Shown: piece after piece, positions 1 through 64,000 of the stretch
How the letters are laid out: every line of letters starts with the position of its first letter
Numbering within the stretch: the stretch's first letter is position 1
NCBI RefSeq assembly: GCF_000949135.2
Contig: NZ_JTAN02000021.1
Location: forward strand, 124,001 to 188,000
Length of the DNA stretch: 64,000 nucleotides
Origin: Burkholderia sp. USMB20
GTDB taxonomy: Bacteria; Pseudomonadota; Gammaproteobacteria; Burkholderiales; Burkholderiaceae
Direction: 5' to 3'
The notes under the pieces: generated by a model
What the model saw: only the letters and a program-made list of their open reading frames with translations
The model's database searches: none
Told to the model about the DNA's origin: nothing
Position numbers and translations under genes: made by a program

Positions 1-745
1 GTTCGGCCGCATGGCGCGACACGATGCCGATCCCCACGCCGCTTGCGATCACGCGGCAGATCGCATCGAAACTCTTCAGCTGCACACGGTAGCGGATCCG
101 CTTGCCGAGCGCACGCGCCTGGTCCGCCAGATGGACCTGCAGCGCGCTGCCGTCGGTCAACCCGATGAAGTCCGCGTCGGCGATCTCGTCGAACGCGACC
201 TTGTCGCGCGCGGCGAGCGGATGACCGGCCGGCACGACCGCGATCAGCCAGTCCTCTCTGAACGGCTTCTGTTCGAGCCCGCCGAGCCCGACCGAATCGG
301 CGACGATGCCGACCTCGGCCGTCCTGTTGCGGATCGCATGCACGATTTCCTGGCTCGAGCGCTCCTCGACGCTGATCGACAGTTTCGGGTGAAGCGGCAG
401 ATACGCGGCGAGCGCGTCGGGCAGGTATTCGCTCAGCGACGCCGTGTTGCACAGCAGCCGGATATGCCCGCGCAGCCCCTGGCCGTATTGCTGCAGCTCG
501 CCGCGCATGTGGTCGATCTGCTGCAGCACCGTGCGCGCGTGGTGCTCGAGCGCGCGGCCGGCGTCGGTTACCTGCGCGCCCGACTTGGTCCGGTGCAGCA
601 GCGGCACGCCGAGCTCGTCCTCCATCCCGCGGATCCGCTCGCTGGCGGCCTGCAGCGTGATGTAGGTGCGCTCCGCGCCGCCCGTGATCGTGCCGGCCTC
701 GCAGATGTTCAGGAAGAGCCGCAGGTCGGTCAGGTCGAAGCGCAT
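1..745 (-). CDS. LysR-family transcriptional regulator, partial (C-terminus beyond left edge)
   Basis: The minus strand opens at an ATG at 745 and stays open to the left edge, giving about 248 residues. The first 60 residues form the LysR winged helix-turn-helix (MRFDLTDLRLFLNICEAG, then a recognition helix and a GVPLLHRTKSG segment). A periplasmic-binding-like effector domain follows (LSISVEERSSQEIVHAI, then FIGLTDGSALQ). A full family member has about 300 residues, so the last 50 or so are missing. Ligand and target cannot be read from the sequence. It is divergent from a 36-residue membrane peptide across 157 bp, a common arrangement for a LysR target, but that link is inference. Confidence 0.9.
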   Translation of the reverse strand, partial: MRFDLTDLRLFLNICEAGTITGGAERTYITLQAASERIRGMEDELGVPLLHRTKSGAQVTDAGRALEHHARTVLQQIDHMRGELQQYGQGLRGHIRLLCNTASLSEYLPDALAAYLPLHPKLSISVEERSSQEIVHAIRNRTAEVGIVADSVGLGGLEQKPFREDWLIAVVPAGHPLAARDKVAFDEIADADFIGLTDGSALQVHLADQARALGKRIRYRVQLKSFDAICRVIASGVGIGIVSRHAAE

Positions 746-902
746 GATCGTTGGGGGCGCGTAAGGATGGGTATGGCCGATAAGTTAGCAGGAACCGCCG
801 CACCGGTCTCAGGCTGGGCCTGAGGCCCGGTTCGCCGGTTCCGCATTTTCGGGGCGGGATCGATGCCGGATCATGGCCGCATATCAACCGTGGGAGACTG
901 TC

Positions 903-1013
903 ATGCGGGTCGATTCGTCGTGGGGCGTGTCGTTCAAGATCGCGCTGCACGTGCTGTTCCTGTGCATCGGCATCGCGTGGGCCTGCGCGGAGCTGGTCGA
1001 CTGGCTGCGTTGA
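903..1013 (+). CDS. 36-residue single-span membrane peptide, function unknown
   Basis: This is a short ORF beginning MRVDSSWGVSFKIALHVL. A charged start is followed by one hydrophobic helix (about residues 8-28) and a WLR end. A GGGAG ribosome-binding sequence lies 6 bases before the ATG. The residue pattern (polar start, one helix, aromatic/basic end) is that of a real inner-membrane microprotein rather than a random ORF. It is divergent from the LysR gene at the left edge. I do not recognise the family. Evidence is limited to the ribosome-binding site, codon use and the helix. Confidence 0.55.
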   Translation: MRVDSSWGVSFKIALHVLFLCIGIAWACAELVDWLR

Positions 1014-1281
1014 GCGGTCGGGCGGTGCGGGCCGCATTGGCTCGCCGGCGCGCTCACGCGCGCAATGAAAGCTTTTCGAAATCATCGGTGCATCGCGAAA
1101 TTTCTTCCGAATCGCCCGTCCAATACCGTCAAGTTTTTCCGAATCCGACCGTATTCCCGGTAACAAGTGTTTGCCGGCACCCGGTTCGTGATCGTTTGTC
1201 ATCATTGTTTGCATCCGGTTACACGTCGGCCGTTCCGTTTTTGAGATGCTTGAAAGATTGTCAAACCGGAGTCGATCGTCC

Positions 1282-2109
1282 ATGAAACAGCGCGAGATTT
1301 GCCGCAAGTCGGCGTGGCTGTCCGGCCTGGCCGCGGTGCTCGTCATGGCCGGTTGCGCCAGTACGCCGCCCGTCCCGCCGAGCGATACGCTGGCGGGCTC
1401 GACGTCGGGCCAGCCCGCCGCCGCGCCGGCGGCGCCGCCGGCGCCCATTCTCGTCGCGCAGAAGTACGTGGTGAAACGCGGCGACACGCTGTCGGGCATC
1501 GCGTCCGCCAACGACTGCAGCGTCGCCGACCTGCGGACCTGGAACAAGCTCGACGGGCGCGGCGCGCTGCGCATGGGGCAGGTGCTGCGCATCGTCCGGC
1601 AGCAGTCGCTGCAGGCGCCGGCCAGCGCGCAAGCGGCCGCACCGGCCGCCGCGAGCAATGCGGCGGGCGCCGCGCAGGCGAGCGCATCGACGGCGAGCGA
1701 CCGGCAGGTCGTGAAGGAGACCCGGCGCCATGCGGGCGCGGTGGCGCTCAGATGGCCCGCGCAGGGCAAGATCGTCGATGCGTTCAAGCCGGGGCAGAAC
1801 CGCGGCATCCAGATCGCCGGCCGGCCGGGCGATCCGGTTCGCGCGGCCGCCGACGGCCGCGTGATGTACGCGGGCACCGGCCTGAACGATTACGGCACCT
1901 TGATCATCGTCCAGCACAACGCCGATTTCCTCACGGCCTATGCGCACAACCGCAAGCTGCTCGTGAAGACCGGCGACATCGTGCGCCAGGGCGACGAGAT
2001 CGCCGAAATGGGCGACCTCGACAACGCGCGTGTCGCGCTGCTGTTCGAAGTGCGACGTGACGGCAAGCCCGTCAATCCGATGCCGTACCTGCCTTCGTCG
2101 CAAGGCTGA
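1282..2109 (+). CDS. LysM/LytM (M23-fold) lipoprotein, NlpD-like amidase activator
   Basis: This 275-residue protein starts at the ATG at 1282. A signal peptide ends in a lipobox (VMAGC, Cys25), then comes a Pro/Ala-rich linker, a LysM peptidoglycan-binding domain (about 62-107, YVVKRGDTLSGIA), an Ala-rich linker and a C-terminal LytM/M23 fold (about 163-268). The metal-site residues of active M23 peptidases are degenerate. The first motif reads NRGIQIAG instead of HxxxD, and the last reads LLFEVR instead of HxH. Of the usual ligands only the His in AYAHN remains. This is the pattern of NlpD/EnvC proteins, which activate cell-division amidases and do not cut peptidoglycan. It probably sits on the periplasmic face of the outer membrane. 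An in-frame ATG at 1246 would spoil the signal peptide. Confidence 0.88.
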   Translation: MKQREICRKSAWLSGLAAVLVMAGCASTPPVPPSDTLAGSTSGQPAAAPAAPPAPILVAQKYVVKRGDTLSGIASANDCSVADLRTWNKLDGRGALRMGQVLRIVRQQSLQAPASAQAAAPAAASNAAGAAQASASTASDRQVVKETRRHAGAVALRWPAQGKIVDAFKPGQNRGIQIAGRPGDPVRAAADGRVMYAGTGLNDYGTLIIVQHNADFLTAYAHNRKLLVKTGDIVRQGDEIAEMGDLDNARVALLFEVRRDGKPVNPMPYLPSSQG

Positions 2110-2298
2110 CGCGAGCGGCGCGCGCTGCTACGCTAGGGTCTGTTCATGTGAGTCCCGCCGCATGCGGGGCCGACGGACGTCTTCGGGGATGCGCGGCGAA
2201 TGCCGTCGCGAGCCGGCCGTCGGCGTGAACACGCGCGCATCGCCGATGCGCGCGTGCGTTGCTCCGTGCCACCGTTTCCGACCGAACAGCCTTCATCC

Positions 2299-3189
2299 AT
2301 GGAACACTCTCCGACACGCCGCTCGCTGTTGCTCGCCGCCGTCGCCGCTCCGTTCGTCGCCGCCTGCTCGTCGGCACCCGTCGCCGACCAGGGGCGCGCC
2401 CACGTCGCCCAGGCCGAACTCGCCGCGCTCGAAAAAGCGTCGAACGGCCGGCTCGGCGTTGCCGCACTCGATACGTCGAACGGCACGCGCATCGCGCATC
2501 ACGCGCGCGAGCGCTTCCCGCTGTGCGGCACCTATGCGGTCGTCGCCGCCGCCGCGATACTGGCGCGCGGTTCGCTCGACGCATCGCTGCTGCCGCGCCG
2601 CATCCTGTACCGCCGCTACGAGGTCGTGGCCGGGTCGCCGGTGACGGAAAGCCATGTGGATACGGGGATGACGATCGCGCAGCTCTGCACCGCGCTGCTG
2701 CAGGCGGGCGACAAGGGCGCGGGGAACCTGTTGATGGGCGTGCTCGGCGGCCCGCAGGCCGTCACGTCGTTCGCGCATGAAAGCGGCGACACCGCGTTCC
2801 GGCTCGACCGCTGGGAACCCGAACTGAACCAGGCCGCGCCCGGCGACGAGCGCGATACGTCGACGCCGGTCGCGATGGTCGACATGCTGCAGCGGCTGCT
2901 GCTCGGCGACACGCTGCGCGAGCCGCAGCGTGCGCAGCTCACCGAATGGATGACCGGCGGCGCGACCGGAATCGCGGCCGGCGTGCCGCCCGGCTGGCGC
3001 AGTGCCGGCAAAACCGGCACCGGCGGCTACGGCACGACGACCGACGTCGCGGTGCTGTGGCCGCCGTCGCGCGCGCCGATCGCGCTGGCCGTGTCGTTCA
3101 CGCAGCCGCGTGCCGACGCGGCGGCACGCGCGGACGTTGTCGCGTCGGCGGCGCGTATTGCGGCGGGTGCGCTCGTTCCCACCGCCTGA
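2299..3189 (+). CDS. PenA-like class A beta-lactamase homologue with lost catalytic residues
   Basis: This 296-residue protein has a twin-arginine-like lipoprotein signal (TRRSLLLAAVAAPFVAAC, Cys23) and the full class A beta-lactamase layout. It resembles Burkholderia PenA closely in the signal, the LDRWEPELN omega-loop region, the PGDERDTSTP segment and the WPPSRAPIALAV strand. The active site is broken. The SxxK motif reads GTYA (Gly77, Ala80 for Ser70 and Lys73) and the SDN loop reads GDK (137-139). The omega-loop Glu (Glu173) and the KTG triad (238-240) remain. Without Ser70, Lys73 and Ser130 it cannot work as a serine beta-lactamase. It may bind peptidoglycan or beta-lactams as a pseudoenzyme, or be drifting. 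A LysR gene of the GcvA/AmpR type follows on the same strand. No strong ribosome-binding site precedes the start. Confidence 0.85.
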   Translation: MEHSPTRRSLLLAAVAAPFVAACSSAPVADQGRAHVAQAELAALEKASNGRLGVAALDTSNGTRIAHHARERFPLCGTYAVVAAAAILARGSLDASLLPRRILYRRYEVVAGSPVTESHVDTGMTIAQLCTALLQAGDKGAGNLLMGVLGGPQAVTSFAHESGDTAFRLDRWEPELNQAAPGDERDTSTPVAMVDMLQRLLLGDTLREPQRAQLTEWMTGGATGIAAGVPPGWRSAGKTGTGGYGTTTDVAVLWPPSRAPIALAVSFTQPRADAAARADVVASAARIAAGALVPTA

Positions 3190-3342
3190 GCGCGGCGGCA
3201 CGCGCGGACGTCGTCGCGTCGGCGGCGCGCATCGCAGCGGGTGCGCTCGTTCCCACCGTCTGAGCGCGGCGGCACGAGCGGACGTCGTCGCGTCGGCGTC
3301 ACGCATCGCGGCGGGCGCGCTAGTTCCTACGACCTGAGCGCC
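3121..3342. repeat. 74-bp direct tandem repeat, three copies, overlapping the 3' end of the PenA-like gene
   Basis: Copy 1 (3121-3194) contains the last 23 codons and stop of the PenA-like gene. Copy 2 is 3195-3268 and copy 3 is 3269-3342. Stop codons fall at the same place in each unit (3187, 3261, 3335), exactly 74 bp apart. Because 74 is not a multiple of three, the extra copies are not simple in-frame extensions of the protein. They are only mildly diverged, with copy 3 the most changed. They fill most of the spacer before the next LysR gene. The likely origin is slippage or unequal recombination at the gene end. Confidence 0.93.
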
Positions 3343-3484
3343 CGGCGCACCTCGCGTAAAGCCCGCGTTTGGCTTATCGTGTCGATCAGCGCGCGCCGAT
3401 GTCGACGCGCGGTCCTGCCGCGCCGTCGTTCGGCGCGGTCGATCCGCGATCCGCGGTCCGTTTACCCGCCTTACCCGCTTCGTC

Positions 3485-4357
3485 ATGCGCCGACTTCCGC
3501 CCCTGCACGCGCTGCAGATCTTCTCGACCGTGGCTCGCCACCGCAGCTTCACGCGCGCGGCCGAGCAGCTGTGCCTCACGCAGGGCGCGGTGAGCCGGCA
3601 GATCCTGACACTCGAGGCGCACTACGGCTTTCCGTTGTTCAAGCGGCACGCGAAGGGCCTCACGCTGACGGCGGAGGGCGAGCAATTGCTGCCGGTCGTC
3701 AACGAGAGCTTCGCGCGGATCGAGGACATCTCGATGAAGCTCACGCGGCAGCGCACCGATCTCGCGCTGAAGGTGCCGACCTGCGTGATGCGCTGGATGC
3801 TGCCGCGCATCATGCGCTTCCAGGGCGAGCATCCCGATCTCCACGTGCAGATCACGACCGCGTGGCAGCACGTCGTCGATTTCTCGGCCGAGCCGTTCGA
3901 TGCGGCGGTCGTCTACGGCACGTCGCCGGGCGCGGGCGTGTTCGCGCTGCCGCTGTTCGACGAGCGGCTGACGCCGGTGTGCGCACCCGAGCTGCGGCAC
4001 GCGACGCCGCTCGATGCGGTCGGCGATCTCGCGCGCCATACGCTGCTGCATCCGACGCGCGACCATCGCGACTGGCGCGCGTGGCTCGATTACGCGGGCG
4101 AGCGTGCCGTCGACGCGGAGCGCGGGCCGACCTTCGACACGCTCGATCTCGCCACGAACGCGGCGATGCAGGGCTTCGGCGTCGCGATCGGCGACGTGAC
4201 GCTCGTCGACGACGACGTCAGCGCGCGCCGGCTCGAACGGCCGTTCGACATCGTGCTCGAGACCGGCGCCCGCTATTTCTTCGTCTATCCCGAGAGCATC
4301 GGCAGCCAGCAGAAGATTCGCGCGTTCAGCGACTGGATCGCCAGCCATCGCGACTGA
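3485..4357 (+). CDS. LysR-family regulator, GcvA/AmpR type
   Basis: This 290-residue protein begins with the GcvA/AmpR-type DNA-binding domain (MRRLPPLHALQIFSTVAR, a helix-turn-helix around SFTRAAEQLCLTQGAVSRQI, then GFPLFKRHAKG). The effector-binding domain runs from about 90 to 290. Regulators of this branch control glycine cleavage genes or beta-lactamases and often respond to small amino compounds or muropeptides. It is on the same strand as the PenA-like pseudoenzyme, separated by the 74-bp repeats. In known penA/ampC loci the regulator is normally divergent, so control of the upstream gene is possible but unproven. Confidence 0.9.
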   Translation: MRRLPPLHALQIFSTVARHRSFTRAAEQLCLTQGAVSRQILTLEAHYGFPLFKRHAKGLTLTAEGEQLLPVVNESFARIEDISMKLTRQRTDLALKVPTCVMRWMLPRIMRFQGEHPDLHVQITTAWQHVVDFSAEPFDAAVVYGTSPGAGVFALPLFDERLTPVCAPELRHATPLDAVGDLARHTLLHPTRDHRDWRAWLDYAGERAVDAERGPTFDTLDLATNAAMQGFGVAIGDVTLVDDDVSARRLERPFDIVLETGARYFFVYPESIGSQQKIRAFSDWIASHRD

Positions 4358-4388
4358 CGCGCGACGCGACGCCGGCGGCGCGTGTTGC

Positions 4389-4724
4389 TTACTGATAGGT
4401 GACGACGGCGATCATCGGCGCATGCGCGTTGCCCGGACGGTCCGGTAAAACGATTGCGCGCGTCGCCTGCGTAAAGGTCGTGGTCTTGATCGTGCGCAGG
4501 CTGGCCGCGTCGACGAACGCGACCTGTCCGGTCGCCGGACGCGGGCAGTCGGCGCGCACGTGCGCATGCGCGGTGTCGGCGGTGTCGAGCGCGAACGAGC
4601 ACGGCGGCTCGACGATCATACCGGTGAAGTGGATGATGCCGGACGTGCCGGCGGCAAATGACGAGGACGAGGCCAGAAGCGCGGCAGCCAGGGCAAACGA
4701 GGCGGCAAACAGGCGATGCTTCAT
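4389..4724 (-). CDS. secreted fimbrial-subunit-like protein, solitary
   Basis: This 111-residue protein has a clear Sec signal peptide (MKHRLFAASFALAAALLASS, cleavage near AFA-GT at about 24). The mature part opens with GIIHFTGMIVEPPCSF, the usual first strand and first cysteine of type 1 pilin subunits, and a second Cys lies at about 60 (RADCPRP). It is shorter than a normal pilin (about 160-180 residues). It ends with VAVVTY-like residues that resemble a pilin's last strand. No chaperone or usher gene lies nearby, so it may be a free-standing periplasmic or surface protein that kept the pilin fold. Confidence 0.7.
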   Translation of the reverse strand: MKHRLFAASFALAAALLASSSSFAAGTSGIIHFTGMIVEPPCSFALDTADTAHAHVRADCPRPATGQVAFVDAASLRTIKTTTFTQATRAIVLPDRPGNAHAPMIAVVTYQ

Positions 4725-5031
4725 GACAGGCTCCAGAGAGGAAGCGCGTCGCAGCGGGGCCGCTCGAATGGCAGTCCGTCAACGCCGCGGTGCTGTATGC
4801 GTAAACGGCAAATCCATCGGACCTCTTGAATGAAAAGACGGAAATAACGGCAATAAGCAAATGACGCCGTATTCCTTCAATCAATTTATCTCAAATTTGT
4901 GCGGCCGCAAGTCAGGGTATTGCCGGTGGCGTACGCTTGCGGAAGGGGCGTCAATGGATGCGGCGCTTGCCGGTAAATCGTTGAGGATTCAACGATTCAC
5001 GGGTGGCGCGAATTGAGGTATGCAAAAAGAA
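4725..5031. other. non-coding spacer upstream of the fimbrial-like gene
   Basis: About 300 bp with no convincing ORF. It contains an AT-richer segment around 4830-4905 that probably holds the promoter of the minus-strand fimbrial-like gene. The right end holds the terminator of the GlsB/YeaQ gene. Confidence 0.5.
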
Positions 5032-5061
5032 AACGGCCGCTCGTGCGAACGAGCGGCCGTT
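5032..5061 (-). terminator. Rho-independent terminator of the GlsB/YeaQ gene
   Basis: A perfect 13-bp stem (5032-5044 with 5049-5061) encloses a 4-base GCGA loop. On the minus strand it is followed by a run rich in U (complement of AAAAAGAAAA at 5024-5033). It lies 17 bp past the stop codon of the 84-residue membrane protein. Confidence 0.85.
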
Positions 5062-5078
5062 GTGCATCGATGCGGCGG

Positions 5079-5333
5079 TCAGCCCGCGCGCTTGCGCACC
5101 GCGCCGACGATCACGAGCAGCACGATCGCGCCGATGATCGACGCGATCCAGCCGGCGCCCTGGCCCGGCGCATACCAGCCGGCAGCGCGGCCGACGTAGC
5201 CCGCGACGAGCGAGCCGACGATGCCGAGCACGATGGTCATCAGGATACCCATCTTGTCGTCGCCGGGCTTGAGCGCACGGGCGAGGAGGCCGACGATGAG
5301 CCCGACCACCAGGGTTTCGATGAATTGCAGCAT
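5079..5333 (-). CDS. GlsB/YeaQ/YmgE family small membrane protein
   Basis: This 84-residue protein has three hydrophobic segments: MLQFIETLVVGLIVGLLA (1-18), MGILMTIVLGIVGSLVAGYV (28-47) and GWIASIIGAIVLLVIVGAV (61-79). A KPGDDKMG loop and glycine-zipper spacing are typical of the transglycosylase-associated (YeaQ/YmgE) family. Members are inner-membrane proteins induced by stress, and the biochemical role is unknown. The start is set by a GGGAGG ribosome-binding site 5 bases before the ATG at 5333. It is monocistronic, with its own terminator. Confidence 0.93.
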   Translation of the reverse strand: MLQFIETLVVGLIVGLLARALKPGDDKMGILMTIVLGIVGSLVAGYVGRAAGWYAPGQGAGWIASIIGAIVLLVIVGAVRKRAG

Positions 5334-5478
5334 GAACGCCTCCCTATAGCTGTTGAGCTGTTGACGAAAGGACATGGACCCGCGCGGCGCGCGAGGGTTC
5401 CATTCGGCGGCGCGTCGGCGCACTAGCGCACCGACGCACGGGGTGCCGAGTATCGCACGCCCGCGCGTCGCGCACATG

Positions 5479-6240
5479 TCAGGCGACCGGATCGAGCCGG
5501 CGGTACCCTTCGGTCGCGCGCAGCAGCGTGCGCGTGTAGTCGCGTGCGACCTGCCCGGCGCGCACGTCCTCGATCCGCAGCTGTTCGACGATCTCGCCAT
5601 GCTGCATCACCGCGACGCGCTGGCACAGGAAGCCGATCACCGCGAGGTTGTGGCTGACGAGGATCATCGTCAGGTTGCGTTCGCGATGCAGGCGGCGCAG
5701 CAGGTTCAGGATCTCCGCCTGCACCGACACGTCGAGCGCGGAGGTCGGCTCGTCGAGCAGCAGCACGCGCGGCTCGACGATCAGCGCACGCGCGATCGCG
5801 ACACGCTGGCGCTGGCCGCCCGACAGCTGGTGCGGATAGCGGAAGCGGAACGCCGGGCCGAGCCCGACTTCGGACAGCGCGCGGGCGATGCGCGCGTCGG
5901 CGTCGTCGATCCTGTGGATCGACAGCGGCTCGCGCAGCGTCTGGTCGACCGTGAAGCGCGGATGCAGCGACGCGTACGGATCCTGGAACACCATCTGCAC
6001 GTGGCGGCGGAATGCGCGGTCGGGCGTGCCGCCGACGGGCCGGCCGTCGATCGACAGGCTGCCGCCCGCGAGCGGCACGAGGCCGGTCAGCGCACGCAGC
6101 AGCGTCGACTTGCCGGAGCCCGATTCGCCGACGAGGCCGAACACTTCGCCGTCGCGCACCGCGAAGCTCGCATCGCGCACGGCGTCGACATGGCCCGTGC
6201 GGGTCGGAAAACGGATCGAGGCGTGATCGACGTCGATCAT
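5479..6240 (-). CDS. ddpF: peptide ABC importer ATPase, DdpF-type
   Basis: This is the 253-residue ATP-binding subunit of a nickel/peptide-type ABC importer. It has a Walker A (GESGSGKST, about 40), a Q-loop (MVFQDPYAS), the signature LSGGQRQRVAIARAL and a Walker B (LLLDEPTSALD). It binds ATP at the cytoplasmic face and pairs with the other ATPase encoded just upstream. Its ATG (6240) overlaps the upstream TGA by four bases, so the two are translationally coupled. It is the last gene of a seven-gene operon whose order matches E. coli ddpXABCDF. The gene name rests on that order and on the dipeptidase. Other short peptides are possible substrates. Confidence 0.88.
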   Translation of the reverse strand: MIDVDHASIRFPTRTGHVDAVRDASFAVRDGEVFGLVGESGSGKSTLLRALTGLVPLAGGSLSIDGRPVGGTPDRAFRRHVQMVFQDPYASLHPRFTVDQTLREPLSIHRIDDADARIARALSEVGLGPAFRFRYPHQLSGGQRQRVAIARALIVEPRVLLLDEPTSALDVSVQAEILNLLRRLHRERNLTMILVSHNLAVIGFLCQRVAVMQHGEIVEQLRIEDVRAGQVARDYTRTLLRATEGYRRLDPVA

Positions 6241-7151
6241 CGGGCGGACTCCTGTTGTGCCGTCGCGGCGCCGGCAGGCGAAACGGTATCGAGCCACGCC
6301 GGATCGCGCCGCAGCACCGGCAGTTCGTCGGGCGGGTTCGCGAGCGGCGGGTTCGCCGCGAGCAGCCCGCGTGTGTAGGGATGCGTGGCGTTGCGCAGGT
6401 CGCGCGCGGCGCAGGTTTCGACGACGCGGCCCGCATACATCACCGCGACGCGATCGCAGAACGACATCACGAGCGGCAGATCGTGGCTGATGAACATCAG
6501 CCCCGTGCCGTGCCGCGCGATCATCGCGTCGAGCACCGCGAGCACCTGCATCGATACCGCGACGTCGAGCGCGGAGGTCGGTTCGTCGGCGATCAACAGA
6601 CGCGGGCCGGTCGACACCATCATCGCGATCATCACGCGCTGGCCCATGCCGCCCGACAGCTCGTGCGGATACGCATCGGCGACGCGCGCCGGATCGCGGA
6701 TCTGCACGGCCGCGAGCGCATCGACGATCCGTTCGCGCAGCGCGCGGCCGCGCAGCCCCGGCTCATGCAGCCGGAATGCTTCGCCCATCTGCTTCGCGAC
6801 GGTCATCACCGGGTTCAGCGAATACTTCGGATCCTGCAGGATCATCCCCATCTGGCTGCCGCACAGGCGCCGGCGTTCGCTCGCCGACATCGCGAGCAGA
6901 TCGTGGCCCGCGAAGCGCATCGTGCGGGCCGACCAGCGCGCGGCTTCGGGCAGCAGGCCGAGCAGCGCGCGGCCCGTCAGCGATTTGCCGGAGCCCGATT
7001 CGCCGACGATGCCGAGCCGTTCGCCGGGCGCGAGCGTCAGCGACAGGTCGCGCACCGCGTCGGACACGACGCCGTCGTGTCCGCGAAACCCGATCTTCAG
7101 GCCGTCGATCTCGCAGAGCGGCGCGGCGGCGTTGGCGGAATTCAGTGACAT
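6237..7151 (-). CDS. ddpD: peptide ABC importer ATPase, DdpD-type
   Basis: This 304-residue ATPase has a Walker A (GESGSGKSLTGRALL), a signature (LSGGMGQRVMIAMM) and a Walker B (LLIADEPTSALDVAV). The C-terminal oligopeptide-importer extension ends with a THPYTRGLLAANP segment typical of the DppD/OppD family. The start at 7151 is chosen over 7163 because a GGAG sequence lies 6 bases before it. With that start the upstream permease stop falls one base earlier. It forms a heterodimer with the DdpF-type ATPase and powers the two permeases. Confidence 0.88.
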   Translation of the reverse strand: MSLNSANAAAPLCEIDGLKIGFRGHDGVVSDAVRDLSLTLAPGERLGIVGESGSGKSLTGRALLGLLPEAARWSARTMRFAGHDLLAMSASERRRLCGSQMGMILQDPKYSLNPVMTVAKQMGEAFRLHEPGLRGRALRERIVDALAAVQIRDPARVADAYPHELSGGMGQRVMIAMMVSTGPRLLIADEPTSALDVAVSMQVLAVLDAMIARHGTGLMFISHDLPLVMSFCDRVAVMYAGRVVETCAARDLRNATHPYTRGLLAANPPLANPPDELPVLRRDPAWLDTVSPAGAATAQQESAR

Positions 7152-7152
7152 G

Positions 7153-8067
7153 TCACGCTCCATGACGCGGATCGAAGACGTCGCGCAGCCCGTCGCCGAG
7201 CAGGTTGAACGCGAGGCTGACGAGCAGGATCGCCGCGCCGGGCAGCGTCGCGACCCACCACGCGTCGAGCAGCACGTTGCGGCCGGACGCGACCATGAAG
7301 CCCCATTCGGGGCTCGGCGGCTGCGCGCCGAGGCCGAGGAAGCCGAGGCCGGCGACGGTCAGGATGATGCCGGCCATGTCGAGCGTCGCTCGCACGATCA
7401 CCGACGACATGCACAGCGGCACGATGTAGCGCAGCAGGATCCGCGGGCCCGATGCGCCTTGCAGGCGCGCCGCATGGATGTAGTCGGCCTGCGCGATGCG
7501 GATCGTCTCCGCGCGCGCGAGCCGCGCATAGGCGGGCCACGCGGTGATCGAGATCGCGACGACCGCGTTGATCACGCCGGGCCCGAGCGCGGCCGCGAAC
7601 GCGAGCGCGAGCACGATCTTCGGGAACGCGAGCGCGATGTCGGTGATGCGCATCAGCACGCTGTCGACGAAACCGCCGCAATAGCCGGCCGTCGTGCCGA
7701 TCGCGAGGCCGATCGGCACGACGATCACGACCACGAGCAGCGCGATGCCGAGCGTGAGGCGCGAGCCGTCGATCAGCCGCGAGAGGATGTCGCGGCCGAG
7801 CTGGTCGGTGCCGAGCCAGTGCGACGGCGAGCCGGGCGGCAGCAGGCGGTCGGGCAGCACCTGGCGCAGCGGATCGTGCGGCATGATCAGCGGGCCGACG
7901 ATCGCGACGACGATCAGCGCGACCAGGATCGCGAGCCCGAACAGGTTGAGCGGATTGGCGGCGAAGCGGCACCAGCGGCGATACGCAAGGCCGAACGCGG
8001 CCTGCGCGCGCGACGCGGGCGCATCGGAAAGCAGCCACGCGCGCAGCGTGAGACGCTCGGCATTCAT
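7153..8067 (-). CDS. ddpC: peptide ABC importer permease, DdpC-type
   Basis: This 304-residue inner-membrane permease has an N-terminal helix (LFGLAILVALIVVAIVGPLI, about 42-61) and an extracytoplasmic loop with the DppC-type HWLGTDQLGRDILSRLIDGSR motif split by the domain start. About five further helices follow. An EAA-like coupling loop (ARLQGASGPRILLRYIVP) contacts the ATPases. It pairs with the DdpB-type permease to form the channel. Sixty-six bases separate it from the upstream permease and none from the next ATPase. Confidence 0.88.
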   Translation of the reverse strand: MNAERLTLRAWLLSDAPASRAQAAFGLAYRRWCRFAANPLNLFGLAILVALIVVAIVGPLIMPHDPLRQVLPDRLLPPGSPSHWLGTDQLGRDILSRLIDGSRLTLGIALLVVVIVVPIGLAIGTTAGYCGGFVDSVLMRITDIALAFPKIVLALAFAAALGPGVINAVVAISITAWPAYARLARAETIRIAQADYIHAARLQGASGPRILLRYIVPLCMSSVIVRATLDMAGIILTVAGLGFLGLGAQPPSPEWGFMVASGRNVLLDAWWVATLPGAAILLVSLAFNLLGDGLRDVFDPRHGA

Positions 8068-8133
8068 GATCGGGACACCTTCGGCATGGACGGGAAAGGA
8101 AGCAGCGTGAAAGCAGTCATGTCGCGGCAGCCC

Positions 8134-9204
8134 TCAGCGCGCACGCGGATCGAACACGCGGTACAGCGCGTCGGTCAGCAGGTTGACGGTGATGAACATC
8201 GCGCCGATCACGAGCGTCGCGCCGAGCACCGCGTTCATGTCGGCGTTCAGCAGCGCACCCGTCAGGTACGAGCCGAGCCCGGGCCACGCGAACACGATCT
8301 CGGTCAGCACCGAGCCTTCGAGCAGGTTGCTGTACGTGAGCGCGATCACGGTCAGGAGCGGCACCGCGATGTTCCCGAACGCGTGCCGCCAGATCACGCG
8401 GCGCTCGGACAGGCCCTTCGCGCGCGCGGTGACGATGTATTCCTGGCTCAGCTGGTCGAGCATGAACGAGCGCGTCATCCGGCTCAGGTACGCGACCGAG
8501 TAGTAGCCGAGGATCGCGGCCGGCAGCGCGATGTGCGACACCGCGTTGCGGAACACGTCCCACTCGCCCGCGAGCGCCGCGTCGATCAGCAGGCTGCCCG
8601 TGCGCGGGTCGACCATCCCGTCGTACACCGGGTCGAGCCGGCCGGGGCCGCCGACCCAGTGCAGCCGCGCATAGAACAGCAGCAGCCCCATCAGCCCGAG
8701 CCAGAACACCGGCACCGAATTGCCGATCAGGCCGACGAAGCGCGCGACGTGGTCGATCGGCCGGTTGTGCTTCACCGCGGCCGCGACGCCGAGCGGCACG
8801 CCGATCGCGATGCCGATCAGCGTCGCGATCGTCGCGAGTTCGAGCGTGGCGGGGAACACGCGCCTGATGTCGTCGAGCACCGGGTTCGACGTCAGCAGCG
8901 ACATGCCGAGATCGCCGTGCAGCACGTCGCGCGCGTAGATCAGGAACTGCGTGACGAGCGGCTTGTCGAGGCCCAGCGCGATGCGTTCGGCCGCGTACGC
9001 CTCGGCCGACGCGCGATCGCCGAGGATCGCGAGCACGGGATCGATCGGCACCTTGCGGCCGATCACGAACGTCAGCGCGAGCAGCCCCGCGAACGTGACG
9101 GCGAGCGTGAGCGCCCAGCGCAGCACGCGCAGCGCCCAGCGTACGGCCGGGCGGCGCGCGGGCAGCGTGCGCAGTGCTTCGAGGGAGGAGGCGGGAGTCG
9201 ACAT
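8134..9204 (-). CDS. ddpB: peptide ABC importer permease, DdpB-type
   Basis: This 356-residue inner-membrane protein of the DppB family has a first helix near 30-48 (LTLAVTFAGLLALTFVIG). A long periplasmic loop follows with a LGLDKPLVTQFLIYARDVL segment, then five more helices. The coupling loop is TARAKGLSERRVIWRHAFGN, and the C-terminus reads LTDALYRVFDPRAR. The 30 extra N-terminal residues over E. coli DdpB are basic and cytoplasmic. The gene begins 10 bases after the binding-protein gene, consistent with co-transcription. Confidence 0.88.
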   Translation of the reverse strand: MSTPASSLEALRTLPARRPAVRWALRVLRWALTLAVTFAGLLALTFVIGRKVPIDPVLAILGDRASAEAYAAERIALGLDKPLVTQFLIYARDVLHGDLGMSLLTSNPVLDDIRRVFPATLELATIATLIGIAIGVPLGVAAAVKHNRPIDHVARFVGLIGNSVPVFWLGLMGLLLFYARLHWVGGPGRLDPVYDGMVDPRTGSLLIDAALAGEWDVFRNAVSHIALPAAILGYYSVAYLSRMTRSFMLDQLSQEYIVTARAKGLSERRVIWRHAFGNIAVPLLTVIALTYSNLLEGSVLTEIVFAWPGLGSYLTGALLNADMNAVLGATLVIGAMFITVNLLTDALYRVFDPRAR

Positions 9205-9214
9205 GCGGCGAATC

Positions 9215-10816
9215 TTATTGCTTCTTCAGGTTACGGTACGACACGAGATCGTTGATCGGTCCGACTTCGAGCCCGCTCACGCCGGGCCGCGTCGCGACTT
9301 GCGCGACCTTCTCGAACATGATCACGAACGGCGAACGCGCGAGCAGGTCCTTCTGCATCGCCTGATACCGTTGCGCGCGTTGCGCGGCGGTCGGCTCGGC
9401 GAGCGCGGCGTCGGTCTCCTTCGTCAGTTGCGGAATGTCCCAGCTGTTGCGCCAGGCCAGCATTTTATAGCTCGACTTGTCGGAGTTGTCGGGGTTCCAT
9501 GCGAAACCCTGCGCGTTGCTGTGCGGGTCGATGTAGTCGGCCGACCATTCGCCGATATAGATGTCGTGCTGGCGCGCACGGTATTTCGCGAGCGTCTGCT
9601 TGTTGTCGCCGGGAATCAGCTGCACCTTGACGCCCGCCTGCGCGAAGTTCGCCTGCACGGCCTGCGCGATCTCCGTATACGGATAGTCGTTGCGCACGTC
9701 CATCGTCACCGAGAAGCCGTTCGGCACGCCGGCCTTCGCAAGCAGCGCCTTCGCCTTCGCGACGTCGAGCTTGTACGGGTTCGCATTCAGCGTGCCGAGG
9801 AAGCCTTCGGGCAGGAAGGTCTGGTGCACCTTGTAAGTCGTCTTCACGACGTTGCTCTGGATGCCGGAATAATCGACCAGCCACTTCAGCGCTTCCTGCA
9901 CGTCGGGCTTCGCGAGCGTCGGGTTCTTCGTGTTCAGGCCGAGATAGAGCAGCGTCGCCTGCGGCGAGGCCATGACCTTCGCCTTGCCGGATTTCACGAC
10001 CGACGCGAGATCGTCGGGGCTCAGGTCGCGCGCCGCGTCGACGTCACCGTTTTCCAGCAGCAGGCGCTGGCTCGCCGCTTCGGGCACGTGGCGCAGCACG
10101 ATGCGCTTCATCGCGAGCGGCAGCCGGTAGCCGTCGAAGCGCTGCAGCACGATGCTGTCGCCGGCTGCCCACTTAACCAGCTTGTACGCGCCGGAGCCGG
10201 CCTCGTTGGTTTTCAGCCATGCGTTGCCGAAGTCGTCGCCCTGCTGGTGCGACAGCAGCAGCTTCCTGTCGAGCACCGACGCGGGCCACGCGCCCAGCAC
10301 GTTCAGCACGAAGGTAGGCGCGTATTTGTGGTCGGTCGTGATCGACACCGTCTGGTCGTCGAGTTTCTTCACGTTCGCGACGACGTTCGCCTTCGTGAGG
10401 CCGATGCCGGTCAGCACGGCGCCCGGGCCCTTGTCGAGCAGCACCGCGCGCTGGATCGACCAGGCGACGTCGTCGGCCGTCAGCGGGTTGCCCGAGTGGA
10501 ACTTGAGGCCCGGGCGCAGCTTGAACGTATAGGTCAGCCCGTCGGGGCTCACCGTCCACGACTGCGCGACGTCGCCGTTGAATTTCGACGGATCGCGCAG
10601 GTCGACGCGCACGAGCCGGTCGTACGTGTTCGCGACGTATTCCTCCGGCACCAGCTCGTAGATCTCGCCGGGATCGAGCGTCGTGAATTCGTCGAGCAGC
10701 GTGGCCATCACGAACATGTCCTTCGGTGTTTCCGCGCGTGCGGCGGCAAGCGGAACGGCGGCGAGCACGGACGCGGCGGCCAGCGCCGCGACGAGCCGGG
10801 AGGTCTGGGGCTTCAT
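9215..10816 (-). CDS. ddpA: periplasmic peptide-binding protein (SBP family 5), DdpA-type
   Basis: This 533-residue secreted binding protein has a signal peptide of about 28 residues (cleavage near ARA-ET). The family 5 fold begins FTTLDPGEIYELVP. The typical TYTFKLRPGLKFHSGNPLTA segment occurs in two parts, and the C-terminal lobe ends GPINDLVSYRNLKKQ. It should bind the imported peptide in the periplasm and deliver it to the DdpB/C permeases. A close paralogue lies at 16125-17714. Substrate assignment to D-Ala-D-Ala rests only on the adjacent dipeptidase. Confidence 0.88.
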   Translation of the reverse strand: MKPQTSRLVAALAAASVLAAVPLAAARAETPKDMFVMATLLDEFTTLDPGEIYELVPEEYVANTYDRLVRVDLRDPSKFNGDVAQSWTVSPDGLTYTFKLRPGLKFHSGNPLTADDVAWSIQRAVLLDKGPGAVLTGIGLTKANVVANVKKLDDQTVSITTDHKYAPTFVLNVLGAWPASVLDRKLLLSHQQGDDFGNAWLKTNEAGSGAYKLVKWAAGDSIVLQRFDGYRLPLAMKRIVLRHVPEAASQRLLLENGDVDAARDLSPDDLASVVKSGKAKVMASPQATLLYLGLNTKNPTLAKPDVQEALKWLVDYSGIQSNVVKTTYKVHQTFLPEGFLGTLNANPYKLDVAKAKALLAKAGVPNGFSVTMDVRNDYPYTEIAQAVQANFAQAGVKVQLIPGDNKQTLAKYRARQHDIYIGEWSADYIDPHSNAQGFAWNPDNSDKSSYKMLAWRNSWDIPQLTKETDAALAEPTAAQRAQRYQAMQKDLLARSPFVIMFEKVAQVATRPGVSGLEVGPINDLVSYRNLKKQ

Positions 10817-10880
10817 GTGCGTTTCTCCATGTGTCGTTGAAGTCGTTGAACGTGAACGGTGAAGGGAACGTGCAGCGTCG

Positions 10881-11444
10881 TTACATCAGGCGCCACGGGC
10901 CGCTCGCGTCGTTGTCGATCTGCGGCAACGCATGCGAACCGGGCAGCTCGTAGTGCCACCACTCGCTGTCGATATGCGCGAAGCCGGCCGCGTGCATCAC
11001 GCCGAGCAGCAGCAGCCGGTTGCGTTGCACGGCTTCGGGCAGCCCCGCGTGGAAGTGGCCCGACGCGGCCACCATCTCGTCGAAGCCGGTGCCCATGTCG
11101 AGCACCTCGCCGTTCGCGTCGACGAGTGTCAGGTCGAGCGCGGTGCCGCGGCTGTGGTTCGAGCCGCGGCCGAGATCGGCGACGAAGTTCGGGTCGGGCA
11201 GGAAATCCCACAGCACCTGCTGCGCCTGCGGCGGCCGGTACGCATCGTAGACGCGCAGCGTGAAGCCGGCCTGCGCGGCGACGTCGACCGCGCGGCGCAG
11301 CGCGGCTTCGGCGGGCTCGAGCAGCAGGCAGTGCGCGCGGCGGTAGATCGCCTTGCCGGTCAGGTTGCGCTCGGTCGCGTAGACGAGATCGATCTCGACG
11401 CGATGCGTGGCGGGTGTGATTTCGACGAGGCGGGGAGGGTTCAT
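10881..11444 (-). CDS. ddpX: D-alanyl-D-alanine dipeptidase (VanX/DdpX family, M15D)
   Basis: This 187-residue zinc dipeptidase has the VanX-family motif SxHxxGxAxD (Ser95 to Asp104, with His97 and Asp104 as zinc ligands). The ExWWH motif (Glu161 catalytic base, His164 ligand) and the conserved Arg in YDAYRP (Arg70) are also present. It hydrolyses D-Ala-D-Ala to D-alanine. No signal peptide is visible, so it acts in the cytoplasm on the imported dipeptide, as in E. coli, rather than giving vancomycin resistance. It is the second gene of the operon, 15 bases after the regulator gene and 64 bases before the binding-protein gene. Confidence 0.92.
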   Translation of the reverse strand: MNPPRLVEITPATHRVEIDLVYATERNLTGKAIYRRAHCLLLEPAEAALRRAVDVAAQAGFTLRVYDAYRPPQAQQVLWDFLPDPNFVADLGRGSNHSRGTALDLTLVDANGEVLDMGTGFDEMVAASGHFHAGLPEAVQRNRLLLLGVMHAAGFAHIDSEWWHYELPGSHALPQIDNDASGPWRLM

Positions 11445-11459
11445 CGGCGGTCGGGGCGC

Positions 11460-12341
11460 TCAGGATTCGAATTGGTCGAACGTGCGCTGCAGTTCGCGGT
11501 TGCGCGCGACGCGCCGGTCGATCGCGGGGCCGAGGCGGTCGACCACGGCGGTGATCAGCAGGTTGAACAGGCAGGTGAGCGGCGCGAGCGAATCCCAGAA
11601 CTGGCCGACGTCGGTCTTCACCTGCAGCAGGTCGGCCGGCCATTCACGCGCCCACGGGCAATAGAGATCGGTGACCAGCGCGAACGGCTGGCCGCGCTCG
11701 GCGGCCGCCTGGCAATAGCGGCGCGCGCTGCGCGAATAGGCACGCGTATCGGTGACGATGCAGTACGGCCGCTCGAATTCGGAATTCAGCGAATCGACGT
11801 ACGAGCCCGACTGACCGTCGGAATAGAACACGCGAGGGCGCAGGTATTCGAGATAGCTGCTGAACGCATTGCTGATGCCGCGGGTCGACTGGATGCCGAG
11901 GATGAACACGGCGTCGGCATGCGCGATCCGGTCCGCGACCTGCGCGAACACGGGTTCTTCCGCGAGCCGGTAGACGTGGCGGATCGCGTCGAGTTCGCGA
12001 TCGAGCGACGATGCCAGCGTGCCGTCGCTGCGGGTGCCGTCGCCGTCGCTCACGTGTGTGCCGGCGGCGCGGCGATATTCGTCGAGGCGATCGGTGATCA
12101 TCCACGGGCGATCGCTGCCGCCGCGCAGTTCGCGTTTCAGATCGTCGAGGTTCCGGTAGCCGATGCTGCGCAGGAAGCGCCCGACCGAGATGCCGCTGGT
12201 GCCGGCCTGCTGCGCGATCTGGTCGGCGGTTTCGAGCCCGAGACGGTCGAGGTTCGCGAGCATGTAGCTCGCGATGCGCTTCGCGGTCGGCGTCAGCTCG
12301 GCAAAGCGGGATTCGACGGTATGGGCGAACGCGCAGGTCAT
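11460..12341 (-). CDS. MurR/RpiR-family transcriptional regulator of the ddp operon
   Basis: This 293-residue protein has an N-terminal RpiR helix-turn-helix (LTPTAKRIASYMLANL, then QAGTSGISVGRFLRSIGY, about 16-75). A C-terminal SIS sugar-isomerase-like domain (about 125-260) contains ILGIQSTRGISNAFSSYL. SIS domains bind phosphorylated sugars or cell-wall intermediates, as MurR binds MurNAc-6-phosphate. The gene is 15 bases upstream of ddpX on the same strand, so regulator, dipeptidase and importer form one operon with probable self-regulation. E. coli ddp lacks such a first gene, so this is a lineage-specific control scheme. Confidence 0.88.
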   Translation of the reverse strand: MTCAFAHTVESRFAELTPTAKRIASYMLANLDRLGLETADQIAQQAGTSGISVGRFLRSIGYRNLDDLKRELRGGSDRPWMITDRLDEYRRAAGTHVSDGDGTRSDGTLASSLDRELDAIRHVYRLAEEPVFAQVADRIAHADAVFILGIQSTRGISNAFSSYLEYLRPRVFYSDGQSGSYVDSLNSEFERPYCIVTDTRAYSRSARRYCQAAAERGQPFALVTDLYCPWAREWPADLLQVKTDVGQFWDSLAPLTCLFNLLITAVVDRLGPAIDRRVARNRELQRTFDQFES

Positions 12342-12347
12342 CGGACT

Positions 12348-12390
12348 GTTAGATGTTTGTCATCGGATGATTCAGTGTCATCCATCTAAC
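12348..12390. promoter_or_regulatory. inverted-repeat operator candidate in front of the RpiR-ddp operon
   Basis: An 8-base inverted repeat, GTTAGATG (12348-12355) and CATCTAAC (12383-12390), encloses a smaller palindrome, TCATCGGATGA (12360-12370). A further TCATCC half lies beside the right arm. The site starts 7 bases upstream of the regulator's ATG, inside the expected promoter and 5' UTR. The RpiR protein itself is the natural candidate ligand. No binding data can be read from sequence. Confidence 0.6.
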
Positions 12391-12503
12391 AAAGCCAAAA
12401 TCATTCGCGCCAGCGGATAAAAACTATGGTTTAGCGGAGGGTGATAGGGTCGGGTACGCGTCCCCGACGGCAATGTCGCGATGCGTAACCACGCAGATTA
12501 TTT

Positions 12504-12562
12504 CTGACAGAGATATTTTACGCTTATGTCTGTCAGCAATAATTTGCGTTTATGTCTGTCAG
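12504..12562 (+). promoter_or_regulatory. repeated half-sites (HipB operator candidates) upstream of hipBA
   Basis: Three copies of the same 12-mer are seen. CTGACAGAGATA (12504-12515) faces TATGTCTGTCAG (12525-12536) as a near-perfect inverted pair, and TATGTCTGTCAG recurs at 12551-12562 as a direct repeat 26 bases on. They lie 37-95 bases before the hipB start in an AT-rich stretch unlike its surroundings. Antitoxins of this family repress their own operon by binding several such sites. Confidence 0.75.
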
Positions 12563-12598
12563 AGATATACTGCATTTATTGCCTACTGGACCCGAGCC

Positions 12599-12847
12599 GT
12601 GGATTTCATCGTCAATACGCCCGCGCAACTGGGCGAAATCCTGTCGTCCGCGCGTCAGGCCAAGGGGCTGACGCAAGCCGAGGCGGCGGCGCGCATCGGC
12701 GTCGGCCAGTCGCGCCTGTCGTCGCTCGAGACCACGCGCACCGCCAGCCTGTCGCTCAGCCAATTGCTCGAACTGACCGCGCTGTACGGGCTCGAGCTCA
12801 GCGTCCGCACGAAGGATGGGCGCGACGCTGCCGACATTGACTGGTAA
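12599..12847 (+). CDS. hipB: HipB-like antitoxin, XRE-family helix-turn-helix
   Basis: This 82-residue protein from a GTG at 12599 begins VDFIVNTPAQLGEILSSAR. An XRE helix-turn-helix follows (LTQAEAAARIGVGQSRLSSLE, about 23-43) and a C-terminal strand region (LSVRTKDG) that dimerises in HipB. It should neutralise the HipA kinase and repress the operon. The GTG is preferred because the upstream in-frame extension to 12473 runs through the operator repeats and has no family similarity. Three bases separate it from hipA. Confidence 0.85.
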   Translation: MDFIVNTPAQLGEILSSARQAKGLTQAEAAARIGVGQSRLSSLETTRTASLSLSQLLELTALYGLELSVRTKDGRDAADIDW

Positions 12848-12850
12848 GCG

Positions 12851-14185
12851 ATGGGGCGCAACTCGCACACCCGCGCGCTGTCGATCTGGGCCAACGGCCA
12901 GCGGGTCGGGACATGGCGGATTCCGGCGCGCGGCGACATGGAGTTGCGGTACGACGCCGGCTGGAAGCAGTCCGCCGCGGGCCGCCCGTTGTCGCTGTCG
13001 CTGCCGTTCGGCGTCGGCGATGCGCCGTTGCGCGGCGAGCGCGTGAACCACTACTTCGACAATCTGCTGCCGGACAGCGACGCCATTCGTCGCCGGCTGG
13101 CGTCCCGGTTCGGTACGGCGACGATCGAGCCGTTCGATCTGCTCGCCGCGCTCGGCCGGGACTGCGTCGGCGCGGTACAACTGCTCGGGGAAGACGAAAC
13201 ACCGACCGGCCATGACCGGATCGACGGTACGCCGTTGTCGGACGACGAGGTGGCGCGCGTGCTCGATCAGGCGAGCGGGGTGGCGGGCGGTGCGCAGGAT
13301 GACGATGATTTCCGCCTGTCGCTCGCCGGCGCGCAGGAAAAGACCGCGCTGCTGTTTCACGAAGGGCGATGGATGCGCCCGCATGGCGCGACACCGACGA
13401 CGCATATCCTCAAGCTGCCGCTCGGGCTGGTCGGCAACAAGCGCGCGGATCTCACCGCCTCCGTCGAAAACGAGTGGCTGTGTCTCGCGATCCTGCGCGC
13501 GTACGGCCTGCCGACGGCCGATGCCGAAATCGTGCGTTTCGGCGACCACAAGGTGCTGTCGGTCGCGCGTTTCGATCGCGCGCTGCATCGTGATGGCGGA
13601 TGGCTGTTGCGGTTGCCGCAAGAGGATTTCTGCCAGGCGCTCGGTGTGCCGCCGCATCTGAAATACGAATCGCAGGGCGGCCCCGGCGTGCCGGACCTTG
13701 CCGCCATCCTGCGCCGTTCGGAAACGGCGCAGGTCGACCTCGACACGCTATTCGCCGCGCTGATCGTGTTCTGGATGCTTGCCGCACCGGACGGGCATGC
13801 GAAGAACTTCAGCCTGCGCCTGCTGCCGGGCGGTCGGTTCCGATTGACGCCGCTCTACGACGTGATGTCGATCTGGCCGGTCGAGGGCGACGGCGCGAAC
13901 CAGTGGTCGTGGCACAAGGCCAAACTCGCGATGGCCGTGCACGGCAAGCGCAAGCACTACGCGATGCGCGACATCACGCGCCGTCACTTCAGTGCGATGG
14001 CCGAGCATTGTTTGCTCGGCGATATCGCGACGTCGATCATCGAACGGCTGGTCGCCGCGACGCCGCACGTGATCGAATCGGTCGGTGCGGCGCTGCCGGC
14101 CGGGTTTCCGGCGCGGATCGCCGAACGCGTTCTGGGCGGATTGCACTTCGCCGCGCAGCGCCTCGACGAAATGCCGCGTGCTTGA
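12851..14185 (+). CDS. hipA: HipA-family serine/threonine kinase toxin
   Basis: This 444-residue protein matches E. coli HipA in length and layout: an N-terminal HipA_N domain (about 10-115) and a C-terminal kinase domain. The SLAGAQEKTALL loop contains Ser157, equivalent to the autophosphorylated Ser150. The catalytic Asp is Asp314 in PDGHAKNFS, and the Mg-binding Asp is Asp337 in LYDVMS. All key residues are present, so it should be an active kinase. HipA phosphorylates glutamyl-tRNA synthetase and induces dormancy and persistence. HipB is encoded immediately upstream. The pair sits between two unrelated minus-strand blocks, as expected for a module acquired by transfer. Confidence 0.93.
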   Translation: MGRNSHTRALSIWANGQRVGTWRIPARGDMELRYDAGWKQSAAGRPLSLSLPFGVGDAPLRGERVNHYFDNLLPDSDAIRRRLASRFGTATIEPFDLLAALGRDCVGAVQLLGEDETPTGHDRIDGTPLSDDEVARVLDQASGVAGGAQDDDDFRLSLAGAQEKTALLFHEGRWMRPHGATPTTHILKLPLGLVGNKRADLTASVENEWLCLAILRAYGLPTADAEIVRFGDHKVLSVARFDRALHRDGGWLLRLPQEDFCQALGVPPHLKYESQGGPGVPDLAAILRRSETAQVDLDTLFAALIVFWMLAAPDGHAKNFSLRLLPGGRFRLTPLYDVMSIWPVEGDGANQWSWHKAKLAMAVHGKRKHYAMRDITRRHFSAMAEHCLLGDIATSIIERLVAATPHVIESVGAALPAGFPARIAERVLGGLHFAAQRLDEMPRA

Positions 14186-14222
14186 CGCCGGACGCGCGGG
14201 TGCCCGACGCGCTGCCCATCGG

Positions 14223-15476
14223 CTACTGCTGCATGTCCGGCGCCTCGCGCAGCCGCCAGATCGTATTGCACTGCTGGCCGCCGAGGCTCGTCGAGCGCAG
14301 CGTGATGACGGCGCCGGTGGAGATCCGATACCAGAAATGGGTCATCAGATCGGGGCCCTTGTGCTGCCCCTGCCCATCGATCAGCACCTCGCATCGCAGC
14401 GGCGACGGCGAGCCGGACGGGTGCGTGATATACACGTTCAGCCGCGCGATGTCGCGGGTCGCGGTCAACACGATCTCGTGGTTCCCGCTGCCGACGAGCA
14501 TCGTGCCGCCCGGTTCGTCGATCGCCTGCAGGTACGCGCCCGCGCTGCCCTCGATCGCGGCGGAGGTGACGGTCAGCCCGGCCGAACGCACGTATTCGGT
14601 CGCGGCGATGCGGTGGGCGAGCGCATCGTCCGGCGCCGGCGTGCCGTCCGACAGCGCGAACGGCATGCCGTCGCGCAATGCGGCGTCGACGTGGTTCGCG
14701 TAGTAGCGCCAGCGATCGAAGAAACGGATGTCGCCGGTCATGTGCAGCGCGCGGATCGGTTCGCCCTGATAGCGCAACGTCGTGGCGCCGTTGCTCGGAT
14801 CGAACGATTCGTGAATGCCGTTCTTGCTGACGAAGTTCTGGACCGGGTCGAGCAGCGCGGTTTCGCCGCGCGCGCCCCACAGGTGCAGGAACGTCGTGTC
14901 GATCCCGAAGCATTCCTGAAAGTCGGTGCCGATGCGAGCGACGCAGTCGCGCAGATGCGCCGCGAAGCGCGCCCACGCCGTGGCCGTGCCGGCGACGAGC
15001 CCGGCCTGCAGCGCTCCGCCGTGACGCGCCTTCACGTCGTCGACGACGAGACGCCAGTGCGCGTCGCGTCGCTCGCCGATCAGCGGCGTGACGATGAACG
15101 TGCAGAACAGCGGGTCGGGGCACGCGTACAGGCGGTCGTCGGCGATCCGGGAGAACAGGTCGAACGAGGACGCGCAGAACCAGATGTCCGCGTCGTACAG
15201 CGCGAGTTTCGTGATGTGCGGATTGCGCGCGCAATAGTCGGCGGCCTCGATGAAGCGGCCGACCGGCAGCGCATGCGCGCTCGACGCTTCGACCACGTCG
15301 ACCGACTGGCTTTCCAGGATGCGCCGCTTGTGTTCGGACAGTCCGTAGCCGATGACGGCCACCTGCCCGTCGTAGCCTGTCTGCCGCAGCGACAGCAGGA
15401 ACGGCACGAGCATCTCGTACCACGCGCGGTTGTTGTCGTTGATCGCCACGCAGACCGCGTGTCCGTTCGCATGCAT
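14223..15476 (-). CDS. putative GT-A-fold glycosyltransferase, unrecognised family
   Basis: This 417-residue protein starts at 15476 with GGGAGG four bases upstream. The N-terminal half resembles a nucleotide-sugar glycosyltransferase: a start of the form AVCVAINDNN, a strand-helix with GQVAVIGYG, and a KLALYDADIWF stretch in which DAD looks like the metal-binding DxD motif. The C-terminal 130 residues (after about 290) look like a separate beta-rich domain. No signal peptide or membrane helix is seen. It follows a methyltransferase gene by 26 bases and is probably co-transcribed with it. Acceptor and sugar are unknown, and the family is not one I can name. Confidence 0.55.
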   Translation of the reverse strand: MHANGHAVCVAINDNNRAWYEMLVPFLLSLRQTGYDGQVAVIGYGLSEHKRRILESQSVDVVEASSAHALPVGRFIEAADYCARNPHITKLALYDADIWFCASSFDLFSRIADDRLYACPDPLFCTFIVTPLIGERRDAHWRLVVDDVKARHGGALQAGLVAGTATAWARFAAHLRDCVARIGTDFQECFGIDTTFLHLWGARGETALLDPVQNFVSKNGIHESFDPSNGATTLRYQGEPIRALHMTGDIRFFDRWRYYANHVDAALRDGMPFALSDGTPAPDDALAHRIAATEYVRSAGLTVTSAAIEGSAGAYLQAIDEPGGTMLVGSGNHEIVLTATRDIARLNVYITHPSGSPSPLRCEVLIDGQGQHKGPDLMTHFWYRISTGAVITLRSTSLGGQQCNTIWRLREAPDMQQ

Positions 15477-15502
15477 GGTGCCTCCCGTTGCGCGTGCGCG
15501 GC

Positions 15503-16045
15503 TCAATAGCCGACGTGACGCTCGCACACGACCGCGCCGCAGCCGCGGCTGTCGTGATATGTGATGTGAAACTGCTTGTTGTCCCACAGCCATTGGAAGA
15601 CGGCCTGGTAGACGCCCGACGTGTTCATGTCGTGCAGCACGATCTTCTTGCGCGCGAGCGGTCCGAACCGGTTCAGTTCGGCGAGCGTCTGCTCGTACGT
15701 GTGCGTGGTGTCGATGAACAGCAGGTCGCACGCGAGCGGGTCCATTGCGAGGTCATCGGCAATCCTGAATTCGAAGTCGATCGCCAGTTCCTGCGCCGCG
15801 TGCTTCAGCTCGTCCTGGATGTGGAAATACTGATCGGTGATGTCGACCGACACGAGCCGCTTCGGCTGCGCGAGCATGAAGGCCGTCGTGGTCAGTCCGG
15901 TGAACACGCCCAGCTCGAGGATGCTGTCGCATCCGGCGGCCGTGCGGGTATAGAAGTCGAAGCGCGACGGGCTGTCGCCGAGCCAGCCGATCGGTTCGAT
16001 CTTGTACTGGAGGAATTCCAGCCGTAGTTCTTGTAATGAGCGCAT
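15503..16045 (-). CDS. class I SAM-dependent methyltransferase
   Basis: This 180-residue protein has the Rossmann methyltransferase motifs: motif I ILELGVFTGLTT (about 42-53), the acidic end of strand 2 (RLVSVDIT) and a strand 4 region LLFIDTTHTYEQTLAEL. It resembles the Methyltransf_24/CmcI-like group that methylates small molecules or sugars. It lies between a periplasmic binding protein gene (79 bases upstream) and a glycosyltransferase-like gene. A role in modifying a sugar or peptide conjugate is plausible, but the substrate is not readable. Confidence 0.8.
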   Translation of the reverse strand: MRSLQELRLEFLQYKIEPIGWLGDSPSRFDFYTRTAAGCDSILELGVFTGLTTTAFMLAQPKRLVSVDITDQYFHIQDELKHAAQELAIDFEFRIADDLAMDPLACDLLFIDTTHTYEQTLAELNRFGPLARKKIVLHDMNTSGVYQAVFQWLWDNKQFHITYHDSRGCGAVVCERHVGY

Positions 16046-16124
16046 TGCGTAGTCCCCGAGCGAAGCGCATTGGATGACGGATGCACCCGCACGCCGGCGT
16101 CGCCGGTCGCGCGGGCAGCCGGGT

Positions 16125-17714
16125 TTATTTCGCCAGCGTCCGGTACGACACGAGGTCGTTGATCGGGCCGATCTCCGGTCCGGTCGTGCCGGGGCGCGTC
16201 GCGACCTGCACGACCTTCTCGAACATGATGATGAACGGCGAGTTCGCGAGCACGGCCTTCTGCAGCGCCTCGTAACGCTGCGCGCGCTTCGCGGGCGACG
16301 GCTCGACCAGCGCGGCCTCGGTGTCCTTCGTCAGCTGCGGGATGTCCCAGCTGTTGCGCCACGCGAGCATCTTCGTCTTCGACTGGTCGGAATTGTCCGG
16401 ATTCCAGGCGAAGCCGCGCGCATTGCTGTTCGGGTCCATGTAGTCGGGCGACCATTCGCCGATGAAGATGTCGTGCTGGCGCGCGCGGTACTTGCCGATC
16501 GCCTGTTTCGCATCGCCCGGGATCAGCTTCACGCGGATGCCGCCCTGCGCGAAGTTGGCCTGCAGCGCCTGCGCGATCTCGAGGTACGGATAATCGTTCG
16601 GCATGTCCATCGTCACGTCGAAGCCGTTCGCCAGGCCGGCCTTCGCGAGCAGCGCCTTCGCCTTCGCGACGTTCAGCTTGTACGGGTTCGCATTCAGCGT
16701 GCCGAGGAAGCCTTCGGGCAGGAAGGTCTCGTGGACCTTGTAGGTCGTGCTGACGATGTTGCGCTGGATGCCGTCGTAGTCGACCAGCCACTTCATCGCC
16801 TGCTGGACCTCGGGCTTCGCGAGATTCGGGTTCTTCGTGTTCAGGCTCAGGTACAGCAGCGCGGACACCGGCCACGACGCGACCTTGATCTTGCCGGCCT
16901 TGGTCAGCGCGGCGAGGCTGTCGGGGCTCAGGTTGCGCGCGGCGTCGACGTCGCCGTTTTCCAGCAGCAGCCGCTGCGCGGATGCCTCGGGCACGTGGCG
17001 CAGCACGACGCGTTTCATCGGGTACGGCGCGCGGTACTTGTCGAAACGCTGCAACACGATGCTTTCGTTCGGCGTCCACTTGGCGAGCTGGTACGGGCCC
17101 GAGCCCGCGTCGTTGGTCTTCAGCCAGCCGCTGCCGAAATCGTTGCCCTGCTGGTGCGACATCAGCAGCTTCTTGTCGAGCACCGACGCCGGGCACGCGC
17201 TCAGCACGTTGAGCACGAAGCTCGGCGCGTACTTGCGGTCGGTTTCGAGCACGAAGGTCTGCGGGTCGACCGCGCGCACCTTCTGCATCACGTTCGCCTT
17301 CGTGAGGCCGAGATCGGCGAGCACGCCGGCCGGGCCCTTGTCGAGCAGGACGGTGCGCTGCAGCGACCATGCGACGTCGTCGGCGGTGACCGGGTTGCCG
17401 GAGTGGAACGCGAGGCCGGGGCGCAGCTTGAACGTATAGGTGAGCCCGTCGGCGCCGACCGTCCAGGATTGCGCGATCTGTCCGTCGAAGCGCGTCGGGT
17501 CCTTCAGGTCGACCCGCACGAGCCGTTCGTAGGTGTTCGCGACGTACTCGGACGGCACGAGCTCGTAGATCTCGCTCGGATCGAGGGTCGTGAATTCGCC
17601 GAGCTGGGTGGCGACGACGAAAATGCCGGGCGGCGTCGCGGCCTGCGCCGGCAGCGCCGGAACAAGCGCGACGAGCGCGGCGCTGACGAACAGCCGGGAC
17701 AGCAGGTGCTTCAT
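16125..17714 (-). CDS. second peptide-binding protein (SBP family 5), paralogue of the ddpA product
   Basis: This 529-residue secreted binding protein has a signal peptide of about 25 residues (cleavage near AQA-AT). It aligns end to end with the DdpA-type protein encoded at 9215-10816, with few gaps and long identical stretches (FTTLDP, EIYELVP, EYVANTY, ETFLPEGFLGTLNANPYKL against QTFLPEGFLGTLNANPYKL, GPINDLVSYR). It has no permease or ATPase gene of its own and is followed by a methyltransferase and a glycosyltransferase-like gene. It probably shares the DdpBCDF channel and widens the range of peptides taken up, or acts as a sensor. Confidence 0.88.
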   Translation of the reverse strand: MKHLLSRLFVSAALVALVPALPAQAATPPGIFVVATQLGEFTTLDPSEIYELVPSEYVANTYERLVRVDLKDPTRFDGQIAQSWTVGADGLTYTFKLRPGLAFHSGNPVTADDVAWSLQRTVLLDKGPAGVLADLGLTKANVMQKVRAVDPQTFVLETDRKYAPSFVLNVLSACPASVLDKKLLMSHQQGNDFGSGWLKTNDAGSGPYQLAKWTPNESIVLQRFDKYRAPYPMKRVVLRHVPEASAQRLLLENGDVDAARNLSPDSLAALTKAGKIKVASWPVSALLYLSLNTKNPNLAKPEVQQAMKWLVDYDGIQRNIVSTTYKVHETFLPEGFLGTLNANPYKLNVAKAKALLAKAGLANGFDVTMDMPNDYPYLEIAQALQANFAQGGIRVKLIPGDAKQAIGKYRARQHDIFIGEWSPDYMDPNSNARGFAWNPDNSDQSKTKMLAWRNSWDIPQLTKDTEAALVEPSPAKRAQRYEALQKAVLANSPFIIMFEKVVQVATRPGTTGPEIGPINDLVSYRTLAK

Positions 17715-17852
17715 GCGGGCTCCGTGGAAAGGGAATCGTGGTGCGATTCTCTCATCGACGGCCGCCCGGATGAAAAAATTCGACGGGCGCGCCTGACGGC
17801 GCCCGGGGGAAGCGGCTTGCGTGCCGGGCGCGGTGCCCGGCAGCGGCGGCGG

Positions 17853-18185
17853 TCAGATCACGCAGCGCGCGATCGCGAAGCGCATCGCTTCCTCGGCCGG
17901 CTCGCTGCCCGAGCCGCGCACGACCTTGACGACCGAAACGTTGCCCGACGGCGTGAGCGTGACGAAGTACGAGCGCGAGCCGACGGTGATGTCGGTCACG
18001 CCGTTGTGCTGCGATTGCTCGGTGCCGGACAGGCGGCTGTCGAGGCAGTTGGCGATCGCGTGGGCCGGACGCGCCGACGACACGTAGATCATCGGCGCCG
18101 GGCCGGACGCGGCCGAGTCGGACGAGGGCGCGGAACCGCAGGCGGCGAGCAGGGCGGCGGGAAGGAGCAGCAGGAATCGTTTCAT
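17853..18185 (-). CDS. small lipoprotein of unknown function
   Basis: This 110-residue protein has a lipoprotein signal (MKRFLLLLPAALLAACGS, lipobox LAAC, Cys16). The soluble domain has two later Cys residues (NCLDSRL and RCVI at the C-terminus) that may form a disulfide. The pattern of short strands (VTDITVGSRSYFVTLTP) with a closing helix EEAMRFAIARC suggests a small alpha/beta fold. I do not recognise a named family. It stands alone on the minus strand. Confidence 0.75.
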   Translation of the reverse strand: MKRFLLLLPAALLAACGSAPSSDSAASGPAPMIYVSSARPAHAIANCLDSRLSGTEQSQHNGVTDITVGSRSYFVTLTPSGNVSVVKVVRGSGSEPAEEAMRFAIARCVI

Positions 18186-18370
18186 GATCGGAATCGTCGT
18201 GTGTCTCGTGTCGAGGCTGGGGCGCGGGGTACGCGAAACGCGAAGCTTCGCGACGAAACCGCCGCAATCGTGCCGTTTTTGACGGTCGATACGGGCGGCG
18301 GCTGACGTCGGAGTATACCCGCGGCACTTGACACGAACGGCCGGCTGAAACGATTCGATACAACAACAAG

Positions 18371-18399
18371 CGCCCGCTGTCGCGCGGCGGCAGCGGGCG
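18371..18399. terminator. hairpin terminator candidate
   Basis: A 9-bp stem CGCCCGCTG/CAGCGGGCG with an 11-base loop lies 34 bases past the stop of the 109-residue exported protein. On the minus strand it is followed by a moderately T-rich run, CTTGTTGTTGT. The tract is interrupted, so strength is uncertain. Confidence 0.6.
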
Positions 18400-18432
18400 T
18401 TTCAAGCGATGGCGAATCGACGTTTGCCGGCG

Positions 18433-18762
18433 TTATTGGCCGATCTTGTGGCTGACCGCATTTTCCTGCTGGTTCAGCACGTGCTTTTCGCTCTGCGTAA
18501 TGTGGCCGCGATCCTGCGCGGCCATGTCCCGCTCTTCCCGGCGGATCCTGCGGTCGTCACGGTGCAGGCGCGCGGCCCGGGCGTGCGACATCTCGCCTTC
18601 CTTCACTTCGTGACGGATCCGGCGATTCTGGTTCGCGAGACGCTGGTTGACCTCCTCGCGGCGCGGATGCGCCTGCTGCCACGGCGTTTCGGCGAACGCG
18701 GTGCCGGTCAGCACCGACATCAGGGTGGCGGCGATCGCGAGATGGCGGGTAAGGGCTCGCAT
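18433..18762 (-). CDS. small basic exported protein of unknown function
   Basis: This 109-residue protein has a Sec signal (MRALTRHLAIAATLMSVLTG, cleavage near AFA-ET at 24-25). The mature part is highly charged and helical, rich in Arg, His, Glu and Gln (RREEVNQRLANQNRRIRHEV and HITQSEKHVLNQQENAVSHKI). It looks like a periplasmic coiled-coil or metal/acid-responsive protein. Similar small proteins occur widely in Burkholderia and enterobacteria without known function. It has its own terminator candidate and no operon partner. Confidence 0.75.
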   Translation of the reverse strand: MRALTRHLAIAATLMSVLTGTAFAETPWQQAHPRREEVNQRLANQNRRIRHEVKEGEMSHARAARLHRDDRRIRREERDMAAQDRGHITQSEKHVLNQQENAVSHKIGQ

Positions 18763-18897
18763 GACGTTTTCTCCTGTCGTTGCGCGTCACGAAACGTGCG
18801 CGCTTGTCGAAAAAACGCTGTGCGGGCCCCGGCTGTTGACGTTTCCGGCTGTATCGCTTGCAAGTGTTTATTACAGCGCGTCGGCCGTATCGGCTCG

Positions 18898-19818
18898 TCA
18901 GGTGAGCCGATACGCCGGGCCGGGCGTCACCTCCGCCGGCAGCGGCTCGCGGTTCAGTTCGAGCAGCGTGCGCTCGATCGTGCGCGTCATCGCATCGAGC
19001 GCGAGGTGGTTCGGCCCGTCGCCGAACGGCTCCGCGATCGCATGCGCGATCGCGTCGAGCGCGATCAGCGTATAGGCGACGAACACGGTGACGAACGGCG
19101 TCGCCGCGCCGATCGAATCGACGAGACCGAACGGCAGCAGCACGCAGTACGCATAGATGGTCCGGTGCAGCAGCACGTCGTACGAGAACGGGATCGGGGT
19201 CGACGCGATGCGCTCGCAGCCGCTCACCATCGACACCAGATCGTCGAGGCGCGCGTCGAGCATCCACAGCCGCGTATCGGCGAGACGGCCCGCATCGGCG
19301 CGCGCGGCGAAGGCTTCGCGCAGTTCATGAACGATCGCGATCGGCGCAAACCGGGCGGCGACGATGCGCGCATAGGTCGCGTCGTCGAGCAGCGTGCGCA
19401 GGTCCGGCGCCGGAGCGGTGCCGCGCAGCTGATGCTTCAGCGCATAGACGAACGCGACGACCTTGCGCACGAACGCCTGCCGTGAGGCATCGTCGCCGTC
19501 GACCGCGCCGTAGCAGAGCGATTGCGACACCAGCGTGCGCGTGGCGGTCAGCACGCCACCCCACAGCTGCCGGCCCTCGCGATAGCGTTCGTAGCTCGCG
19601 TTGTTGCGAAACCCCGCGAAGATCGCGAGCGTGAGACCGATCAGCGTGAACGGCGTCGGGTTCAGCGGCACCTTCTCGCCGAGCACGCGGCCGCCGCCCC
19701 ACACCGCGACGAGGCTGATCGCGAGCGTCAGCACGAGCTGCGGCAGGATGGTCGGCAGCACCGACCCGTTCCAGACGAGCAGCATCCGCAGCCAGTGCTC
19801 GCGCGGCCGGACGATCAT
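18898..19818 (-). CDS. bestrophin-family anion channel (RFP-TM, YneE-like)
   Basis: This 306-residue membrane protein of the bestrophin/UPF0187 family begins MIVRPREHWLRMLLVWNG, the usual amphipathic start. A first helix pair follows (ILPQLVLTLAISLVAVWGGG and FTLIGLTLAIFAGFRNN), with the conserved NNASYERYREGRQLWGG segment (about 72-88). Two further hydrophobic hairpins lie near 200-260. Bacterial bestrophins form pentameric ion channels in the inner membrane. The gene begins 12 bases after the stop of the YdeP-type oxidoreductase gene, so the two are almost certainly one operon. Confidence 0.88.
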   Translation of the reverse strand: MIVRPREHWLRMLLVWNGSVLPTILPQLVLTLAISLVAVWGGGRVLGEKVPLNPTPFTLIGLTLAIFAGFRNNASYERYREGRQLWGGVLTATRTLVSQSLCYGAVDGDDASRQAFVRKVVAFVYALKHQLRGTAPAPDLRTLLDDATYARIVAARFAPIAIVHELREAFAARADAGRLADTRLWMLDARLDDLVSMVSGCERIASTPIPFSYDVLLHRTIYAYCVLLPFGLVDSIGAATPFVTVFVAYTLIALDAIAHAIAEPFGDGPNHLALDAMTRTIERTLLELNREPLPAEVTPGPAYRLT

Positions 19819-19830
19819 CGCGGCGCTCCG

Positions 19831-22155
19831 TCAGGCGGCAGCCGACGCCGGCGCGGCCGCGCGATGCAGCAGCACCGGCACCGACTTCGACGTCGGCGTG
19901 TTGCACACGTCGCCGACGCTGTCGAGCGGCACCAGCGGGTTCGTTTCCGGGTAGTACGCGCCGATGCAGCCGCGCGGGATGTCGTATTCGACGAGCAGGA
20001 AGCCGTCCGCGCGCCGCTCGATGCCGTCGTGCCACACGGTTTCCATGTCGACCCGGTCGCCGGCCTTCAGGCCGAGCATCGCGAGGTCGTCGCGGTTGAC
20101 GAACACCACGCGGCGCTGGCCGTACACGCCGCGATAGCGGTCGTCGAGCCCGTAGACGGTCGTGTTGTACTGGTCGTGCGAGCGCGTCGTCATCAGCGTC
20201 ATCAGGCGCTCGCCGTGCAGTGCGCGGGCGCGCTGGATCGGCGTGTCGGTCGGCAGCGCATGCGCGATGAAGTTCGCCTTGCCCGTCGGCGTCAGCCATT
20301 CGCGATCGCGCGACGCGACGCGCAGGTGGAAGCCGCCCGGCCGCGCGATACGCGTGTTGTAGTCGTAGAAGCCGTCGAGCGTCGCCTCGATCGCGTCGCG
20401 GATCTTCGCGTAGTCGTCCTTGTACGCGAGCCAGTCGATCTTGCCGCTGCCGAACAGAGCATGGCCGATGTGCGCGACGATCGCCGGTTCCGACATCAGG
20501 TTCGCGGACGCCGGCTTGTTCATCCCGTACGACACGTGGACCATGCTCATCGAATCCTCGACCGTCACGCCCTGCGCGACGTTGTCCTGCAGGTCGATCT
20601 CGGTGCGGCCGAGCGTCGGCAGGATCAGCGCGTCGCGGCCGTGGATCAGGTGGCTGCGGTTCAGCTTCGTCGTGATGTGCACGGAGAGATCGCAGCGGCG
20701 CATGCCTGCCCACGTGCGCGGCGTGTCGGGCGTCGCCATCGCGAAGTTGCCGCCGAGGCCGATCAGCACCTTCACGTGGCCTTCGAGCATCCCTTCGATG
20801 GTTTCGACGACGTCGTAGCCGTGGTGACGCGGCGGTTCGAAGTCGAACACGTGGCCGAGCCGGTCGAGGAACGCCTGCGACGGCTTTTCCTCGATCCCGA
20901 CCGTGCGGTTGCCCTGCACGTTCGAGTGGCCGCGCACCGGGCACAGGCCCGCGCCGGGGCGGCCGATGTTGCCGCGCATCAGCATCAGGTTCGTCAGCAT
21001 CTGCACGGTCGCGACCGAATGCTTGTGCTGCGTGATGCCCATGCCCCACGTCGCGATCACGCGCTCGCTGCGCGCATAGCGCTGCGCAAGGCTATCGATC
21101 TGCTCGTACGGCACGCCGCTTTCGGCCGTCAGCGCGGACCAGCTTTCATTGCGCAGATCGTCGGCGAACGCGTCGAAGCCGGCCGTGTGCTCGTCGATGA
21201 ACGCGGTGTCGAGCACGCGCGGCGCGCCGGCGGCGCGCGCGGCATCGTCGAGCTCCAGCACGCGCTTCGCCATCCCCTTGATCAGCGCGAAATCGCCGCC
21301 GATCGTCGGCTGGATGAAGGTCGACGCGATCTTCGTGCCCGACATCGTCAGCATCTCGAGCGGGCTTTGCGGATCGGCGAAACGCTCGAGCCCGCGTTCC
21401 TTCAGCGGGTTGATCGACACGATCGTCGCGCCGCGCTTCGCGCATTCGCGCAGCTCGCCCATCATCCGCGGATGGTTGGTCGCCGGGTTCTGGCCGAAGA
21501 TCAGCAGCATGTCCGCATGTTCGAAATCGTCGAGCGTGACGGTGCCCTTGCCGACGCCGACCGACGCCGGCAGCCCGCGGCTCGTCGCCTCGTGGCACAT
21601 GTTCGAGCAGTCGGGGAAGTTGTTCGTGCCGTACAGCCGCACCAGCAACTGGTACAGGAACGCCGCCTCGTTGCTCGCGCGGCCGGACGTGTAGAACGCG
21701 GCCTGGTTCGGGTCCGGCAGCGCGCGCAGGTGGCGCGCGATCAGCTCGAACGCGTCGTCCCACGCGATCGGCACGTAGCGGTCGGTCTGCGCGTCGTACA
21801 CCATCGGGTCGGTCAGGCGGCCGTGTTGTTCGAGTTCGAAATCCGACTGTTCGAGCAGCTCGGCGACCGTATGCGCGGCGAAGAATTCGGGCGTCACGCG
21901 CTTGCTCGTCGCTTCGGCGGCCACGGCCTTCACGCCGTTTTCGCAGAATTCGAACGTCGATGCGTGCTGGCGGTCCGGCCACGCGCAACCCGGGCAGTCG
22001 AAGCCGTCGGGCTGGTTCTGGCGCAGCAGCGTGCGGTAGTTGCCGCCGGTGACCTTTTCCTTGATCAGGTTGATCGTGACGGCTTTCAGCGCGCCCCAGC
22101 CGGCAGCCGGGTGGGTGTACGGTTCGATGCGCGCGGCGGCGGATTTCTTTTTCAT
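19831..22155 (-). CDS. ydeP: FdhF/YdeP-family molybdopterin oxidoreductase
   Basis: This 774-residue enzyme is close in length to E. coli YdeP. Its N-terminus (about 1-60) has KAVTINLIKEKVTGGNYRTL and a CPGC pair (Cys54, Cys57). The molybdopterin-binding core contains FYTSGRASNEAAFLYQL, DCSNMCHEATSRGL and LIFGQNPATNHPRMM. The C-terminal dinucleotide-binding domain has TTRSHDQYNTTVYGLDDRYRG in two blocks. It is expected to bind bis-MGD in the cytoplasm. YdeP is tied to acid resistance in E. coli, but its reaction is not established. It is divergent from a MocR regulator across 153 bp and followed by a bestrophin gene. Confidence 0.88.
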   Translation of the reverse strand: MKKKSAAARIEPYTHPAAGWGALKAVTINLIKEKVTGGNYRTLLRQNQPDGFDCPGCAWPDRQHASTFEFCENGVKAVAAEATSKRVTPEFFAAHTVAELLEQSDFELEQHGRLTDPMVYDAQTDRYVPIAWDDAFELIARHLRALPDPNQAAFYTSGRASNEAAFLYQLLVRLYGTNNFPDCSNMCHEATSRGLPASVGVGKGTVTLDDFEHADMLLIFGQNPATNHPRMMGELRECAKRGATIVSINPLKERGLERFADPQSPLEMLTMSGTKIASTFIQPTIGGDFALIKGMAKRVLELDDAARAAGAPRVLDTAFIDEHTAGFDAFADDLRNESWSALTAESGVPYEQIDSLAQRYARSERVIATWGMGITQHKHSVATVQMLTNLMLMRGNIGRPGAGLCPVRGHSNVQGNRTVGIEEKPSQAFLDRLGHVFDFEPPRHHGYDVVETIEGMLEGHVKVLIGLGGNFAMATPDTPRTWAGMRRCDLSVHITTKLNRSHLIHGRDALILPTLGRTEIDLQDNVAQGVTVEDSMSMVHVSYGMNKPASANLMSEPAIVAHIGHALFGSGKIDWLAYKDDYAKIRDAIEATLDGFYDYNTRIARPGGFHLRVASRDREWLTPTGKANFIAHALPTDTPIQRARALHGERLMTLMTTRSHDQYNTTVYGLDDRYRGVYGQRRVVFVNRDDLAMLGLKAGDRVDMETVWHDGIERRADGFLLVEYDIPRGCIGAYYPETNPLVPLDSVGDVCNTPTSKSVPVLLHRAAAPASAAA

Positions 22156-22308
22156 GATGCAGGGTGTCAGGGGCGATGCACGCAGAGTACGCGCGGCGCT
22201 CCGGCCGCTGTGTGTACACCTTTCATCTTCAAAAAAGAGTACAGTTTCGGCCATCCGGGCAGTGCGGACCGCAACTGTGTTGTTGAAGGGAAGTTGAAAG
22301 GGAGGCGC
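22156..22308. promoter_or_regulatory. divergent promoter region between ydeP and the MocR gene
   Basis: This 153-bp shared intergenic region contains a GTGTACAC palindrome at 22212-22219 and a related GAGTACAG about 20 bases on, in an AT-rich core with a run of A at 22231-22236. Spaced half-sites of this kind suit a MocR dimer. The assignment is inference. Confidence 0.45.
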
Positions 22309-23730
22309 GTGAAGCGTTATGAACAACTGGCCGACGATCTGCAGGCGCAGATCGAGCGCGGCGTGTACCGGCCCGGCGAGCGGATTCCGTCGGTGCGCCA
22401 GGCGAGCCGGCAGCAGCAGCTCAGCGTCACGACCGTGCTGCGCGCGTACCTCGTGCTGGAGAGCCGCGGCCTGATCGAGAGCCGGCCGCAGTCGGGCTAC
22501 TTCGTGCGGGCGCGCGCCACGGCGCCGGCCGAGGCAGAGCTGCACATGTCGGCGCCGGCGGCCGAGCCGTCGGCGGTGGACGTGAGCCGGCTCGTGCTGT
22601 CGACGCTGCGCACGATCTCGCGCGACGACGCGGTGCCGCTCGGCTCGCCGTATCCCGACGCGTCGCAGTTCCCGGTGCAGCGTCTCGCGCGCTACGCGCA
22701 GGCGATCGGGCGGCGCCGCACGCGCTGGGGCGTGATCGACGACCTGCCGCCCGGCAACCCGGAGCTGATCCGCCAGATCGCGCGGCGCTACGCGGAGCGC
22801 GGAATTCCGGTCGAACCGGGCGAGATCGTGATGACGATCGGCGCGACCGAGGCGATCAACCTGTGCCTGCAGGCGGTCGCGAAACCGGGCGACACGATCG
22901 CGGTGGAGTCGCCGACGTTCTACGCGATGCTGCACGCGATCGAGCGGATGGGCATGCGCGCGCTGGAGGTGGCGACCCATCCGGGCGACGGCATCGATCT
23001 CGACGCGCTCGAACGGATCCTCGCGCGCGAGCGCATCGCCGCGTGCATGGTGATGCCGAATTTCCAGAATCCGCTCGGCTTCCAGATGCCCGATGCACGC
23101 AAGCGCGCGCTCGTCGAGCTGCTCGCGAAGCACGGCGTGCCCGCGATCGAGAGCGACGTCTATCACGAGCTGCATTTCGGCGACACGACGCCGAGCGCGC
23201 TGAAGTCGTACGACCGCGACGGGCTCGTGCTGCATTGCGCATCGTTCACGAAGAGCCTGTCGCCGCGCTACCGGATCGGCTGGGCGATGCCCGGCCGCTA
23301 CCGCGACCAGGTCGAGAAGCTGAAATTCCTGAACACGCTCGCGACGCCCGCGATCGAGCAGCTCGCGATCGCCGAATACCTGAAGCACGACGGCTACGAT
23401 TTTCACCTGCGGCGGATGCGCAAGCAGTATGCGCAGCAGGCGAGCCTGATGAGCGCGATGGTGCGGCGCTTCTTCCCGGCAGGCACGCGGTTGTCGCAGC
23501 CGCAGGGCGGGTACGTGCTGTGGGTCGAGCTGCCGCGGCAGGTCGATGCGATGAAGCTGTATGCGCTCGCGCTCGCGCAAGGGATCACGATCGGGCCCGG
23601 CCACATGTTCTCGGCAACCGCCGATTATCGGCACTTCATCCGGCTCAACTACAGCTATCCGTGGTCGCGGCAGATCGAGGAGGCGCTGAAGGTGGTGGGG
23701 CGGCTCGCATCCGAGTGCGCGGGGCGGTGA
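22309..23730 (+). CDS. MocR/PdxR-type regulator (GntR helix-turn-helix fused to aminotransferase-like domain)
   Basis: This 473-residue protein from a GTG at 22309 has GGGAGG just upstream. The N-terminal GntR winged helix runs from about 1 to 70 (RPGERIPSVRQASRQQQLS, then RPQSGYFV). A fold-type I aminotransferase-like domain runs from about 110 to 470, with GATEAINLCLQAV, the PNFQNPLG motif, DVYHELHFGD and the PLP lysine Lys315 in SFTKSLSPRYR. Such regulators use PLP to sense amino compounds or vitamin B6 and often control the divergent gene, here ydeP-bestrophin. The long upstream in-frame extension is not part of the protein. Confidence 0.9.
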   Translation: MKRYEQLADDLQAQIERGVYRPGERIPSVRQASRQQQLSVTTVLRAYLVLESRGLIESRPQSGYFVRARATAPAEAELHMSAPAAEPSAVDVSRLVLSTLRTISRDDAVPLGSPYPDASQFPVQRLARYAQAIGRRRTRWGVIDDLPPGNPELIRQIARRYAERGIPVEPGEIVMTIGATEAINLCLQAVAKPGDTIAVESPTFYAMLHAIERMGMRALEVATHPGDGIDLDALERILARERIAACMVMPNFQNPLGFQMPDARKRALVELLAKHGVPAIESDVYHELHFGDTTPSALKSYDRDGLVLHCASFTKSLSPRYRIGWAMPGRYRDQVEKLKFLNTLATPAIEQLAIAEYLKHDGYDFHLRRMRKQYAQQASLMSAMVRRFFPAGTRLSQPQGGYVLWVELPRQVDAMKLYALALAQGITIGPGHMFSATADYRHFIRLNYSYPWSRQIEEALKVVGRLASECAGR

Positions 23731-23785
23731 GCGGCGCGATACCGCGTTGCCGGCGGCGACTCGTCGGCGGCCGCGCAGGCAAGCG

Positions 23786-25027
23786 TCACCGCGCGGACGG
23801 CGCGGGCAGTCCGGCTTGCGCCGTGTCGACCATCCGGCGCATGTCGAAGCCCGACGGATGCTGGTACACACGCAGCCCGAACTCCGGCAGCACCGCGATC
23901 AGGTGATCGAACAGGTCGGACTGGATCGCCTCGTAATCGACCCAGGTCGTCGTGTCGGTGAAGCAGTACAGTTCGAGCGGAATGCCTTCGGCCGTCAGCG
24001 GCAGCTGGCGCGCCATGCACGTCATGTCGCGGCGAATGTGCGGATGGCCCTTCAGGTAGTTCGCGACGTACGCGCGGAAGGTGCCGAGATTCGTCAGCTG
24101 GCGGCGGTTCGCCGGGCATTCGCCGGCCGCGCCGAGCGTGCCGTTCCATTGCGCGATCGCGTCGACCTTGTCTGCCAGGTAGTCCTTCAGCAGCGTCAGG
24201 CGTTCGAGCCGTTCGATCTCGTCGTTGCCGAGAAAGCGCACGCTCGTCGCGTCGATGAACAGCGCACGCTTGATGCGGCGCCCGCCGGCCTCGGTCATCC
24301 CGCGCCAGTTCTGGTAGCTCTCGGTGATCAGCTTCCAGGTCGGCACCGTGATGATCGTGTGATCGAAGTTCGCGACCTTGACCGTGTTCAGCGTGATGTC
24401 GATGACGGTGCCGTCCGCGCCGGCCGACGGCATCGTGATCCAGTCGCCGATCCGCAGCATGTCGTTCGACGACAGCTGCACGCCGGCGACGAGGCCGAGC
24501 AGCGTGTCCTTGAAGATCAGCATCAGCACCGCCGACATCGCGCCGATGCCCGACAGCAGCAGGCCGATCTGCTTGCCGGTCGCGTCGCCGATCACGACGA
24601 GCGCGGCCGTGATGAACATCACGAGCTTGACGAGCTGCATCGCGCCTTTCAGCGACAGGCGCGGCTGGTCGCGCCGGCTCGTGCGATGCGAGTGTTCGAG
24701 CGCGGACAGCGTCGCGCTGATCGTCATCGACACCAGGAACACGATCAGCGCGAACAGCACCTTGTCGGCAGCCTGCGCGGCCACGGCGGGAATGCCGGGC
24801 ACCGCGCCGAGCCCGAGCTTGATCACGACGAACGGCACGATGCGGTTCAGCCACTTGAATGCGCCGAACTCGAACAGCGCGTCGTCGATGCGGGTGGCCG
24901 ACAGCCGCGCGAGGCGCGCGACCACGCGAAACAGCAGGAAATGGACGGCGGCGGCGATCGCGCCGGCGGCGGCGAGCAGGATGAGGATGCCGACGAGCGG
25001 CGCAAACCAGGATTCGTTCAGGGTCAT
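23786..25027 (-). CDS. MscS-family mechanosensitive channel, YbdG-type
   Basis: This 413-residue protein is nearly the length of E. coli YbdG (415). It has about five membrane helices (first at 10-33, LVGILILLAAAGAIAAAVHF). The pore-lining MscS segment is SGIGAMSAVLMLIFKDTLLGLVAG split across about 165-188. The beta domain reads GDWITMPSAGADGTVIDITL, and the cytoplasmic region is long. It would release solutes on membrane tension during osmotic downshock. It stands alone, divergent from the SulP transporter gene. Confidence 0.9.
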   Translation of the reverse strand: MTLNESWFAPLVGILILLAAAGAIAAAVHFLLFRVVARLARLSATRIDDALFEFGAFKWLNRIVPFVVIKLGLGAVPGIPAVAAQAADKVLFALIVFLVSMTISATLSALEHSHRTSRRDQPRLSLKGAMQLVKLVMFITAALVVIGDATGKQIGLLLSGIGAMSAVLMLIFKDTLLGLVAGVQLSSNDMLRIGDWITMPSAGADGTVIDITLNTVKVANFDHTIITVPTWKLITESYQNWRGMTEAGGRRIKRALFIDATSVRFLGNDEIERLERLTLLKDYLADKVDAIAQWNGTLGAAGECPANRRQLTNLGTFRAYVANYLKGHPHIRRDMTCMARQLPLTAEGIPLELYCFTDTTTWVDYEAIQSDLFDHLIAVLPEFGLRVYQHPSGFDMRRMVDTAQAGLPAPSAR

Positions 25028-25339
25028 AAGGGTGGACAGGGGCCTTCTCGTGCGTTGAATCTGTACCGCGACGCGGCGCGCGCCCGGTGAAGGGCACATG
25101 AAAGGGACCGTGATTGTGCCATCGGGTTCCGGCCGGATGTCGCGAATGCGTGACGCAGGGCTCCTCAACATTGTCACCGTCGCGCGGAGTTTCCTTGTGG
25201 CCTTGTGTCGTCGAGTCCGTGTGCTCACGTAGCGCAACATACTGTGCACTTGCCACGCATCGCCCGCTCGGGGCACGATGCGCGAACGGCTTCGCGAACT
25301 CCGCTTCCACGTCGTTCCGCTCAACCACGCATTTCACGC
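25028..25339. other. divergent intergenic region, mscS-type / sulP
   Basis: 312 bp with no convincing ORF. It must carry the promoters for the minus-strand channel gene and the plus-strand SulP gene. I see no strong palindrome or riboswitch-like structure. Confidence 0.4.
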
Positions 25340-27058
25340 ATGCAAGATTCCAACGAAAGCCAGCCGTCACGCGTGCGGCTGCTGAAGGGCATTCTGCCGG
25401 TTCGGCGCGCGTCGGCCATCCGCGACGTGTTCGCGGGCATCTCGCTCGCGTCGATGGATATCCCGCAGGTGCTCGGCTATGCGCGCATAGCCGGCATGCC
25501 GGCCGTGACGGGCCTCTATACCGTGTTCCTGCCGCTGATCGCGTTCGCGTGCTTCGGCGCGTCGCGCCATCTGGTGGTCGCCGCCGACTCCGCGACCGCG
25601 ACCATTTTCGCGAGCCGCCTGTCGTCGATGGCGCCGGCGGGCAGCGCCGAGTACGTCGCGCTGGCCGGCATGGTCGCGCTGCTGACCGCCGCGATGCTGC
25701 TGCTCGCGCGCATCTTCAAGCTCGGCTTTCTCGCCGATTTCCTGTCGCGCACGGTGCTGGTCGGCTTCCTGGCCGGCGTCGGCGTGCAAGTGTCGATCGC
25801 GATGCTCGGCGACATGCTCGGCTTGTCCGTGCCGTATCCGGCATCGCGCAGCGTCGCCCAGCTCGACTACGTCGTCACGCATGCGATCCACGCGCATCGG
25901 CCGACGCTCGCGCTCGCGGCGCTCGTCGTCGTCGCGATTCTCGCGTGCAAGCGCTTTCTGCCGCGCGTGCCGATGCCGATGATCGCGGTGGCGGGCAGCA
26001 TCGCCGCGAGCGACTGCTTCGGCTTCGCCGCGCAAGGCATCGCCGTGCTCGGGCCCGTCGCGGGCGGCTTGCCGCCGCTGCGCTGGCCGTCCGTCACGTG
26101 GCAGCAGTTCCTCGATCTCGTGCCGGTCGCCGCGTCGTGCTTCGTGATGATCATCGCGCAGAGCGCGGCGGCGGCCCGCGTGTTCGCGCAGCAGTACGGC
26201 GAGGACGTCGACACCAACGCCGACATCCTCGGGCTCGCGGCCGCGAACGCGGCGGCGGCGGTGGGCGGCGCGTTCGTCGTCAACGGCAGCCCGACGCAGA
26301 CCGCGATGGCCGACGGCGCGGGCGTGCGCAGCCAGATCGGGCATCTGGCGTTCGCCGCGGTCGTCGCGGCGGTGCTGCTGTTCCTGAGTGCGTATCTGCA
26401 GTACCTGCCGCATGCGGTGCTGGCCGGCATCGTGTTCACGATCGCGCTCGGGCTGATCAACGTGCGCAGCCTCGCGGCGATCCGCAGGGAAAGCCCCGGC
26501 GAATTCACGCTCGCGCTCGTCACCGCCGCGGCCGTCGTGACGGTCGGCGTCGAGCACGGGATCCTGCTGGCCGTCGCGCTGTCGCTGATGCGGCACGTGC
26601 GCCACAGCTATCAGCCGCACACGATGGTGCTCGAAGCCGCCGACGGCAACGGGCGGTGGCTGCCGGTGCCGGCCCGGCCGGGCGCGATGACGGCGCCGGG
26701 GCTGATCGTCTACCGGTTCGGCTCCGACCTGTTCTTCGCGAACGACCATCGGTTCGCCGCCGAAGTGACCGAACTCGTCGACGCGTCGCCGGTACCGCTG
26801 CGCTGGTTCATCGTCGACGCGGGCGCGATCACCGATCTCGATTACTCGGCCGCGCGGACGATCACCGATCTCGTCAAGGCGCTGCACGCGCGCCGGATCG
26901 GTGTGCTGTTCGGGCGCGTGAACCGCTACCTGCACGCCGATATGGAGCGCCACCGGATCACGGAGATCGTCGGCGCGTCGTGCATTTTCCCGACACTGCA
27001 CCAGGCGCTGGAAGCGGCGGGCGTGACGCCGGCGCAGCAGGAGCCGGGGGTCACGTAG
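25340..27058 (+). CDS. SulP-family anion transporter with STAS domain
   Basis: This 572-residue protein starts at the ATG at 25340. The SulP transmembrane core (about 20-400, 12 or more helices) opens with VFAGISLASMDIPQVLGYAR and GLYTVFLPLIAFACFG. The family motif NGSPTQTAMADGAGVRSQIG lies near 315-335. A C-terminal STAS domain (about 445-560) contains FIVDAGAITDLDYSAARTI. SulP proteins carry sulfate, bicarbonate or dicarboxylates across the inner membrane, and the substrate cannot be chosen from sequence. It is a single gene, convergent with a LysR gene across a minisatellite. Confidence 0.9.
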   Translation: MQDSNESQPSRVRLLKGILPVRRASAIRDVFAGISLASMDIPQVLGYARIAGMPAVTGLYTVFLPLIAFACFGASRHLVVAADSATATIFASRLSSMAPAGSAEYVALAGMVALLTAAMLLLARIFKLGFLADFLSRTVLVGFLAGVGVQVSIAMLGDMLGLSVPYPASRSVAQLDYVVTHAIHAHRPTLALAALVVVAILACKRFLPRVPMPMIAVAGSIAASDCFGFAAQGIAVLGPVAGGLPPLRWPSVTWQQFLDLVPVAASCFVMIIAQSAAAARVFAQQYGEDVDTNADILGLAAANAAAAVGGAFVVNGSPTQTAMADGAGVRSQIGHLAFAAVVAAVLLFLSAYLQYLPHAVLAGIVFTIALGLINVRSLAAIRRESPGEFTLALVTAAAVVTVGVEHGILLAVALSLMRHVRHSYQPHTMVLEAADGNGRWLPVPARPGAMTAPGLIVYRFGSDLFFANDHRFAAEVTELVDASPVPLRWFIVDAGAITDLDYSAARTITDLVKALHARRIGVLFGRVNRYLHADMERHRITEIVGASCIFPTLHQALEAAGVTPAQQEPGVT

Positions 27059-27078
27059 CGGAAATTGGAAGGCGGAAG

Positions 27079-27176
27079 GCGAGAGGCGAGAGGCGAGAGG
27101 CGAGAGGCGAGAGGCGAGAGGCGAGAGGCGGAAAGCGGAAAGCGGAAAGCGGAAAGCGGAAAGCGGAAAGCGGAAA
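27079..27176. repeat. 7-bp minisatellite: 7 x GCGAGAG followed by 7 x GCGGAAA
   Basis: Fourteen consecutive 7-bp units occupy 98 bp: seven perfect GCGAGAG units (27079-27127) run directly into seven perfect GCGGAAA units (27128-27176). Purines are almost entirely on one strand. Degenerate related units continue to about 27230. It lies between the convergent SulP and LysR genes. Copy number is expected to vary by slippage. Confidence 0.97.
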
Positions 27177-27238
27177 GCAGGGGGAACGCGGGAGGCGGGA
27201 GGCGGAACGCGGGAAGTGGAGCGCGGGAAGCTTCACCG

Positions 27239-28105
27239 CTAAGCGGCTGCGCGCACGCGCGCGAAGCCGTTGCGCAAATGGCGGGCCAGTTCCGCCGCGG
27301 CCGGCGCGTGCTGGCCGCGCGGCAGATGCAGGTTGATCGCGAAGTTCGGCAGGGCGGGCAGGCCGCTGTCGGCCGGCAGGATGTCGAGATCGGCCGGCAC
27401 GGTGGACGCTAGCCAGACGGTCACCGCGAGATCGGAGCGCACGGTCGCGGCCGTCGCGTCGATGCTGCCGTTCTCGAACACGGTGCGCCACGCGCGATCG
27501 CAGGCCCGTAGCGCGTCGAGCACGGTCGGGCGGAACGCGCAGGTCTGGTCGACCATCGACACGGGCAGCGGCGTCTGCAGATGGGCGCTACCGCCTTTCG
27601 CGCCGACCCAGACCAGACGGTCGACGGCGATGCATTCGCCGCGCGACGGCCCGACCGGCGCCTCGATCAGCGCGACATCGATCTCGCCTTGCCTGAGCGC
27701 CTTGCGCAGTGCGGGCGACGCCGCGCACACGAGCGACAGCGCGACTTGCGGATGCGCGTGCGCATAGCCTTTCAGGATCGGCGCGAGACAGCTGCCGACG
27801 AGATCCTGCGGCGCGCCGATGCGCACGGCGCCTTCCATCGCACCGGCCGTCAGCTCGGTCAGCAGCGCGTCGTGCGCGGCGAGCAGCCGGCGCGCCTGCG
27901 CGAGCAGACGCTCGCCGTCCGCCGTGAGCAGCAGGTTGCGATGCTCGCGCACGAACAGCGGGCCGGACAGCGTTTCGAGCCGCGCGACCTGCTGGCTGAC
28001 CGCGCCTTGCGTCAGGTGCAGCGCGCGGCTCGCCGCCGTCATGCTGCCGTGATCGGCGACCGTGACGAAGGCGCGAAGCAGGGCGATGTCGAGGTTGCGT
28101 GTCAT
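27239..28105 (-). CDS. LysR-family transcriptional regulator (ArgP/LysG-like partner of LysE)
   Basis: This 288-residue protein has a LysR helix-turn-helix (LDIALLRAFVTVADHGSMTA, then LTQGAVSQQVARLE) and an effector domain from about 90. The start is ATG 28105, and ATG 28114 is also possible. It is divergent from a LysE-family exporter gene with about 105 bp between, the classic regulator/exporter arrangement (as LysG/LysE), so it probably activates that gene. The spacer contains a CATTATGAATG dyad (28112-28122). Confidence 0.88.
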   Translation of the reverse strand: MTRNLDIALLRAFVTVADHGSMTAASRALHLTQGAVSQQVARLETLSGPLFVREHRNLLLTADGERLLAQARRLLAAHDALLTELTAGAMEGAVRIGAPQDLVGSCLAPILKGYAHAHPQVALSLVCAASPALRKALRQGEIDVALIEAPVGPSRGECIAVDRLVWVGAKGGSAHLQTPLPVSMVDQTCAFRPTVLDALRACDRAWRTVFENGSIDATAATVRSDLAVTVWLASTVPADLDILPADSGLPALPNFAINLHLPRGQHAPAAAELARHLRNGFARVRAAA

Positions 28106-28209
28106 GGTTCGCATTATGAATGCTAATGACTGGCATAAAAATCTTTCGCTGTCGTAATGCACGGAGCGCGGGTAAAACGGAGCTTCGACGACCCGAACCG
28201 GGAGCCCGT

Positions 28210-28806
28210 GTGCCGCTTCAAGACTATTTGCCGCTGCTGTTGTTCGTGATCGTGTCCACGGTGACACCGGGTGGCGCGACGACCCTCGCAACCGCATCGG
28301 GCGCGCATTTCGGCTATCGGCGTTCGCTGCCGATGATGATGGGCATCGCGGCCGGCCTGGCATCGATGGCCGCCGCCGCCGCGGCCGGGCTCGGCAGCGT
28401 GTTGCTGGCCCTGCCCGCGCTGCAGCTCGGGATGAAGGTGCTCGGCTCGCTGTATCTGCTGTGGCTGGCCACGCGCATCGCGCGCGGCGGCAAGCCCGGT
28501 GTCGACGCGGCCGTGCAGCGGCCGCAAGGATTCGTCAGCGGCGTATGGATGCTGTGGCACAACCCGAAGGGCTGGGCGATGACGCTCGGCGCGGCCGCGT
28601 CGTTCGCCGCGCTCGCGTCCGGCCCCGTGCGGCTCGGCGCGTTGCTCGGGCTGGCGTTCGGCGTGGCGGCGATGGCGTCGCTGTCGCTCTGGTGTTGTGC
28701 CGGGCTGCTGTTCGCGCGCGTGCTGCGCACGGAGCAGCAGTGGCGTTGCGTGAATGCGGGCTTGGGGATCCTGCTCGCGGCGTCGATCGTGCCGATGTGG
28801 CTGTAG
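28210..28806 (+). CDS. LysE/RhtB-family amino-acid exporter
   Basis: This 198-residue inner-membrane protein from a GTG at 28210 has GGGAG five bases upstream. It shows the LysE layout of six hydrophobic segments, the first LPLLLFVIVSTVTPGGATTL. The PGGATTLAT motif corresponds to the PGPxxxL/M signature of the family, here altered to PGG. A VWMLWHNPKGWAM segment matches the conserved NPK region. It is expected to export an amino acid or derivative. It is divergent from a LysR regulator gene. Confidence 0.87.
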   Translation: MPLQDYLPLLLFVIVSTVTPGGATTLATASGAHFGYRRSLPMMMGIAAGLASMAAAAAAGLGSVLLALPALQLGMKVLGSLYLLWLATRIARGGKPGVDAAVQRPQGFVSGVWMLWHNPKGWAMTLGAAASFAALASGPVRLGALLGLAFGVAAMASLSLWCCAGLLFARVLRTEQQWRCVNAGLGILLAASIVPMWL

Positions 28807-28840
28807 CAGTGGCGCTGCGCGCACGGCGCAGCCGCGACAC

Positions 28841-30295
28841 TCAGCGAGAACCGTCCCGCGCGGCCCTGACGGGCCGTCCGCCCGCGCCGCTCGACCATCG
28901 CGGCAGCCGCAGCGTCGTCGCGAAGCTCGCCGCATGCAGTGCGCAAAGCAGGCCGAACGTCCACGCGTAGGCGACCCCGTGCGTGCCGCCCGTCGACGCG
29001 GATTCGGCCTGCAGCCGCCACGCGAGAAATAGCGTGCACATCGTCGTGAAGGTCGGGCCGCCGAGGCGCTGGACGATATTGAGCGACGTCGTCGCCATCG
29101 GCAGGTTGTGCCGCTCGACCGACGCATACGCGGCGGAAATCGACGGTGCGCCGATCGCGCTCTGGCCCATCCCGCGCAGAAACAGCGCGGGCACCAGCAC
29201 GGCGGGATCGTAGCCGGCCAGCGCGAGATACACGAACGGCAGCGTCGCGGCGAGCGCGAGCAGCGCGCCGGCGGCGGCCAGCCGGCGCACGCCGAACCGG
29301 CTGGTCAGCGCGCCCATCGACGGATAGGTGACGAGCATGCCGAGCCCGAGCGGCGCCAGCAGCCAGCCCATCTCGCCGGGCGAGCGGCCGCACGCCTCGA
29401 TCAGGAACACCGGAATCAGCATCTGGCCCGCGTAGATCGCGCCGTTCGACAGAAACTGCGTGGCCGCCGCCGCGCCGAACACGCGCGAGCGAAACAGCGC
29501 GAGGTCGATCAGCGCCCGCTCGCCTTTGCGCAGCTGGACGCGCAGGAACGCGGCGAGCAGCAGCACCGAGCCCGCGATCGCGGCGATGCCGGGCACCGCG
29601 TCGATGCGCTCCGCGCCATACAGGAACAGCACGAGCGCCGGCGACAGCAGCGCGAGGCCGCCCCAGTCGAGTTCGCGCTGCTGCGTTTCCTCGCGGTCGC
29701 CGGGCAGGAACCACACGGCCAGTGCCAGCGCCAGCGCGCCGACCGGCAGGTTCACGAGAAACAGCCAGCGCCACGACGCGTACTGCAGGATCGTACCGGC
29801 GACGACCGGCCCCAGGATCGGTGCGATCAGCACGGGTACCGCCGCATAGCCGATCACGCGCGCCATCTGCTGGCCGGCCACGCGCGCGATCATCATCTGC
29901 GCCATCGGCGCGAGCAGCCCGCCGCTGACGCCTTGCAGCACGCGGAACGCGATCAGCGACGGCGCGGACCACGCGAGCCCGCACAGCGCCGACGTCAGAG
30001 TGAACGCTGAGAAACACCACAGGTACAGCGCCTTCGCGCCGATGCGATCGACCAGCCAGCCGTTCAGCGGCAACACCAGCGTGAGCGCGAGCAGGTAGCC
30101 GCTCGTCACCCACTGGATCGTCGACAGGCTCGCGTGCAGGTCGGTCGCGAGGCTCGACAGCGAGACGTTGACGATCGTCGCGTCGAGTTGCGACAGCAGC
30201 GAGCCGAGCGTCGCGACCGCGCTGACTTTCCAGATCGACGGACCGAGCCGTCCGGCCGCACGGCCCGGCGCCGGCCGCGCGCGTTGGTCGTTCAC
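28841..30295 (-). CDS. DHA2-family MFS drug exporter (14-helix type)
   Basis: This 484-residue inner-membrane protein has the DHA2 start (LGSLLSQLDATIVNVSLSSL), motif A-like GWLVDRIGAKALYLW and motif C APILGPVVAGTILQYASWRW, which ends in the typical WRWLFLVNLPVG. Fourteen helices are expected. The GTG start at 30295 overlaps the stop of the isochorismatase gene (GTGA), so translation is coupled. With the MarR gene upstream it forms a regulator, hydrolase and efflux operon, suggesting export or detoxification of an aromatic compound. Confidence 0.88.
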   Translation of the reverse strand: MNDQRARPAPGRAAGRLGPSIWKVSAVATLGSLLSQLDATIVNVSLSSLATDLHASLSTIQWVTSGYLLALTLVLPLNGWLVDRIGAKALYLWCFSAFTLTSALCGLAWSAPSLIAFRVLQGVSGGLLAPMAQMMIARVAGQQMARVIGYAAVPVLIAPILGPVVAGTILQYASWRWLFLVNLPVGALALALAVWFLPGDREETQQRELDWGGLALLSPALVLFLYGAERIDAVPGIAAIAGSVLLLAAFLRVQLRKGERALIDLALFRSRVFGAAAATQFLSNGAIYAGQMLIPVFLIEACGRSPGEMGWLLAPLGLGMLVTYPSMGALTSRFGVRRLAAAGALLALAATLPFVYLALAGYDPAVLVPALFLRGMGQSAIGAPSISAAYASVERHNLPMATTSLNIVQRLGGPTFTTMCTLFLAWRLQAESASTGGTHGVAYAWTFGLLCALHAASFATTLRLPRWSSGAGGRPVRAARDGSR

Positions 30296-30855
30296 GCGCC
30301 GCGGCGGTCGAGCAGCGCGACGATCTCGTGCGTCGAGCCCGTCTCGCCGAGCCGCGGGAACAGCCGTTCGACGCTGTTCGTGTGCGCGTCCGCGTTGAGG
30401 TCGGTCATCGCGTCGACCGCGAGCGTCACGTTGTAGCCGAGTTCGTGCGCCTGGCGGGCCGTCGATTCGACGCCGATGCTGGTCGCGATGCCGGCCAGCA
30501 CGATCTGCGTGACGCCGGCCGCCTTCAGGTGCGCGTCGAGATCGGTGCCCGTGAATGCGCCCCAGGTTTTCTTCGTCACGACGTGGTCGCCAGGCTGGCA
30601 GTTCAGTTCGGGCAGGAGCTCGGCCCAGTCGGCCGGGAACGGATCCTTGCGCGGCGGCAGTTGCGTGCGGCCCGGCGCGCCGCCGGCGACGTTGACGAGC
30701 ACGACCGGCAGGCCGCGGCTGCGGAAGGCGTCGAGCAGTTCGCGCGTGCGCTCGATCACCGGTGCGACCGGGTGGGCGGTGGGCAGCGCGACGATGCCCT
30801 TTTGCAGGTCGATGACGACGAGTGCCGTATGCGTGTCGAGACGGGTTGTGCTCAT
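30292..30855 (-). CDS. isochorismatase-family hydrolase lacking the catalytic cysteine
   Basis: This 187-residue protein has the isochorismatase-like Rossmann fold: Asp16 in ALVVIDLQKG, Lys95-Lys96 in VTKKTWGAF, and GIATSIGVESTARQ at 122-135. In cysteine hydrolases of this fold a Cys follows the cis-peptide, but here the site is Gly128 (SIGVEST). It therefore belongs to the Cys-less branch, which includes true isochorismatases such as EntB. The exact substrate is unknown. It lies 59 bases after the MarR gene and overlaps the MFS exporter gene. Confidence 0.85.
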   Translation of the reverse strand: MSTTRLDTHTALVVIDLQKGIVALPTAHPVAPVIERTRELLDAFRSRGLPVVLVNVAGGAPGRTQLPPRKDPFPADWAELLPELNCQPGDHVVTKKTWGAFTGTDLDAHLKAAGVTQIVLAGIATSIGVESTARQAHELGYNVTLAVDAMTDLNADAHTNSVERLFPRLGETGSTHEIVALLDRRGA

Positions 30856-30914
30856 GATGCGGATGCTCCATGCATAGGGAGAAGGGACACGTGTCGCGCG
30901 GCACGCGCGCGGGG

Positions 30915-31358
30915 TCACTGCTCGCCGATGCGCCGGATCAGCGGAATCGCGGCGGCGAGTGTGCGGAGGTCTTCGGCATCGAGCTTCTCGATCGCGGCGC
31001 CGAGCCACTTGTGCTTCGCGGTGTCGCGCTTGCGCCGTGCCGCCAGGCCGGCCGCGGTCAGCAGGAACAGGATCTGGCGGCCGTCGGTCGGATGCGGCTC
31101 GCGTTCGACGAGCCCGTCTTCCTCGAGACTCGCGAGAATCGCCTTCATCGACTGCGGCTTCATCGCCTCGGCGCGCGCGAGATCGGCGGTCGTCATGGGG
31201 CCCTGTCGTTCGAGCCGCGCGAGCGCACTCGTCTGCGACATGCCGAGCCCTTCGGACTCGATCTCGGCGCGCAGCCGTCGAATCAGCTGGCCGACCGCGA
31301 GGGTCAAGTCGGCGGCGACGGCGTCGGCGGAAATGCGGGGTGTGCGTGGCGGAGTCAT
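30915..31358 (-). CDS. MarR-family transcriptional regulator
   Basis: This 147-residue winged-helix protein has the helices and wing of MarR (SQTSALARLERQGPMTTADL, then the recognition helix KPQSMKAILASLEEDGLVE and the wing HPTDGRQILFLLT). It begins at 31358, or at 31370 if the upstream ATG is used. It heads an operon with the isochorismatase-family and MFS genes. A 28-bp palindrome lies directly upstream, so it should repress its own operon until a phenolic ligand binds. Confidence 0.9.
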   Translation of the reverse strand: MTPPRTPRISADAVAADLTLAVGQLIRRLRAEIESEGLGMSQTSALARLERQGPMTTADLARAEAMKPQSMKAILASLEEDGLVEREPHPTDGRQILFLLTAAGLAARRKRDTAKHKWLGAAIEKLDAEDLRTLAAAIPLIRRIGEQ

Positions 31359-31377
31359 GCGGCGGATCATAGAACAC

Positions 31378-31405
31378 GACAGTTAAACTTGCAAGTTTAG
31401 CTGTC
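31378..31405. promoter_or_regulatory. 28-bp palindromic MarR operator candidate
   Basis: Arms GACAGTTAAACTTG (31378-31391) and CAAGTTTAGCTGTC (31392-31405) are complementary at 13 of 14 positions. The central 16 bp (31384-31399) is perfect. The centre lies about 33 bases upstream of the MarR start at 31358, at the expected promoter. It is AT-rich within a GC-rich region. Confidence 0.85.
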
Positions 31406-31554
31406 TAGTTTGACGGGCGTTCGCGATGCACGGCGCATGACGTACGACGCACCGCGCACCGACGCACGATGCGTCGGCGAGGCCGGGAGAGGAACAGCGG
31501 GCGGCGGCTCGGCAACCGCCGATTGTCGGACTGTGGGCAGTGTGCGGCCGGACG

Positions 31555-31791
31555 CTATGCGCGGCGCGGCAACGGAACCGGCACGACGTCGTTGTACTTC
31601 GGCGACGCATTTTCGTGCAGCAGGTCGCCGAGATACTGCGCGAGTTCGTCCGCGGCGAGCGCGGACGGAACGTGCAGGTTGGCCGGTCGCCGCTTGCCTT
31701 CGGTGCCGAGATCAAACACCGCCCAGCGGCCGTTCGTCCGCACGACGGCGAGCAGGCGTCCGAACGCGTTGAAACGGTATTCGTCCTGCAT
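31555..31791 (-). CDS. conserved small protein of unknown function
   Basis: This 78-residue soluble protein opens MQDEYRFNAFGRLLAVVRTN and continues with GRWAVFDLGTEGKRR. It has a strand-rich start, a helix (ADELAQYLGDLLHE) and a Pro-rich end. No signal or membrane segment is seen. A GGAG ribosome-binding sequence lies about 8 bases before the ATG. It precedes nothing else on the strand within 150 bp. I recognise the general form of a small conserved proteobacterial protein but no function. Confidence 0.7.
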   Translation of the reverse strand: MQDEYRFNAFGRLLAVVRTNGRWAVFDLGTEGKRRPANLHVPSALAADELAQYLGDLLHENASPKYNDVVPVPLPRRA

Positions 31792-31837
31792 GGCATCGCT
31801 CCTTCGTGGATGAATGTGCCGGCCGCGCGCGTCGCGT

Positions 31838-32917
31838 TTACTGGATCGAGCAGGTCAGCCAGCGATGGATCTTCAGCGCATCGCTCGACACGCCGGCGCG
31901 CGTCGGTGCGCCGAGCAGCACGACCGTTTCGCGGCGGCCCTTCACGCGCATGCGCATCACGACGCCGTGCCCCGATTCGTTGATGAAGCCGGTTTTCTGC
32001 AGCCGGATCGGCAGGCGGCCGTCACGCACGAGCGGATCGGAGTTCACGTACAGCAGCTCGCCGTCGCCGGCCTGCACGGTGGTCGACGTGTCCGTCGAGA
32101 AATAGCGGATCAGCGGATCCTGCGCGGCCGCGCCGACGAGCCGCGCGAGATCCTCGGCGGTCGACACGTTGTGCGGCGACAGGCCGGTCGGTTCGCGGAA
32201 ATGCGTATCGCGCATCCCGAGCCGGCGCGCCTCGCGGTTCATCGCCTTCACGAACGCGGCACGGCCGCCCGGATAGTCGCGGCTCAGCGCGGCGGCCGCG
32301 CGATTTTCCGACGACATCAGCGCGATATGGAACATCTGGCGGCGCGACAGTTCGGCGCCGATCGGCAGCCGCGAACCGGTGAACTTGATCGTGTCGCGAT
32401 CGCGAGAAGTGACGCGCAGCACGCCGTTCAGCGGCCGGTCCGCGTCGCGTGCGACGACGGCGGTCATCAGCTTCGAGATCGACGCGATCGGTCGCACCGT
32501 GCGTGCGTTGCGGGCGAGCAGCGGCGTGCCGGAGTCGACGTCGAGCACGTAGGCCGCGCGCGAATGCAGCGAGTGCACCGCGCGCGGGCTGTAGCCGCAG
32601 CTCGCGAGCAGGCGCGGCTGCGCGGCGGGGCGCGGGCGAACCGCGTTCGTGCGTTTCGCGCGCCGGTGCTGCGGTGCGGGCGCCGTGTGACGCTTGACTG
32701 CATGATGCGTCACGCGCGGGCGGCGGTGCTTGACGGCCTTGTGCTTGCGGTGGGCGGGTTGTTTCTTGACGACTTTCGCATGCGCATGGGGCGTCGCCGT
32801 GCGATGCGGCTGCGCACGCTGCGCCGTCGCGTTCGTTGCGAACGCAAGTGTCAGGAACGAAAGGGCGATGAGCAGGGTGGTCCGGGCGCGAGGCAGGCGC
32901 GCGATGAGGCCGGTCAA
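31838..32917 (-). CDS. pbpG: D-alanyl-D-alanine endopeptidase, PbpG (PBP7) type
   Basis: This 359-residue exported penicillin-binding protein of the S11 family starts at a TTG at 32917 with AAGGAG 8 bases upstream and a good signal peptide (TTLLIALSFLTLAFATNATAQ split). A His/Lys/Arg-rich linker (about 35-95) precedes the catalytic domain. The motifs are Ser146-x-x-Lys149 (SISK), Ser203-Glu-Asn205 and Lys308-Thr-Gly. It cleaves D-Ala-meso-DAP crosslinks in the periplasm. It is the last core gene before the type VI island. Confidence 0.9.
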   Translation of the reverse strand: MTGLIARLPRARTTLLIALSFLTLAFATNATAQRAQPHRTATPHAHAKVVKKQPAHRKHKAVKHRRPRVTHHAVKRHTAPAPQHRRAKRTNAVRPRPAAQPRLLASCGYSPRAVHSLHSRAAYVLDVDSGTPLLARNARTVRPIASISKLMTAVVARDADRPLNGVLRVTSRDRDTIKFTGSRLPIGAELSRRQMFHIALMSSENRAAAALSRDYPGGRAAFVKAMNREARRLGMRDTHFREPTGLSPHNVSTAEDLARLVGAAAQDPLIRYFSTDTSTTVQAGDGELLYVNSDPLVRDGRLPIRLQKTGFINESGHGVVMRMRVKGRRETVVLLGAPTRAGVSSDALKIHRWLTCSIQ

Positions 32918-33307
32918 GCGAGAGTCTCCTTTTCACGCGCGTTGCGGCGGCGCGAAATGCGTGGGCGGTCAGCGGGTGCGGGAAATTATAAGGTCGATTG
33001 TGTGGCGATGACGATGGATGTGCGCGCAATGGTGCGTGATGCAGGCGGATTCAAGCTGTTCCTTGGCCGTCAGCGGAGCAGCCGTATCCGGGCCATGCTC
33101 AGGGAAATGATATGTGACTCAACGTTATGGGTTACACCGGATGGCAATAATTACCTAATTGAATTGTGTTGGTAAATGTTACCTTTTGAGCTGTAAATTT
33201 ATTGAGATTAGTGGGTGGGCGTTCAGCACTATCGTGTTGTTCAGAAAGACATTTATAATCAGCCCTCGGCAGAAACCCACCTGAATACCAAACCAAGGGC
33301 AAGCTGC
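32918..33307. other. left boundary spacer of the type VI island, AT-rich
   Basis: 390 bp without a convincing ORF. From about 33100 the GC content falls sharply (AATAATTACCTAATTGAATT at 33145-33164). This is the likely promoter region of vgrG and the left edge of the compositionally different island. Confidence 0.5.
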
Positions 33308-35839
33308 ATGGGCCACACCGCACTTTATAAGACGTTGCGTCTGGGCAACGCGCAATACAATCGTCTAGTCAAACTCGACACGCCGCTTGGCGTCGATTGG
33401 CTATTGCCGCTCTACGTAAAAGGAACGGCCAAGCTGGGCCGCGATTATGAATTCGTGGTTGATGCGGTTTCGCCGCGCGGCAGTCAGATCGAACTCAACG
33501 CGCTGCTTGGCAAACCCGTCACGCTTTGGATTCAACAGACCGACGGCACGTACATGCCGATCCACGGTTACGTTCACAGATTCAGCCGGTTGGGATTCGA
33601 TGGGACGTTGACCTATTACAAGCTGGCATTCTCGTCCTGGCTCTATTTCTTGCGGCTGCGTCGCGATATGCGCGACTGGCAGGAGCAGAACGGCGAGCAA
33701 ATTCTGACCGATGTATTCAACGAGCATCCTCAAGCGCGCGGCGCGTTCCGCTACGATCTTCACAAGCCGCTGCCGTCTTATTCGAATCGAGTGCAGTGGG
33801 AATATGACCTGAACTTCGTCCACCGTAGCCTTGAAGAAGTCGGCGTGTTTCCGTACTTCGAGCAGGCGGACAACGGCCGGTCGCACATGATGGTCCTGAC
33901 GGACGACGTCTATTTCGTCCCGCAAATGAGGCAGTCCATTGTCGAGTTCAGTCACACGGGGTTCAGTGGTGAAATGGACGGATTCGTGCAGTGGAAGGAG
34001 CAGCTTCAGATCGAAAGTGCTCAACTGACATCGCGCTCGTTTGACTACAAGCGACCTGATCTTCCGCGGCAGGTGCAAGGCGTCACCGATACGCAGAGCG
34101 AGTTGCCGACGGATGGCGAGGTCTACGACTACCCGGGCGCATACATGTGGTCGGACCGTGAGCAGGGCGAGCGCCTCGCGCAGATCCGACTCGAGGAGAG
34201 GAAGTCGCGAATGAAGCGCTTCCACGGAGTGGGCGGCTTGCGCTGCGCGATGCCCGGGCGGCGCTTCGAATTGCACGGCCATCCGGTCCATGACGCCGGA
34301 AGCCAGCCGGATCGTGAATTCGTGTTGCTCGGGGTGGACTGGCTGATTCGCAATAATCTGCCCGGTCTGGATGAGGTGGGGGATTTTCCCGACGGCCTGG
34401 CTGCGGAAATCGCGGAAGCGAAGGTGGGTGCCACGGTGAGCCACGCGGATGGTGGCGAAGGTTTCTTTCAGGTGACGGTTGAAGCGCAGCCCCGCAACGT
34501 GCCGTTCCGCAGCCCGTTCGAGCACAAGAAGCCGGTCATGCAGTTGCAGAACGCGATCGTCGCTGGGCCTGGCGGCGAAGAGGTTTATACGGATTCGCTG
34601 AACCGCGTGAAGGTGTGGTTCCACTGGAATCGCCGCAACGGTCAGGATGAACGTGCGTCGTGCTGGGTGCGTCCGACCTTCCTTGATGCAGGCTCGAATC
34701 GTGGCGGGATTCAGCCGTTACGCAAGGGCGATGAAGTCGTCGTCGGTTTCATGGAAGGCGACTGTGACAGGCCCGTCATTATCGCGAGGATGTACGGGGG
34801 TGCTACGCAGCCGGTATGGCATACGAACGGCTTGCTGTCCGGTCAACGCTCGCGCGAGTATGGCGGCACCGGCTACAACCAGCTCGTAATGGACGACTCG
34901 ACGCAGCAGAATCGGGTTCACCTTTACTCGAGCAGTTATCAGTCTCACTTGCACCTCGGATACCTGATCCAGCAGACGGACAATACGCGCGGTGCGTTCC
35001 TCGGCAGTGGTTTCGATCTCAAATCGGACGCCTACGGTGCCATTCGGGCGGGGCAGGGCTTGTTCGTATCTACCCACCCGACAGCGACGAACCAGCCGTT
35101 GAACGTGACGGCTGCATCCGAGCAGTTGGCCAGCGCGGAAACCGTTGTTGATTTGACGTCGCAGGCGAGCTCGGCGAACCAGGCTGAGAGCCTGCAAGAG
35201 GGGCAGGATGCGCTTAAAAAGTTCACCGACGCGACGCACTATAGCGTGAGTGGTGGCGCCGGCAGTGGCGGTCGCACGGGCGGTGGCGGCACGGGCAATG
35301 CGAATGGCTTTTCGACGCCGATCATGTTGATGGCGAGTCCTGCAGGCGTGGGGCTGTCGACGCAGGAGTCGGCGCAGGTCACGGCGAACCAGCAGGTCAA
35401 TATCGTCGGTGGCAAGAGCGTGCACGTGGCGGCGGGAAAATCGCTGATCGCGAGCGTGATGGAGAAGATCAGTCTGTTTGCGCAGAACGCTGGAATCAAG
35501 CTGTTTGCAGCGAAGGGCAAGGTCGAGATCCAAGCGAAAAGCGATGTCATGGCGTTGACCTCGCAGCAAGATCTGACTATCACCAGTGTTGACGGTCGAG
35601 TCGTGATTTCGGCGGACAAGGAGATCTGGATCGGGGCCGGTGGGTCGTACATCAAGATCACGCCGGACCTGATCGAGAACGGGACAACTGGCCGAATTCT
35701 TGAGAAGGGCGCATCGTGGAGTAAGCAGGGCGCGTCGTCCATGCGCTTGCCCGCACAGATTACGAGCGTCACAAAGGGGTGTTCCTGGCAGACAGCCTCG
35801 GCGTCCGCCAATAGCGCGTCAACCGTCGTGCTGGAGTAA
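33308..35839 (+). CDS. vgrG: type VI secretion spike protein VgrG (TssI)
   Basis: This 843-residue VgrG has the gp27/gp44-like N-terminal base (about 25-390, including the FDGTLTYYKLAFSSWLYFLR segment in parts). The gp5 OB-fold follows (about 435-535, DSLNRVKVWFHWNRRN and RKGDEVVVGFMEGD, then GCDRP-like CDRPVIIARMYGG). The DUF2345/gp5 beta-helix extension runs from about 640 to 800. A Gly/Ser-rich linker lies near 642-665. It forms the tip of the T6SS tube and carries effectors. The start chosen begins GHTALYKTLRLG. A GTG at 33215 would add 31 unrelated residues. Four bases separate it from the DUF4123 adaptor gene. Confidence 0.93.
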   Translation: MGHTALYKTLRLGNAQYNRLVKLDTPLGVDWLLPLYVKGTAKLGRDYEFVVDAVSPRGSQIELNALLGKPVTLWIQQTDGTYMPIHGYVHRFSRLGFDGTLTYYKLAFSSWLYFLRLRRDMRDWQEQNGEQILTDVFNEHPQARGAFRYDLHKPLPSYSNRVQWEYDLNFVHRSLEEVGVFPYFEQADNGRSHMMVLTDDVYFVPQMRQSIVEFSHTGFSGEMDGFVQWKEQLQIESAQLTSRSFDYKRPDLPRQVQGVTDTQSELPTDGEVYDYPGAYMWSDREQGERLAQIRLEERKSRMKRFHGVGGLRCAMPGRRFELHGHPVHDAGSQPDREFVLLGVDWLIRNNLPGLDEVGDFPDGLAAEIAEAKVGATVSHADGGEGFFQVTVEAQPRNVPFRSPFEHKKPVMQLQNAIVAGPGGEEVYTDSLNRVKVWFHWNRRNGQDERASCWVRPTFLDAGSNRGGIQPLRKGDEVVVGFMEGDCDRPVIIARMYGGATQPVWHTNGLLSGQRSREYGGTGYNQLVMDDSTQQNRVHLYSSSYQSHLHLGYLIQQTDNTRGAFLGSGFDLKSDAYGAIRAGQGLFVSTHPTATNQPLNVTAASEQLASAETVVDLTSQASSANQAESLQEGQDALKKFTDATHYSVSGGAGSGGRTGGGGTGNANGFSTPIMLMASPAGVGLSTQESAQVTANQQVNIVGGKSVHVAAGKSLIASVMEKISLFAQNAGIKLFAAKGKVEIQAKSDVMALTSQQDLTITSVDGRVVISADKEIWIGAGGSYIKITPDLIENGTTGRILEKGASWSKQGASSMRLPAQITSVTKGCSWQTASASANSASTVVLE

Positions 35840-35843
35840 GTCA

Positions 35844-36863
35844 ATGTCGTACACACAGATACAGCAAGGGCACGATGGAAGTGAAGCAGACGATTCCGCG
35901 GCGGAGGAGGCAAGAATTCGCGAGCAGGTCGGTGCATTAAAGAGTTGGTTCAACCAGCATCCGGACATGCGTTGCCTGCTGCTTGTCGACCCCAGTCAGC
36001 GGGATCCGCTGGCTGACGATGGTGGCGACAACCCGCTACGCGCGGACCTACCCAAGACCGACGTGGTAATAGATCACGAGGCTGTCTCGCCGGCACATTA
36101 TCCCTATCTTCTCGAACTGGATCTCAAAACTGAATCTGGTGTCGCCGCGCTGGAAGAAAGTGCGCGACTGGCGTTCGAGGACAGACGCCCGCAATCGATG
36201 GCCGAGGGGCTGGGGCAGCGCATCGGTGGTTGGCTGGCCAGTTCTGCATCACCGGGAGAGATCGCGGCACATTGCTCGCGTCTCGCGCTGCAGAACGACG
36301 ATCGGGGTCGTCTTTGCTTGCTGAGATTTTACGATCCTCGTTCGCAGGCACTGCTCTGGCCTCTGTTGGCACCGGTGCAGCAGCATGCGTTGTTGGGTCC
36401 CATCCAAGCATGGCATACCCTCGACGCTGGAGCGGTGCCCATCGCACGTATGAACACCATGGAGCGGCGAGACGACTTTGTGCTCGATGCTGCGCAATGG
36501 CAGGCTATCCATTGGCATGGCATCGTCAATCGCGCACTTGCGCTGCATGCGTACGATTTCGACCGCCAACCGAAGCAACACGAGGCGGATGCGGCCGTGG
36601 CAGCGGCGCTGAGGGCTCGACGCTATGGCTTGACCGACGAGGCTGACGGGGTGGCTTTTGTCGGCCATGCGCTCTCGTGGCATCCGGAGTTCGACCTGCA
36701 TCCGCGGGTTCTGCAGATACTGAGCAGCAGGGCCGATGGGGATCTTTATGTCGAACGGATCGACGAGCTCACTTCGGACGAAATTGTGGAAATTCGGAAC
36801 GGCGTCTGGCATGAGCGCTTGCGTGTCTCCGATAACGCTGGCGGCCGCGCCCGAACCCGATAA
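35844..36863 (+). CDS. DUF4123 type VI effector adaptor/chaperone (Tap/TEC)
   Basis: This 339-residue cytoplasmic protein has the DUF4123 domain in its first half: CLLLVDPSQRDPL near 45, HYPYLLELDL near 93, LCLLRFYDPRSQALLWPLL near 158, and a PIQAWHTLD end near 195. A C-terminal helical extension has RARRYGLTDEADGVAFVG, typical of these adaptors. DUF4123 proteins load a specific effector onto the cognate VgrG tip without being secreted themselves. Position between vgrG and the effector gene, with 4- and 17-base gaps, fits exactly. Confidence 0.88.
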   Translation: MSYTQIQQGHDGSEADDSAAEEARIREQVGALKSWFNQHPDMRCLLLVDPSQRDPLADDGGDNPLRADLPKTDVVIDHEAVSPAHYPYLLELDLKTESGVAALEESARLAFEDRRPQSMAEGLGQRIGGWLASSASPGEIAAHCSRLALQNDDRGRLCLLRFYDPRSQALLWPLLAPVQQHALLGPIQAWHTLDAGAVPIARMNTMERRDDFVLDAAQWQAIHWHGIVNRALALHAYDFDRQPKQHEADAAVAAALRARRYGLTDEADGVAFVGHALSWHPEFDLHPRVLQILSSRADGDLYVERIDELTSDEIVEIRNGVWHERLRVSDNAGGRARTR

Positions 36864-36880
36864 CGAATAACGAACAGATC

Positions 36881-39742
36881 ATGGCAAACACTCCTCTGAC
36901 TTGTACCGCGACTTGCCCGAACTGTATGAAATCCGGTCTCGCGATTCTGCCGGTTCGATATGCCGTTGTGCCGAAAGCCATGTCGAATGCGATGCCTCCC
37001 GGCATTGTTGGTCCGGGTGTCATGGACATCGCACTGAGCGCGCATCACTACAGCCTGAGAACGCTCCGAGAGGGCTGGCTTTATCTTTTCTACGAGAAGG
37101 GTGCCCGTGGCAGCAACTACTGGGAAGCCTACCGGGTGACCGAAGACGGACGGCTCTGGAAGCAGACGATCCCGTTGCCGTCGGTGCCGAAGACCGACCC
37201 GGCGTGTGCACAGGGCGGCGGTGCCGTGCCCATGGACGTTATCTCCATCGAGAGGCCTGAGAAGGCGACGCGGGTCTTCATCGCCTTCTCCGAGTATCCG
37301 TGGATCAAAGAGGTTTTCCAGAAGTATGCGACGTCCTCGAAGCTGCGCAGCGAACGTATGCAGGTCATCATGCCGGCGACATGGATCCAGACGGGAAGCG
37401 GCATGTTCGGCATGAATAAAGGCGAGGCCGGGCATGCGACCGTTGCCACACAGGTCGGGATAGACCAGATCGTCGAGTACCAGCCAGGCCTGAAGGCTGA
37501 CTTGCTCGCTCCGCCCGCCAAAGCGATCGCCATTGATGAGTATGGGCGTGCGACTGACGATACCATTTGGGAGCAGGAAGCCACGCGTTATCCCTTGCAT
37601 ATCCGTCAAACCTCCCCGTCGGGCTCGGCCAGTAAAGATCTGGTCAAGCTGATGAATGAAATTGGCGAGAATGCTGGCGGCGCGCCCCATAAACCGATGC
37701 TGCTGGCGTTGTGGGACGGGATTGGCATCGCGCACGAACTCGCTGGGTTCCACAACGATCCAGCTGGCATGCTGATGCGCTATACCAGCATGCAGCCGCT
37801 TCGCGTTGATGCCACGCAGTCTATCGAGGCGGCCGAACGAGCGGTTCGAAGTGGTGCCGCATTGAGCGAGAGTCTCCTGCGCAAGGGCATGATGAGTGCT
37901 GCGCTTGGTGCTGGTGATGGCGGCATTATGGCGCCCACCGCATTGGAGATGATTGACAACGCGGGGCAACTCACGCCTGCGGAAAAACAAGCCGCAGGTG
38001 ACAAGGCCTGGCGCAAATACCAGGCCAGCCTCAAGGGAGGAAAGTGGCCGAACAACTTCAGCACGTGGTTCGACAAGATCACCAGCAAGTGCGAACAGCT
38101 GCAGAAGCAGCGTGTGCCAGACCGCGATGCGTGGCTTTCCGCCGACGCGTTCCGGCATGCGCTTAACGACTACCATCCGGATGACGCGGGTGACGGCATG
38201 GCGTTTCACGGTGTGATCGACGAAGCGTATGCCGGATTGTCTGCGACCGATGCGGGGCTGCGGATCGTCGAGAAGCTCATCAACAATATGGACCCGACCG
38301 ATGAGCGCAGCTACTTTTGGCGGGCGTTCTCCTATAACCAGACGGATATTCGTCAGGAGATGAAGACGTTTCTGACGAGGGTACAGGCCACAAAAAATGA
38401 ATCGATCGTGGATCAGGCCGCGTCGTGGTATGAGACGAAGCAGGCATCGCTCTATATCGATCTTGGCTACCTGAAGTCGTTCGTGAAGTTTTACGAAAAG
38501 GTCGAGGACATATTCAAGCATGAGCGCGCGGGGTCGGCGACCGAGCGACCACTCAAGGCGCTGGGGATCGAGCGATTGACACTGTGGTCGGGACGTGCGT
38601 TGGTAAATGTCTTCGGACCGATTTCTCGTTCCATTGGCGGCATGCTGATCAAGGGAGCGCTGATGGTTCGTGGGGGCCTCGTACTGGAAGACGCAAAGCG
38701 AATCGTGGTGAAGCTGGCTGCTTGGGAAGGCCAAATGGACACCGTGATGAGCAAAACGATATGGGAAATCAAGGCGAAGAATCCGAGCTTGAATCCCATG
38801 CAGGTTCGGGCACAAGCATACACAACGTTGGCGAATGATGATCGTGGCGCGCTTGTACGCAAGCTGTATGCGGAGGCGCGGTTTACACCGAACGCCGCGC
38901 GGGACAAGGCCGCCGCGTCGGTCAAGATCTCCGGGGCGCTGTTTATCATCGAGATGATGAATTACTTCCTGCTCTGGACAAAGCCGAACAAGACGGCTGC
39001 TGACGAATTGGCTATTGCCAGTGGGACCTTGTCGTTGGTTGGGGCCGGGCTTAACGTTTACAACAAATGGCTCAACGGTTTTGGGAAGTCTGCGGCGAGC
39101 GCGACGCTCGCGAGCATGAAAGTCGCGGCGAGCTGTTTGGGTGGGATTTCATCGTTTATATCAGTCACGACTGATGGGATGAAAGTGGCATCTGGCGTAT
39201 CGTCGGCAAATTACAAGCAGACTATCTTCTATGGCTTCAAGGGGGTGCTGGACCTTGGATCTGGTGTCGCTACGGTTCTAACGGCTATTAGCTCCTCTGC
39301 GCCGTTGCTAATGCGATCAGCCAGCCTGTCTCCTGGAAAGGTGCGGTTCGTTGGGCGCCTTTCGGCAGGCGTGGCAGGAGCTCAGGCTCGGATCGAGGGC
39401 CGGGCCGTTGGTCTTGCGGGAGAGAAACTGGAAGCATATGTCGCGAGTACGGTACTCAAGGGGGCAAGAGCCTACGCGGGCGAAACCGTTGCACTCGGGC
39501 TTGCGACTGAAGTATCCGCAGGAGGATGGCTAATGCTAAGCGGGCGTCTGGTCCTGATCGCAACTGGCTGGGAAGTGGCAGTGATCTTGACCGTAATTAC
39601 GCTGATCTACAACTATTTTACGCCGGATGACCTTGAAAACTGGCTATCGAGTTCGCCGTTCGGAACTGCACCAGACAAGGGGCGCACATTGGAAAAGCAG
39701 CAGGCTGCTTTTGAGGCGGCGCTTGCTGCAACGGGAAATTGA
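36881..39742 (+). CDS. MIX/VasX-type T6SS effector with membrane-inserting C-terminus
   Basis: This 953-residue protein has an N-terminal region of the toxin VasX kind: a Cys-rich start with CPNC (Cys12, Cys15), ILPVRYAVVP near 22, and LREGWLYLFY at 62-71, matching the hRxGhhYhhh MIX motif. A long helical middle follows. The C-terminal third has several hydrophobic segments (about 684-700, 710-730, 765-785, 795-825, and 880-910 with VILTVITLIYNYF), consistent with a colicin-like pore. It should be carried on VgrG with the DUF4123 adaptor and kill by depolarising the target inner membrane. The toxin activity is inferred from the fold type and the membrane immunity gene that follows 2 bases later. 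Confidence 0.85.
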   Translation: MANTPLTCTATCPNCMKSGLAILPVRYAVVPKAMSNAMPPGIVGPGVMDIALSAHHYSLRTLREGWLYLFYEKGARGSNYWEAYRVTEDGRLWKQTIPLPSVPKTDPACAQGGGAVPMDVISIERPEKATRVFIAFSEYPWIKEVFQKYATSSKLRSERMQVIMPATWIQTGSGMFGMNKGEAGHATVATQVGIDQIVEYQPGLKADLLAPPAKAIAIDEYGRATDDTIWEQEATRYPLHIRQTSPSGSASKDLVKLMNEIGENAGGAPHKPMLLALWDGIGIAHELAGFHNDPAGMLMRYTSMQPLRVDATQSIEAAERAVRSGAALSESLLRKGMMSAALGAGDGGIMAPTALEMIDNAGQLTPAEKQAAGDKAWRKYQASLKGGKWPNNFSTWFDKITSKCEQLQKQRVPDRDAWLSADAFRHALNDYHPDDAGDGMAFHGVIDEAYAGLSATDAGLRIVEKLINNMDPTDERSYFWRAFSYNQTDIRQEMKTFLTRVQATKNESIVDQAASWYETKQASLYIDLGYLKSFVKFYEKVEDIFKHERAGSATERPLKALGIERLTLWSGRALVNVFGPISRSIGGMLIKGALMVRGGLVLEDAKRIVVKLAAWEGQMDTVMSKTIWEIKAKNPSLNPMQVRAQAYTTLANDDRGALVRKLYAEARFTPNAARDKAAASVKISGALFIIEMMNYFLLWTKPNKTAADELAIASGTLSLVGAGLNVYNKWLNGFGKSAASATLASMKVAASCLGGISSFISVTTDGMKVASGVSSANYKQTIFYGFKGVLDLGSGVATVLTAISSSAPLLMRSASLSPGKVRFVGRLSAGVAGAQARIEGRAVGLAGEKLEAYVASTVLKGARAYAGETVALGLATEVSAGGWLMLSGRLVLIATGWEVAVILTVITLIYNYFTPDDLENWLSSSPFGTAPDKGRTLEKQQAAFEAALAATGN

Positions 39743-39744
39743 CG

Positions 39745-40488
39745 ATGGAAAATAAGCAGGCTACTGCCCCTGTGCTTCTGCGAGGAACCATCACGGGACT
39801 GACAAAGCGCCGTGCCTCCTATGAAACCATTTTCACGGAGGTGGATAAGCAGGCAATGGAGCGCACGGCGATCGTCGCAGCGTTGGCTGGCTTGAACGAC
39901 ATTGCACTCAATCTCAGTACATCCACGCAGTTCACAGATACGGTGGGGGATCTCGTGACCTTCATGCTGAACGGTGAGGAAGTCCGTGCATGGATTTGGC
40001 TGTCCGTCTTCGAAAATGGTGATGAGGTCGAGGTCGTCGCGGAGCGGGCGGGAGCTGGATGGATGGGGTATGCAATTAGACGTTGTAGTGATGGCATTTT
40101 GTCCGTTCACCCTCATTGCGAACGCGGTAGCCGAGCACTATTTAAATTTTTCATGAAATTCTCGGTGCTATTCTGGAGTGGGTGTGCGTTGGTCATGACG
40201 CTGCTGGTGGCGTCGATGATGCTGTACAACGAATTGCATAATAGATGGGATTTCTTTCTGAAATCTTTTTCTGTTGTTTGGATTGCAATTGAGGCAATGG
40301 CTATTTTTATTGCCTACAGAATAAGTTCTAGATTCAAGCGCCAATTGCCAATGGCTAATCGAATATTCGCAACATTCGGATGGAAAGATCCTCCCAATGT
40401 TAGTTTGCCGAAGACGTCAAAGAGGCTGCGACAACCCGAAGATACGTGGCAAATGGGTAAGCTTATTTTTCGTTATGAAGAGTCTTGA
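39745..40488 (+). CDS. membrane immunity protein candidate for the upstream T6SS effector
   Basis: This 247-residue protein has a soluble N-terminal half (about 1-130) rich in short strands (TGLTKRRASYETIFTEVDKQ, NGEEVRAWIWLSVFENGDEV). Two membrane helices follow (about 141-163 SVLFWSGCALVMTLLVASMM and 176-193 VVWIAIEAMAIFIAYRI), then a basic cytoplasmic tail. The gene starts two bases after the effector stop, the usual place for an immunity gene, and two helices suit protection against a pore former. A decayed copy follows. I do not know a family name. Confidence 0.75.
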   Translation: MENKQATAPVLLRGTITGLTKRRASYETIFTEVDKQAMERTAIVAALAGLNDIALNLSTSTQFTDTVGDLVTFMLNGEEVRAWIWLSVFENGDEVEVVAERAGAGWMGYAIRRCSDGILSVHPHCERGSRALFKFFMKFSVLFWSGCALVMTLLVASMMLYNELHNRWDFFLKSFSVVWIAIEAMAIFIAYRISSRFKRQLPMANRIFATFGWKDPPNVSLPKTSKRLRQPEDTWQMGKLIFRYEES

Positions 40489-40538
40489 TTCTTCATCGAG
40501 TGGGGACATGGGGACGTTAGCTGCAACCGGATACAAAG

Positions 40539-41265
40539 ATGGAACCTAAGCAGGCTACTGCCCCAGTGCTCCTGCGTGGAGTCATCACGGGACTGGCGAA
40601 GTGCCGTGCCTCCTATGAGACGATCTTCACGGATGCGGACAAACAGGCAATGGAACGCACTGCGATCGTCGCAACGCTGGCTGGCTCGAACGATATTGCG
40701 CTCAATCTCAGTACATCCACACAGTTCACGGATACGATGGGGGACCTGGTGACCTTCAGACTTAACGGTGAGGAAGTCCGCGCATGGATCCGGCTGTCTG
40801 TCTTTGAAAATGGTGATGAGGTCGAGGTCGTCGCGGAGCGGGCGGGAGCTGGATGGATGGGGTGCGCAATTAGGCGCTGCAGTGACGGAATTTTCCTCAT
40901 TGTGAACGCGGTAGTAGAGCGCTTGGTAAGTTTTTCCTAAAATGGTCAGTGCTATTTTGGAGCATCTGCGCGTTAGTCCCGACATTTTTTTAATGCAGCC
41001 ACTGCCTCATGATCGAGATCAGTGGGTTTTATTGGGAAAATTCCTGTTTGGTATCTGGCCGGCGGTGGATGTCTTGGCAGTTTTCGTCGCGCTTAGGGGC
41101 GGTTATAGATTCAAGAGACAATTGCATATGGTCAATCGGATATTTGCTACATTTGGTTGGAAAAGCGCACCCGACGTTGATTTGCCTAAGGCTTCCAAAA
41201 ATCTAAGGCAACCGAATGATGTGTGGCAAATGGGGAAACTGATTTTTCGCTATGCCGAGTCCTGA
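40539..41265 (+). pseudogene. decayed second copy of the immunity gene (two frameshifts)
   Basis: This unit repeats the preceding gene at 794-bp spacing, with nearly the same first 120 residues. It lacks 10 bases present in copy 1 (GTCCGTTCAC, 40101-40110), joined at 40894/40895, which leads to an early stop at 40938-40940 (133-residue product). Read in the restored frame, PHCERGSRALGKFF and LFWSICALV match copy 1. A second shift occurs in a T7 run (40985-40991), where T8 would keep the frame. The rest (YRFKRQL to the MGKLIFRY end) matches again. Adding 11 bases gives a 245-residue protein. It could be a relic, or leave a soluble 133-residue product. Confidence 0.88.
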
Positions 41266-41321
41266 GTTGTCGTCGATAGGCATTGATCACGCGTTTTGTA
41301 GGAAGTCGGGGAGAGAGCTTG

Positions 41322-41597
41322 ATGAGTAAAGCATTGGTACGCGATGGCGATCCAACTACGACCGGCGGGCGTGTCATTGCGGCCGCTTCGAGTATGTACG
41401 ATGGCGACAGACGTATCGCCCTGGATCACGAAATGGCAACGTGCACCAAATGTCCTGGCGAGCATCCGATCCGAGGTAGTGGCGCCGATATGCAAGAGGA
41501 CGGCCGGTCATGTGTTTTGGATGGCGATCTGGTTCTGTGCCCGTGCGGAATGAATCACGTTAAGGCCAGCGGTGGAGCTGGATGTTCGACGATCTAA
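41322..41597 (+). CDS. PAAR-domain T6SS spike-tip protein
   Basis: This 91-residue PAAR-repeat protein begins ALVRDGDPTTTGGRVIAAA after its first three residues. It has the glycine-rich repeat pattern, four Cys (TKCPGEHPIRGSG, CVLDGDLVLCPCG) and His residues for zinc, and a short C-terminus (KASGGAGCSTI). PAAR proteins form the pointed cone on VgrG. It has no effector extension, so it is a plain tip. It follows the decayed immunity copy by 56 bp and completes the vgrG-adaptor-effector-immunity-PAAR set. Confidence 0.9.
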   Translation: MSKALVRDGDPTTTGGRVIAAASSMYDGDRRIALDHEMATCTKCPGEHPIRGSGADMQEDGRSCVLDGDLVLCPCGMNHVKASGGAGCSTI

Positions 41598-41643
41598 AGA
41601 AGAAACGCGTCTCACGCTGTTGCGCCATCGATTTGCCCGATGT

Positions 41644-41666
41644 GACGGGCTGCGCCGCAGTCCGTC
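41644..41666. terminator. hairpin between the convergent PAAR and tssF genes
   Basis: A 10-bp stem with one G-U pair (GACGGGCTGC with GCAGTCCGTC) and a 3-base loop lies between the PAAR stop and the tssF stop, overlapping the latter by two bases. No T tract follows on either strand, so it is a weak or Rho-assisted terminator at best. Confidence 0.4.
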
Positions 41667-43476
41667 AGATGAGAGGAATCGTGCCAGGTCTCGGCGTGCA
41701 ACGTCGAATCTCCGTGCCTGTGTTGGCCGACATCACGACAAGTTGGACAAAACTCGTCACTGGCGCATGCACGGCGAAGAAGTGATCCATCACGACGATG
41801 AATGTGCTGAGACTGGCGGCGGCAAACGCTTGCTCGTCGACCGTCAACGTCACTTCGAGACCTCGCACGAAGCTCGGCATCGGTTCTCCCGGCAGCCAGA
41901 GCCGCTTGACGCGATGGCTCAGGTTCGTCAGTCCGTCGAGCAGGTTCGCGTATCCCGCAGAGTGAGCAGCGAATTGGCGGAACAGGCGCTTTAGTTCCAC
42001 GAGCCCGGTACGGGTCAATTCGATCGAGTGTGGGGCGAACTGCGTGATGAGCCGCCAAGCCGCATCGCCTTCCTTCGACAATCGTGCGACTTCCGTCGGT
42101 GTGTCCAGCATCACGATGCGTGAAACCATCGTTCCCTGCTCGTTCACCAGATCACCATCCTCGGCGCCAGCCCGCATCGTGCGAGGGAAATTGCCATTCG
42201 AGCAGGAGACATCCGCCGTTATCTGTTCGATCCCGGTGTCGGTCGCCGGTCGGCCGTCGAGTTCGACCAGGCTCAGCGCGGTTTCCTTTTTTCCCGACGG
42301 CGAGGCGGCGTTGTGTTGCTTGAGAACCCAATAGGGACCGGCCGGTTTGGCGGAACAGCCGTGCATGAGCGACGTGAACGGATGAATGATGTTCGCTCCG
42401 GATCGGTTCGTGGTGGTACGGACCGCGTCGACGGACCAGATTTCGACGCCGGCGGCATCCGTATTCTGGGATTGCACGGGGTACGTGTCCGTGATCGGAT
42501 TTCGCTTGACTGGCAGCGACGTAAGCCGGAACAGGTTGACGATCGGTGTGCAAAAGAGCTTCAGATTGTTCGCCGACAGATTTTTCAGTCGCTGTGCCGT
42601 CCACGAATCCGGATGAACGCCGCAAATGGCGAGATGCAATGTGAACTGCTGGCCGGAACCTGCCGCATGCGCGAGCGCAGCGAGGTCGACGTCAATGAAA
42701 TCGAATTTCTTCGGAAACGCAAAATATTCGCTCAGTAGCCGCAGGGCCGGCGGCCCGTGATCTTCGTCGATCAGTTTCTCGGCGCCATCGAAGCCTACGG
42801 CGGTGAGCGGTGGTGTGGGCAGCGTTGACCAGCGACGTTCGATGTTTTCGACAAAGGCCGCCGGCGTGCGCATCGTCATCGTGTCCATTACCGTACCGAC
42901 GACTTCGCGGGTGCCATTGACATGGATGCGCAACGGGCTGGGGACGGCTTCGAGGCGAAAGTCAGGCCGCGCTACTTCGAAAGTGATGGAGAGCAGGCCG
43001 GTCGTACCGGGAGGCAGCACGACGTCGGCGGGCACAGCCGTAGCCGAGGCGTAGCGCGCTGCCGAAATGCGCACAGGCGCCAGCGTTACGTCATATACGG
43101 TGCGGAAACGGCAGTCTTCTACCTTGCTTGCGAGTTCCGTGTGGCGGGCAATGACCGATGGCTCAGTGAGCTTTTCGAACATGTCCGAGACATCGAACTG
43201 GGCAATTGCGCATGCCGGAATCGCTCGAAGATACTGGGGATACAGCATGCCGAGGAGCGCTTCGGCAAATTCAGGATAGTTGTCGTCGAGCCGATTGCCA
43301 ATATCGGCGGCGAGGAGCGCGAACGACTGCAACATCCGTTCGATATGGGGATCTTCGGAATGGTCGCCGGAAATCCCCAGGCGAACGGCAATTTTGGGAT
43401 AGCGCGTCGCGAAGGTTCCAATCGATCGGCGTAGTAGCGCAAGTTCTCGTTCGTAGTGCGGAAGCAGTTGATCCAT
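41665..43476 (-). CDS. tssF: type VI secretion baseplate protein TssF, isolated copy
   Basis: This 603-residue protein is full length for TssF (VasA/ImpG). It has the family start (MDQLLPHYERELALLRRSIG), the GDHSEDPHIERMLQSFALLA and LLGMLYPQYLRAIPACAI segments, and a C-terminus ending in RPGTIPLI. TssF is a core baseplate component normally encoded between tssE and tssG. Neither neighbour is present, and the gene is convergent with PAAR. No stop or frameshift is seen, so it may be functional. It could serve a T6SS elsewhere, or be a remnant from a larger cluster. Confidence 0.88.
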   Translation of the reverse strand: MDQLLPHYERELALLRRSIGTFATRYPKIAVRLGISGDHSEDPHIERMLQSFALLAADIGNRLDDNYPEFAEALLGMLYPQYLRAIPACAIAQFDVSDMFEKLTEPSVIARHTELASKVEDCRFRTVYDVTLAPVRISAARYASATAVPADVVLPPGTTGLLSITFEVARPDFRLEAVPSPLRIHVNGTREVVGTVMDTMTMRTPAAFVENIERRWSTLPTPPLTAVGFDGAEKLIDEDHGPPALRLLSEYFAFPKKFDFIDVDLAALAHAAGSGQQFTLHLAICGVHPDSWTAQRLKNLSANNLKLFCTPIVNLFRLTSLPVKRNPITDTYPVQSQNTDAAGVEIWSVDAVRTTTNRSGANIIHPFTSLMHGCSAKPAGPYWVLKQHNAASPSGKKETALSLVELDGRPATDTGIEQITADVSCSNGNFPRTMRAGAEDGDLVNEQGTMVSRIVMLDTPTEVARLSKEGDAAWRLITQFAPHSIELTRTGLVELKRLFRQFAAHSAGYANLLDGLTNLSHRVKRLWLPGEPMPSFVRGLEVTLTVDEQAFAAASLSTFIVVMDHFFAVHAPVTSFVQLVVMSANTGTEIRRCTPRPGTIPLI

Positions 43477-44350
43477 TGCGTGAAGTGATGAACCTGCAAC
43501 GCGGCGAACCGATATATTCGCCGACTGTTTCGGTTGCGCTGAATGTTGTCGGGCACGCTAACGTCATGACATTGCCATGATAACCGCTTGACGAAACAAA
43601 ACGTCGATCGGCTCGGGGAATTCCAATGCCACGATCGGCGAACCCGAAACGGTTTTTTAAATTTCGTACTGGCGGTCGCATATCTTTGTCGTACATGTCC
43701 CAACCTGACGAATTACATGCGGTGCTGGGCCGTAGTCACGCTTTGCGCGACGCAGTCGGAAAACATGGACCGGTTTGCCGGGATTCGACCTTTCGCGGAT
43801 TGAAGGCGAAGCACCGCTTCGCTTGTGACTACCGGTCGCGCGCAGGACGTCGCCCGAATTCACCGTTCGTGTCGACCGACGAGCAGATCAGCATCCATCA
43901 AGAAGAGAACCTTGAGGGGATCGCGATGCACGTGGCCGAATGTCGTCGTTGCCGCGCAACGCTGGAGATGGCGGTACGACGCTACAAACCGATGACGATG
44001 AATGTTCGACGGGGGCACACCGCCGCAGGTGGCGTGGTTCAGCGCGGCCAGTTCCGCCGCGACACTACCGCAAAGCTGATCGCGATCGAACCCGTCACGG
44101 TGCGTTCCGGCGCGTCTCCAATCGCATCGCCGAAGCGAAAACGGCGGCTGCGTCCGTCGCTGCGTCCAGCACGACGCTTCGTTGCGCGTGCATCGGCCGC
44201 GGCGACGGCATCGCACGATGTATCAGCCAAGCACTCGGCCGCTTGATCAACAGGCATGACAGTGAATTCCGCGAAGGGCATGCCCGTATTGAACGTCACG
44301 CCGTTCAATCAGTAAAATGAATGTTTCGATCGCTACGATTCCTTAAAAGA
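43477..44350. other. right boundary region of the type VI island, no recognised gene
   Basis: 874 bp between tssF and a LysR gene. Several overlapping ORFs exist on both strands, but none matches a family I know. The only one with a readable motif is on the plus strand at 43626-44246, listed separately. No tssE, tssG or transposase fragment was recognised. Confidence 0.5.
43626..44246 (+). CDS. doubtful ORF with an HxxxCxxC zinc-finger-like motif
   Basis: This 206-codon ORF has a very basic product. Its middle contains EGIAMHVAECRRCRATLEMA, an HxxxCxxC pattern like that of zinc-binding anti-sigma (ZAS) domains, followed by Arg/Ala-rich low-complexity sequence. Codon use is mixed and there is no clear ribosome-binding site. 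A shorter gene starting inside is possible. It may be a chance ORF. Confidence 0.25.
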   Translation: MPRSANPKRFFKFRTGGRISLSYMSQPDELHAVLGRSHALRDAVGKHGPVCRDSTFRGLKAKHRFACDYRSRAGRRPNSPFVSTDEQISIHQEENLEGIAMHVAECRRCRATLEMAVRRYKPMTMNVRRGHTAAGGVVQRGQFRRDTTAKLIAIEPVTVRSGASPIASPKRKRRLRPSLRPARRFVARASAAATASHDVSAKHSAA

Positions 44351-45226
44351 ATGGAATTGAAACTGCTCCGAACCTTCCTGACGGTCACCGAGCTCAGCCA
44401 TTTCAGCCGCGCGGCCGACACGCTGCACATGAGCCAGCCGGCGCTGAGCAAGCAGATCGGCGCGCTCGAGGCGAGCCTCGGCGGCAAGCTGTTCGAACGC
44501 GGCAGGCATGGCGCGGAGCTGACGCCGTTCGGTGAACGCTTCCTGCCCGACGCACAGGCGCTCGTGCGCGATGCCGACGAAATCCTCGCGCGTGCACGGG
44601 AGGCGACCAGCGGGCAGCGCGGCCATCTGCGGCTCGGCATCTGCCTGTCCGTGCTGACGCTCGTGCCGAAACTCGTCGCGGAATTCCGGCGCCGCAATCC
44701 GGGTGTCGCGGTCACGCTGAGCGATCTGTCGTCGTCCGAGCAAACCCGCCGGTTGCGCGCGGGCAAGCTCGACGCCGGGTTCCTGCGTTTGCCGTCGGAT
44801 GAAGGCTTGTCGTCGTTCAAGGTGATCGACGAGGCGCTCGCGCTCGCGGTGCCGCCGCACCTCGGCTTCAAGCGGGTGCCGGCCGATCTCGACGTGCTCA
44901 ACGAGATCGGCTTCATCGCGCTGCAGCGCGCACGCGGTCCCGGGCTCGCCGCGCAGATCGACCGGTGGTGCGTCGGGCGGCGCTTCGTGCCGCAGGTCAC
45001 GCAGCAGGCGGAGGACGTGCAATCGGTGCTCACGTCGGTCGCGGCCGGGGTCGGCGTCGCGTTTATTCCGTCGCACGCGCAGTACCTGCTGCGCGACGCG
45101 ACCGTGTTGCCGCTCGCCGGCAGGGACGCGAAATGGCGCGTCGGGCTCGCGTGGCTGTCCGGCCGCGACGATCCCGTGACCACGCGTTTCGTGTCGTTCA
45201 TGCGCGCCGCGATCAAGGGCGCATGA
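44351..45226 (+). CDS. LysR-family transcriptional regulator
   Basis: This 291-residue protein starts MELKLLRTFLTVTELSHFSR, with a helix-turn-helix around MSQPALSKQIGALE. The effector domain (about 90-290) has GHLRLGICLSVLTLVPKLV and VAAGVGVAFIPSHAQYL, resembling the CatR/BenM-CbbR group. The ATG at 44351 gives the normal LysR start. An upstream ATG (44321) adds ten atypical residues. A small winged-helix gene follows closely. The target is not evident. Confidence 0.88.
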   Translation: MELKLLRTFLTVTELSHFSRAADTLHMSQPALSKQIGALEASLGGKLFERGRHGAELTPFGERFLPDAQALVRDADEILARAREATSGQRGHLRLGICLSVLTLVPKLVAEFRRRNPGVAVTLSDLSSSEQTRRLRAGKLDAGFLRLPSDEGLSSFKVIDEALALAVPPHLGFKRVPADLDVLNEIGFIALQRARGPGLAAQIDRWCVGRRFVPQVTQQAEDVQSVLTSVAAGVGVAFIPSHAQYLLRDATVLPLAGRDAKWRVGLAWLSGRDDPVTTRFVSFMRAAIKGA

Positions 45227-45297
45227 CCGGGCGTATAGTGTCCGCGATCGCCTTCCGCCCGAATGCCGGCCCGGCGCCGGCTCACGAACCCGAACCG

Positions 45298-45582
45298 ATG
45301 ACTTCAGAACCCGACGACTCCCCGCTCGATCCCGCACTCGTTGCGACGCTCGCGACGCTGCATGAAGCCGCGACCGATCCGTCCGGCAAAACGTGGTCGC
45401 TGCCGAAGATCGCGAAGCGCACGCAATTGCCGATGAGCACGCTGCGCCGCGTGCTGACGCAACTCGACGCCGCCGGCCTGAGCGCGACGACGTTGAACGA
45501 CGACGGCACGGGCAGCGCCGCCTTGACCGAAGAGGGGCGCGCCGTGTGCGCGCAACTGTTCGGTGGGAACGACCGCGGATGA
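45298..45582 (+). CDS. small winged-helix DNA-binding protein
   Basis: This 94-residue protein has one winged helix-turn-helix: ALVATLATLHEAATDPSGKT, then WSLPKIAKRTQLPMSTLRRV (the recognition helix) and a short wing (DDGTGSAALTEEG). It resembles the DNA-binding part of MarR/IclR regulators without a ligand domain. An alternative ATG at 45223 overlaps the LysR stop (ATGA) and would add 25 residues rich in Ala and Pro. Either way it is probably co-transcribed with the LysR gene. A terminator follows at once. Confidence 0.75.
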   Translation: MTSEPDDSPLDPALVATLATLHEAATDPSGKTWSLPKIAKRTQLPMSTLRRVLTQLDAAGLSATTLNDDGTGSAALTEEGRAVCAQLFGGNDRG

Positions 45583-45586
45583 AAAA

Positions 45587-45610
45587 ACGGGTCGCCCGAA
45601 GGCGACCCGT
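45587..45610. terminator. Rho-independent terminator between convergent genes
   Basis: A perfect 10-bp stem ACGGGTCGCC/GGCGACCCGT with a CGAA loop. On the minus strand it ends in a T run (complement of AAAAAA at 45582-45587), so it mainly serves the outer-membrane barrel gene. It also lies just past the stop of the plus-strand winged-helix gene. Confidence 0.85.
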
Positions 45611-45634
45611 CATATTGCGGTTCGACATGCAACA

Positions 45635-46378
45635 TCACCACCGCGCCGTCACCCCACCCATGACGGAATGACGGTAGGTCTGGTCGTTCAGCCCATGCCG
45701 GTAGCCGACGTCGAGATCGAGCCAGGGCTTCGGCGAGTAGATCGCGCCCGCGATCACGAACGCCGGATTCGCGCCGGCCGTGCTCTCGGTGTTGCGCGAC
45801 AGGCCGATGTCGGCCACGAGCTGCACCTTGTCGGTCGCCTTGTAGAGCGCCGCGGCCGACACGGCCCAGACCGAGCGCAGGTCGCCCTGGCGGTTCGGCT
45901 GGTACGCGAGGCCCGCATTCGCGAGCAGCGAGAAGCGCGCGACGTCGGCTTGCGCGAGCAGCGTGGCGCCGGTGCCGACGCGGCCTGTGCCGAGCCCGCG
46001 ATCGTCGTTGCCGGTCGGCATCGTCACCTGCGGTTTCAGCGCAAGCGACAGCGGCCCGCGTTCGACGAAGCGCCACTTCATGCCGATCTCGACATCGCCG
46101 ATGCCTGTGCCATGGTCGTCGGTGCGCGTTTGCAGATGCGTGTAAGGCGCGTTCACGTAGAGATCGACGTGCTCGCCGAACCCGCGCGTGAGCGTCGCGT
46201 TCCACAATTGATGGCGGCCGTTTTCGTCCTGTTTCGAGGTTTGCTCGCCGTTGAACTCGAACTGCCAGTTCGCGTTGCCCTGCGTACCCGTGTCGTCGCT
46301 GACGAGCGGATGGGCCGCGTACGCGTACAACGGCGCGAGCAGGGTGCTCGCGGCCGCGAGCGAAAGCATTCTTTTCAT
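45635..46378 (-). CDS. outer-membrane beta-barrel protein, MetA-pathway/transporter type
   Basis: This 247-residue protein has a signal peptide (MKRMLSLAAASTLLAPLYAYA, cleavage near residue 21). The mature part alternates about ten to twelve amphipathic strands (NWQFEFNGEQTSK, LWNATLTRGFGEHVDLYVNA, WLDLDVGYRHGLND) and ends in an aromatic residue (ARW), the C-terminal signature of barrel proteins. Similar proteins are annotated as transporters or MetA-pathway channels of unknown substrate. The gene lies 68 bp downstream of mgtA on the same strand and may share its transcript. Confidence 0.78.
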   Translation of the reverse strand: MKRMLSLAAASTLLAPLYAYAAHPLVSDDTGTQGNANWQFEFNGEQTSKQDENGRHQLWNATLTRGFGEHVDLYVNAPYTHLQTRTDDHGTGIGDVEIGMKWRFVERGPLSLALKPQVTMPTGNDDRGLGTGRVGTGATLLAQADVARFSLLANAGLAYQPNRQGDLRSVWAVSAAALYKATDKVQLVADIGLSRNTESTAGANPAFVIAGAIYSPKPWLDLDVGYRHGLNDQTYRHSVMGGVTARW

Positions 46379-46405
46379 GAAGTCACCGTTGTTGCGTCGT
46401 GGGCG

Positions 46406-46425
46406 GCCGGCCCGCGCGGGCCGGC
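46406..46425. other. 20-bp perfect GC palindrome between mgtA and the barrel gene
   Basis: GCCGGCCCGC/GCGGGCCGGC is fully self-complementary. It lacks a T tract, so it may act as an mRNA-stabilising or attenuating hairpin in the mgtA-to-barrel spacer rather than a terminator. Confidence 0.45.
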
Positions 46426-46446
46426 ACGCCGTCGTTTCGGAGGCGA

Positions 46447-49227
46447 TCAGAACCACTGCTTGTAGCGACGCACATAGATCGTCTTGACGATCTGCGCGAG
46501 CAGGATGTAGCCGACCATCGTCGCCGCGAGCCACAGCCAGTAGGTGCCCGGCAGGTGCATGAAGCCGAGCGAATCCGCGAACGGCGAGAACGGCAGCCAG
46601 CAGCCGATCGCGATCGCGGTGAACGTCGACAGCAGCACCGGCAGCGCGGCCGTGCTCTGCAGGAACGGGATCTTCTGCGTGCGCAGCAGGTGCACGACGA
46701 GCGTCTGCGACACGAGGCTCTCGATGAACCAGCCCGAGTTCATCACGATCTGGCCGCCCGAACCGCCGTGCAGGTGATACATCGCGCCCGCGCCGAACAC
46801 GGTCCACATCAGCACGTAGGTCGTGATGTCGAACACCGACGACGTCGGCCCGACCCACAGCATGAAGCGGCCGATGTTGCCGGCTTCCCACTTGCGCGGC
46901 TTCTTCAGGAACTCGGGATCCATCTTGTCCCACGGCAGCAGCATCTGCGACGTGTCGTAGATCAGGTTCAGCACGAGCAGCTGGGTCGCGAGCATCGGCT
47001 CCCACGGCAGGAACGCGCTGGCGACGAGCACCGAGAACACGTTGCCGAAGTTCGAGCTGGCGGTCATGTTCAGGTACTTCAGGATGTTGCCGAACGTCTC
47101 GCGGCCCTTGATCACGCCTTCCTCGAGCACCATCAGGCTCTTTTCGAGCAGGATGATGTCGGCCGTTTCCTTCGCGATGTCGGCGCCGCTGTCGACCGAG
47201 ATGCCGACGTCGGCGTCGCGCAGCGCCGGTGCGTCGTTGATGCCGTCGCCGAGGAAGCCGACCGTGTGGCCGTTCGCCTGCAGCGCCTTCACGATGCGCG
47301 CCTTCTGCAGCGGCGTGAGCTTCGCGAACACCGTCGTGCGTTCGACGATCTCGGCGAGCGTCGCGTCGTCGAGCGCCTCGATTTCGGCGCCGAGCATCGG
47401 CTTGCCCGGTTCGAGGCCGACCTGGCGGCAGACCTTCATCGTGACGGTCGGGTTGTCGCCCGTCAGCACCTTCACCGACACGCCGTTCTCGCGCAGCGCG
47501 GCGAGCGCCGGCGCGGCCGATTCCTTAGGCGGATCGAGGAAGGTCAGGAAGCCGCGCACGACGAGATCGCGCTCGTCGGCGGTGCGGTATTGTTCGCGTT
47601 CGTCGCCGCGCGGGATCGTGCGTGTGGCGAGCACCAGCACGCGGAAGCCGTCCTCGTTGTACGCGTTCGCCTGTTCGAGCAGCCGCTTGCGTGCGACGAA
47701 GTCGAGCGGGCGCACGCCGTCCTCGTCCTGCACGTGGGTCGACACCGCGAGCATTTCCTCGACCGCGCCCTTGCAGATCAGCTGGTGCGTGCCGTGCGTG
47801 TCCTCGACCACGACCGACAGGCGGCGCCGCACGAAGTCGAACGGCAGCTCGTCGATCTTCTTGTAGCCGTGCGGCTTCACGCGCTCGCCGATCTCGTCGG
47901 CGCGCGCGACCACCGCGATGTCGATCAGGTTCTTCTGGCCGCTCTGATGAAAGCTGTTCAGCCAGCCGAGCCGCAGGATGTCCTCGTTCTTGTGGCCGGA
48001 CAGGTCGAGATGGTGCTCGAGGATGATCTTGTCCTGCGTGAGCGTGCCGGTCTTGTCGGTGCACAGCACGTCCATCGCGCCGAAGTTCTGCACCGAGTTC
48101 AGCCGCTTCACGACGACCTTGCGACGCGCCATCGCGATCGCGCCGCGCGCGAGGTTCGCGCTGACGATCATCGGCAGCATCTCGGGCGTGAGGCCGACGG
48201 CCACCGCGAGCGCGAACGTGAGTGCGCTCAGCCAGTCGCCCTTGGTCAGGCCGTTGATCATGAACACGATCGGCACCATCACGAACATGAACCTGATCAG
48301 CAGCCAGCTCACGCTCGCGACGCCGCGATCGAAGCTGGTCTCGATGCGCTTGTGGCTCACGACGTTGCGTGCGAGCGAACCGAAGTAGGTGTCTTCGCCG
48401 GTCGCGACGACCACGGCCGTCGCTGTGCCGCTCACCACGTTCGTGCCCATGAAGCACACGTTCTCGAGATCGAGCAGCGACTTGGACGCATCGTTCGCGG
48501 CGGCGGACGAGCCCGTCGCGCCTGCGCCGGCCGACTTGCCGGCGACCGCGCCGAGCGTGTCGTATTTCTCGACCGGCAGCGCTTCGCCGGTCAGCACGGC
48601 CTGGCTGATGAACAGGTCGCGCGACGCGAGCAGGCGCACGTCGGCGGGGATCATGTCGCCGGCCGACAGGTGCACGATGTCGCCGACCACCACTTCACGC
48701 ATCGGCACCTCGCGGCGCGCGGGCTCGGACACGTCGGTCACCGCGCGCTGCACGGTCGCCGTCGTGCGGACCATCGCCTTGAGCTTTTCGGCCGCGCGCA
48801 GCGACCGGAATTCCTGCACGAAGCGCAGCAGCGCGCTGATCGTGACCATCGTCAGCAGGATGGTCATCCCGACGAAGTCGCGATCGCCGGGCGCCGCGAA
48901 GTAGACGTCGGTGCAGAAGCTGATCGTGGCCAGCACCAGCAGCACGTAGACGAACGGATTGTGGAACGCGTGCAGCAGCTGGCGCGTCCAGTGCGGCGGC
49001 TTGTCGTGCGCGATCTCGTTCGGACCGTTGTGCTGCAGGCGATCGGCGGCCTGGTCGTAGGTGAGGCCGCGCGTGCTGGTGCGCAGCGACTTGAAGGTTT
49101 CTTCGAGCGGGCGGGCCGCTTCCTGCGCGGCGCGCATGTTGCGCGGTTCGTTCTGCTGACCGGGGCCGGCGTTGATGAAGCCGCGCTGTTTCTTTTGCGA
49201 TGTTTGCGAAGTGTTGCGTTGTGTCAT
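46447..49227 (-). CDS. mgtA: Mg2+-importing P-type ATPase MgtA
   Basis: This 926-residue type IIIB P-type ATPase has an N-terminal cytoplasmic region with KPPHWTRQLLHAFHNPFVYV before the first helix pair. It shows the TGE actuator loop (LTGEALPVEKYD), the phosphorylation site Asp391 in CTDKTGTLT, the hinge LGDGINDAPALRDADVGI and about ten helices, the last near YWLWLAATMVGYILL. It imports Mg2+ across the inner membrane at the expense of ATP. The start at 49227 is set by AAGGAG 6 bases upstream. It is preceded by a 52-codon proline-rich ORF and a hairpin. Confidence 0.95.
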   Translation of the reverse strand: MTQRNTSQTSQKKQRGFINAGPGQQNEPRNMRAAQEAARPLEETFKSLRTSTRGLTYDQAADRLQHNGPNEIAHDKPPHWTRQLLHAFHNPFVYVLLVLATISFCTDVYFAAPGDRDFVGMTILLTMVTISALLRFVQEFRSLRAAEKLKAMVRTTATVQRAVTDVSEPARREVPMREVVVGDIVHLSAGDMIPADVRLLASRDLFISQAVLTGEALPVEKYDTLGAVAGKSAGAGATGSSAAANDASKSLLDLENVCFMGTNVVSGTATAVVVATGEDTYFGSLARNVVSHKRIETSFDRGVASVSWLLIRFMFVMVPIVFMINGLTKGDWLSALTFALAVAVGLTPEMLPMIVSANLARGAIAMARRKVVVKRLNSVQNFGAMDVLCTDKTGTLTQDKIILEHHLDLSGHKNEDILRLGWLNSFHQSGQKNLIDIAVVARADEIGERVKPHGYKKIDELPFDFVRRRLSVVVEDTHGTHQLICKGAVEEMLAVSTHVQDEDGVRPLDFVARKRLLEQANAYNEDGFRVLVLATRTIPRGDEREQYRTADERDLVVRGFLTFLDPPKESAAPALAALRENGVSVKVLTGDNPTVTMKVCRQVGLEPGKPMLGAEIEALDDATLAEIVERTTVFAKLTPLQKARIVKALQANGHTVGFLGDGINDAPALRDADVGISVDSGADIAKETADIILLEKSLMVLEEGVIKGRETFGNILKYLNMTASSNFGNVFSVLVASAFLPWEPMLATQLLVLNLIYDTSQMLLPWDKMDPEFLKKPRKWEAGNIGRFMLWVGPTSSVFDITTYVLMWTVFGAGAMYHLHGGSGGQIVMNSGWFIESLVSQTLVVHLLRTQKIPFLQSTAALPVLLSTFTAIAIGCWLPFSPFADSLGFMHLPGTYWLWLAATMVGYILLAQIVKTIYVRRYKQWF

Positions 49228-49254
49228 GAGTCGCTCCTTGCGCACGAGGCGGCG

Positions 49255-49300
49255 GGCGGGGAGCGACCGTGACGTCAGCGACGCACGAGCGCTCCCCGCC
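49255..49300 (-). promoter_or_regulatory. hairpin spanning the leader stop codon before mgtA
   Basis: A perfect 11-bp inverted repeat (CGCTCCCCGCC at 49290-49300 with GGCGGGGAGCG at 49255-49265) has a 24-base loop containing the leader ORF's TGA (49275-49277). It ends about 16 bases before the mgtA ribosome-binding site. A ribosome completing the leader would open it, as in attenuation or translational control. Confidence 0.6.
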
Positions 49301-49433
49301 GCGTCGCGTCAGGCGCGATCGGCTGTGGATCGGTGAAGGGGGGAACGCTCGCCGGCGCGCGGAGTGCGGCCGAAGGATCGATGCGCGGCGTCGCACCGGC
49401 GAGCGGTAATCGACTACTGTCGTCCGAGTTCAT
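49275..49433 (-). CDS. proline-rich leader peptide candidate upstream of mgtA
   Basis: This 52-codon ORF begins MNSDDSSRLPLAGATP and contains nine prolines, including a PP pair, and later DPQPIAPD. GGAG lies 5 bases before its ATG at 49433. Its stop lies 47 bases before the mgtA start, inside a strong hairpin. In enteric bacteria the short proline-codon-rich mgtL controls mgtA by ribosome stalling at low Mg2+ or proline. This ORF is longer and not obviously homologous, but has the same position and composition. The function is inference. Confidence 0.5.
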   Translation of the reverse strand: MNSDDSSRLPLAGATPRIDPSAALRAPASVPPFTDPQPIAPDATRRGALVRR

Positions 49434-49892
49434 CTGCACTCCTGTCGGTTGCGAGTAGGCGGCACGGGCGATCGGCAGCCGCGCACGCACGAGGGCGCGC
49501 GGCCGGACGGCACGCGAACGGAACACGCACGCAGCTTGCGCTGCGCGCAGCACGAACGTGCGCACGCTGCAACGCAGGGTTGCGCAGCGCGGACATTCGG
49601 CGATATCGAAAAAATTCGGCGGGGGATTCTGGCCGGTCAGGCCGGAAGGACGCCGCATCCTGCTTCCCGGGATGCGGCAGAAGACGAGGCTCTGCGCGGT
49701 TTCCTCAGGCAGCAGTCAAGTTGGTCGAAGACCAACTACAACTCGCATCGGTGTTCACAGAACACTCCATGTAATTCAGACGGGGGCGATGGTAAAGGCT
49801 CGTTGTGCGAAGCGTCAACCCTTTTGTCGGAAGATGCTTGCGAAATGTTATCGGCGCGATGCCGGACAGTCGGGCCGCCGGACGGCAGAAAA
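49434..49892. other. long upstream region of the mgtA leader
   Basis: About 460 bp with no convincing gene. It should contain the mgtA promoter and part of the 5' leader, and is AT-richer around 49730-49850. No M-box-like structure could be recognised by eye. Confidence 0.4.
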
Positions 49893-49920
49893 CGCATGCA
49901 GCCGCGCGCGACTGCATGCG
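49893..49920 (-). terminator. Rho-independent terminator of the subtilase gene
   Basis: A 9-bp stem CGCATGCAG/CTGCATGCG with a 10-base loop is followed on the minus strand by TTTT. It lies 16 bases past the protease stop codon. Confidence 0.8.
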
Positions 49921-49935
49921 TCGAGAACGGGCCGC

Positions 49936-51570
49936 TTACTGCGTGGCTGACGCGACCGCGGTTCCTGCATCGAGAATGCCCGAGCCTGCCGGCAACGCGG
50001 TGCACGGCGTACTGGCCGCCAGCTTCGCCGTGTGCGTGCCGCTTTTCAGCTTCTGCTGGATCTGCGTGGGCGTGAGGTTGCCGTTCACCGCGAGCATCAG
50101 CGCGGCGACGCCCGTCACCTGCGGCGTCGCGAGGCTCGTGCCGCTCGCCAGGCCATAGGTGTCGCCGTCCGGAGTCGTCGTGCCGCTGTTGGCCGTCGAC
50201 AGGATGTTGACGCCCGGTGCGCTGAGCGTGATGTTGGTGCCGAAGTTGCTGAACGAGGCGCGGCGGCCGGCTGCATCGTTGGCACCGACGCTGATCACGC
50301 CGCTGCAGTTCGCGGGCTGGTCGAGGCCGGTCGACAGACCGTCGTTGCCGGCGGCGACGACGACGGTTACGCCCTTCGCGTTCACGTCGTCGATCGCCTG
50401 CTGGAACGTCTTGCTGCAGGCGCCGACGCCGCCGAGGCTGAGGTTGATGATTTTCGCCGGCGTCGGGTTGTTCGGCACCCCGGTGACGGGAATGCCGGCC
50501 GCCCAGCGCATTGCGTCGGCAATGTCGCTCGTCACGCCGCCGCATTTGCCGAGCACGCGAACCGGCAGAATCTTGCCGAGCCACGATACGCCGGCGATGC
50601 CGATGCCGTTGTTGGCGGTCGCGCCGATCACGCCCATCACGCGCGTGCCGTGCCAGCTGCTGGTGTTCGGTTCGCTTTCGCAGTGGTAGTACGGGCCGCT
50701 CGCGTTGTCGAGTTCCTGCTGCGTGACCCAGTCGCCCGGGTCGCTCGCGTCGGGGCCGCGCGACAGGCCGTTGTTGCTGGTGTTGACGCTGGTGATGAAG
50801 CTGTAGCCGGGCAGCAGGTTGCCGACGAGGTCGGGGTGCGGCCGATAGCCGGTGTCGAGCACGGCCGTCACGACGGTCGGCGAGCCTTTGGTCTGGTTCC
50901 ACGCAGGCGGCAGATCGGCGCCGGCGGTCGGGTCGGACAGATACCACTGCTGGCCGTAGCTCGGGTCGCTCGGCGTGTCGCGGACCTTCATCGGATGATC
51001 CGGTTCAGCGTAGTCGACGTCGGCGTCGGCGCCGAAGGCCTCCGCGAGCGCCGCCGCGTCGGCGGCCGCGACGCGCTGGCCGAGCGACAGCACGGCCGCG
51101 CCGTTCGAGGCCGTCCGCTCGACCTGCACGTTCAGCGGCGTCGGCGCGGCCGCATACGCACGCGCGGCGCCGGTTGCCGTCGGCGCCGTCCAGCGTGTCA
51201 TCGAACGCTGGATCACCGCGTCGAGCCGCGTGCCGTCGTCGATGGCCGCTCTTGCGTTCGTGGCCGTCAGCGTCTTCAGCCTGACGATCAGGTGATCGAC
51301 CGGCGGCTCGTCGGGCGTGGTCTGGGCGGCCATTTGCGTGGCGGCCTGCTGCGACGTACACGCGTTGCTGCCGGAATTGGTGGGCGGGGTCGTCGGAGCG
51401 GGCGCGGGGGTCGGGGCCGGTGCCGTGTTGGTCGGCGACGGGTTGCTGCCGTCGCCACCGCCTCCGCCGCAGCCGGCGATCGGGAGCAGGGCGGCGGCGG
51501 ACAGCATGCCGGCGAGCATGCGCGCATGGGCCGAACGGGCCAGCGCGAAATTGAAACGTTTGGCTTTCAT
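49936..51570 (-). CDS. S8 (subtilisin-like) serine protease, exported lipoprotein
   Basis: This 544-residue protein starts at 51570 with a signal ending in a lipobox (LPIAGC). A Gly run and a Pro/Thr-rich linker follow (about 40-70), then an inhibitor-type propeptide (about 95-205, DHLIVRLKTLTATN) and the S8 domain. The catalytic triad is Asp239 (AVLDTGYRPHP), His307 (SSWHGTRVMG) and Ser479 (ASGTSLATPQ), with the oxyanion Asn in VAAGNDG. All residues are intact. Burkholderia secrete related proteases that cleave host and matrix proteins. The C-terminus ends soon after the catalytic domain with no added domain. Confidence 0.92.
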   Translation of the reverse strand: MKAKRFNFALARSAHARMLAGMLSAAALLPIAGCGGGGGDGSNPSPTNTAPAPTPAPAPTTPPTNSGSNACTSQQAATQMAAQTTPDEPPVDHLIVRLKTLTATNARAAIDDGTRLDAVIQRSMTRWTAPTATGAARAYAAAPTPLNVQVERTASNGAAVLSLGQRVAAADAAALAEAFGADADVDYAEPDHPMKVRDTPSDPSYGQQWYLSDPTAGADLPPAWNQTKGSPTVVTAVLDTGYRPHPDLVGNLLPGYSFITSVNTSNNGLSRGPDASDPGDWVTQQELDNASGPYYHCESEPNTSSWHGTRVMGVIGATANNGIGIAGVSWLGKILPVRVLGKCGGVTSDIADAMRWAAGIPVTGVPNNPTPAKIINLSLGGVGACSKTFQQAIDDVNAKGVTVVVAAGNDGLSTGLDQPANCSGVISVGANDAAGRRASFSNFGTNITLSAPGVNILSTANSGTTTPDGDTYGLASGTSLATPQVTGVAALMLAVNGNLTPTQIQQKLKSGTHTAKLAASTPCTALPAGSGILDAGTAVASATQ

Positions 51571-51987
51571 GTTGAAAGTCGATCCTCGGAGATAACCGTC
51601 GTGCCGGCGGTGGTGCCTGGTCTGGCCTAAGCCGGACCTTGATTTTTGTCGGGCGCGCGCGGGGTTCCTGCGACACGCCATGCATTGGGTAACGGCTGAT
51701 GAGGCGGCTTCTTGAATATGTTTTGTGTGAAAAAGATGCGACGCGCAAACGATTGCGTTGCTGGGTTGCAGCACGAACGCGCGTTTGGAACGGGTGATCA
51801 GTTCATGAGGTGCAAGATTGCAGGCGGTCGACCCGGCGAAACATGCGGCGCGGGCGCTTTTGCGCGGCACGGAAACGATTGCGCGCGGTGTGGCCGTGAC
51901 GGAGGGCGCTTGACGCTTTCCCCGATGCGGTGCGAATTTTTCGGGCGTAGGATCGCGATTCGATCAAGGTTTCGTCAGGAGAAAAGC
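51571..51987. other. divergent intergenic region, protease / binding protein
   Basis: 417 bp with no convincing gene. It holds the promoters of the protease and of the amino-acid binding protein, plus the repeated AAACGATTGCG motifs listed separately. Confidence 0.45.
51744..51757. promoter_or_regulatory. LacI-family-type operator candidate, with a partial second copy
   Basis: CGCAAACGATTGCG is a near-palindrome with the central ACG and A/T-flanked layout of LacI/PurR-family operators. Its right 11 bases (AAACGATTGCG) recur at 51873-51883, 126 bp on. No LacI-type regulator is encoded in the window, so any ligand is elsewhere. Confidence 0.35.
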
Positions 51988-52884
51988 ATGGATCACCGCT
52001 TCCGTTGGCTGGCTGTCGCGTTGTCCTGCGCGCTGGCGGGCGCCGCGCACGCGCAGGCGCTCACCGGCACGCTGAAGAAGATCAAGGACACGGGCGTCGT
52101 GTCGCTCGGCATCCGCGAATCGTCGGTGCCGTTCTCGTATTCGGACAACCAGCAGAAGAACATCGGTTACTCGCGCGACATCGCGGCGCGCATCATCGAC
52201 GCGCTCAAGGTGGAGTTGAAGACGCCGAACCTGACGGTGAAGGAAATCCCGATCACGTCGCAGAACCGGATTCCGCTGCTGCAGAACGGCACGATCGACT
52301 TCGAGTGCGGCTCGACGACGAACACGCTGGAGCGCCAGAAGCAGGCTGCGTTCTCGAACAGCATTTTTTTGTACGGGATCCGTTTCAGCACGCGCAAGGA
52401 TTCGGGCGTGAAGGACTTCCCGTACCTGGCCGGCAAGACGGTCGCGACGACGGCCGGCACCTCCGACGAGCGGCTGCTGCGCAAGCTCAACGAAGAGAAA
52501 GGGATGAACATGACGATCATCAGCGCGAAGGACCATGCCGAAGCGTTCATGAACGTCACGACCGGGCGCGCGGTCGCGTTCGTGATGGACGAGCCGCTGC
52601 TGTACGGCGAGATCGCGAAGGACCGCAATCCGGGCGCGTACACGGTGGCGGGCACGCCGCTCGTCCACGAGAACTACGCGTGCATGATGCGCAAGGACGA
52701 TCCGGCGTTCAAGCACGTGGTCGACGGCGTGATCGCGAAGCTGCAGACCTCGGGCGCGGCCGAGAAGCTCTACGACCAGTGGTTCATGCAGCCGATTCCG
52801 CCGAAGGGTGTGAGCCTCAACTATCCGCTGTCGCCGGAGATGAAGCAGCTGTTCAGGAATCCGACGGATCAGGCACAGTACTGA
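51988..52884 (+). CDS. glutamate/aspartate-type ABC binding protein (GltI-like, SBP family 3)
   Basis: This 298-residue secreted protein has a signal peptide (MDHRFRWLAVALSCALAGAA, cleavage near AHA-QA). It carries the GltI-like features TGTLKKIKDTGVVSLGIRES, SVPFSYSDN, ECGSTTNTLERQ and a C-terminus with YPLSPEMKQLFRNPTD. It should bind acidic amino acids or analogues in the periplasm. AGGAG precedes the ATG at good spacing. It has no permease gene directly behind it. A second binding protein and a permease-ATPase follow after 470 bp. Confidence 0.9.
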   Translation: MDHRFRWLAVALSCALAGAAHAQALTGTLKKIKDTGVVSLGIRESSVPFSYSDNQQKNIGYSRDIAARIIDALKVELKTPNLTVKEIPITSQNRIPLLQNGTIDFECGSTTNTLERQKQAAFSNSIFLYGIRFSTRKDSGVKDFPYLAGKTVATTAGTSDERLLRKLNEEKGMNMTIISAKDHAEAFMNVTTGRAVAFVMDEPLLYGEIAKDRNPGAYTVAGTPLVHENYACMMRKDDPAFKHVVDGVIAKLQTSGAAEKLYDQWFMQPIPPKGVSLNYPLSPEMKQLFRNPTDQAQY

Positions 52885-53246
52885 TCGAAACGTCGCAGTG
52901 GCGTGCGGGCCGACACGTTGCGTGCTCGGCCTGCACGATCGAATCCGCCGGCCTTCGGGTCGGCGTCGCGGCGCGCATCCCCGCAGCCGCAAGCGCGAGA
53001 CGGGCCCGTCGCGCCCGATGCTGAAGCCCGTGTCCTGATCCTCCATCGCGTGCGTCGCGTTTATGGCGCCGCACCTCGACGGCCCGCCGTCCGCGCGTCG
53101 TCCCGCCCGGTCTTTTCTCCGTTTGCCTGAACACGTGCCCGCACCGAAGCGGGGTTGGCGGATGCGCGCCCGACGCACGTCCGGCGACGCCGTTTGCCGC
53201 GTAAACCCGAATACAGATTTCAATTTGAACTGGTCAGAATCGGCCG
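52885..53246. other. spacer between the two binding-protein genes
   Basis: About 360 bp with no convincing gene. Near its right end it contains the dyad TTCAATTTGAA (53219-53229), followed by the operator palindrome at 53247. The start of the transporter operon is expected here. Confidence 0.4.
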
Positions 53247-53263
53247 AAATTGTTCAACAATTT
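53247..53263. promoter_or_regulatory. 17-bp palindrome, GntR operator candidate (transporter operon)
   Basis: AAATTGTTCAACAATTT is a perfect palindrome about a central C, 93 bases before the binding-protein start codon. Its 15-base core (AATTGTTCAACAATT) is identical to the palindrome at 59396-59410 before the DUF1989 gene, so both promoters probably share a regulator, the GntR/FCD protein at 57688-58362 being the obvious one. Confidence 0.75.
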
Positions 53264-53355
53264 TCGGCGGAAAATCCCGGGAAGCCGCGTGTGGCGGCGC
53301 CTGGGAGGCGTTGCGACGTTTCAGCGCGAGAGCCGAACAACTCAGGAGCTTCGCC

Positions 53356-54198
53356 ATGTCTGCTCGTTTCCCGGTTCGACATTTCCTCCGCGGCGCGCTC
53401 GTGCCGCTGGCCTTCGCATGCTCGCTCGCGTCGGCGGCGCCGCTGCAGACGGTGCGGCCCGGCACGCTGCTGGTGGGCTCCGACCTCACGTATCCGCCAT
53501 ACGCTTACCTGGACGCCGGCAAGCCTGCGGGTTTCGATGCCGAGTTCTCGCGGCTGCTGGCACGTCACCTGAAACTGGAGCCGGTATTTCTCGATACGCG
53601 CTTCCCGGACCTGATTCTCGGGATGAAGGCGCGCCGCTTCGACGTCGTCGCATCCGCGCTGTACGTGACGCCCGAGCGCGTGAAGCAGGTCGATTTCGTG
53701 CCGTACCTGAAGACGGGCGCGTCGCTGCTCGTCGCGAAGGGCGGCGCGTTCCTGCCGAAGACGCCGCAGGACCTGTGCGGCAAGCGGGTCGGCTCGATCA
53801 AGGGCGCGTCGTGGACGCCGAAGCTGCGTGCGGTGTCGCAGGACACGTGCAAGGCGGCCGGGCGGGCCGAGATCGCGGTCCTCGAGTTCCCGACGTCGCC
53901 GGAAGCGACGTCCGCGCTGCTGTCGAAGGCGGTCGATGTCCAGATCGAGGACGCGGCCGTCGCGCAGGAGATTCCGAAGCAGACGAACGGGCGCGTCGAC
54001 ATCAGTTCGACCACGCTGCTGTATCCGATCGTGATCGGCCTGGGCGTGACGAAGGGCGATAGCGGGTTGCAGGGTGCGCTCGAGGGTGCGTTGAACGATG
54101 CGCGGCGCAGCGGCGAATACGGCAGCCTGGTGAAGAAGTACGGGTTGCAGGAGCCGACGCCCGCCGACGTCGCCAACGCGCTCGGCGCGCCGAAGTAA
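53356..54198 (+). CDS. ABC binding protein for an amino-acid-like solute (SBP family 3)
   Basis: This 280-residue secreted protein has a signal (FLRGALVPLAFACSLASAA, cleavage near 29) and the family 3 fold: GTLLVGSDLTYPPYAYLDAG, then GFDAEFSRLLARHLKLEPVF, VASALYVTPERVKQVDFVPY, and a C-terminal ALNDARRSGEYGSLVKKYGL. GGAG lies 8 bases before the ATG. It is the probable partner of the fused permease-ATPase encoded 72 bp downstream. The ligand is an amino acid or small cyclic/amide derivative to judge by the neighbouring enzymes, but is not readable from sequence. Confidence 0.9.
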   Translation: MSARFPVRHFLRGALVPLAFACSLASAAPLQTVRPGTLLVGSDLTYPPYAYLDAGKPAGFDAEFSRLLARHLKLEPVFLDTRFPDLILGMKARRFDVVASALYVTPERVKQVDFVPYLKTGASLLVAKGGAFLPKTPQDLCGKRVGSIKGASWTPKLRAVSQDTCKAAGRAEIAVLEFPTSPEATSALLSKAVDVQIEDAAVAQEIPKQTNGRVDISSTTLLYPIVIGLGVTKGDSGLQGALEGALNDARRSGEYGSLVKKYGLQEPTPADVANALGAPK

Positions 54199-54270
54199 GC
54201 GCGCGGCCAGCACGACCTGACCACCGCGCGCCGCGCGGCCGCATCACCATCCGCGGTTGAGGAGTCTTCG

Positions 54271-55773
54271 ATGCAGTTCGATTGGCACTATGCGTTTCAG
54301 CTCTTGCGGGACCAGGATTTCTGGCGCGCCTGCGTCGTGGTCGTCGAACTCAGCGTCGCCGCGTGGCTGCTCGGCGTGTTGCTCGGCTTTCCGGTAGCGC
54401 TCGCGAGACAGTCGCACCAGCCGTTGCTGAAGCGGGCGGCGGCGCTCTACATCTGGTTCTTCCGCAGCCTGCCGCTGCTCGTGCTGCTGGTCTTCATCTA
54501 CAACCTGCCGCAGGTCTTTCCGGCGACGAGCGCGGTGCTGTCCGATCCGTTCATGGCCGGCCTGATCGCGATGGTGCTGAGCGAGACCGCCTATTTCGCG
54601 GAAATCCATCGCGGCGGGATCCTGTCGGTGCCGCGCGGGCAGCTCGAGGCGGGCCGCGCGCTGGGCATCCGCTTCACCGGCATCCAGCGGATGATCGTGA
54701 TGCCGCAGGCGATCCGCATTGCGCTGCCGGCGCTGGCGAACGAGTTCATCACGATCGTGAAGCTCACGTCGCTGGTGTCGGTGATTTCGCTGGCCGAGAT
54801 CCTGCTCGTCGGCCAGCGGCTGTACACGCAGAATTTCCTGGTGTTCGAAACGATGCTGGCCGTGGCGTTCTACTACGTGCTGATCGTGACGGTGTTCAGC
54901 CGGCTGCTCGGTTATCTCGAGCGGTACCTCGACGTCAGCCGCCGTACGCCGGCCCAGGCCGGCCACGTCGATCTTGCGCTGCCGCCGTCGGCGCCGGCCG
55001 TCGCGCCGAGGCCGCGGGCGAACGCCGAATTCGCGCTGCGCCTGAAAGGCGTGCAGCAGCGCTACGGCCGCCATGAAGTGTTGAAGGACATTCATCTCGA
55101 CGTCGCGCCCGGGCAGGTCGTGTCGATCATCGGGCCGTCCGGCTCCGGCAAGACGTCGCTGATTCGTACCGTCAACGGCCTCGCGCCGGTGAACGCGGGC
55201 GAGATCGACCTGTACGGAGAGCCGTTCATCCGCGCGTCGGGTTCGCATCCGCCGCGCGTGTCGCACGAGCGCATCCTCGACATCGGCATGGTGTTCCAGA
55301 GCTTCAACCTGTTCCCGCATCGCACCGCGCTGCAGAACGTGATGATGGCGCCGTGCTATCACCGGCAGGCCGATGCGGCGGCGATCCGGCTGCAGGCGCT
55401 GTCGCTGTTGTCGAAGGTCGGGATGCTCGAACATGCGAACAAGTATCCGCATCAGCTGTCGGGCGGCCAGCAGCAGCGCGTCGCCATTGCGCGCGCACTC
55501 GCGACGCGGCCGTCGATCATGCTGTTCGACGAGCCGACGTCGGCCCTCGATCCGGAGCTCGTCGGCGAAGTGCTGAAGGTCGTCGAGACGCTGGCGAAAG
55601 AGGGGATGACGATGATCATCGTGACCCACGAGATGAATTTCGCGTTCAAGGTGTCCGACCGGATCGTGTTCATGGAGAACGGGCGAATCCTGTACGACGT
55701 GCCGCCGGACCGGATTCGCGGCAGCGCGGACGCGCGTGTGAAGGATTTTCTGAAGCACGTTCACTTCGCATGA
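54271..55773 (+). CDS. fused ABC permease-ATPase, polar amino-acid type
   Basis: This 500-residue protein joins two subunits that are usually separate. Residues 1-225 are a HisM/GlnP-type permease (about five helices, IWFFRSLPLLVLLVFIYNL, coupling loop GRALGIRFTGIQRMIVMPQA). After a Pro/Ala-rich linker (about 228-253), residues 255-500 are the ATPase (Walker A GPSGSGKTS, signature QLSGGQQQRVAIARAL, Walker B IMLFDEPTSALD). As a homodimer it would be a complete importer core with the binding protein. Its stop overlaps the amidase start (ATGA). Confidence 0.93.
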   Translation: MQFDWHYAFQLLRDQDFWRACVVVVELSVAAWLLGVLLGFPVALARQSHQPLLKRAAALYIWFFRSLPLLVLLVFIYNLPQVFPATSAVLSDPFMAGLIAMVLSETAYFAEIHRGGILSVPRGQLEAGRALGIRFTGIQRMIVMPQAIRIALPALANEFITIVKLTSLVSVISLAEILLVGQRLYTQNFLVFETMLAVAFYYVLIVTVFSRLLGYLERYLDVSRRTPAQAGHVDLALPPSAPAVAPRPRANAEFALRLKGVQQRYGRHEVLKDIHLDVAPGQVVSIIGPSGSGKTSLIRTVNGLAPVNAGEIDLYGEPFIRASGSHPPRVSHERILDIGMVFQSFNLFPHRTALQNVMMAPCYHRQADAAAIRLQALSLLSKVGMLEHANKYPHQLSGGQQQRVAIARALATRPSIMLFDEPTSALDPELVGEVLKVVETLAKEGMTMIIVTHEMNFAFKVSDRIVFMENGRILYDVPPDRIRGSADARVKDFLKHVHFA

Positions 55774-57140
55774 CGAATGACCGGATGGGAGCGGGAATGG
55801 ATCCGACGGATTTCCGGCTGGGCGACGTGAACGAGCACGCGTGTGCGGAACGGGTGCGTGCGTGTCTTGCGCATGCCGACGCGCATCCCGGCGACATCGA
55901 AGCCGCGTGGCTCGCGCGGCGCGACGACGCGGCGGTCACCGATGCACGCGCCTGGGATGCGGCGCGGCGCGCCGGCGCGATCGATGCGCCGCTGGCCGGC
56001 GCCGTGCTGACGGTGAAGGCCTGCTTCGATTGCACCGGCTGGGTCACGCATGCCGGTTCGCGCGTGCTGGCCGACGAGCCGCCGGCGCGAATCGACGCGG
56101 CGCCGGTGTCGGCACTGCGTCGGGCCGGCGCGGTGCTGGTCGCGCAGACGGCGATGACCGAGTTCGCGTACGGCGCGCTCGGCGTGAACCGTGCGTACGG
56201 GACGCCGACGACGCCGCTCGATGCGCGGCGCGAGCGGGTGGCCGGCGGATCGAGTTCGGGCGCGGCGGTGTCGGTGGCGCTCGGTGCGGCCGACCTGTCG
56301 CTGGGTTCCGATACGAGCGGGTCGGCACGCATTCCGGCCGCATTCTGCGGCGTGACGGGATTCAAGCCGTCGCGTGGGCGCTATGCGAGCGACGGCATGC
56401 GGTTTCTGTCGACGAGCTTCGACGTGCCGGGCCTGCTGGCCGCGACGGTCGGGCTGTGTCGGCAGGCGGACGTTGCGCTGCACGGCCGCGAAGCGCGGCG
56501 GCGGCGACCGGCGGCAATCCGCGACCTGCAGTTCATCGTGCCCGAGGCGTTCGTCGCGGATGACGTCGACCCGGTCGTCGGACGCGCATTCGACGCGTGG
56601 CTGTCCCGACTGTCCGCGCACGGCGCACGGATCCGGCGCAAGCGGCTCGATTGCGTGGCCGAGGCCGGCGCGGTCGCCCGCGCGGGCGGCATCATCGCGG
56701 CAGAGGCGTTCATGCTTCATCGTGCGCGGCTGGCCGCGGCGGCGGACCGCTACGATCCGCTGGTCGGCCCGCGCATCGCTGCAGGCGAGCAGGTGCGGGC
56801 GCACGACTACGCCGCGGCGCTTCAGCGCCTGGCTGCACTGGCCGACGCGTACCACGCCGAACTCGGCGACGCGGATGCGGTGCTGACGCCGACGGTGCCG
56901 ATGCTGCCGCCGCGCGTGGCCGATCTGGCCGACGAAGCCGCATACCTCGCACAGAACGCGCGTGCGTTCCGGCTGACCGAATTCGCGAACCGGCTCGACC
57001 TGCCGAGCATCAGCGTGCCCGGCGACCTGCGCAACCGGCAGCCCGTCGGCTTGCTGATCACCGGGCATCGTGGCGAAGACGCGCGGCTGCTCGATGTCGC
57101 GGCAGCGGTGGAGCGTGCGCTGACCGCCGATTCCGCATGA
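55770..57140 (+). CDS. amidase-signature-family amidohydrolase
   Basis: This 456-residue enzyme from ATG 55770 overlaps the transporter stop. ATG 55797, with GGGAG before it, is an alternative start. The Ser-Ser-Lys site is complete: Lys83 in AVLTVKACFDCTG, the cis-Ser in AGGSSSGAAV (161-163) and the nucleophile Ser185 in SDTSGSARIPAAFCG. The protein resembles the GatA/AtzF group. It hydrolyses an amide or allophanate-like bond in the cytoplasm. Coupling to the importer gene means its substrate is probably the imported compound or an early product of it. Confidence 0.9.
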   Translation: MTNDRMGAGMDPTDFRLGDVNEHACAERVRACLAHADAHPGDIEAAWLARRDDAAVTDARAWDAARRAGAIDAPLAGAVLTVKACFDCTGWVTHAGSRVLADEPPARIDAAPVSALRRAGAVLVAQTAMTEFAYGALGVNRAYGTPTTPLDARRERVAGGSSSGAAVSVALGAADLSLGSDTSGSARIPAAFCGVTGFKPSRGRYASDGMRFLSTSFDVPGLLAATVGLCRQADVALHGREARRRRPAAIRDLQFIVPEAFVADDVDPVVGRAFDAWLSRLSAHGARIRRKRLDCVAEAGAVARAGGIIAAEAFMLHRARLAAAADRYDPLVGPRIAAGEQVRAHDYAAALQRLAALADAYHAELGDADAVLTPTVPMLPPRVADLADEAAYLAQNARAFRLTEFANRLDLPSISVPGDLRNRQPVGLLITGHRGEDARLLDVAAAVERALTADSA

Positions 57141-57153
57141 CGCATTTTTCGGC

Positions 57154-57176
57154 GGCAAGGATCACCTTGCCATTTT
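57154..57176 (+). terminator. terminator-like hairpin between the amidase and ectC-like genes
   Basis: A 7-bp stem GGCAAGG/CCTTGCC (57154-57160, 57165-57171) with an ATCA loop is followed by ATTTTT. The short stem and T5 tract suit partial termination, so the ectC-like gene may be expressed at a lower level or from its own promoter. Confidence 0.6.
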
Positions 57177-57201
57177 TCATCGTCACAATTCAGAGGTACT
57201 T

Positions 57202-57597
57202 ATGATCGTCGTGAGATCGGCCGATATCGCCAATACCGAGCGCCATGCGCGCGGCCCGGGCTGGGACAGCAAGCGCATGATCGTCAAGCAGGACGGCGTC
57301 GGCTATTCCGTTCATGAGACGCGCGTGCACGAAGGCGCCGAACTGCATCTGCACTACAAGAACCACTTCGAGACCAACTACTGCGTGGCCGGAGAGGGGG
57401 AGGTCGTCGACACGGCGACCGGCAACGTGCACCGGATCACGCCCGGAACGATCTACGCGCTGAACCTGAACGATCCGCATGTCCTGCGCGCGACGCGCGG
57501 CGACCTGCATCTCGTGTGCGTGTTCAATCCGCCGCTGACGGGACTCGAGACGCATCGGGAAGACGGCAGTTACGCGCTGCCGACGGAGCAGGCCTGA
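57202..57597 (+). CDS. ectoine-synthase-like cupin (EctC homologue) without ectA or ectB
   Basis: This 131-residue protein has the full EctC cupin fold and length: MIVVRSADIANTERHARGPG, then YSVHETRVHEGAELHLHYKN, FETNYCVAGEGEV and GTIYALNLNDPHVL. The iron ligands by EctC numbering are kept (Glu57, Tyr85, His93). True ectoine makers carry ectA and ectB beside ectC, but here the neighbours are an importer, an amidase, a GntR regulator and a DUF1989 protein. EctC can also run in reverse and open the ectoine ring. A role in degrading an ectoine-like cyclic amidine is therefore possible but unproven. Confidence 0.88.
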   Translation: MIVVRSADIANTERHARGPGWDSKRMIVKQDGVGYSVHETRVHEGAELHLHYKNHFETNYCVAGEGEVVDTATGNVHRITPGTIYALNLNDPHVLRATRGDLHLVCVFNPPLTGLETHREDGSYALPTEQA

Positions 57598-57636
57598 CGG
57601 CGCGAGCGGTCGGGCCGTTGCGTGCCTTTTCGTGCT

Positions 57637-57671
57637 GCCGTTGCTTGCCACGTCTTGAGGCAAGCAACGGC
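57637..57671. terminator. long hairpin between convergent ectC-like and gntR genes
   Basis: A perfect 13-bp stem GCCGTTGCTTGCC/GGCAAGCAACGGC with a 9-base loop lies exactly between the two convergent stops. No proper T tract follows on either strand, so it is a bidirectional, probably Rho-assisted terminator. Confidence 0.65.
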
Positions 57672-57687
57672 GGCGCGGCGTGCAGGG

Positions 57688-58362
57688 TCAGGCAGCCTCG
57701 CGATGGCTGCGCTTGATTGCCTCGACGAGCATCCGCTCGGAATCGTCGAGATAGCGCGCGAGCGCGGTGACGGCTTCGCTGCGGCGGTTCTGCGTGAGCA
57801 GGTCGTAGATCTGGTATTCGCGCTGGATCCAGTCGGGCGTTTGCACGCGTTTCTCGTCGGGATCGGCGGCGAAGACGAGCCGCAGCTGTGCGGAGATGGT
57901 CCGGAAGAACTCGTCGAGCAGCGCCGACTTCTGCAGCGCGACGATGTGCTGGTGAAAGCGCAGGCTGTGCGTGCCGACGGCCTGCCAGTTTTCCTTGTCG
58001 AGTTCGCGCTCGGCCGCGCGAATGGCGGCCTGCATCTTTTCCAGCAGCGCCGGCTGCGCGAGTTCGGCCGTGTTCAGCGCATGCAGTTCGAGCGTGCGGC
58101 GTGCGACGTAGAGATCGCGTACGTCCTGGCGATTCAGCGTGCGCACGACGACACCCTTGTGGCGCACGAACGTGACGAGCCCTTCGCGGCCGAGCTGATG
58201 CAGGACTTCGCGAAGCGAGTTGCGCGACGTGTCGTATTCGGCCGCGAGGTCCATCTCGATCAGCGCGGTGCCGGGCGGCAGCTTGCCGCTGATGATGTGT
58301 TCCCGCAGTTGATGGCTGATCCGGTCGGCGACCGACTGTCCTCTCGCTTTTTCGCTTGCCAT
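57688..58362 (-). CDS. GntR-family regulator, FadR/FCD subfamily
   Basis: This 224-residue protein has an N-terminal GntR winged helix (about 8-75: GQSVADRISHQLREHIISGK, GTALIEMDLAAEY, SRNSLREVLHQLGREGLV). The C-terminal FCD ligand domain (about 85-215) has the metal-binding pattern with RFHQHIVAL. FCD proteins bind small acids and are released from palindromes of about 15 bp with TTGT/ACAA cores, which matches the two AATTGTTCAACAATT sites flanking this cluster. It lies 85 bp after the DUF1989 gene on the same strand. Confidence 0.9.
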   Translation of the reverse strand: MASEKARGQSVADRISHQLREHIISGKLPPGTALIEMDLAAEYDTSRNSLREVLHQLGREGLVTFVRHKGVVVRTLNRQDVRDLYVARRTLELHALNTAELAQPALLEKMQAAIRAAERELDKENWQAVGTHSLRFHQHIVALQKSALLDEFFRTISAQLRLVFAADPDEKRVQTPDWIQREYQIYDLLTQNRRSEAVTALARYLDDSERMLVEAIKRSHREAA

Positions 58363-58447
58363 TCCGTTCGTTCGCTCCTCTCCTGGTCGTGCGCCGCCGG
58401 CGTGGCCGGCCGGCGGCGTTTCGCCATTCTACGGGCTACGGACCGCG

Positions 58448-59308
58448 TTACGCCGTCTTGTCGTGCTGCCAGTCGGCCTGCGGCGGCTGCATCCCGTGCT
58501 GGCCACGGTACGGCGCGACGGGCGGCTGCGACCAGCCTTCGAGCAGGCTCGGGTCGAGCCGGTATACCTCGACGCCAAGCGGCCGGCACACGTCGATCGG
58601 GTCGCGTGCGTCGGGGCCCCACATCGGCACCGACAGGTCGCCGCCCGGACACGTGGATATCGCGCACAGCACGTCGATTTCCGCGAAGAACTCGAGATAG
58701 TCGCCCGGCTGCGCGGGACAGGCCTTCATGAAGTACTTGTCGTCGTCGTTCAGGCCGGTGCACTGGAACACGTTGAGCACGTCGTGCACGTCGAATTCGG
58801 TCAGCCCGTACGGCGCGACCGCCCGCACGAGGTTCGAATGACAGTGGAAATGAAAATCCTCGCCGGTCAACAGCTTGTTCACGTACGGGTCGCAGCGCGT
58901 GCCGAGCAGGTCGTGCACGCGGCCGCCGTCGCCGTCGACGCCATAGCCGGCGAGCGTGTCGTCGGTGATCGTGACCAGCGGCCGCAGGTACGGCAGCGTC
59001 GACCAGAGCCGGTCGAACGTCGTCACGTGCGCGGCCTGCAGCTGACGTGTGCGCGACGCCCACATGCGCTCGCGCGGATTGTGCAGGTTCCAGATGTTGA
59101 AGTCGGCGACTTGCGGGCCTTCGAGCGTGACGATCCGGAACACGTGACCCGCCGGCACCGTCCACGCGAAGCCGCTGCGGATCGGCACGACGTGCGACGC
59201 GATCCGTTCGCGCGCGTCCTGGCGCTGGGCGATCGCGGAATAAAAGGCTTTGTCGACGTTCAGGACGGAACCTTTGGTGACCTGGTAGGCGGCGGGATAG
59301 TTCGACAT
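58448..59308 (-). CDS. DUF1989 urea-carboxylase-associated family protein
   Basis: This 286-residue cytoplasmic protein of the DUF1989 family has VVPIRSGFAWTVPAGHVFRI, the core with GPQVADFNIWN, an HFHCHSNLVRAV histidine cluster near 153-164 and a C-terminal DLSVPMWGPDARDPIDV region. Relatives include the two subunits of carboxyguanidine deiminase and proteins linked to urea carboxylase. No carboxylase gene is present here. Its own promoter carries the shared palindrome, so it is probably co-regulated with the importer, amidase and EctC-like protein in breakdown of a nitrogen compound. Confidence 0.85.
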   Translation of the reverse strand: MSNYPAAYQVTKGSVLNVDKAFYSAIAQRQDARERIASHVVPIRSGFAWTVPAGHVFRIVTLEGPQVADFNIWNLHNPRERMWASRTRQLQAAHVTTFDRLWSTLPYLRPLVTITDDTLAGYGVDGDGGRVHDLLGTRCDPYVNKLLTGEDFHFHCHSNLVRAVAPYGLTEFDVHDVLNVFQCTGLNDDDKYFMKACPAQPGDYLEFFAEIDVLCAISTCPGGDLSVPMWGPDARDPIDVCRPLGVEVYRLDPSLLEGWSQPPVAPYRGQHGMQPPQADWQHDKTA

Positions 59309-59768
59309 GACGCGGTGCTCTCGGGGAAATTTGCAGATTCGGAGATCCGGCTGGAATCCTTTGTGGTGGCCGGTCAGGCGTCAATTTTCATGCTGAATTG
59401 TTCAACAATTTATTGGCGCTGCGAGGAGTATAGGGGGAACGCCGGGAGGTGTGTCAATCGGTGGAAAGTACGGAGGGGCGCGGCGAGCCGCGGATGCGCG
59501 CAGGCAGGCGAGTGGCGCCGCAAAACAAAAAACGAAATATGGATCAAAACCGTGGCCGTGCCGGCCGCCGGACCGGCTCGCCATGATCGGCAAGCGGGGC
59601 GTGTAACGCGTTTCGAAACCTGACGCAATCCGCATTCAACCGCGCCCGCGCCAGGGGATTCCTGTCGCGTTGCGCAACAACAGGCACAATATGCGCTTCG
59701 CCGCGCACCGTTGTTCGACTTCGAGCAGCACGGCGCGTGTCGCCGCCGTCCGAACTTTCCCGGTTGTC
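59309..59768. other. divergent intergenic region, DUF1989 / Bcr exporter
   Basis: 460 bp with no convincing gene. It holds the palindrome at 59396-59410 and the promoters for both directions. A CAATT...AATTG dyad overlaps the left part of the palindrome. Confidence 0.45.
59396..59410. promoter_or_regulatory. 15-bp palindrome, GntR operator candidate (DUF1989 gene)
   Basis: AATTGTTCAACAATT is a perfect palindrome about a central C, 87 bases before the DUF1989 start codon. It is identical to the core of the site at 53247-53263. Two exact copies at such similar distances from two start codons in a GC-rich region are unlikely by chance. Confidence 0.75.
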
Positions 59769-61016
59769 ATGAACGCCTCGCTCACTCCCGCGCGCGAATC
59801 GAACTCCCCGCGCTTCCTGTTGTTCCTGATTTGCCTGTTCGCCTCCGCCGGCCAGCTCGCGATCGACATCTACGTGCCTGCGCTGCCCGACATGGCGCGT
59901 TCGTTCGCGACCACGCCGCAGGCGATCCAGTCGAGTGTCTCCGGCTACATGGCCGCTTATACGCTCGGCCAGCTGATCTTCGGTCCGGTTGCGGATGCAT
60001 ACGGGCGCAAGCGCGTGCTCGCGTTCGGGCTGGTCATCTACACGATCGGCTGCCTGCTGTCGCTCGGCGCGCCGAACCTGGAGACGTTCGTGCTGGCGCG
60101 CTGCCTGCAGGGCTTCGGGATCGCGACCACGAACCTGCTCGCGAAGGCGATCATCACCGACTCGTTCTCGGGCCAGGCGCTGATGCATGCGTTCACCTAT
60201 ATGTCGATCGCGTGGGGGCTCGCGCCGATCATCGCGCCGGTGATCGGCGCGCACCTGCAGGAATGGTTCGGCTGGCGCGCGTGCCTCGTGTTCCTGCTGG
60301 TGTATTCGCTGGTGATGTGGGCGCTGCTGTGGCGCTATCGCGAGACCTTGCCGAAGCCGGTCCATCTCGAGCCGCGCACGCTGATGGCGAACGCGGGCAA
60401 GGTGCTCGCGAGCCCGGTGTTCCAGAGCTGCTTCCTCGCGCAGGGGCTGTGCTACAGCATCCTGCTGGTGTTCAACATCGTCGGGCCGTTCATGGTGCAG
60501 ATCACGCTGCACAAGCCGCCGACCTTCTTCGGCTATCTCGCGCTCGGGATTGGGCTGATGTATTTCCTCGGCGGGCTGTCGAACCGGATTCACGGGCGCG
60601 GGCTGCCGAGCGCCGAGCAGCGGTTGCGCATCGGCGCACGCGTGATGGCGGGCGCGGCGGTCGCGATGCTGGTGCTGGCGCTGACCGTCGGGCTGCGCGT
60701 ATGGACGCTCGCGACGCCGGTGCTCGTGATGGGCTTCTGCGCGGGCGCGATGTATCCGACGCTGATGGCGAAGGGCAATTCGCTGTTTCCGCATATCGCG
60801 GGGCTGACGAGCGCGATCCTCGGGTGCGCGCTGCTGCTCGTGTCGTCCGCGATGATGGGGCTGGCCGGTTTCGTATCGATTCACGTGCTGACGCCGCTCG
60901 CGGTGTTCTTCGTCGCGCTGTCGTTCATCGTCGTGTGGATGGTGACGAAGCTGCTGCGCTACCTCACGCAGCAGCAGGCGGCGAGCGTGGCTTGCGGGAG
61001 CGGGGAAGCCGCGTAA
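59769..61016 (+). CDS. Bcr/CflA-family MFS drug exporter
   Basis: This 415-residue inner-membrane protein has twelve helices and the Bcr/CflA marks: a first helix with LFASAGQLAIDIYVPALPDM, motif A GPVADAYGRKRVLAFG, and IMAPVIGAHLQEWFGWRA-like IIAPVIGAHLQEWFGWRA after helix 4. It should export antibiotics (the family covers chloramphenicol, bicyclomycin and others) by proton antiport. The start at 59769 gives the normal short N-terminus. It appears monocistronic. Confidence 0.9.
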   Translation: MNASLTPARESNSPRFLLFLICLFASAGQLAIDIYVPALPDMARSFATTPQAIQSSVSGYMAAYTLGQLIFGPVADAYGRKRVLAFGLVIYTIGCLLSLGAPNLETFVLARCLQGFGIATTNLLAKAIITDSFSGQALMHAFTYMSIAWGLAPIIAPVIGAHLQEWFGWRACLVFLLVYSLVMWALLWRYRETLPKPVHLEPRTLMANAGKVLASPVFQSCFLAQGLCYSILLVFNIVGPFMVQITLHKPPTFFGYLALGIGLMYFLGGLSNRIHGRGLPSAEQRLRIGARVMAGAAVAMLVLALTVGLRVWTLATPVLVMGFCAGAMYPTLMAKGNSLFPHIAGLTSAILGCALLLVSSAMMGLAGFVSIHVLTPLAVFFVALSFIVVWMVTKLLRYLTQQQAASVACGSGEAA

Positions 61017-61053
61017 GCCGGGTCGACGGGGGCGGCAGCGGCACGCCCGCCGC

Positions 61054-61746
61054 TCACAGCGGGTGTGCCGCGCCCGCCTGCGCCAGCAGCGAAACCGCAA
61101 CCGGATCCGGCATCCCGTTCGAATCGATCGCGCCGGCCTTGGCCAGCGCGGCGAGGTCGCTGTCGACGCCCGGTTGGCCGACCACGAACGGCGTCGTCAG
61201 GAAGGCCGGCGTCGACAGCGTGACCGCATAGCGCTGCTGCAGATTCGTCACCACCGCCGATTGCGCGGCCTGCACCGTGTTCGGGCTGCCCATCACCTGC
61301 TGGAAGTGCGCATTCCCCTGGAAATTGCCGATCAGCCCGGCCGTGTTCGTGCCGAGCTGCGCGGCGAGATAGACGAGCATCAGCTCGGTCTCGGGCGTCG
61401 TGTTGAAGGTGCCGCCCGCGTAGGCGAGCGAATGCAGGCTCGTGCCGCTCGACGCGACGGTGATCACGCACGGCAGCACGGCGTTGACCGCCACGCGGTA
61501 GTTGCCGCCGCCGTCGGTCAGCGTCGTCGCCGAGCCTTGCGCGCAGCTGACCGTCACCGATGCGCTCGCGAGCGCGGAGCCCGTGGCGGCCGTGCCGGAC
61601 AGCGCGACGGTTTGCGTGTTGGCGTTGTTGAAGCAGACGTCGACGCCGAAGCAGGCGTCGCCGTTGCAGCCGGCAAGCGTCGCGAGGGCCGCGGCGCACA
61701 GCGTGCCCAGCGCGGGGCGGAGGAAGCGCGGATGGCGAAGGTTCAT
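61054..61746 (-). CDS. lipoprotein of unknown function
   Basis: This 230-residue protein has a lipoprotein signal (LGTLCAAALATLAGC) at its start. A Cys-rich first segment (DACFGVDVCFNNANTQ) leads into an Ig- or carboxypeptidase-regulatory-like beta domain (about 45-115, SASVTVSCAQGSATTLTDGG, then YRVAVNAVLPCVITVAS). The C-terminal half is helical with a LVYLAAQLGTNTAGLIGNF segment. I know similar Burkholderia proteins only as hypothetical. It lies downstream of pbpC on the same strand and may be co-transcribed with it. Confidence 0.78.
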   Translation of the reverse strand: MNLRHPRFLRPALGTLCAAALATLAGCNGDACFGVDVCFNNANTQTVALSGTAATGSALASASVTVSCAQGSATTLTDGGGNYRVAVNAVLPCVITVASSGTSLHSLAYAGGTFNTTPETELMLVYLAAQLGTNTAGLIGNFQGNAHFQQVMGSPNTVQAAQSAVVTNLQQRYAVTLSTPAFLTTPFVVGQPGVDSDLAALAKAGAIDSNGMPDPVAVSLLAQAGAAHPL

Positions 61747-61896
61747 GGTCGCGGGCGGATCGGAAGAGTGAGCGCGGCAGGGCAACCGGCGCGCGCCGAC
61801 GCTTCGGCGCGCTGTTCGTATTCTAGGTCTCCGATCGCGGGGTTGCTGGCCCGTTTGTTCGCCGCGGCCTGCGGCGTGCGGCATGGCCGGCGCCGG

Positions 61897-64000
61897 TTAC
61901 GGCTTGCGCGCGGCCGGTTTGGCGAACGCGCCGCGCACCTCGAAGCCGATCGCATCCGCCACGTTGCCGCGCGAGTCTACGAGTTCGAGCCGATGCCGCC
62001 CGGGCCACGGCATCCACGCGATGCGGTCGGCGTGGCCGATCACCTTGTCGTCGAGCCGCCACGCGAACCGTGCGGCATGCCCGGAAGATCGCTCGAACCA
62101 GATCCGCTGATTCTTCGGTGGAATGTCCGGATCGATCGCGAAGATCGTGCCGTCGGTCGGCGCACCGATCGTCAGCGGCGCGCGCGCGCCGTCCTTGCCC
62201 GGCGTGACGGGCGCGGCGAGCCGGATCGTGTCGAGCGCGGTGCCTGCGACGAACCACTCGTTGCGCGACGGCTCGACGTCGCGCTCGAACGTGATGCGGC
62301 GTGCTTCGACGCCGGCCGGCGGACGCGGCGCACGGCTCGGCAGGTCGCGGTGCAGGTAGCCGACGACGGCCGACCAAACCGGCGACGCGCCCGTGACCCC
62401 CGATACATCCCACATCGGCGAGCCGTCCGCATTGCCGACCCACACGCCGACCGTATAGCGCGACGTGAAGCCGACGGTCCAGTTGTCGCGCATGTCCTTG
62501 CTCGTGCCGGTCTTCACCGCCGAGAAGAAGCGCGTCGCGAGCGGATTGTCGAAGCCGAACGTGCGCACGCGCGCGTTGTTGTCGGCGAGGATGTCGGTGA
62601 CGACGAAGCTGGCCGCTTCGCTGAACACGCGCGTGCCGTTGTCCGCACGCCCCGCTGCCGATGCGCCGGCAGCGGGCGACGGTGCAGGCAGGTCGACGAC
62701 CTTGCGCGCGACGCCGCCGTTCGCGAGCGCGCGATACGCATTGGTCAGCGACAGCAGCGTGACGTCCGCGCTGCCGAGCGCGAGGCTGAAGCCGTAGTAG
62801 TCGCCTTCCTGCGCGAGCGGCAGGCCGAGCGCGGTCAGCGTGCGCGCGAAGCGATGCGGCGTGACGAGCACGAGCGTGCGCACGGCCGGCACGTTCAGCG
62901 AGCCGCCGAGCGCGCTGCGCACGCTCACCCAGCCCTTGAAATCCTTGTCGTAGTTCTGCGGAATGTAGAGGCCGCCGCCGGCCGCGAGGTTGATCGGCGC
63001 GTCGTCGAGCAGCGACGCGGCCGTCAGCCGCTTCTCGTCGATCGCCTGCGCATAGAGGAACGGCTTGAGTGTCGAGCCGGCCTGGCGCGGCGCGAGCACG
63101 GCGTCGACGTCGCGTGCGCTCGACAACGCGCCCGACGAACCGACCCACGCGCGAATCTCGCCGGTCGCGTTGTCGATCACGACGACTGCGCCGTCCTGCA
63201 CGTTGCGCCGGTGCGCGGGCGCGTTGAGCTCGGTCAGCGCGCGCGTGAGCGTGTCGCGCGCGAAGCGCTGCAGCGGCGCATCGAGCGTCGTGCGCACCTG
63301 CGCGCCGGCCGCGGGCCTGACCTCGGCCGCGATGCGGCGCGCGAAGTGCGGGGCGAGGGCGGCGCCGTCCGCCGTCAGGTCGTTACGCACGGCATTGGCC
63401 GGGCGCGCGATCACGAGCTGCACGTAGCCGTCGAGCGACGCGCAGGCCTGCTCCGCGTGCATGTCGCGCAGGATCCGGCACGCACGCTCGGCGACCTTCG
63501 CGCTCGCCGCGTTGGGCGCGCGCACCAGCGCTGCCGCGATCGCGGCTTCACGTGCGTCGAGGCCGGACGGCGCCTTGCTGAACAGCACCTGCGACAGCGC
63601 GGCGAGCCCGACCGTCTCGCCGCGGAACGGCACGAGATTCAGGTAGGCCTCGAGGATCTGGTCCTTGCGCCAGCCGCGTTCGAGCAGCAGCGCGTTCATC
63701 GCCTGCGTGGCCTTCTGCGGCAGCGAGCGCTGGCCCGAGCGGCGCGGTTCGTCATTGAGGAGCCCGGCGAGCTGCATCGTCACGGTCGACGCGCCGCGCG
63801 TGCGCTGGTTCCACAGGTTGCCCCATGCCGCACCGGCGATCCCGCGCCAGTCGACGCCGCTGTGTTCGTAGAAGCGCTTGTCCTCGGACACGACGATCGC
63901 CTCGCGGAACGCGGGCGACACGTCGGCGAGCGACACCCAGTCGCCGCGCCGTTCGGCGAGGTCGACGCGCGTGCGCTGCAGCGGCGTGCCGTCGCGCGCG
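61897..64000 (-). CDS. pbpC: penicillin-binding protein 1C, partial (N-terminus beyond right edge)
   Basis: The frame is open from the stop at 61897 to the right edge, about 700 residues. The start of the visible part (DGTPLQRTRVDLAERRGDWV) is the region just before the glycosyltransferase domain. That domain follows, with the SEDKRFYEHSGVDWRGIAGA motif. The transpeptidase domain has the Ser-x-x-Lys in AGSTLKPFLYAQ, and the KTG triad in AVKTGTSKDMRDNW. A C-terminal BiPBP_C beta domain completes the PBP1C layout. It is a periplasmic bifunctional peptidoglycan synthase. About 80 N-terminal residues with the membrane anchor are missing. Confidence 0.93.
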   Translation of the reverse strand, partial: ARDGTPLQRTRVDLAERRGDWVSLADVSPAFREAIVVSEDKRFYEHSGVDWRGIAGAAWGNLWNQRTRGASTVTMQLAGLLNDEPRRSGQRSLPQKATQAMNALLLERGWRKDQILEAYLNLVPFRGETVGLAALSQVLFSKAPSGLDAREAAIAAALVRAPNAASAKVAERACRILRDMHAEQACASLDGYVQLVIARPANAVRNDLTADGAALAPHFARRIAAEVRPAAGAQVRTTLDAPLQRFARDTLTRALTELNAPAHRRNVQDGAVVVIDNATGEIRAWVGSSGALSSARDVDAVLAPRQAGSTLKPFLYAQAIDEKRLTAASLLDDAPINLAAGGGLYIPQNYDKDFKGWVSVRSALGGSLNVPAVRTLVLVTPHRFARTLTALGLPLAQEGDYYGFSLALGSADVTLLSLTNAYRALANGGVARKVVDLPAPSPAAGASAAGRADNGTRVFSEAASFVVTDILADNNARVRTFGFDNPLATRFFSAVKTGTSKDMRDNWTVGFTSRYTVGVWVGNADGSPMWDVSGVTGASPVWSAVVGYLHRDLPSRAPRPPAGVEARRITFERDVEPSRNEWFVAGTALDTIRLAAPVTPGKDGARAPLTIGAPTDGTIFAIDPDIPPKNQRIWFERSSGHAARFAWRLDDKVIGHADRIAWMPWPGRHRLELVDSRGNVADAIGFEVRGAFAKPAARKP

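Follow-up and report, generated by a model that had tools for sequence, protein, structure and literature searches.

A six-gene set joining an EctC-like cupin to an importer, an amidase and a DUF1989 protein is probably a GntR/FCD regulon for a small nitrogen compound

Comparison of gene neighbourhoods suggests that six genes in Burkholderia sp. USMB20, apparently controlled by a single regulator protein, probably serve to take up and degrade a small nitrogen compound. The genes lie in a window of 64,000 nucleotides (contig NZ_JTAN02000021.1, positions 124,001 to 188,000, numbered here from the first letter of that stretch) and form a cassette of two facing operons, the one encoding a periplasmic solute-binding protein (SBP), a fused permease/ATPase, an amidase and an EctC-like cupin, and the opposite one a DUF1989 protein and a GntR/FCD regulator:

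53248..53262, no strand: operator 1, AATTGTTCAACAATT, 93 bp before the SBP gene
53356..54198, plus strand: SBP_bac_3 periplasmic binding protein of the polar amino-acid type (Pfam above cut-off)
54271..55773, plus strand: importer permease and ATPase, fused (BPD_transp_1 and ABC_tran, Pfam above cut-off)
55770..57140, plus strand: amidase-signature hydrolase (Pfam Amidase above cut-off; signature motifs)
57202..57597, plus strand: EctC-like cupin of the amidase-linked clade (Pfam Ectoine_synth above cut-off; tree; ligand residues)
57688..58362, minus strand: GntR/FCD regulator that probably acts as repressor at the two operators (Pfam GntR and FCD above cut-off)
58448..59308, minus strand: DUF1989 protein (Pfam above cut-off; best solved match 3di4)
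59396..59410, no strand: operator 2, AATTGTTCAACAATT, 87 bp before the DUF1989 gene

The gene contents given in an earlier, sequence-only reading of this DNA (importer parts, amidase, EctC-like protein, DUF1989 and GntR/FCD) were thus all borne out by Pfam, and the two identical, perfect 15-bp palindromes that it had reported are both in place. Its position for gntR, between the palindromes, was also right, and can be made more precise: since gntR lies 85 bp downstream of the DUF1989 gene on the same strand, it is probably a member of the second controlled operon. The amidase frame, which starts at 55770, overlaps that of the permease/ATPase. A neighbouring binding protein (about 51988-52884) is GltI-like (NF008063: 400.8, cut-off 375) and, being upstream of operator 1, was kept out of the regulon. 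A promoter scan found no sigma-70-like promoter at either operator site. As the sequence-only reading had supposed, the set matches no described cluster that we could find in the literature searched.

The operator AATTGTTCAACAATT is an odd palindrome of two 7-bp arms around a central C, and its two identical copies are the only matches in the window even when up to three mismatches are allowed. Because 3 of 100 shuffled windows also gave at least two matches, the window by itself says rather little and the operator has to be judged by its conservation. When we looked for relatives in which the operator is absent or unlinked to these genes, all 35 exact copies of the core ATTGTTSAACAAT in 22 loci (470 kb) fell inside the expected upstream stretches: the core is exact before importer genes in 18 of 21 stretches and before DUF1989 genes in 14 of 15, with one mismatch in each of the remaining three and one, respectively. 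A stray exact core occurs in a later locus, L166, ~9 kb from its EctC gene. Across eight whole Burkholderia genomes, 12 of the 13 near-exact places are at the cassette. The palindrome thus stands before the target operons and is conserved with the regulator, as in a GntR/FCD regulon, and this conservation across loci supports the earlier proposal that one regulon ties together importer, amidase, EctC-like protein and DUF1989. The GntR/FCD protein is predicted as the probable repressor at both sites.

The co-occurrence that the earlier reading had proposed to look for in Burkholderiales is seen in our sample of 65 Burkholderia genomes, where amidase, GntR and DUF1989 genes all lie beside EctC in each of the 14 with a close EctC, but it is not confined to that order: forms of the cassette occur in Shinella, Brucella tritici, Paracoccus, Rhizobium, Pseudomonas and Komagataeibacter. 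EctC is adjoined by an amidase in 16 of 20 sampled loci (L007, at a contig end, shows only part of the amidase) and also in L094, L095, L101, L160 and L161. Wider sampling shows the cassette to be uncommon: none of the EctC loci from a phylum sample (30), a class sample (23) and a genus sample (7) has an amidase within about 1.5 kb. Neither ectA nor ectB was found in the examined DNA of cassette loci; in a comparison sample, ectB lies beside EctC in 25 of 27 EctC loci. One genome, G238, carries the cassette plus ectBCD, so that both EctC forms coexist. The cassette is also modular within the DNA examined: L021 and L023 have importer, GntR and DUF1989 without amidase-EctC, L011 and L161 have importer, GntR and amidase-EctC without DUF1989, and L010, L018, L094, L095 and L160 lack this GntR, the operator and DUF1989 but have amidase-EctC.

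The EctC-like protein scores above the cut-offs of the ectoine synthase profiles (PF06339: 177.3, cut-off 27; NF009806: 182.2, cut-off 128). It retains the Fe ligands Glu57, Tyr85 and His93 and most ligand contacts, and the three ligands (Glu57, Tyr84/85, His92/93) are present in all 22 cassette sequences. It differs from bona fide, ectABC-linked EctC by the missing ectA/ectB, the amidase partner, its own clade and a single residue. The 22 amidase-linked sequences all fall inside one clade of 25 (support 100/94), in which residue 59 is Asn throughout, whereas it is Val in 84 and Cys in 10 of the other sequences, and Val in the ectB-linked ones sampled. By strand alternation with Glu57, residue 59 should point into the barrel. 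Asn59 recurs in the amidase-linked loci L160 and L161, found later, and is not exclusive to such genes: it is also present, without any amidase found in the vicinity, in L016, L017 and L093 of the clade and in L109/L166, which the tree did not include. Six Pseudomonas solo EctC proteins are unlike the cassette form: their residue 59 is Cys, and the 3.3 kb examined contain no match to an amidase. Orphan EctC genes have been described before, B. multivorans and B. cepacia being named as carriers (Czech et al., 2018, PMC5924519), and their role was called not clear in both the 2018 and the 2019 papers (PMC5924519, PMC6344544); the portions of these papers available to us make no mention of an amidase, importer or operator.

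The amidase scores 226.8 against a Pfam cut-off of 27, carries the Lys-Ser-Ser signature (Lys83, Ser163 or 162, Ser185) in motifs that align with 2dc0 and 6c62, and falls below the allophanate hydrolase model TIGR02713 (187.7 against 511.05). The DUF1989 family includes a carboxyguanidine deiminase, a parallel that the sequence-only reading had drawn; the family membership stood (PF09347: 198.5, cut-off 27), but the protein lies far below TIGR03424 (66.8 against 284.7) and TIGR03425 (46.7 against 205.95), which we take to be the CgdAB pair of that enzyme. What the cassette shares with the guanidine carboxylase pathway is the family and three cysteines, Cys139, Cys156 and Cys220, which align with those of the solved members 3di4 and 3oru, described in excerpts of PMC12560246 as binding zinc. 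With these scores and no carboxylase in the cassette, the CgdAB pathway is not supported.

A member of this DUF1989 subfamily is also found on enterobacterial plasmids. On an Enterobacter plasmid the importer-GntR-DUF1989 module adjoins 5-oxoprolinase genes, and in two Azospirillum records, though not in a third, the DUF1989 gene precedes pcp. Since the plasmid's second GntR has degenerate sites of its own, we demoted this pyroglutamate link to a hint for ADPC-type substrates.

In binding proteins of this kind an Asp binds the free alpha-amino group. The pocket-residue alignment shows this Asp to be kept in the window protein, so that an open-chain amino acid would suit it as well as a ring. 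Similar importers and binding proteins occur in the diaminopropionate ammonia-lyase clusters of four Rhizobiaceae loci (L156 to L159), with 59 to 61% identity to the window's fused permease/ATPase and 45 to 47% to its SBP. Along with the lyase gene, three of the four records have a Zn-dependent hydrolase, which profiles assign to the carbamoylase family in both of the cases tested. These clusters differ from the cassette in their Lrp/AsnC regulator and other hydrolases, and the 15-mer operator has no match in them at up to two mismatches.

Taking gene set, operator, clade and residue switch from these comparisons, we infer repression, the direction of the cupin step, the class of substrate and the DUF1989 step. 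With moderate confidence we favour a repressed import-and-hydrolysis regulon of six genes, in which an EctC-type cupin, an amidase and DUF1989 would act on a small nitrogen-rich, amino-acid-like compound, perhaps a cyclic amidine-type or N-acyl diamino acid. As long as its ligand is absent, the GntR/FCD repressor, bound at two ATTGTTSAACAAT operators, would keep both facing operons off; once induced, they would yield the ABC importer for the compound, the cupin and the amidase from the first operon, and DUF1989 with more regulator from the second. The Asn59 cupin would interconvert a cyclic amino acid of amidine or guanidine type and the corresponding open-chain amide or ureido compound, and the amidase, by hydrolysing the open-chain amide, would pull the reaction towards breakdown. 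DUF1989 would perhaps strip an imino nitrogen either from the substrate or from a by-product, and the pathway would end in ammonia plus an ordinary amino acid or diamino acid. More tentatively, the ectoine-synthase fold may have been turned into a catabolic ring opener for a ring with an amino group on the Asn59 side. Asn59 would lie near the place taken by the methyl group of ectoine. The ring accepted, either a guanidine-type cyclic amino acid or the glutamine-derived amidine ADPC, would be opened to a ureido or amide form for the amidase to cut, with DUF1989 as an alternative deiminase on the same ring.

Ectoine itself is not favoured as the substrate. Were the cassette to scavenge ectoine or hydroxyectoine, the EctC-like protein would run backwards to N-gamma-acetyl-diaminobutyrate and the amidase would remove acetate, as an alternative to EutD/EutE; we regard this as unlikely. 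The cassette does share with EutD/EutE (DoeA/DoeB) and EnuR the logic of import, ring opening and deacylation, but its hydrolase families and regulator are others. EhuB-family SBPs (223.8 to 227.4, cut-off 190.9 of TIGR02995) lie beside amidase-EctC in L018, L095 and L160, whose importer is of another type, together with EnuR-kind MocR-type regulators (by profile in L018 and L160, by annotation in L095), whereas the window SBP reaches only 65.9 on the same model. No ectoine transporter was found with Burkholderia EutD, according to the sections consulted of a 2026 paper (PMC13188858), and 8 of the 14 cassette-bearing Burkholderia genomes have no EutD over the cut-off. Yet EutD, which is not among the cassette genes, is present in the other 6 of these 14 and in 12 of 51 genomes without the cassette (Fisher p 0.18), no significant association; since canonical EutD is found with and without the cassette, the case for ectoine as substrate and for a replacement of EutD is weakened. 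Asn59, moreover, departs from every ectB-linked EctC sampled. The notion that EctC can open ectoine in reverse has likewise lost ground: available text of two papers (PMC5924519, PMC6344544) describes ectoine hydrolysis by H. elongata EctC as negligible, while reporting that the enzyme hydrolyses homoectoine and DHMICA and makes ADPC from glutamine reversibly, which fits the reading favoured here, although minor EctC activity on ectoine is mentioned in part of PMC4795551.

It is rather improbable that one regulator controls two unrelated pathways, with DUF1989 and amidase-EctC handling different imported compounds. The modules do occur apart (L021, L023, L011, L161, L010), but each is separately tied to the same importer, GntR family and operator, which suggests one or closely related ligands. 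A synthetic direction, in which an N-acyl diamino acid is imported or trimmed and the cupin closes the ring to give a protective cyclic solute, would fit a cupin that has kept the metal residues, and most of the ligand residues, of ectoine synthase, and also the remark, in the part of PMC5924519 seen, that the P. syringae orphan EctC may be a competent synthase. We consider it very improbable, as the partner is a hydrolase, the genes are linked to an importer and a GntR/FCD regulator and not, in the DNA examined, to ectA or ectB, and G238 already has ectBCD.

One clade of orphan EctC thereby gains a conserved, probably catabolic setting, in which it has a partner enzyme and an importer, together with a regulator whose operator is mapped and one diagnostic residue, and a DUF1989 subfamily gains a genomic context. 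Organisms are called ectoine producers on the strength of "ectoine synthase" annotations, yet at least one clade so annotated probably does not make ectoine. If the ring-opening reading is true, the cassette would represent a new breakdown route for nitrogen-rich amino acids and would supply the missing job of one orphan EctC group.

The cassette of the window comprises two facing operons, each preceded by the same 15-bp palindrome; its features are listed here, the genes from gene calls and family profiles.

Genes and operator sites of the cassette in the window
53248-53262 and 59396-59410: operator sites AATTGTTCAACAATT, 93 bp before the SBP gene and 87 bp before the DUF1989 gene
53356-54198, + strand: SBP_bac_3 binding protein (SBP)
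54271-55773, + strand: fused BPD_transp_1/ABC_tran (importer permease/ATPase)
55770-57140, + strand: Amidase
57202-57597, + strand: Ectoine_synth (EctC-like)
57688-58362, - strand: GntR+FCD regulator
58448-59308, - strand: DUF1989

DUF1989 and gntR are read in the same direction with 85 bp between them, gntR being the downstream gene; the cassette therefore consists of two facing operons with an operator at the head of each, and the product of gntR probably regulates the operon that encodes it. Immediately upstream of the cassette and outside the operator-controlled operon lies a gene for a GltI-like glutamate/aspartate binding protein (51988-52884), which also adjoins the cassette in the Burkholderia loci whose sequence covers that stretch.

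The sequence-only reading had proposed that the palindrome ties these genes into one regulon, a proposal that is well supported by sequence comparison. At up to three mismatches the 64-kb window holds these two sites only, and two or more such matches arose in 3 of 100 shuffles of the window. Across eight whole cassette-bearing Burkholderia genomes the 15-mer (at most one mismatch) occurs at 13 distinct places, 12 within ∼4.5 kb of the cassette EctC gene and one elsewhere (G817, contig C3); a reversed control pattern gave zero matches in the same genomes. We also scanned 22 loci (469,908 bases) for the 13-bp core of the palindrome, ATTGTTSAACAAT; 13 of these loci are from Burkholderia and hence not independent, and nine are from other sources (two Shinella, Brucella tritici, Paenalcaligenes, another Alcaligenaceae, Paracoccus, an Enterobacter plasmid, Paraburkholderia and G238, a genome of the same order). 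All 35 exact copies fell inside the target stretches before the importer operon or DUF1989 (11,520 bases), some gene starts having been set by hand and the stretch having been defined after an earlier site search. So did 39 of 41 cores at one mismatch and 45 of 49 at two, the two off-target one-mismatch cores both lying before the second GntR gene of the Enterobacter plasmid. Of the 21 importer stretches 18 hold the exact core, as do 14 of the 15 DUF1989 stretches; the remaining ones have it with one mismatch. Outside this count, a Caballeronia locus (L100) carries the exact 15-mer before GntR-DUF1989. One exact core counts against specificity: it lies at L166:18863, ∼9 kb from the EctC gene, in a stretch where amidase, GntR and DUF1989 all gave no match. 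The site is absent from cassettes with other importers and regulators (L010, L018, L094, L095 and L160, with a single stray three-mismatch match in L018), a pattern that would follow from the site being tied to this GntR family.

EctC matches were found in 21 of 65 Burkholderia genomes, in 14 of them at ≥90% identity, and amidase, GntR and DUF1989 adjoin EctC in all 14; this neighbourhood count covers the ≥90% matches, the others being 43 to 54% identical. In the order sample (399 genomes) 26 genomes had a match, at 27 loci: ectB, the mark of a bona fide ectoine synthase context, lay beside EctC in 25, one was the G238 cassette and one was a weak partial match. The wider samples gave EctC matches in 60 of 398 (phylum), 23 of 385 (class) and 7 of 199 (genus) genomes and no further cassette, amidase being found within ∼1.5 kb of EctC in none of the 30, 23 and 7 loci retrieved. 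Amidase adjoins EctC in 16 of the 20 loci of one EctC locus set, and plasmid searches with EctC, amidase and importer yielded L094 (Caballeronia), L095 and L160 (Rhizobium) and L161 (Shinella). No description of the cassette was found in the largely open-access literature searched.

The amidase-linked EctC proteins form a distinct subfamily. In a tree of 117 EctC rows, many of them near-copies and the root serving for drawing only, all 22 amidase-linked rows fell in one group of 25 (support 100/94); its remaining three members, a Methylocapsa row and two Shinella rows identical to each other, have no amidase near. The Shinella stretches (L016, L093) carry Asn59, and in L093 the gene lies directly 3' of aconitase acnA; the Methylocapsa gene (L017:9247-11461) has an FMN-reductase-like gene on one side and a gene for a putative cyclase (PF04199) on the other. 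The metal ligands and Ser23, Arg25, Thr40, Tyr52, Cys104 and Phe106 (P. lautus numbering) are kept in 22/22 amidase-linked rows, and Trp21 in 21. Asn38 is replaced by His in all 22, but as this is also so in 77 of 81 main comparison rows, residue 38 does not discriminate. Residue 59, by contrast, is Asn throughout the clade (25/25), 84 other rows having Val and 10 having Cys; Asn59 also occurs outside the tree in L160, L161 and L109, the last from a genome (G1099, L109/L166) with no amidase match within 19.5 kb. Residue 59 is separated from the iron ligand Glu57 by a single residue and so, by strand alternation, should face the cavity, and a direct contact of the iron with the ectoine methyl group is described as possible in the accessible text of PMC6344544; we thus infer that Asn59 would change a polar contact near the methyl position. 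Besides the ectB-linked class with Val and the amidase-cassette class with Asn there is one with Cys59, made up of L019, L020, L128, L131 and L133 to L138 (six Pseudomonas-type genomes, two Roseobacter-group loci and two others); the six Pseudomonas-type rows also have Ser for Cys104, and no ectB was found within the ∼20 kb examined for L019 and L020 or within ∼3 kb for the others.

The full module set occurs in Burkholderia, L012 to L015 and L101. Within the sequence examined, L021 and L023 have importer-GntR-DUF1989 without amidase-EctC, and L011 and L161 have importer-GntR-amidase-EctC without DUF1989. Each of the two enzyme modules is thus found without the other beside this importer, regulator and operator, an arrangement that suggests a common substrate or closely related ones. 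That the modules occur apart also leaves room for two separate pathways under one regulator, and amidase-EctC has other partners elsewhere: an aminotransferase (L010), DUF2817 and glyoxalase-like proteins (L018, L094), or a flavodoxin-like oxidoreductase (L095, L160; with RidA in L095). The importer might conceivably serve ectoine uptake, since Burkholderia carry the ectoine-catabolism enzyme EutD without an identified transporter, as far as the accessible text of a 2026 paper goes (PMC13188858); none of our results ties the importer to ectoine. EutD exceeded the cut-off in 18 of 65 Burkholderia genomes, 6 of 14 cassette-bearing versus 12 of 51 cassette-free (Fisher p 0.18).

Relatives of the window importer (59 to 61% identity) occur in Rhizobiaceae clusters with diaminopropionate ammonia-lyase (L156 to L159), three of which (L156, L158, L159) have a Zn-dependent hydrolase, the two tested being over the hydantoinase/carbamoylase cut-off. 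These plasmid-borne clusters share an Lrp/AsnC regulator, the lyase, an Xaa-Pro-peptidase-like protein, an SBP and the fused permease/ATPase; in L157 an amidohydrolase-family gene takes the hydrolase's place after the importer, and nitrile hydratase genes lie near the cluster in L158 and L159. On the Enterobacter IncF plasmid (L021:8921-12837 and 15112-22272) importer-GntR-DUF1989 stands beside the second GntR, an NRAMP-family transporter and 5-oxoprolinase-type genes; DUF1989 matches include 62 Klebsiella plasmid records, the layout being known from one record (L021). In Azospirillum (L022, L162) a DUF1989 gene ∼79% identical to that of the window is followed directly by pyroglutamyl-peptidase I, pcp being absent from the corresponding place in A. 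oryzae (L163).

According to the accessible text of two papers (PMC5924519, PMC6344544), H. elongata EctC hydrolyses homoectoine and DHMICA, converts glutamine reversibly to ADPC with the balance on glutamine, and barely hydrolyses ectoine; this fold is thus documented to open the rings of analogues. The signature residues are present in the amidase, and among solved structures it best matches a probable amidase (2dc0) and a biuret hydrolase (6c62). DUF1989 can be aligned with 3di4 and 3oru, and three of its conserved cysteines are of a kind termed zinc-binding in the accessible text of PMC12560246; CgdAB is a deiminase of this family (PMC11271267, accessible text). In three cassettes whose importer is of a separate type, binding proteins of the EhuB family, that of the ectoine-binding SBP, exceeded the cut-off. 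Together, the EctC chemistry, the amidase, DUF1989, these binding proteins and the importer relatives point to a carboxylated ring or an N-acyl diamino acid as the substrate class, rather than to a single named compound.
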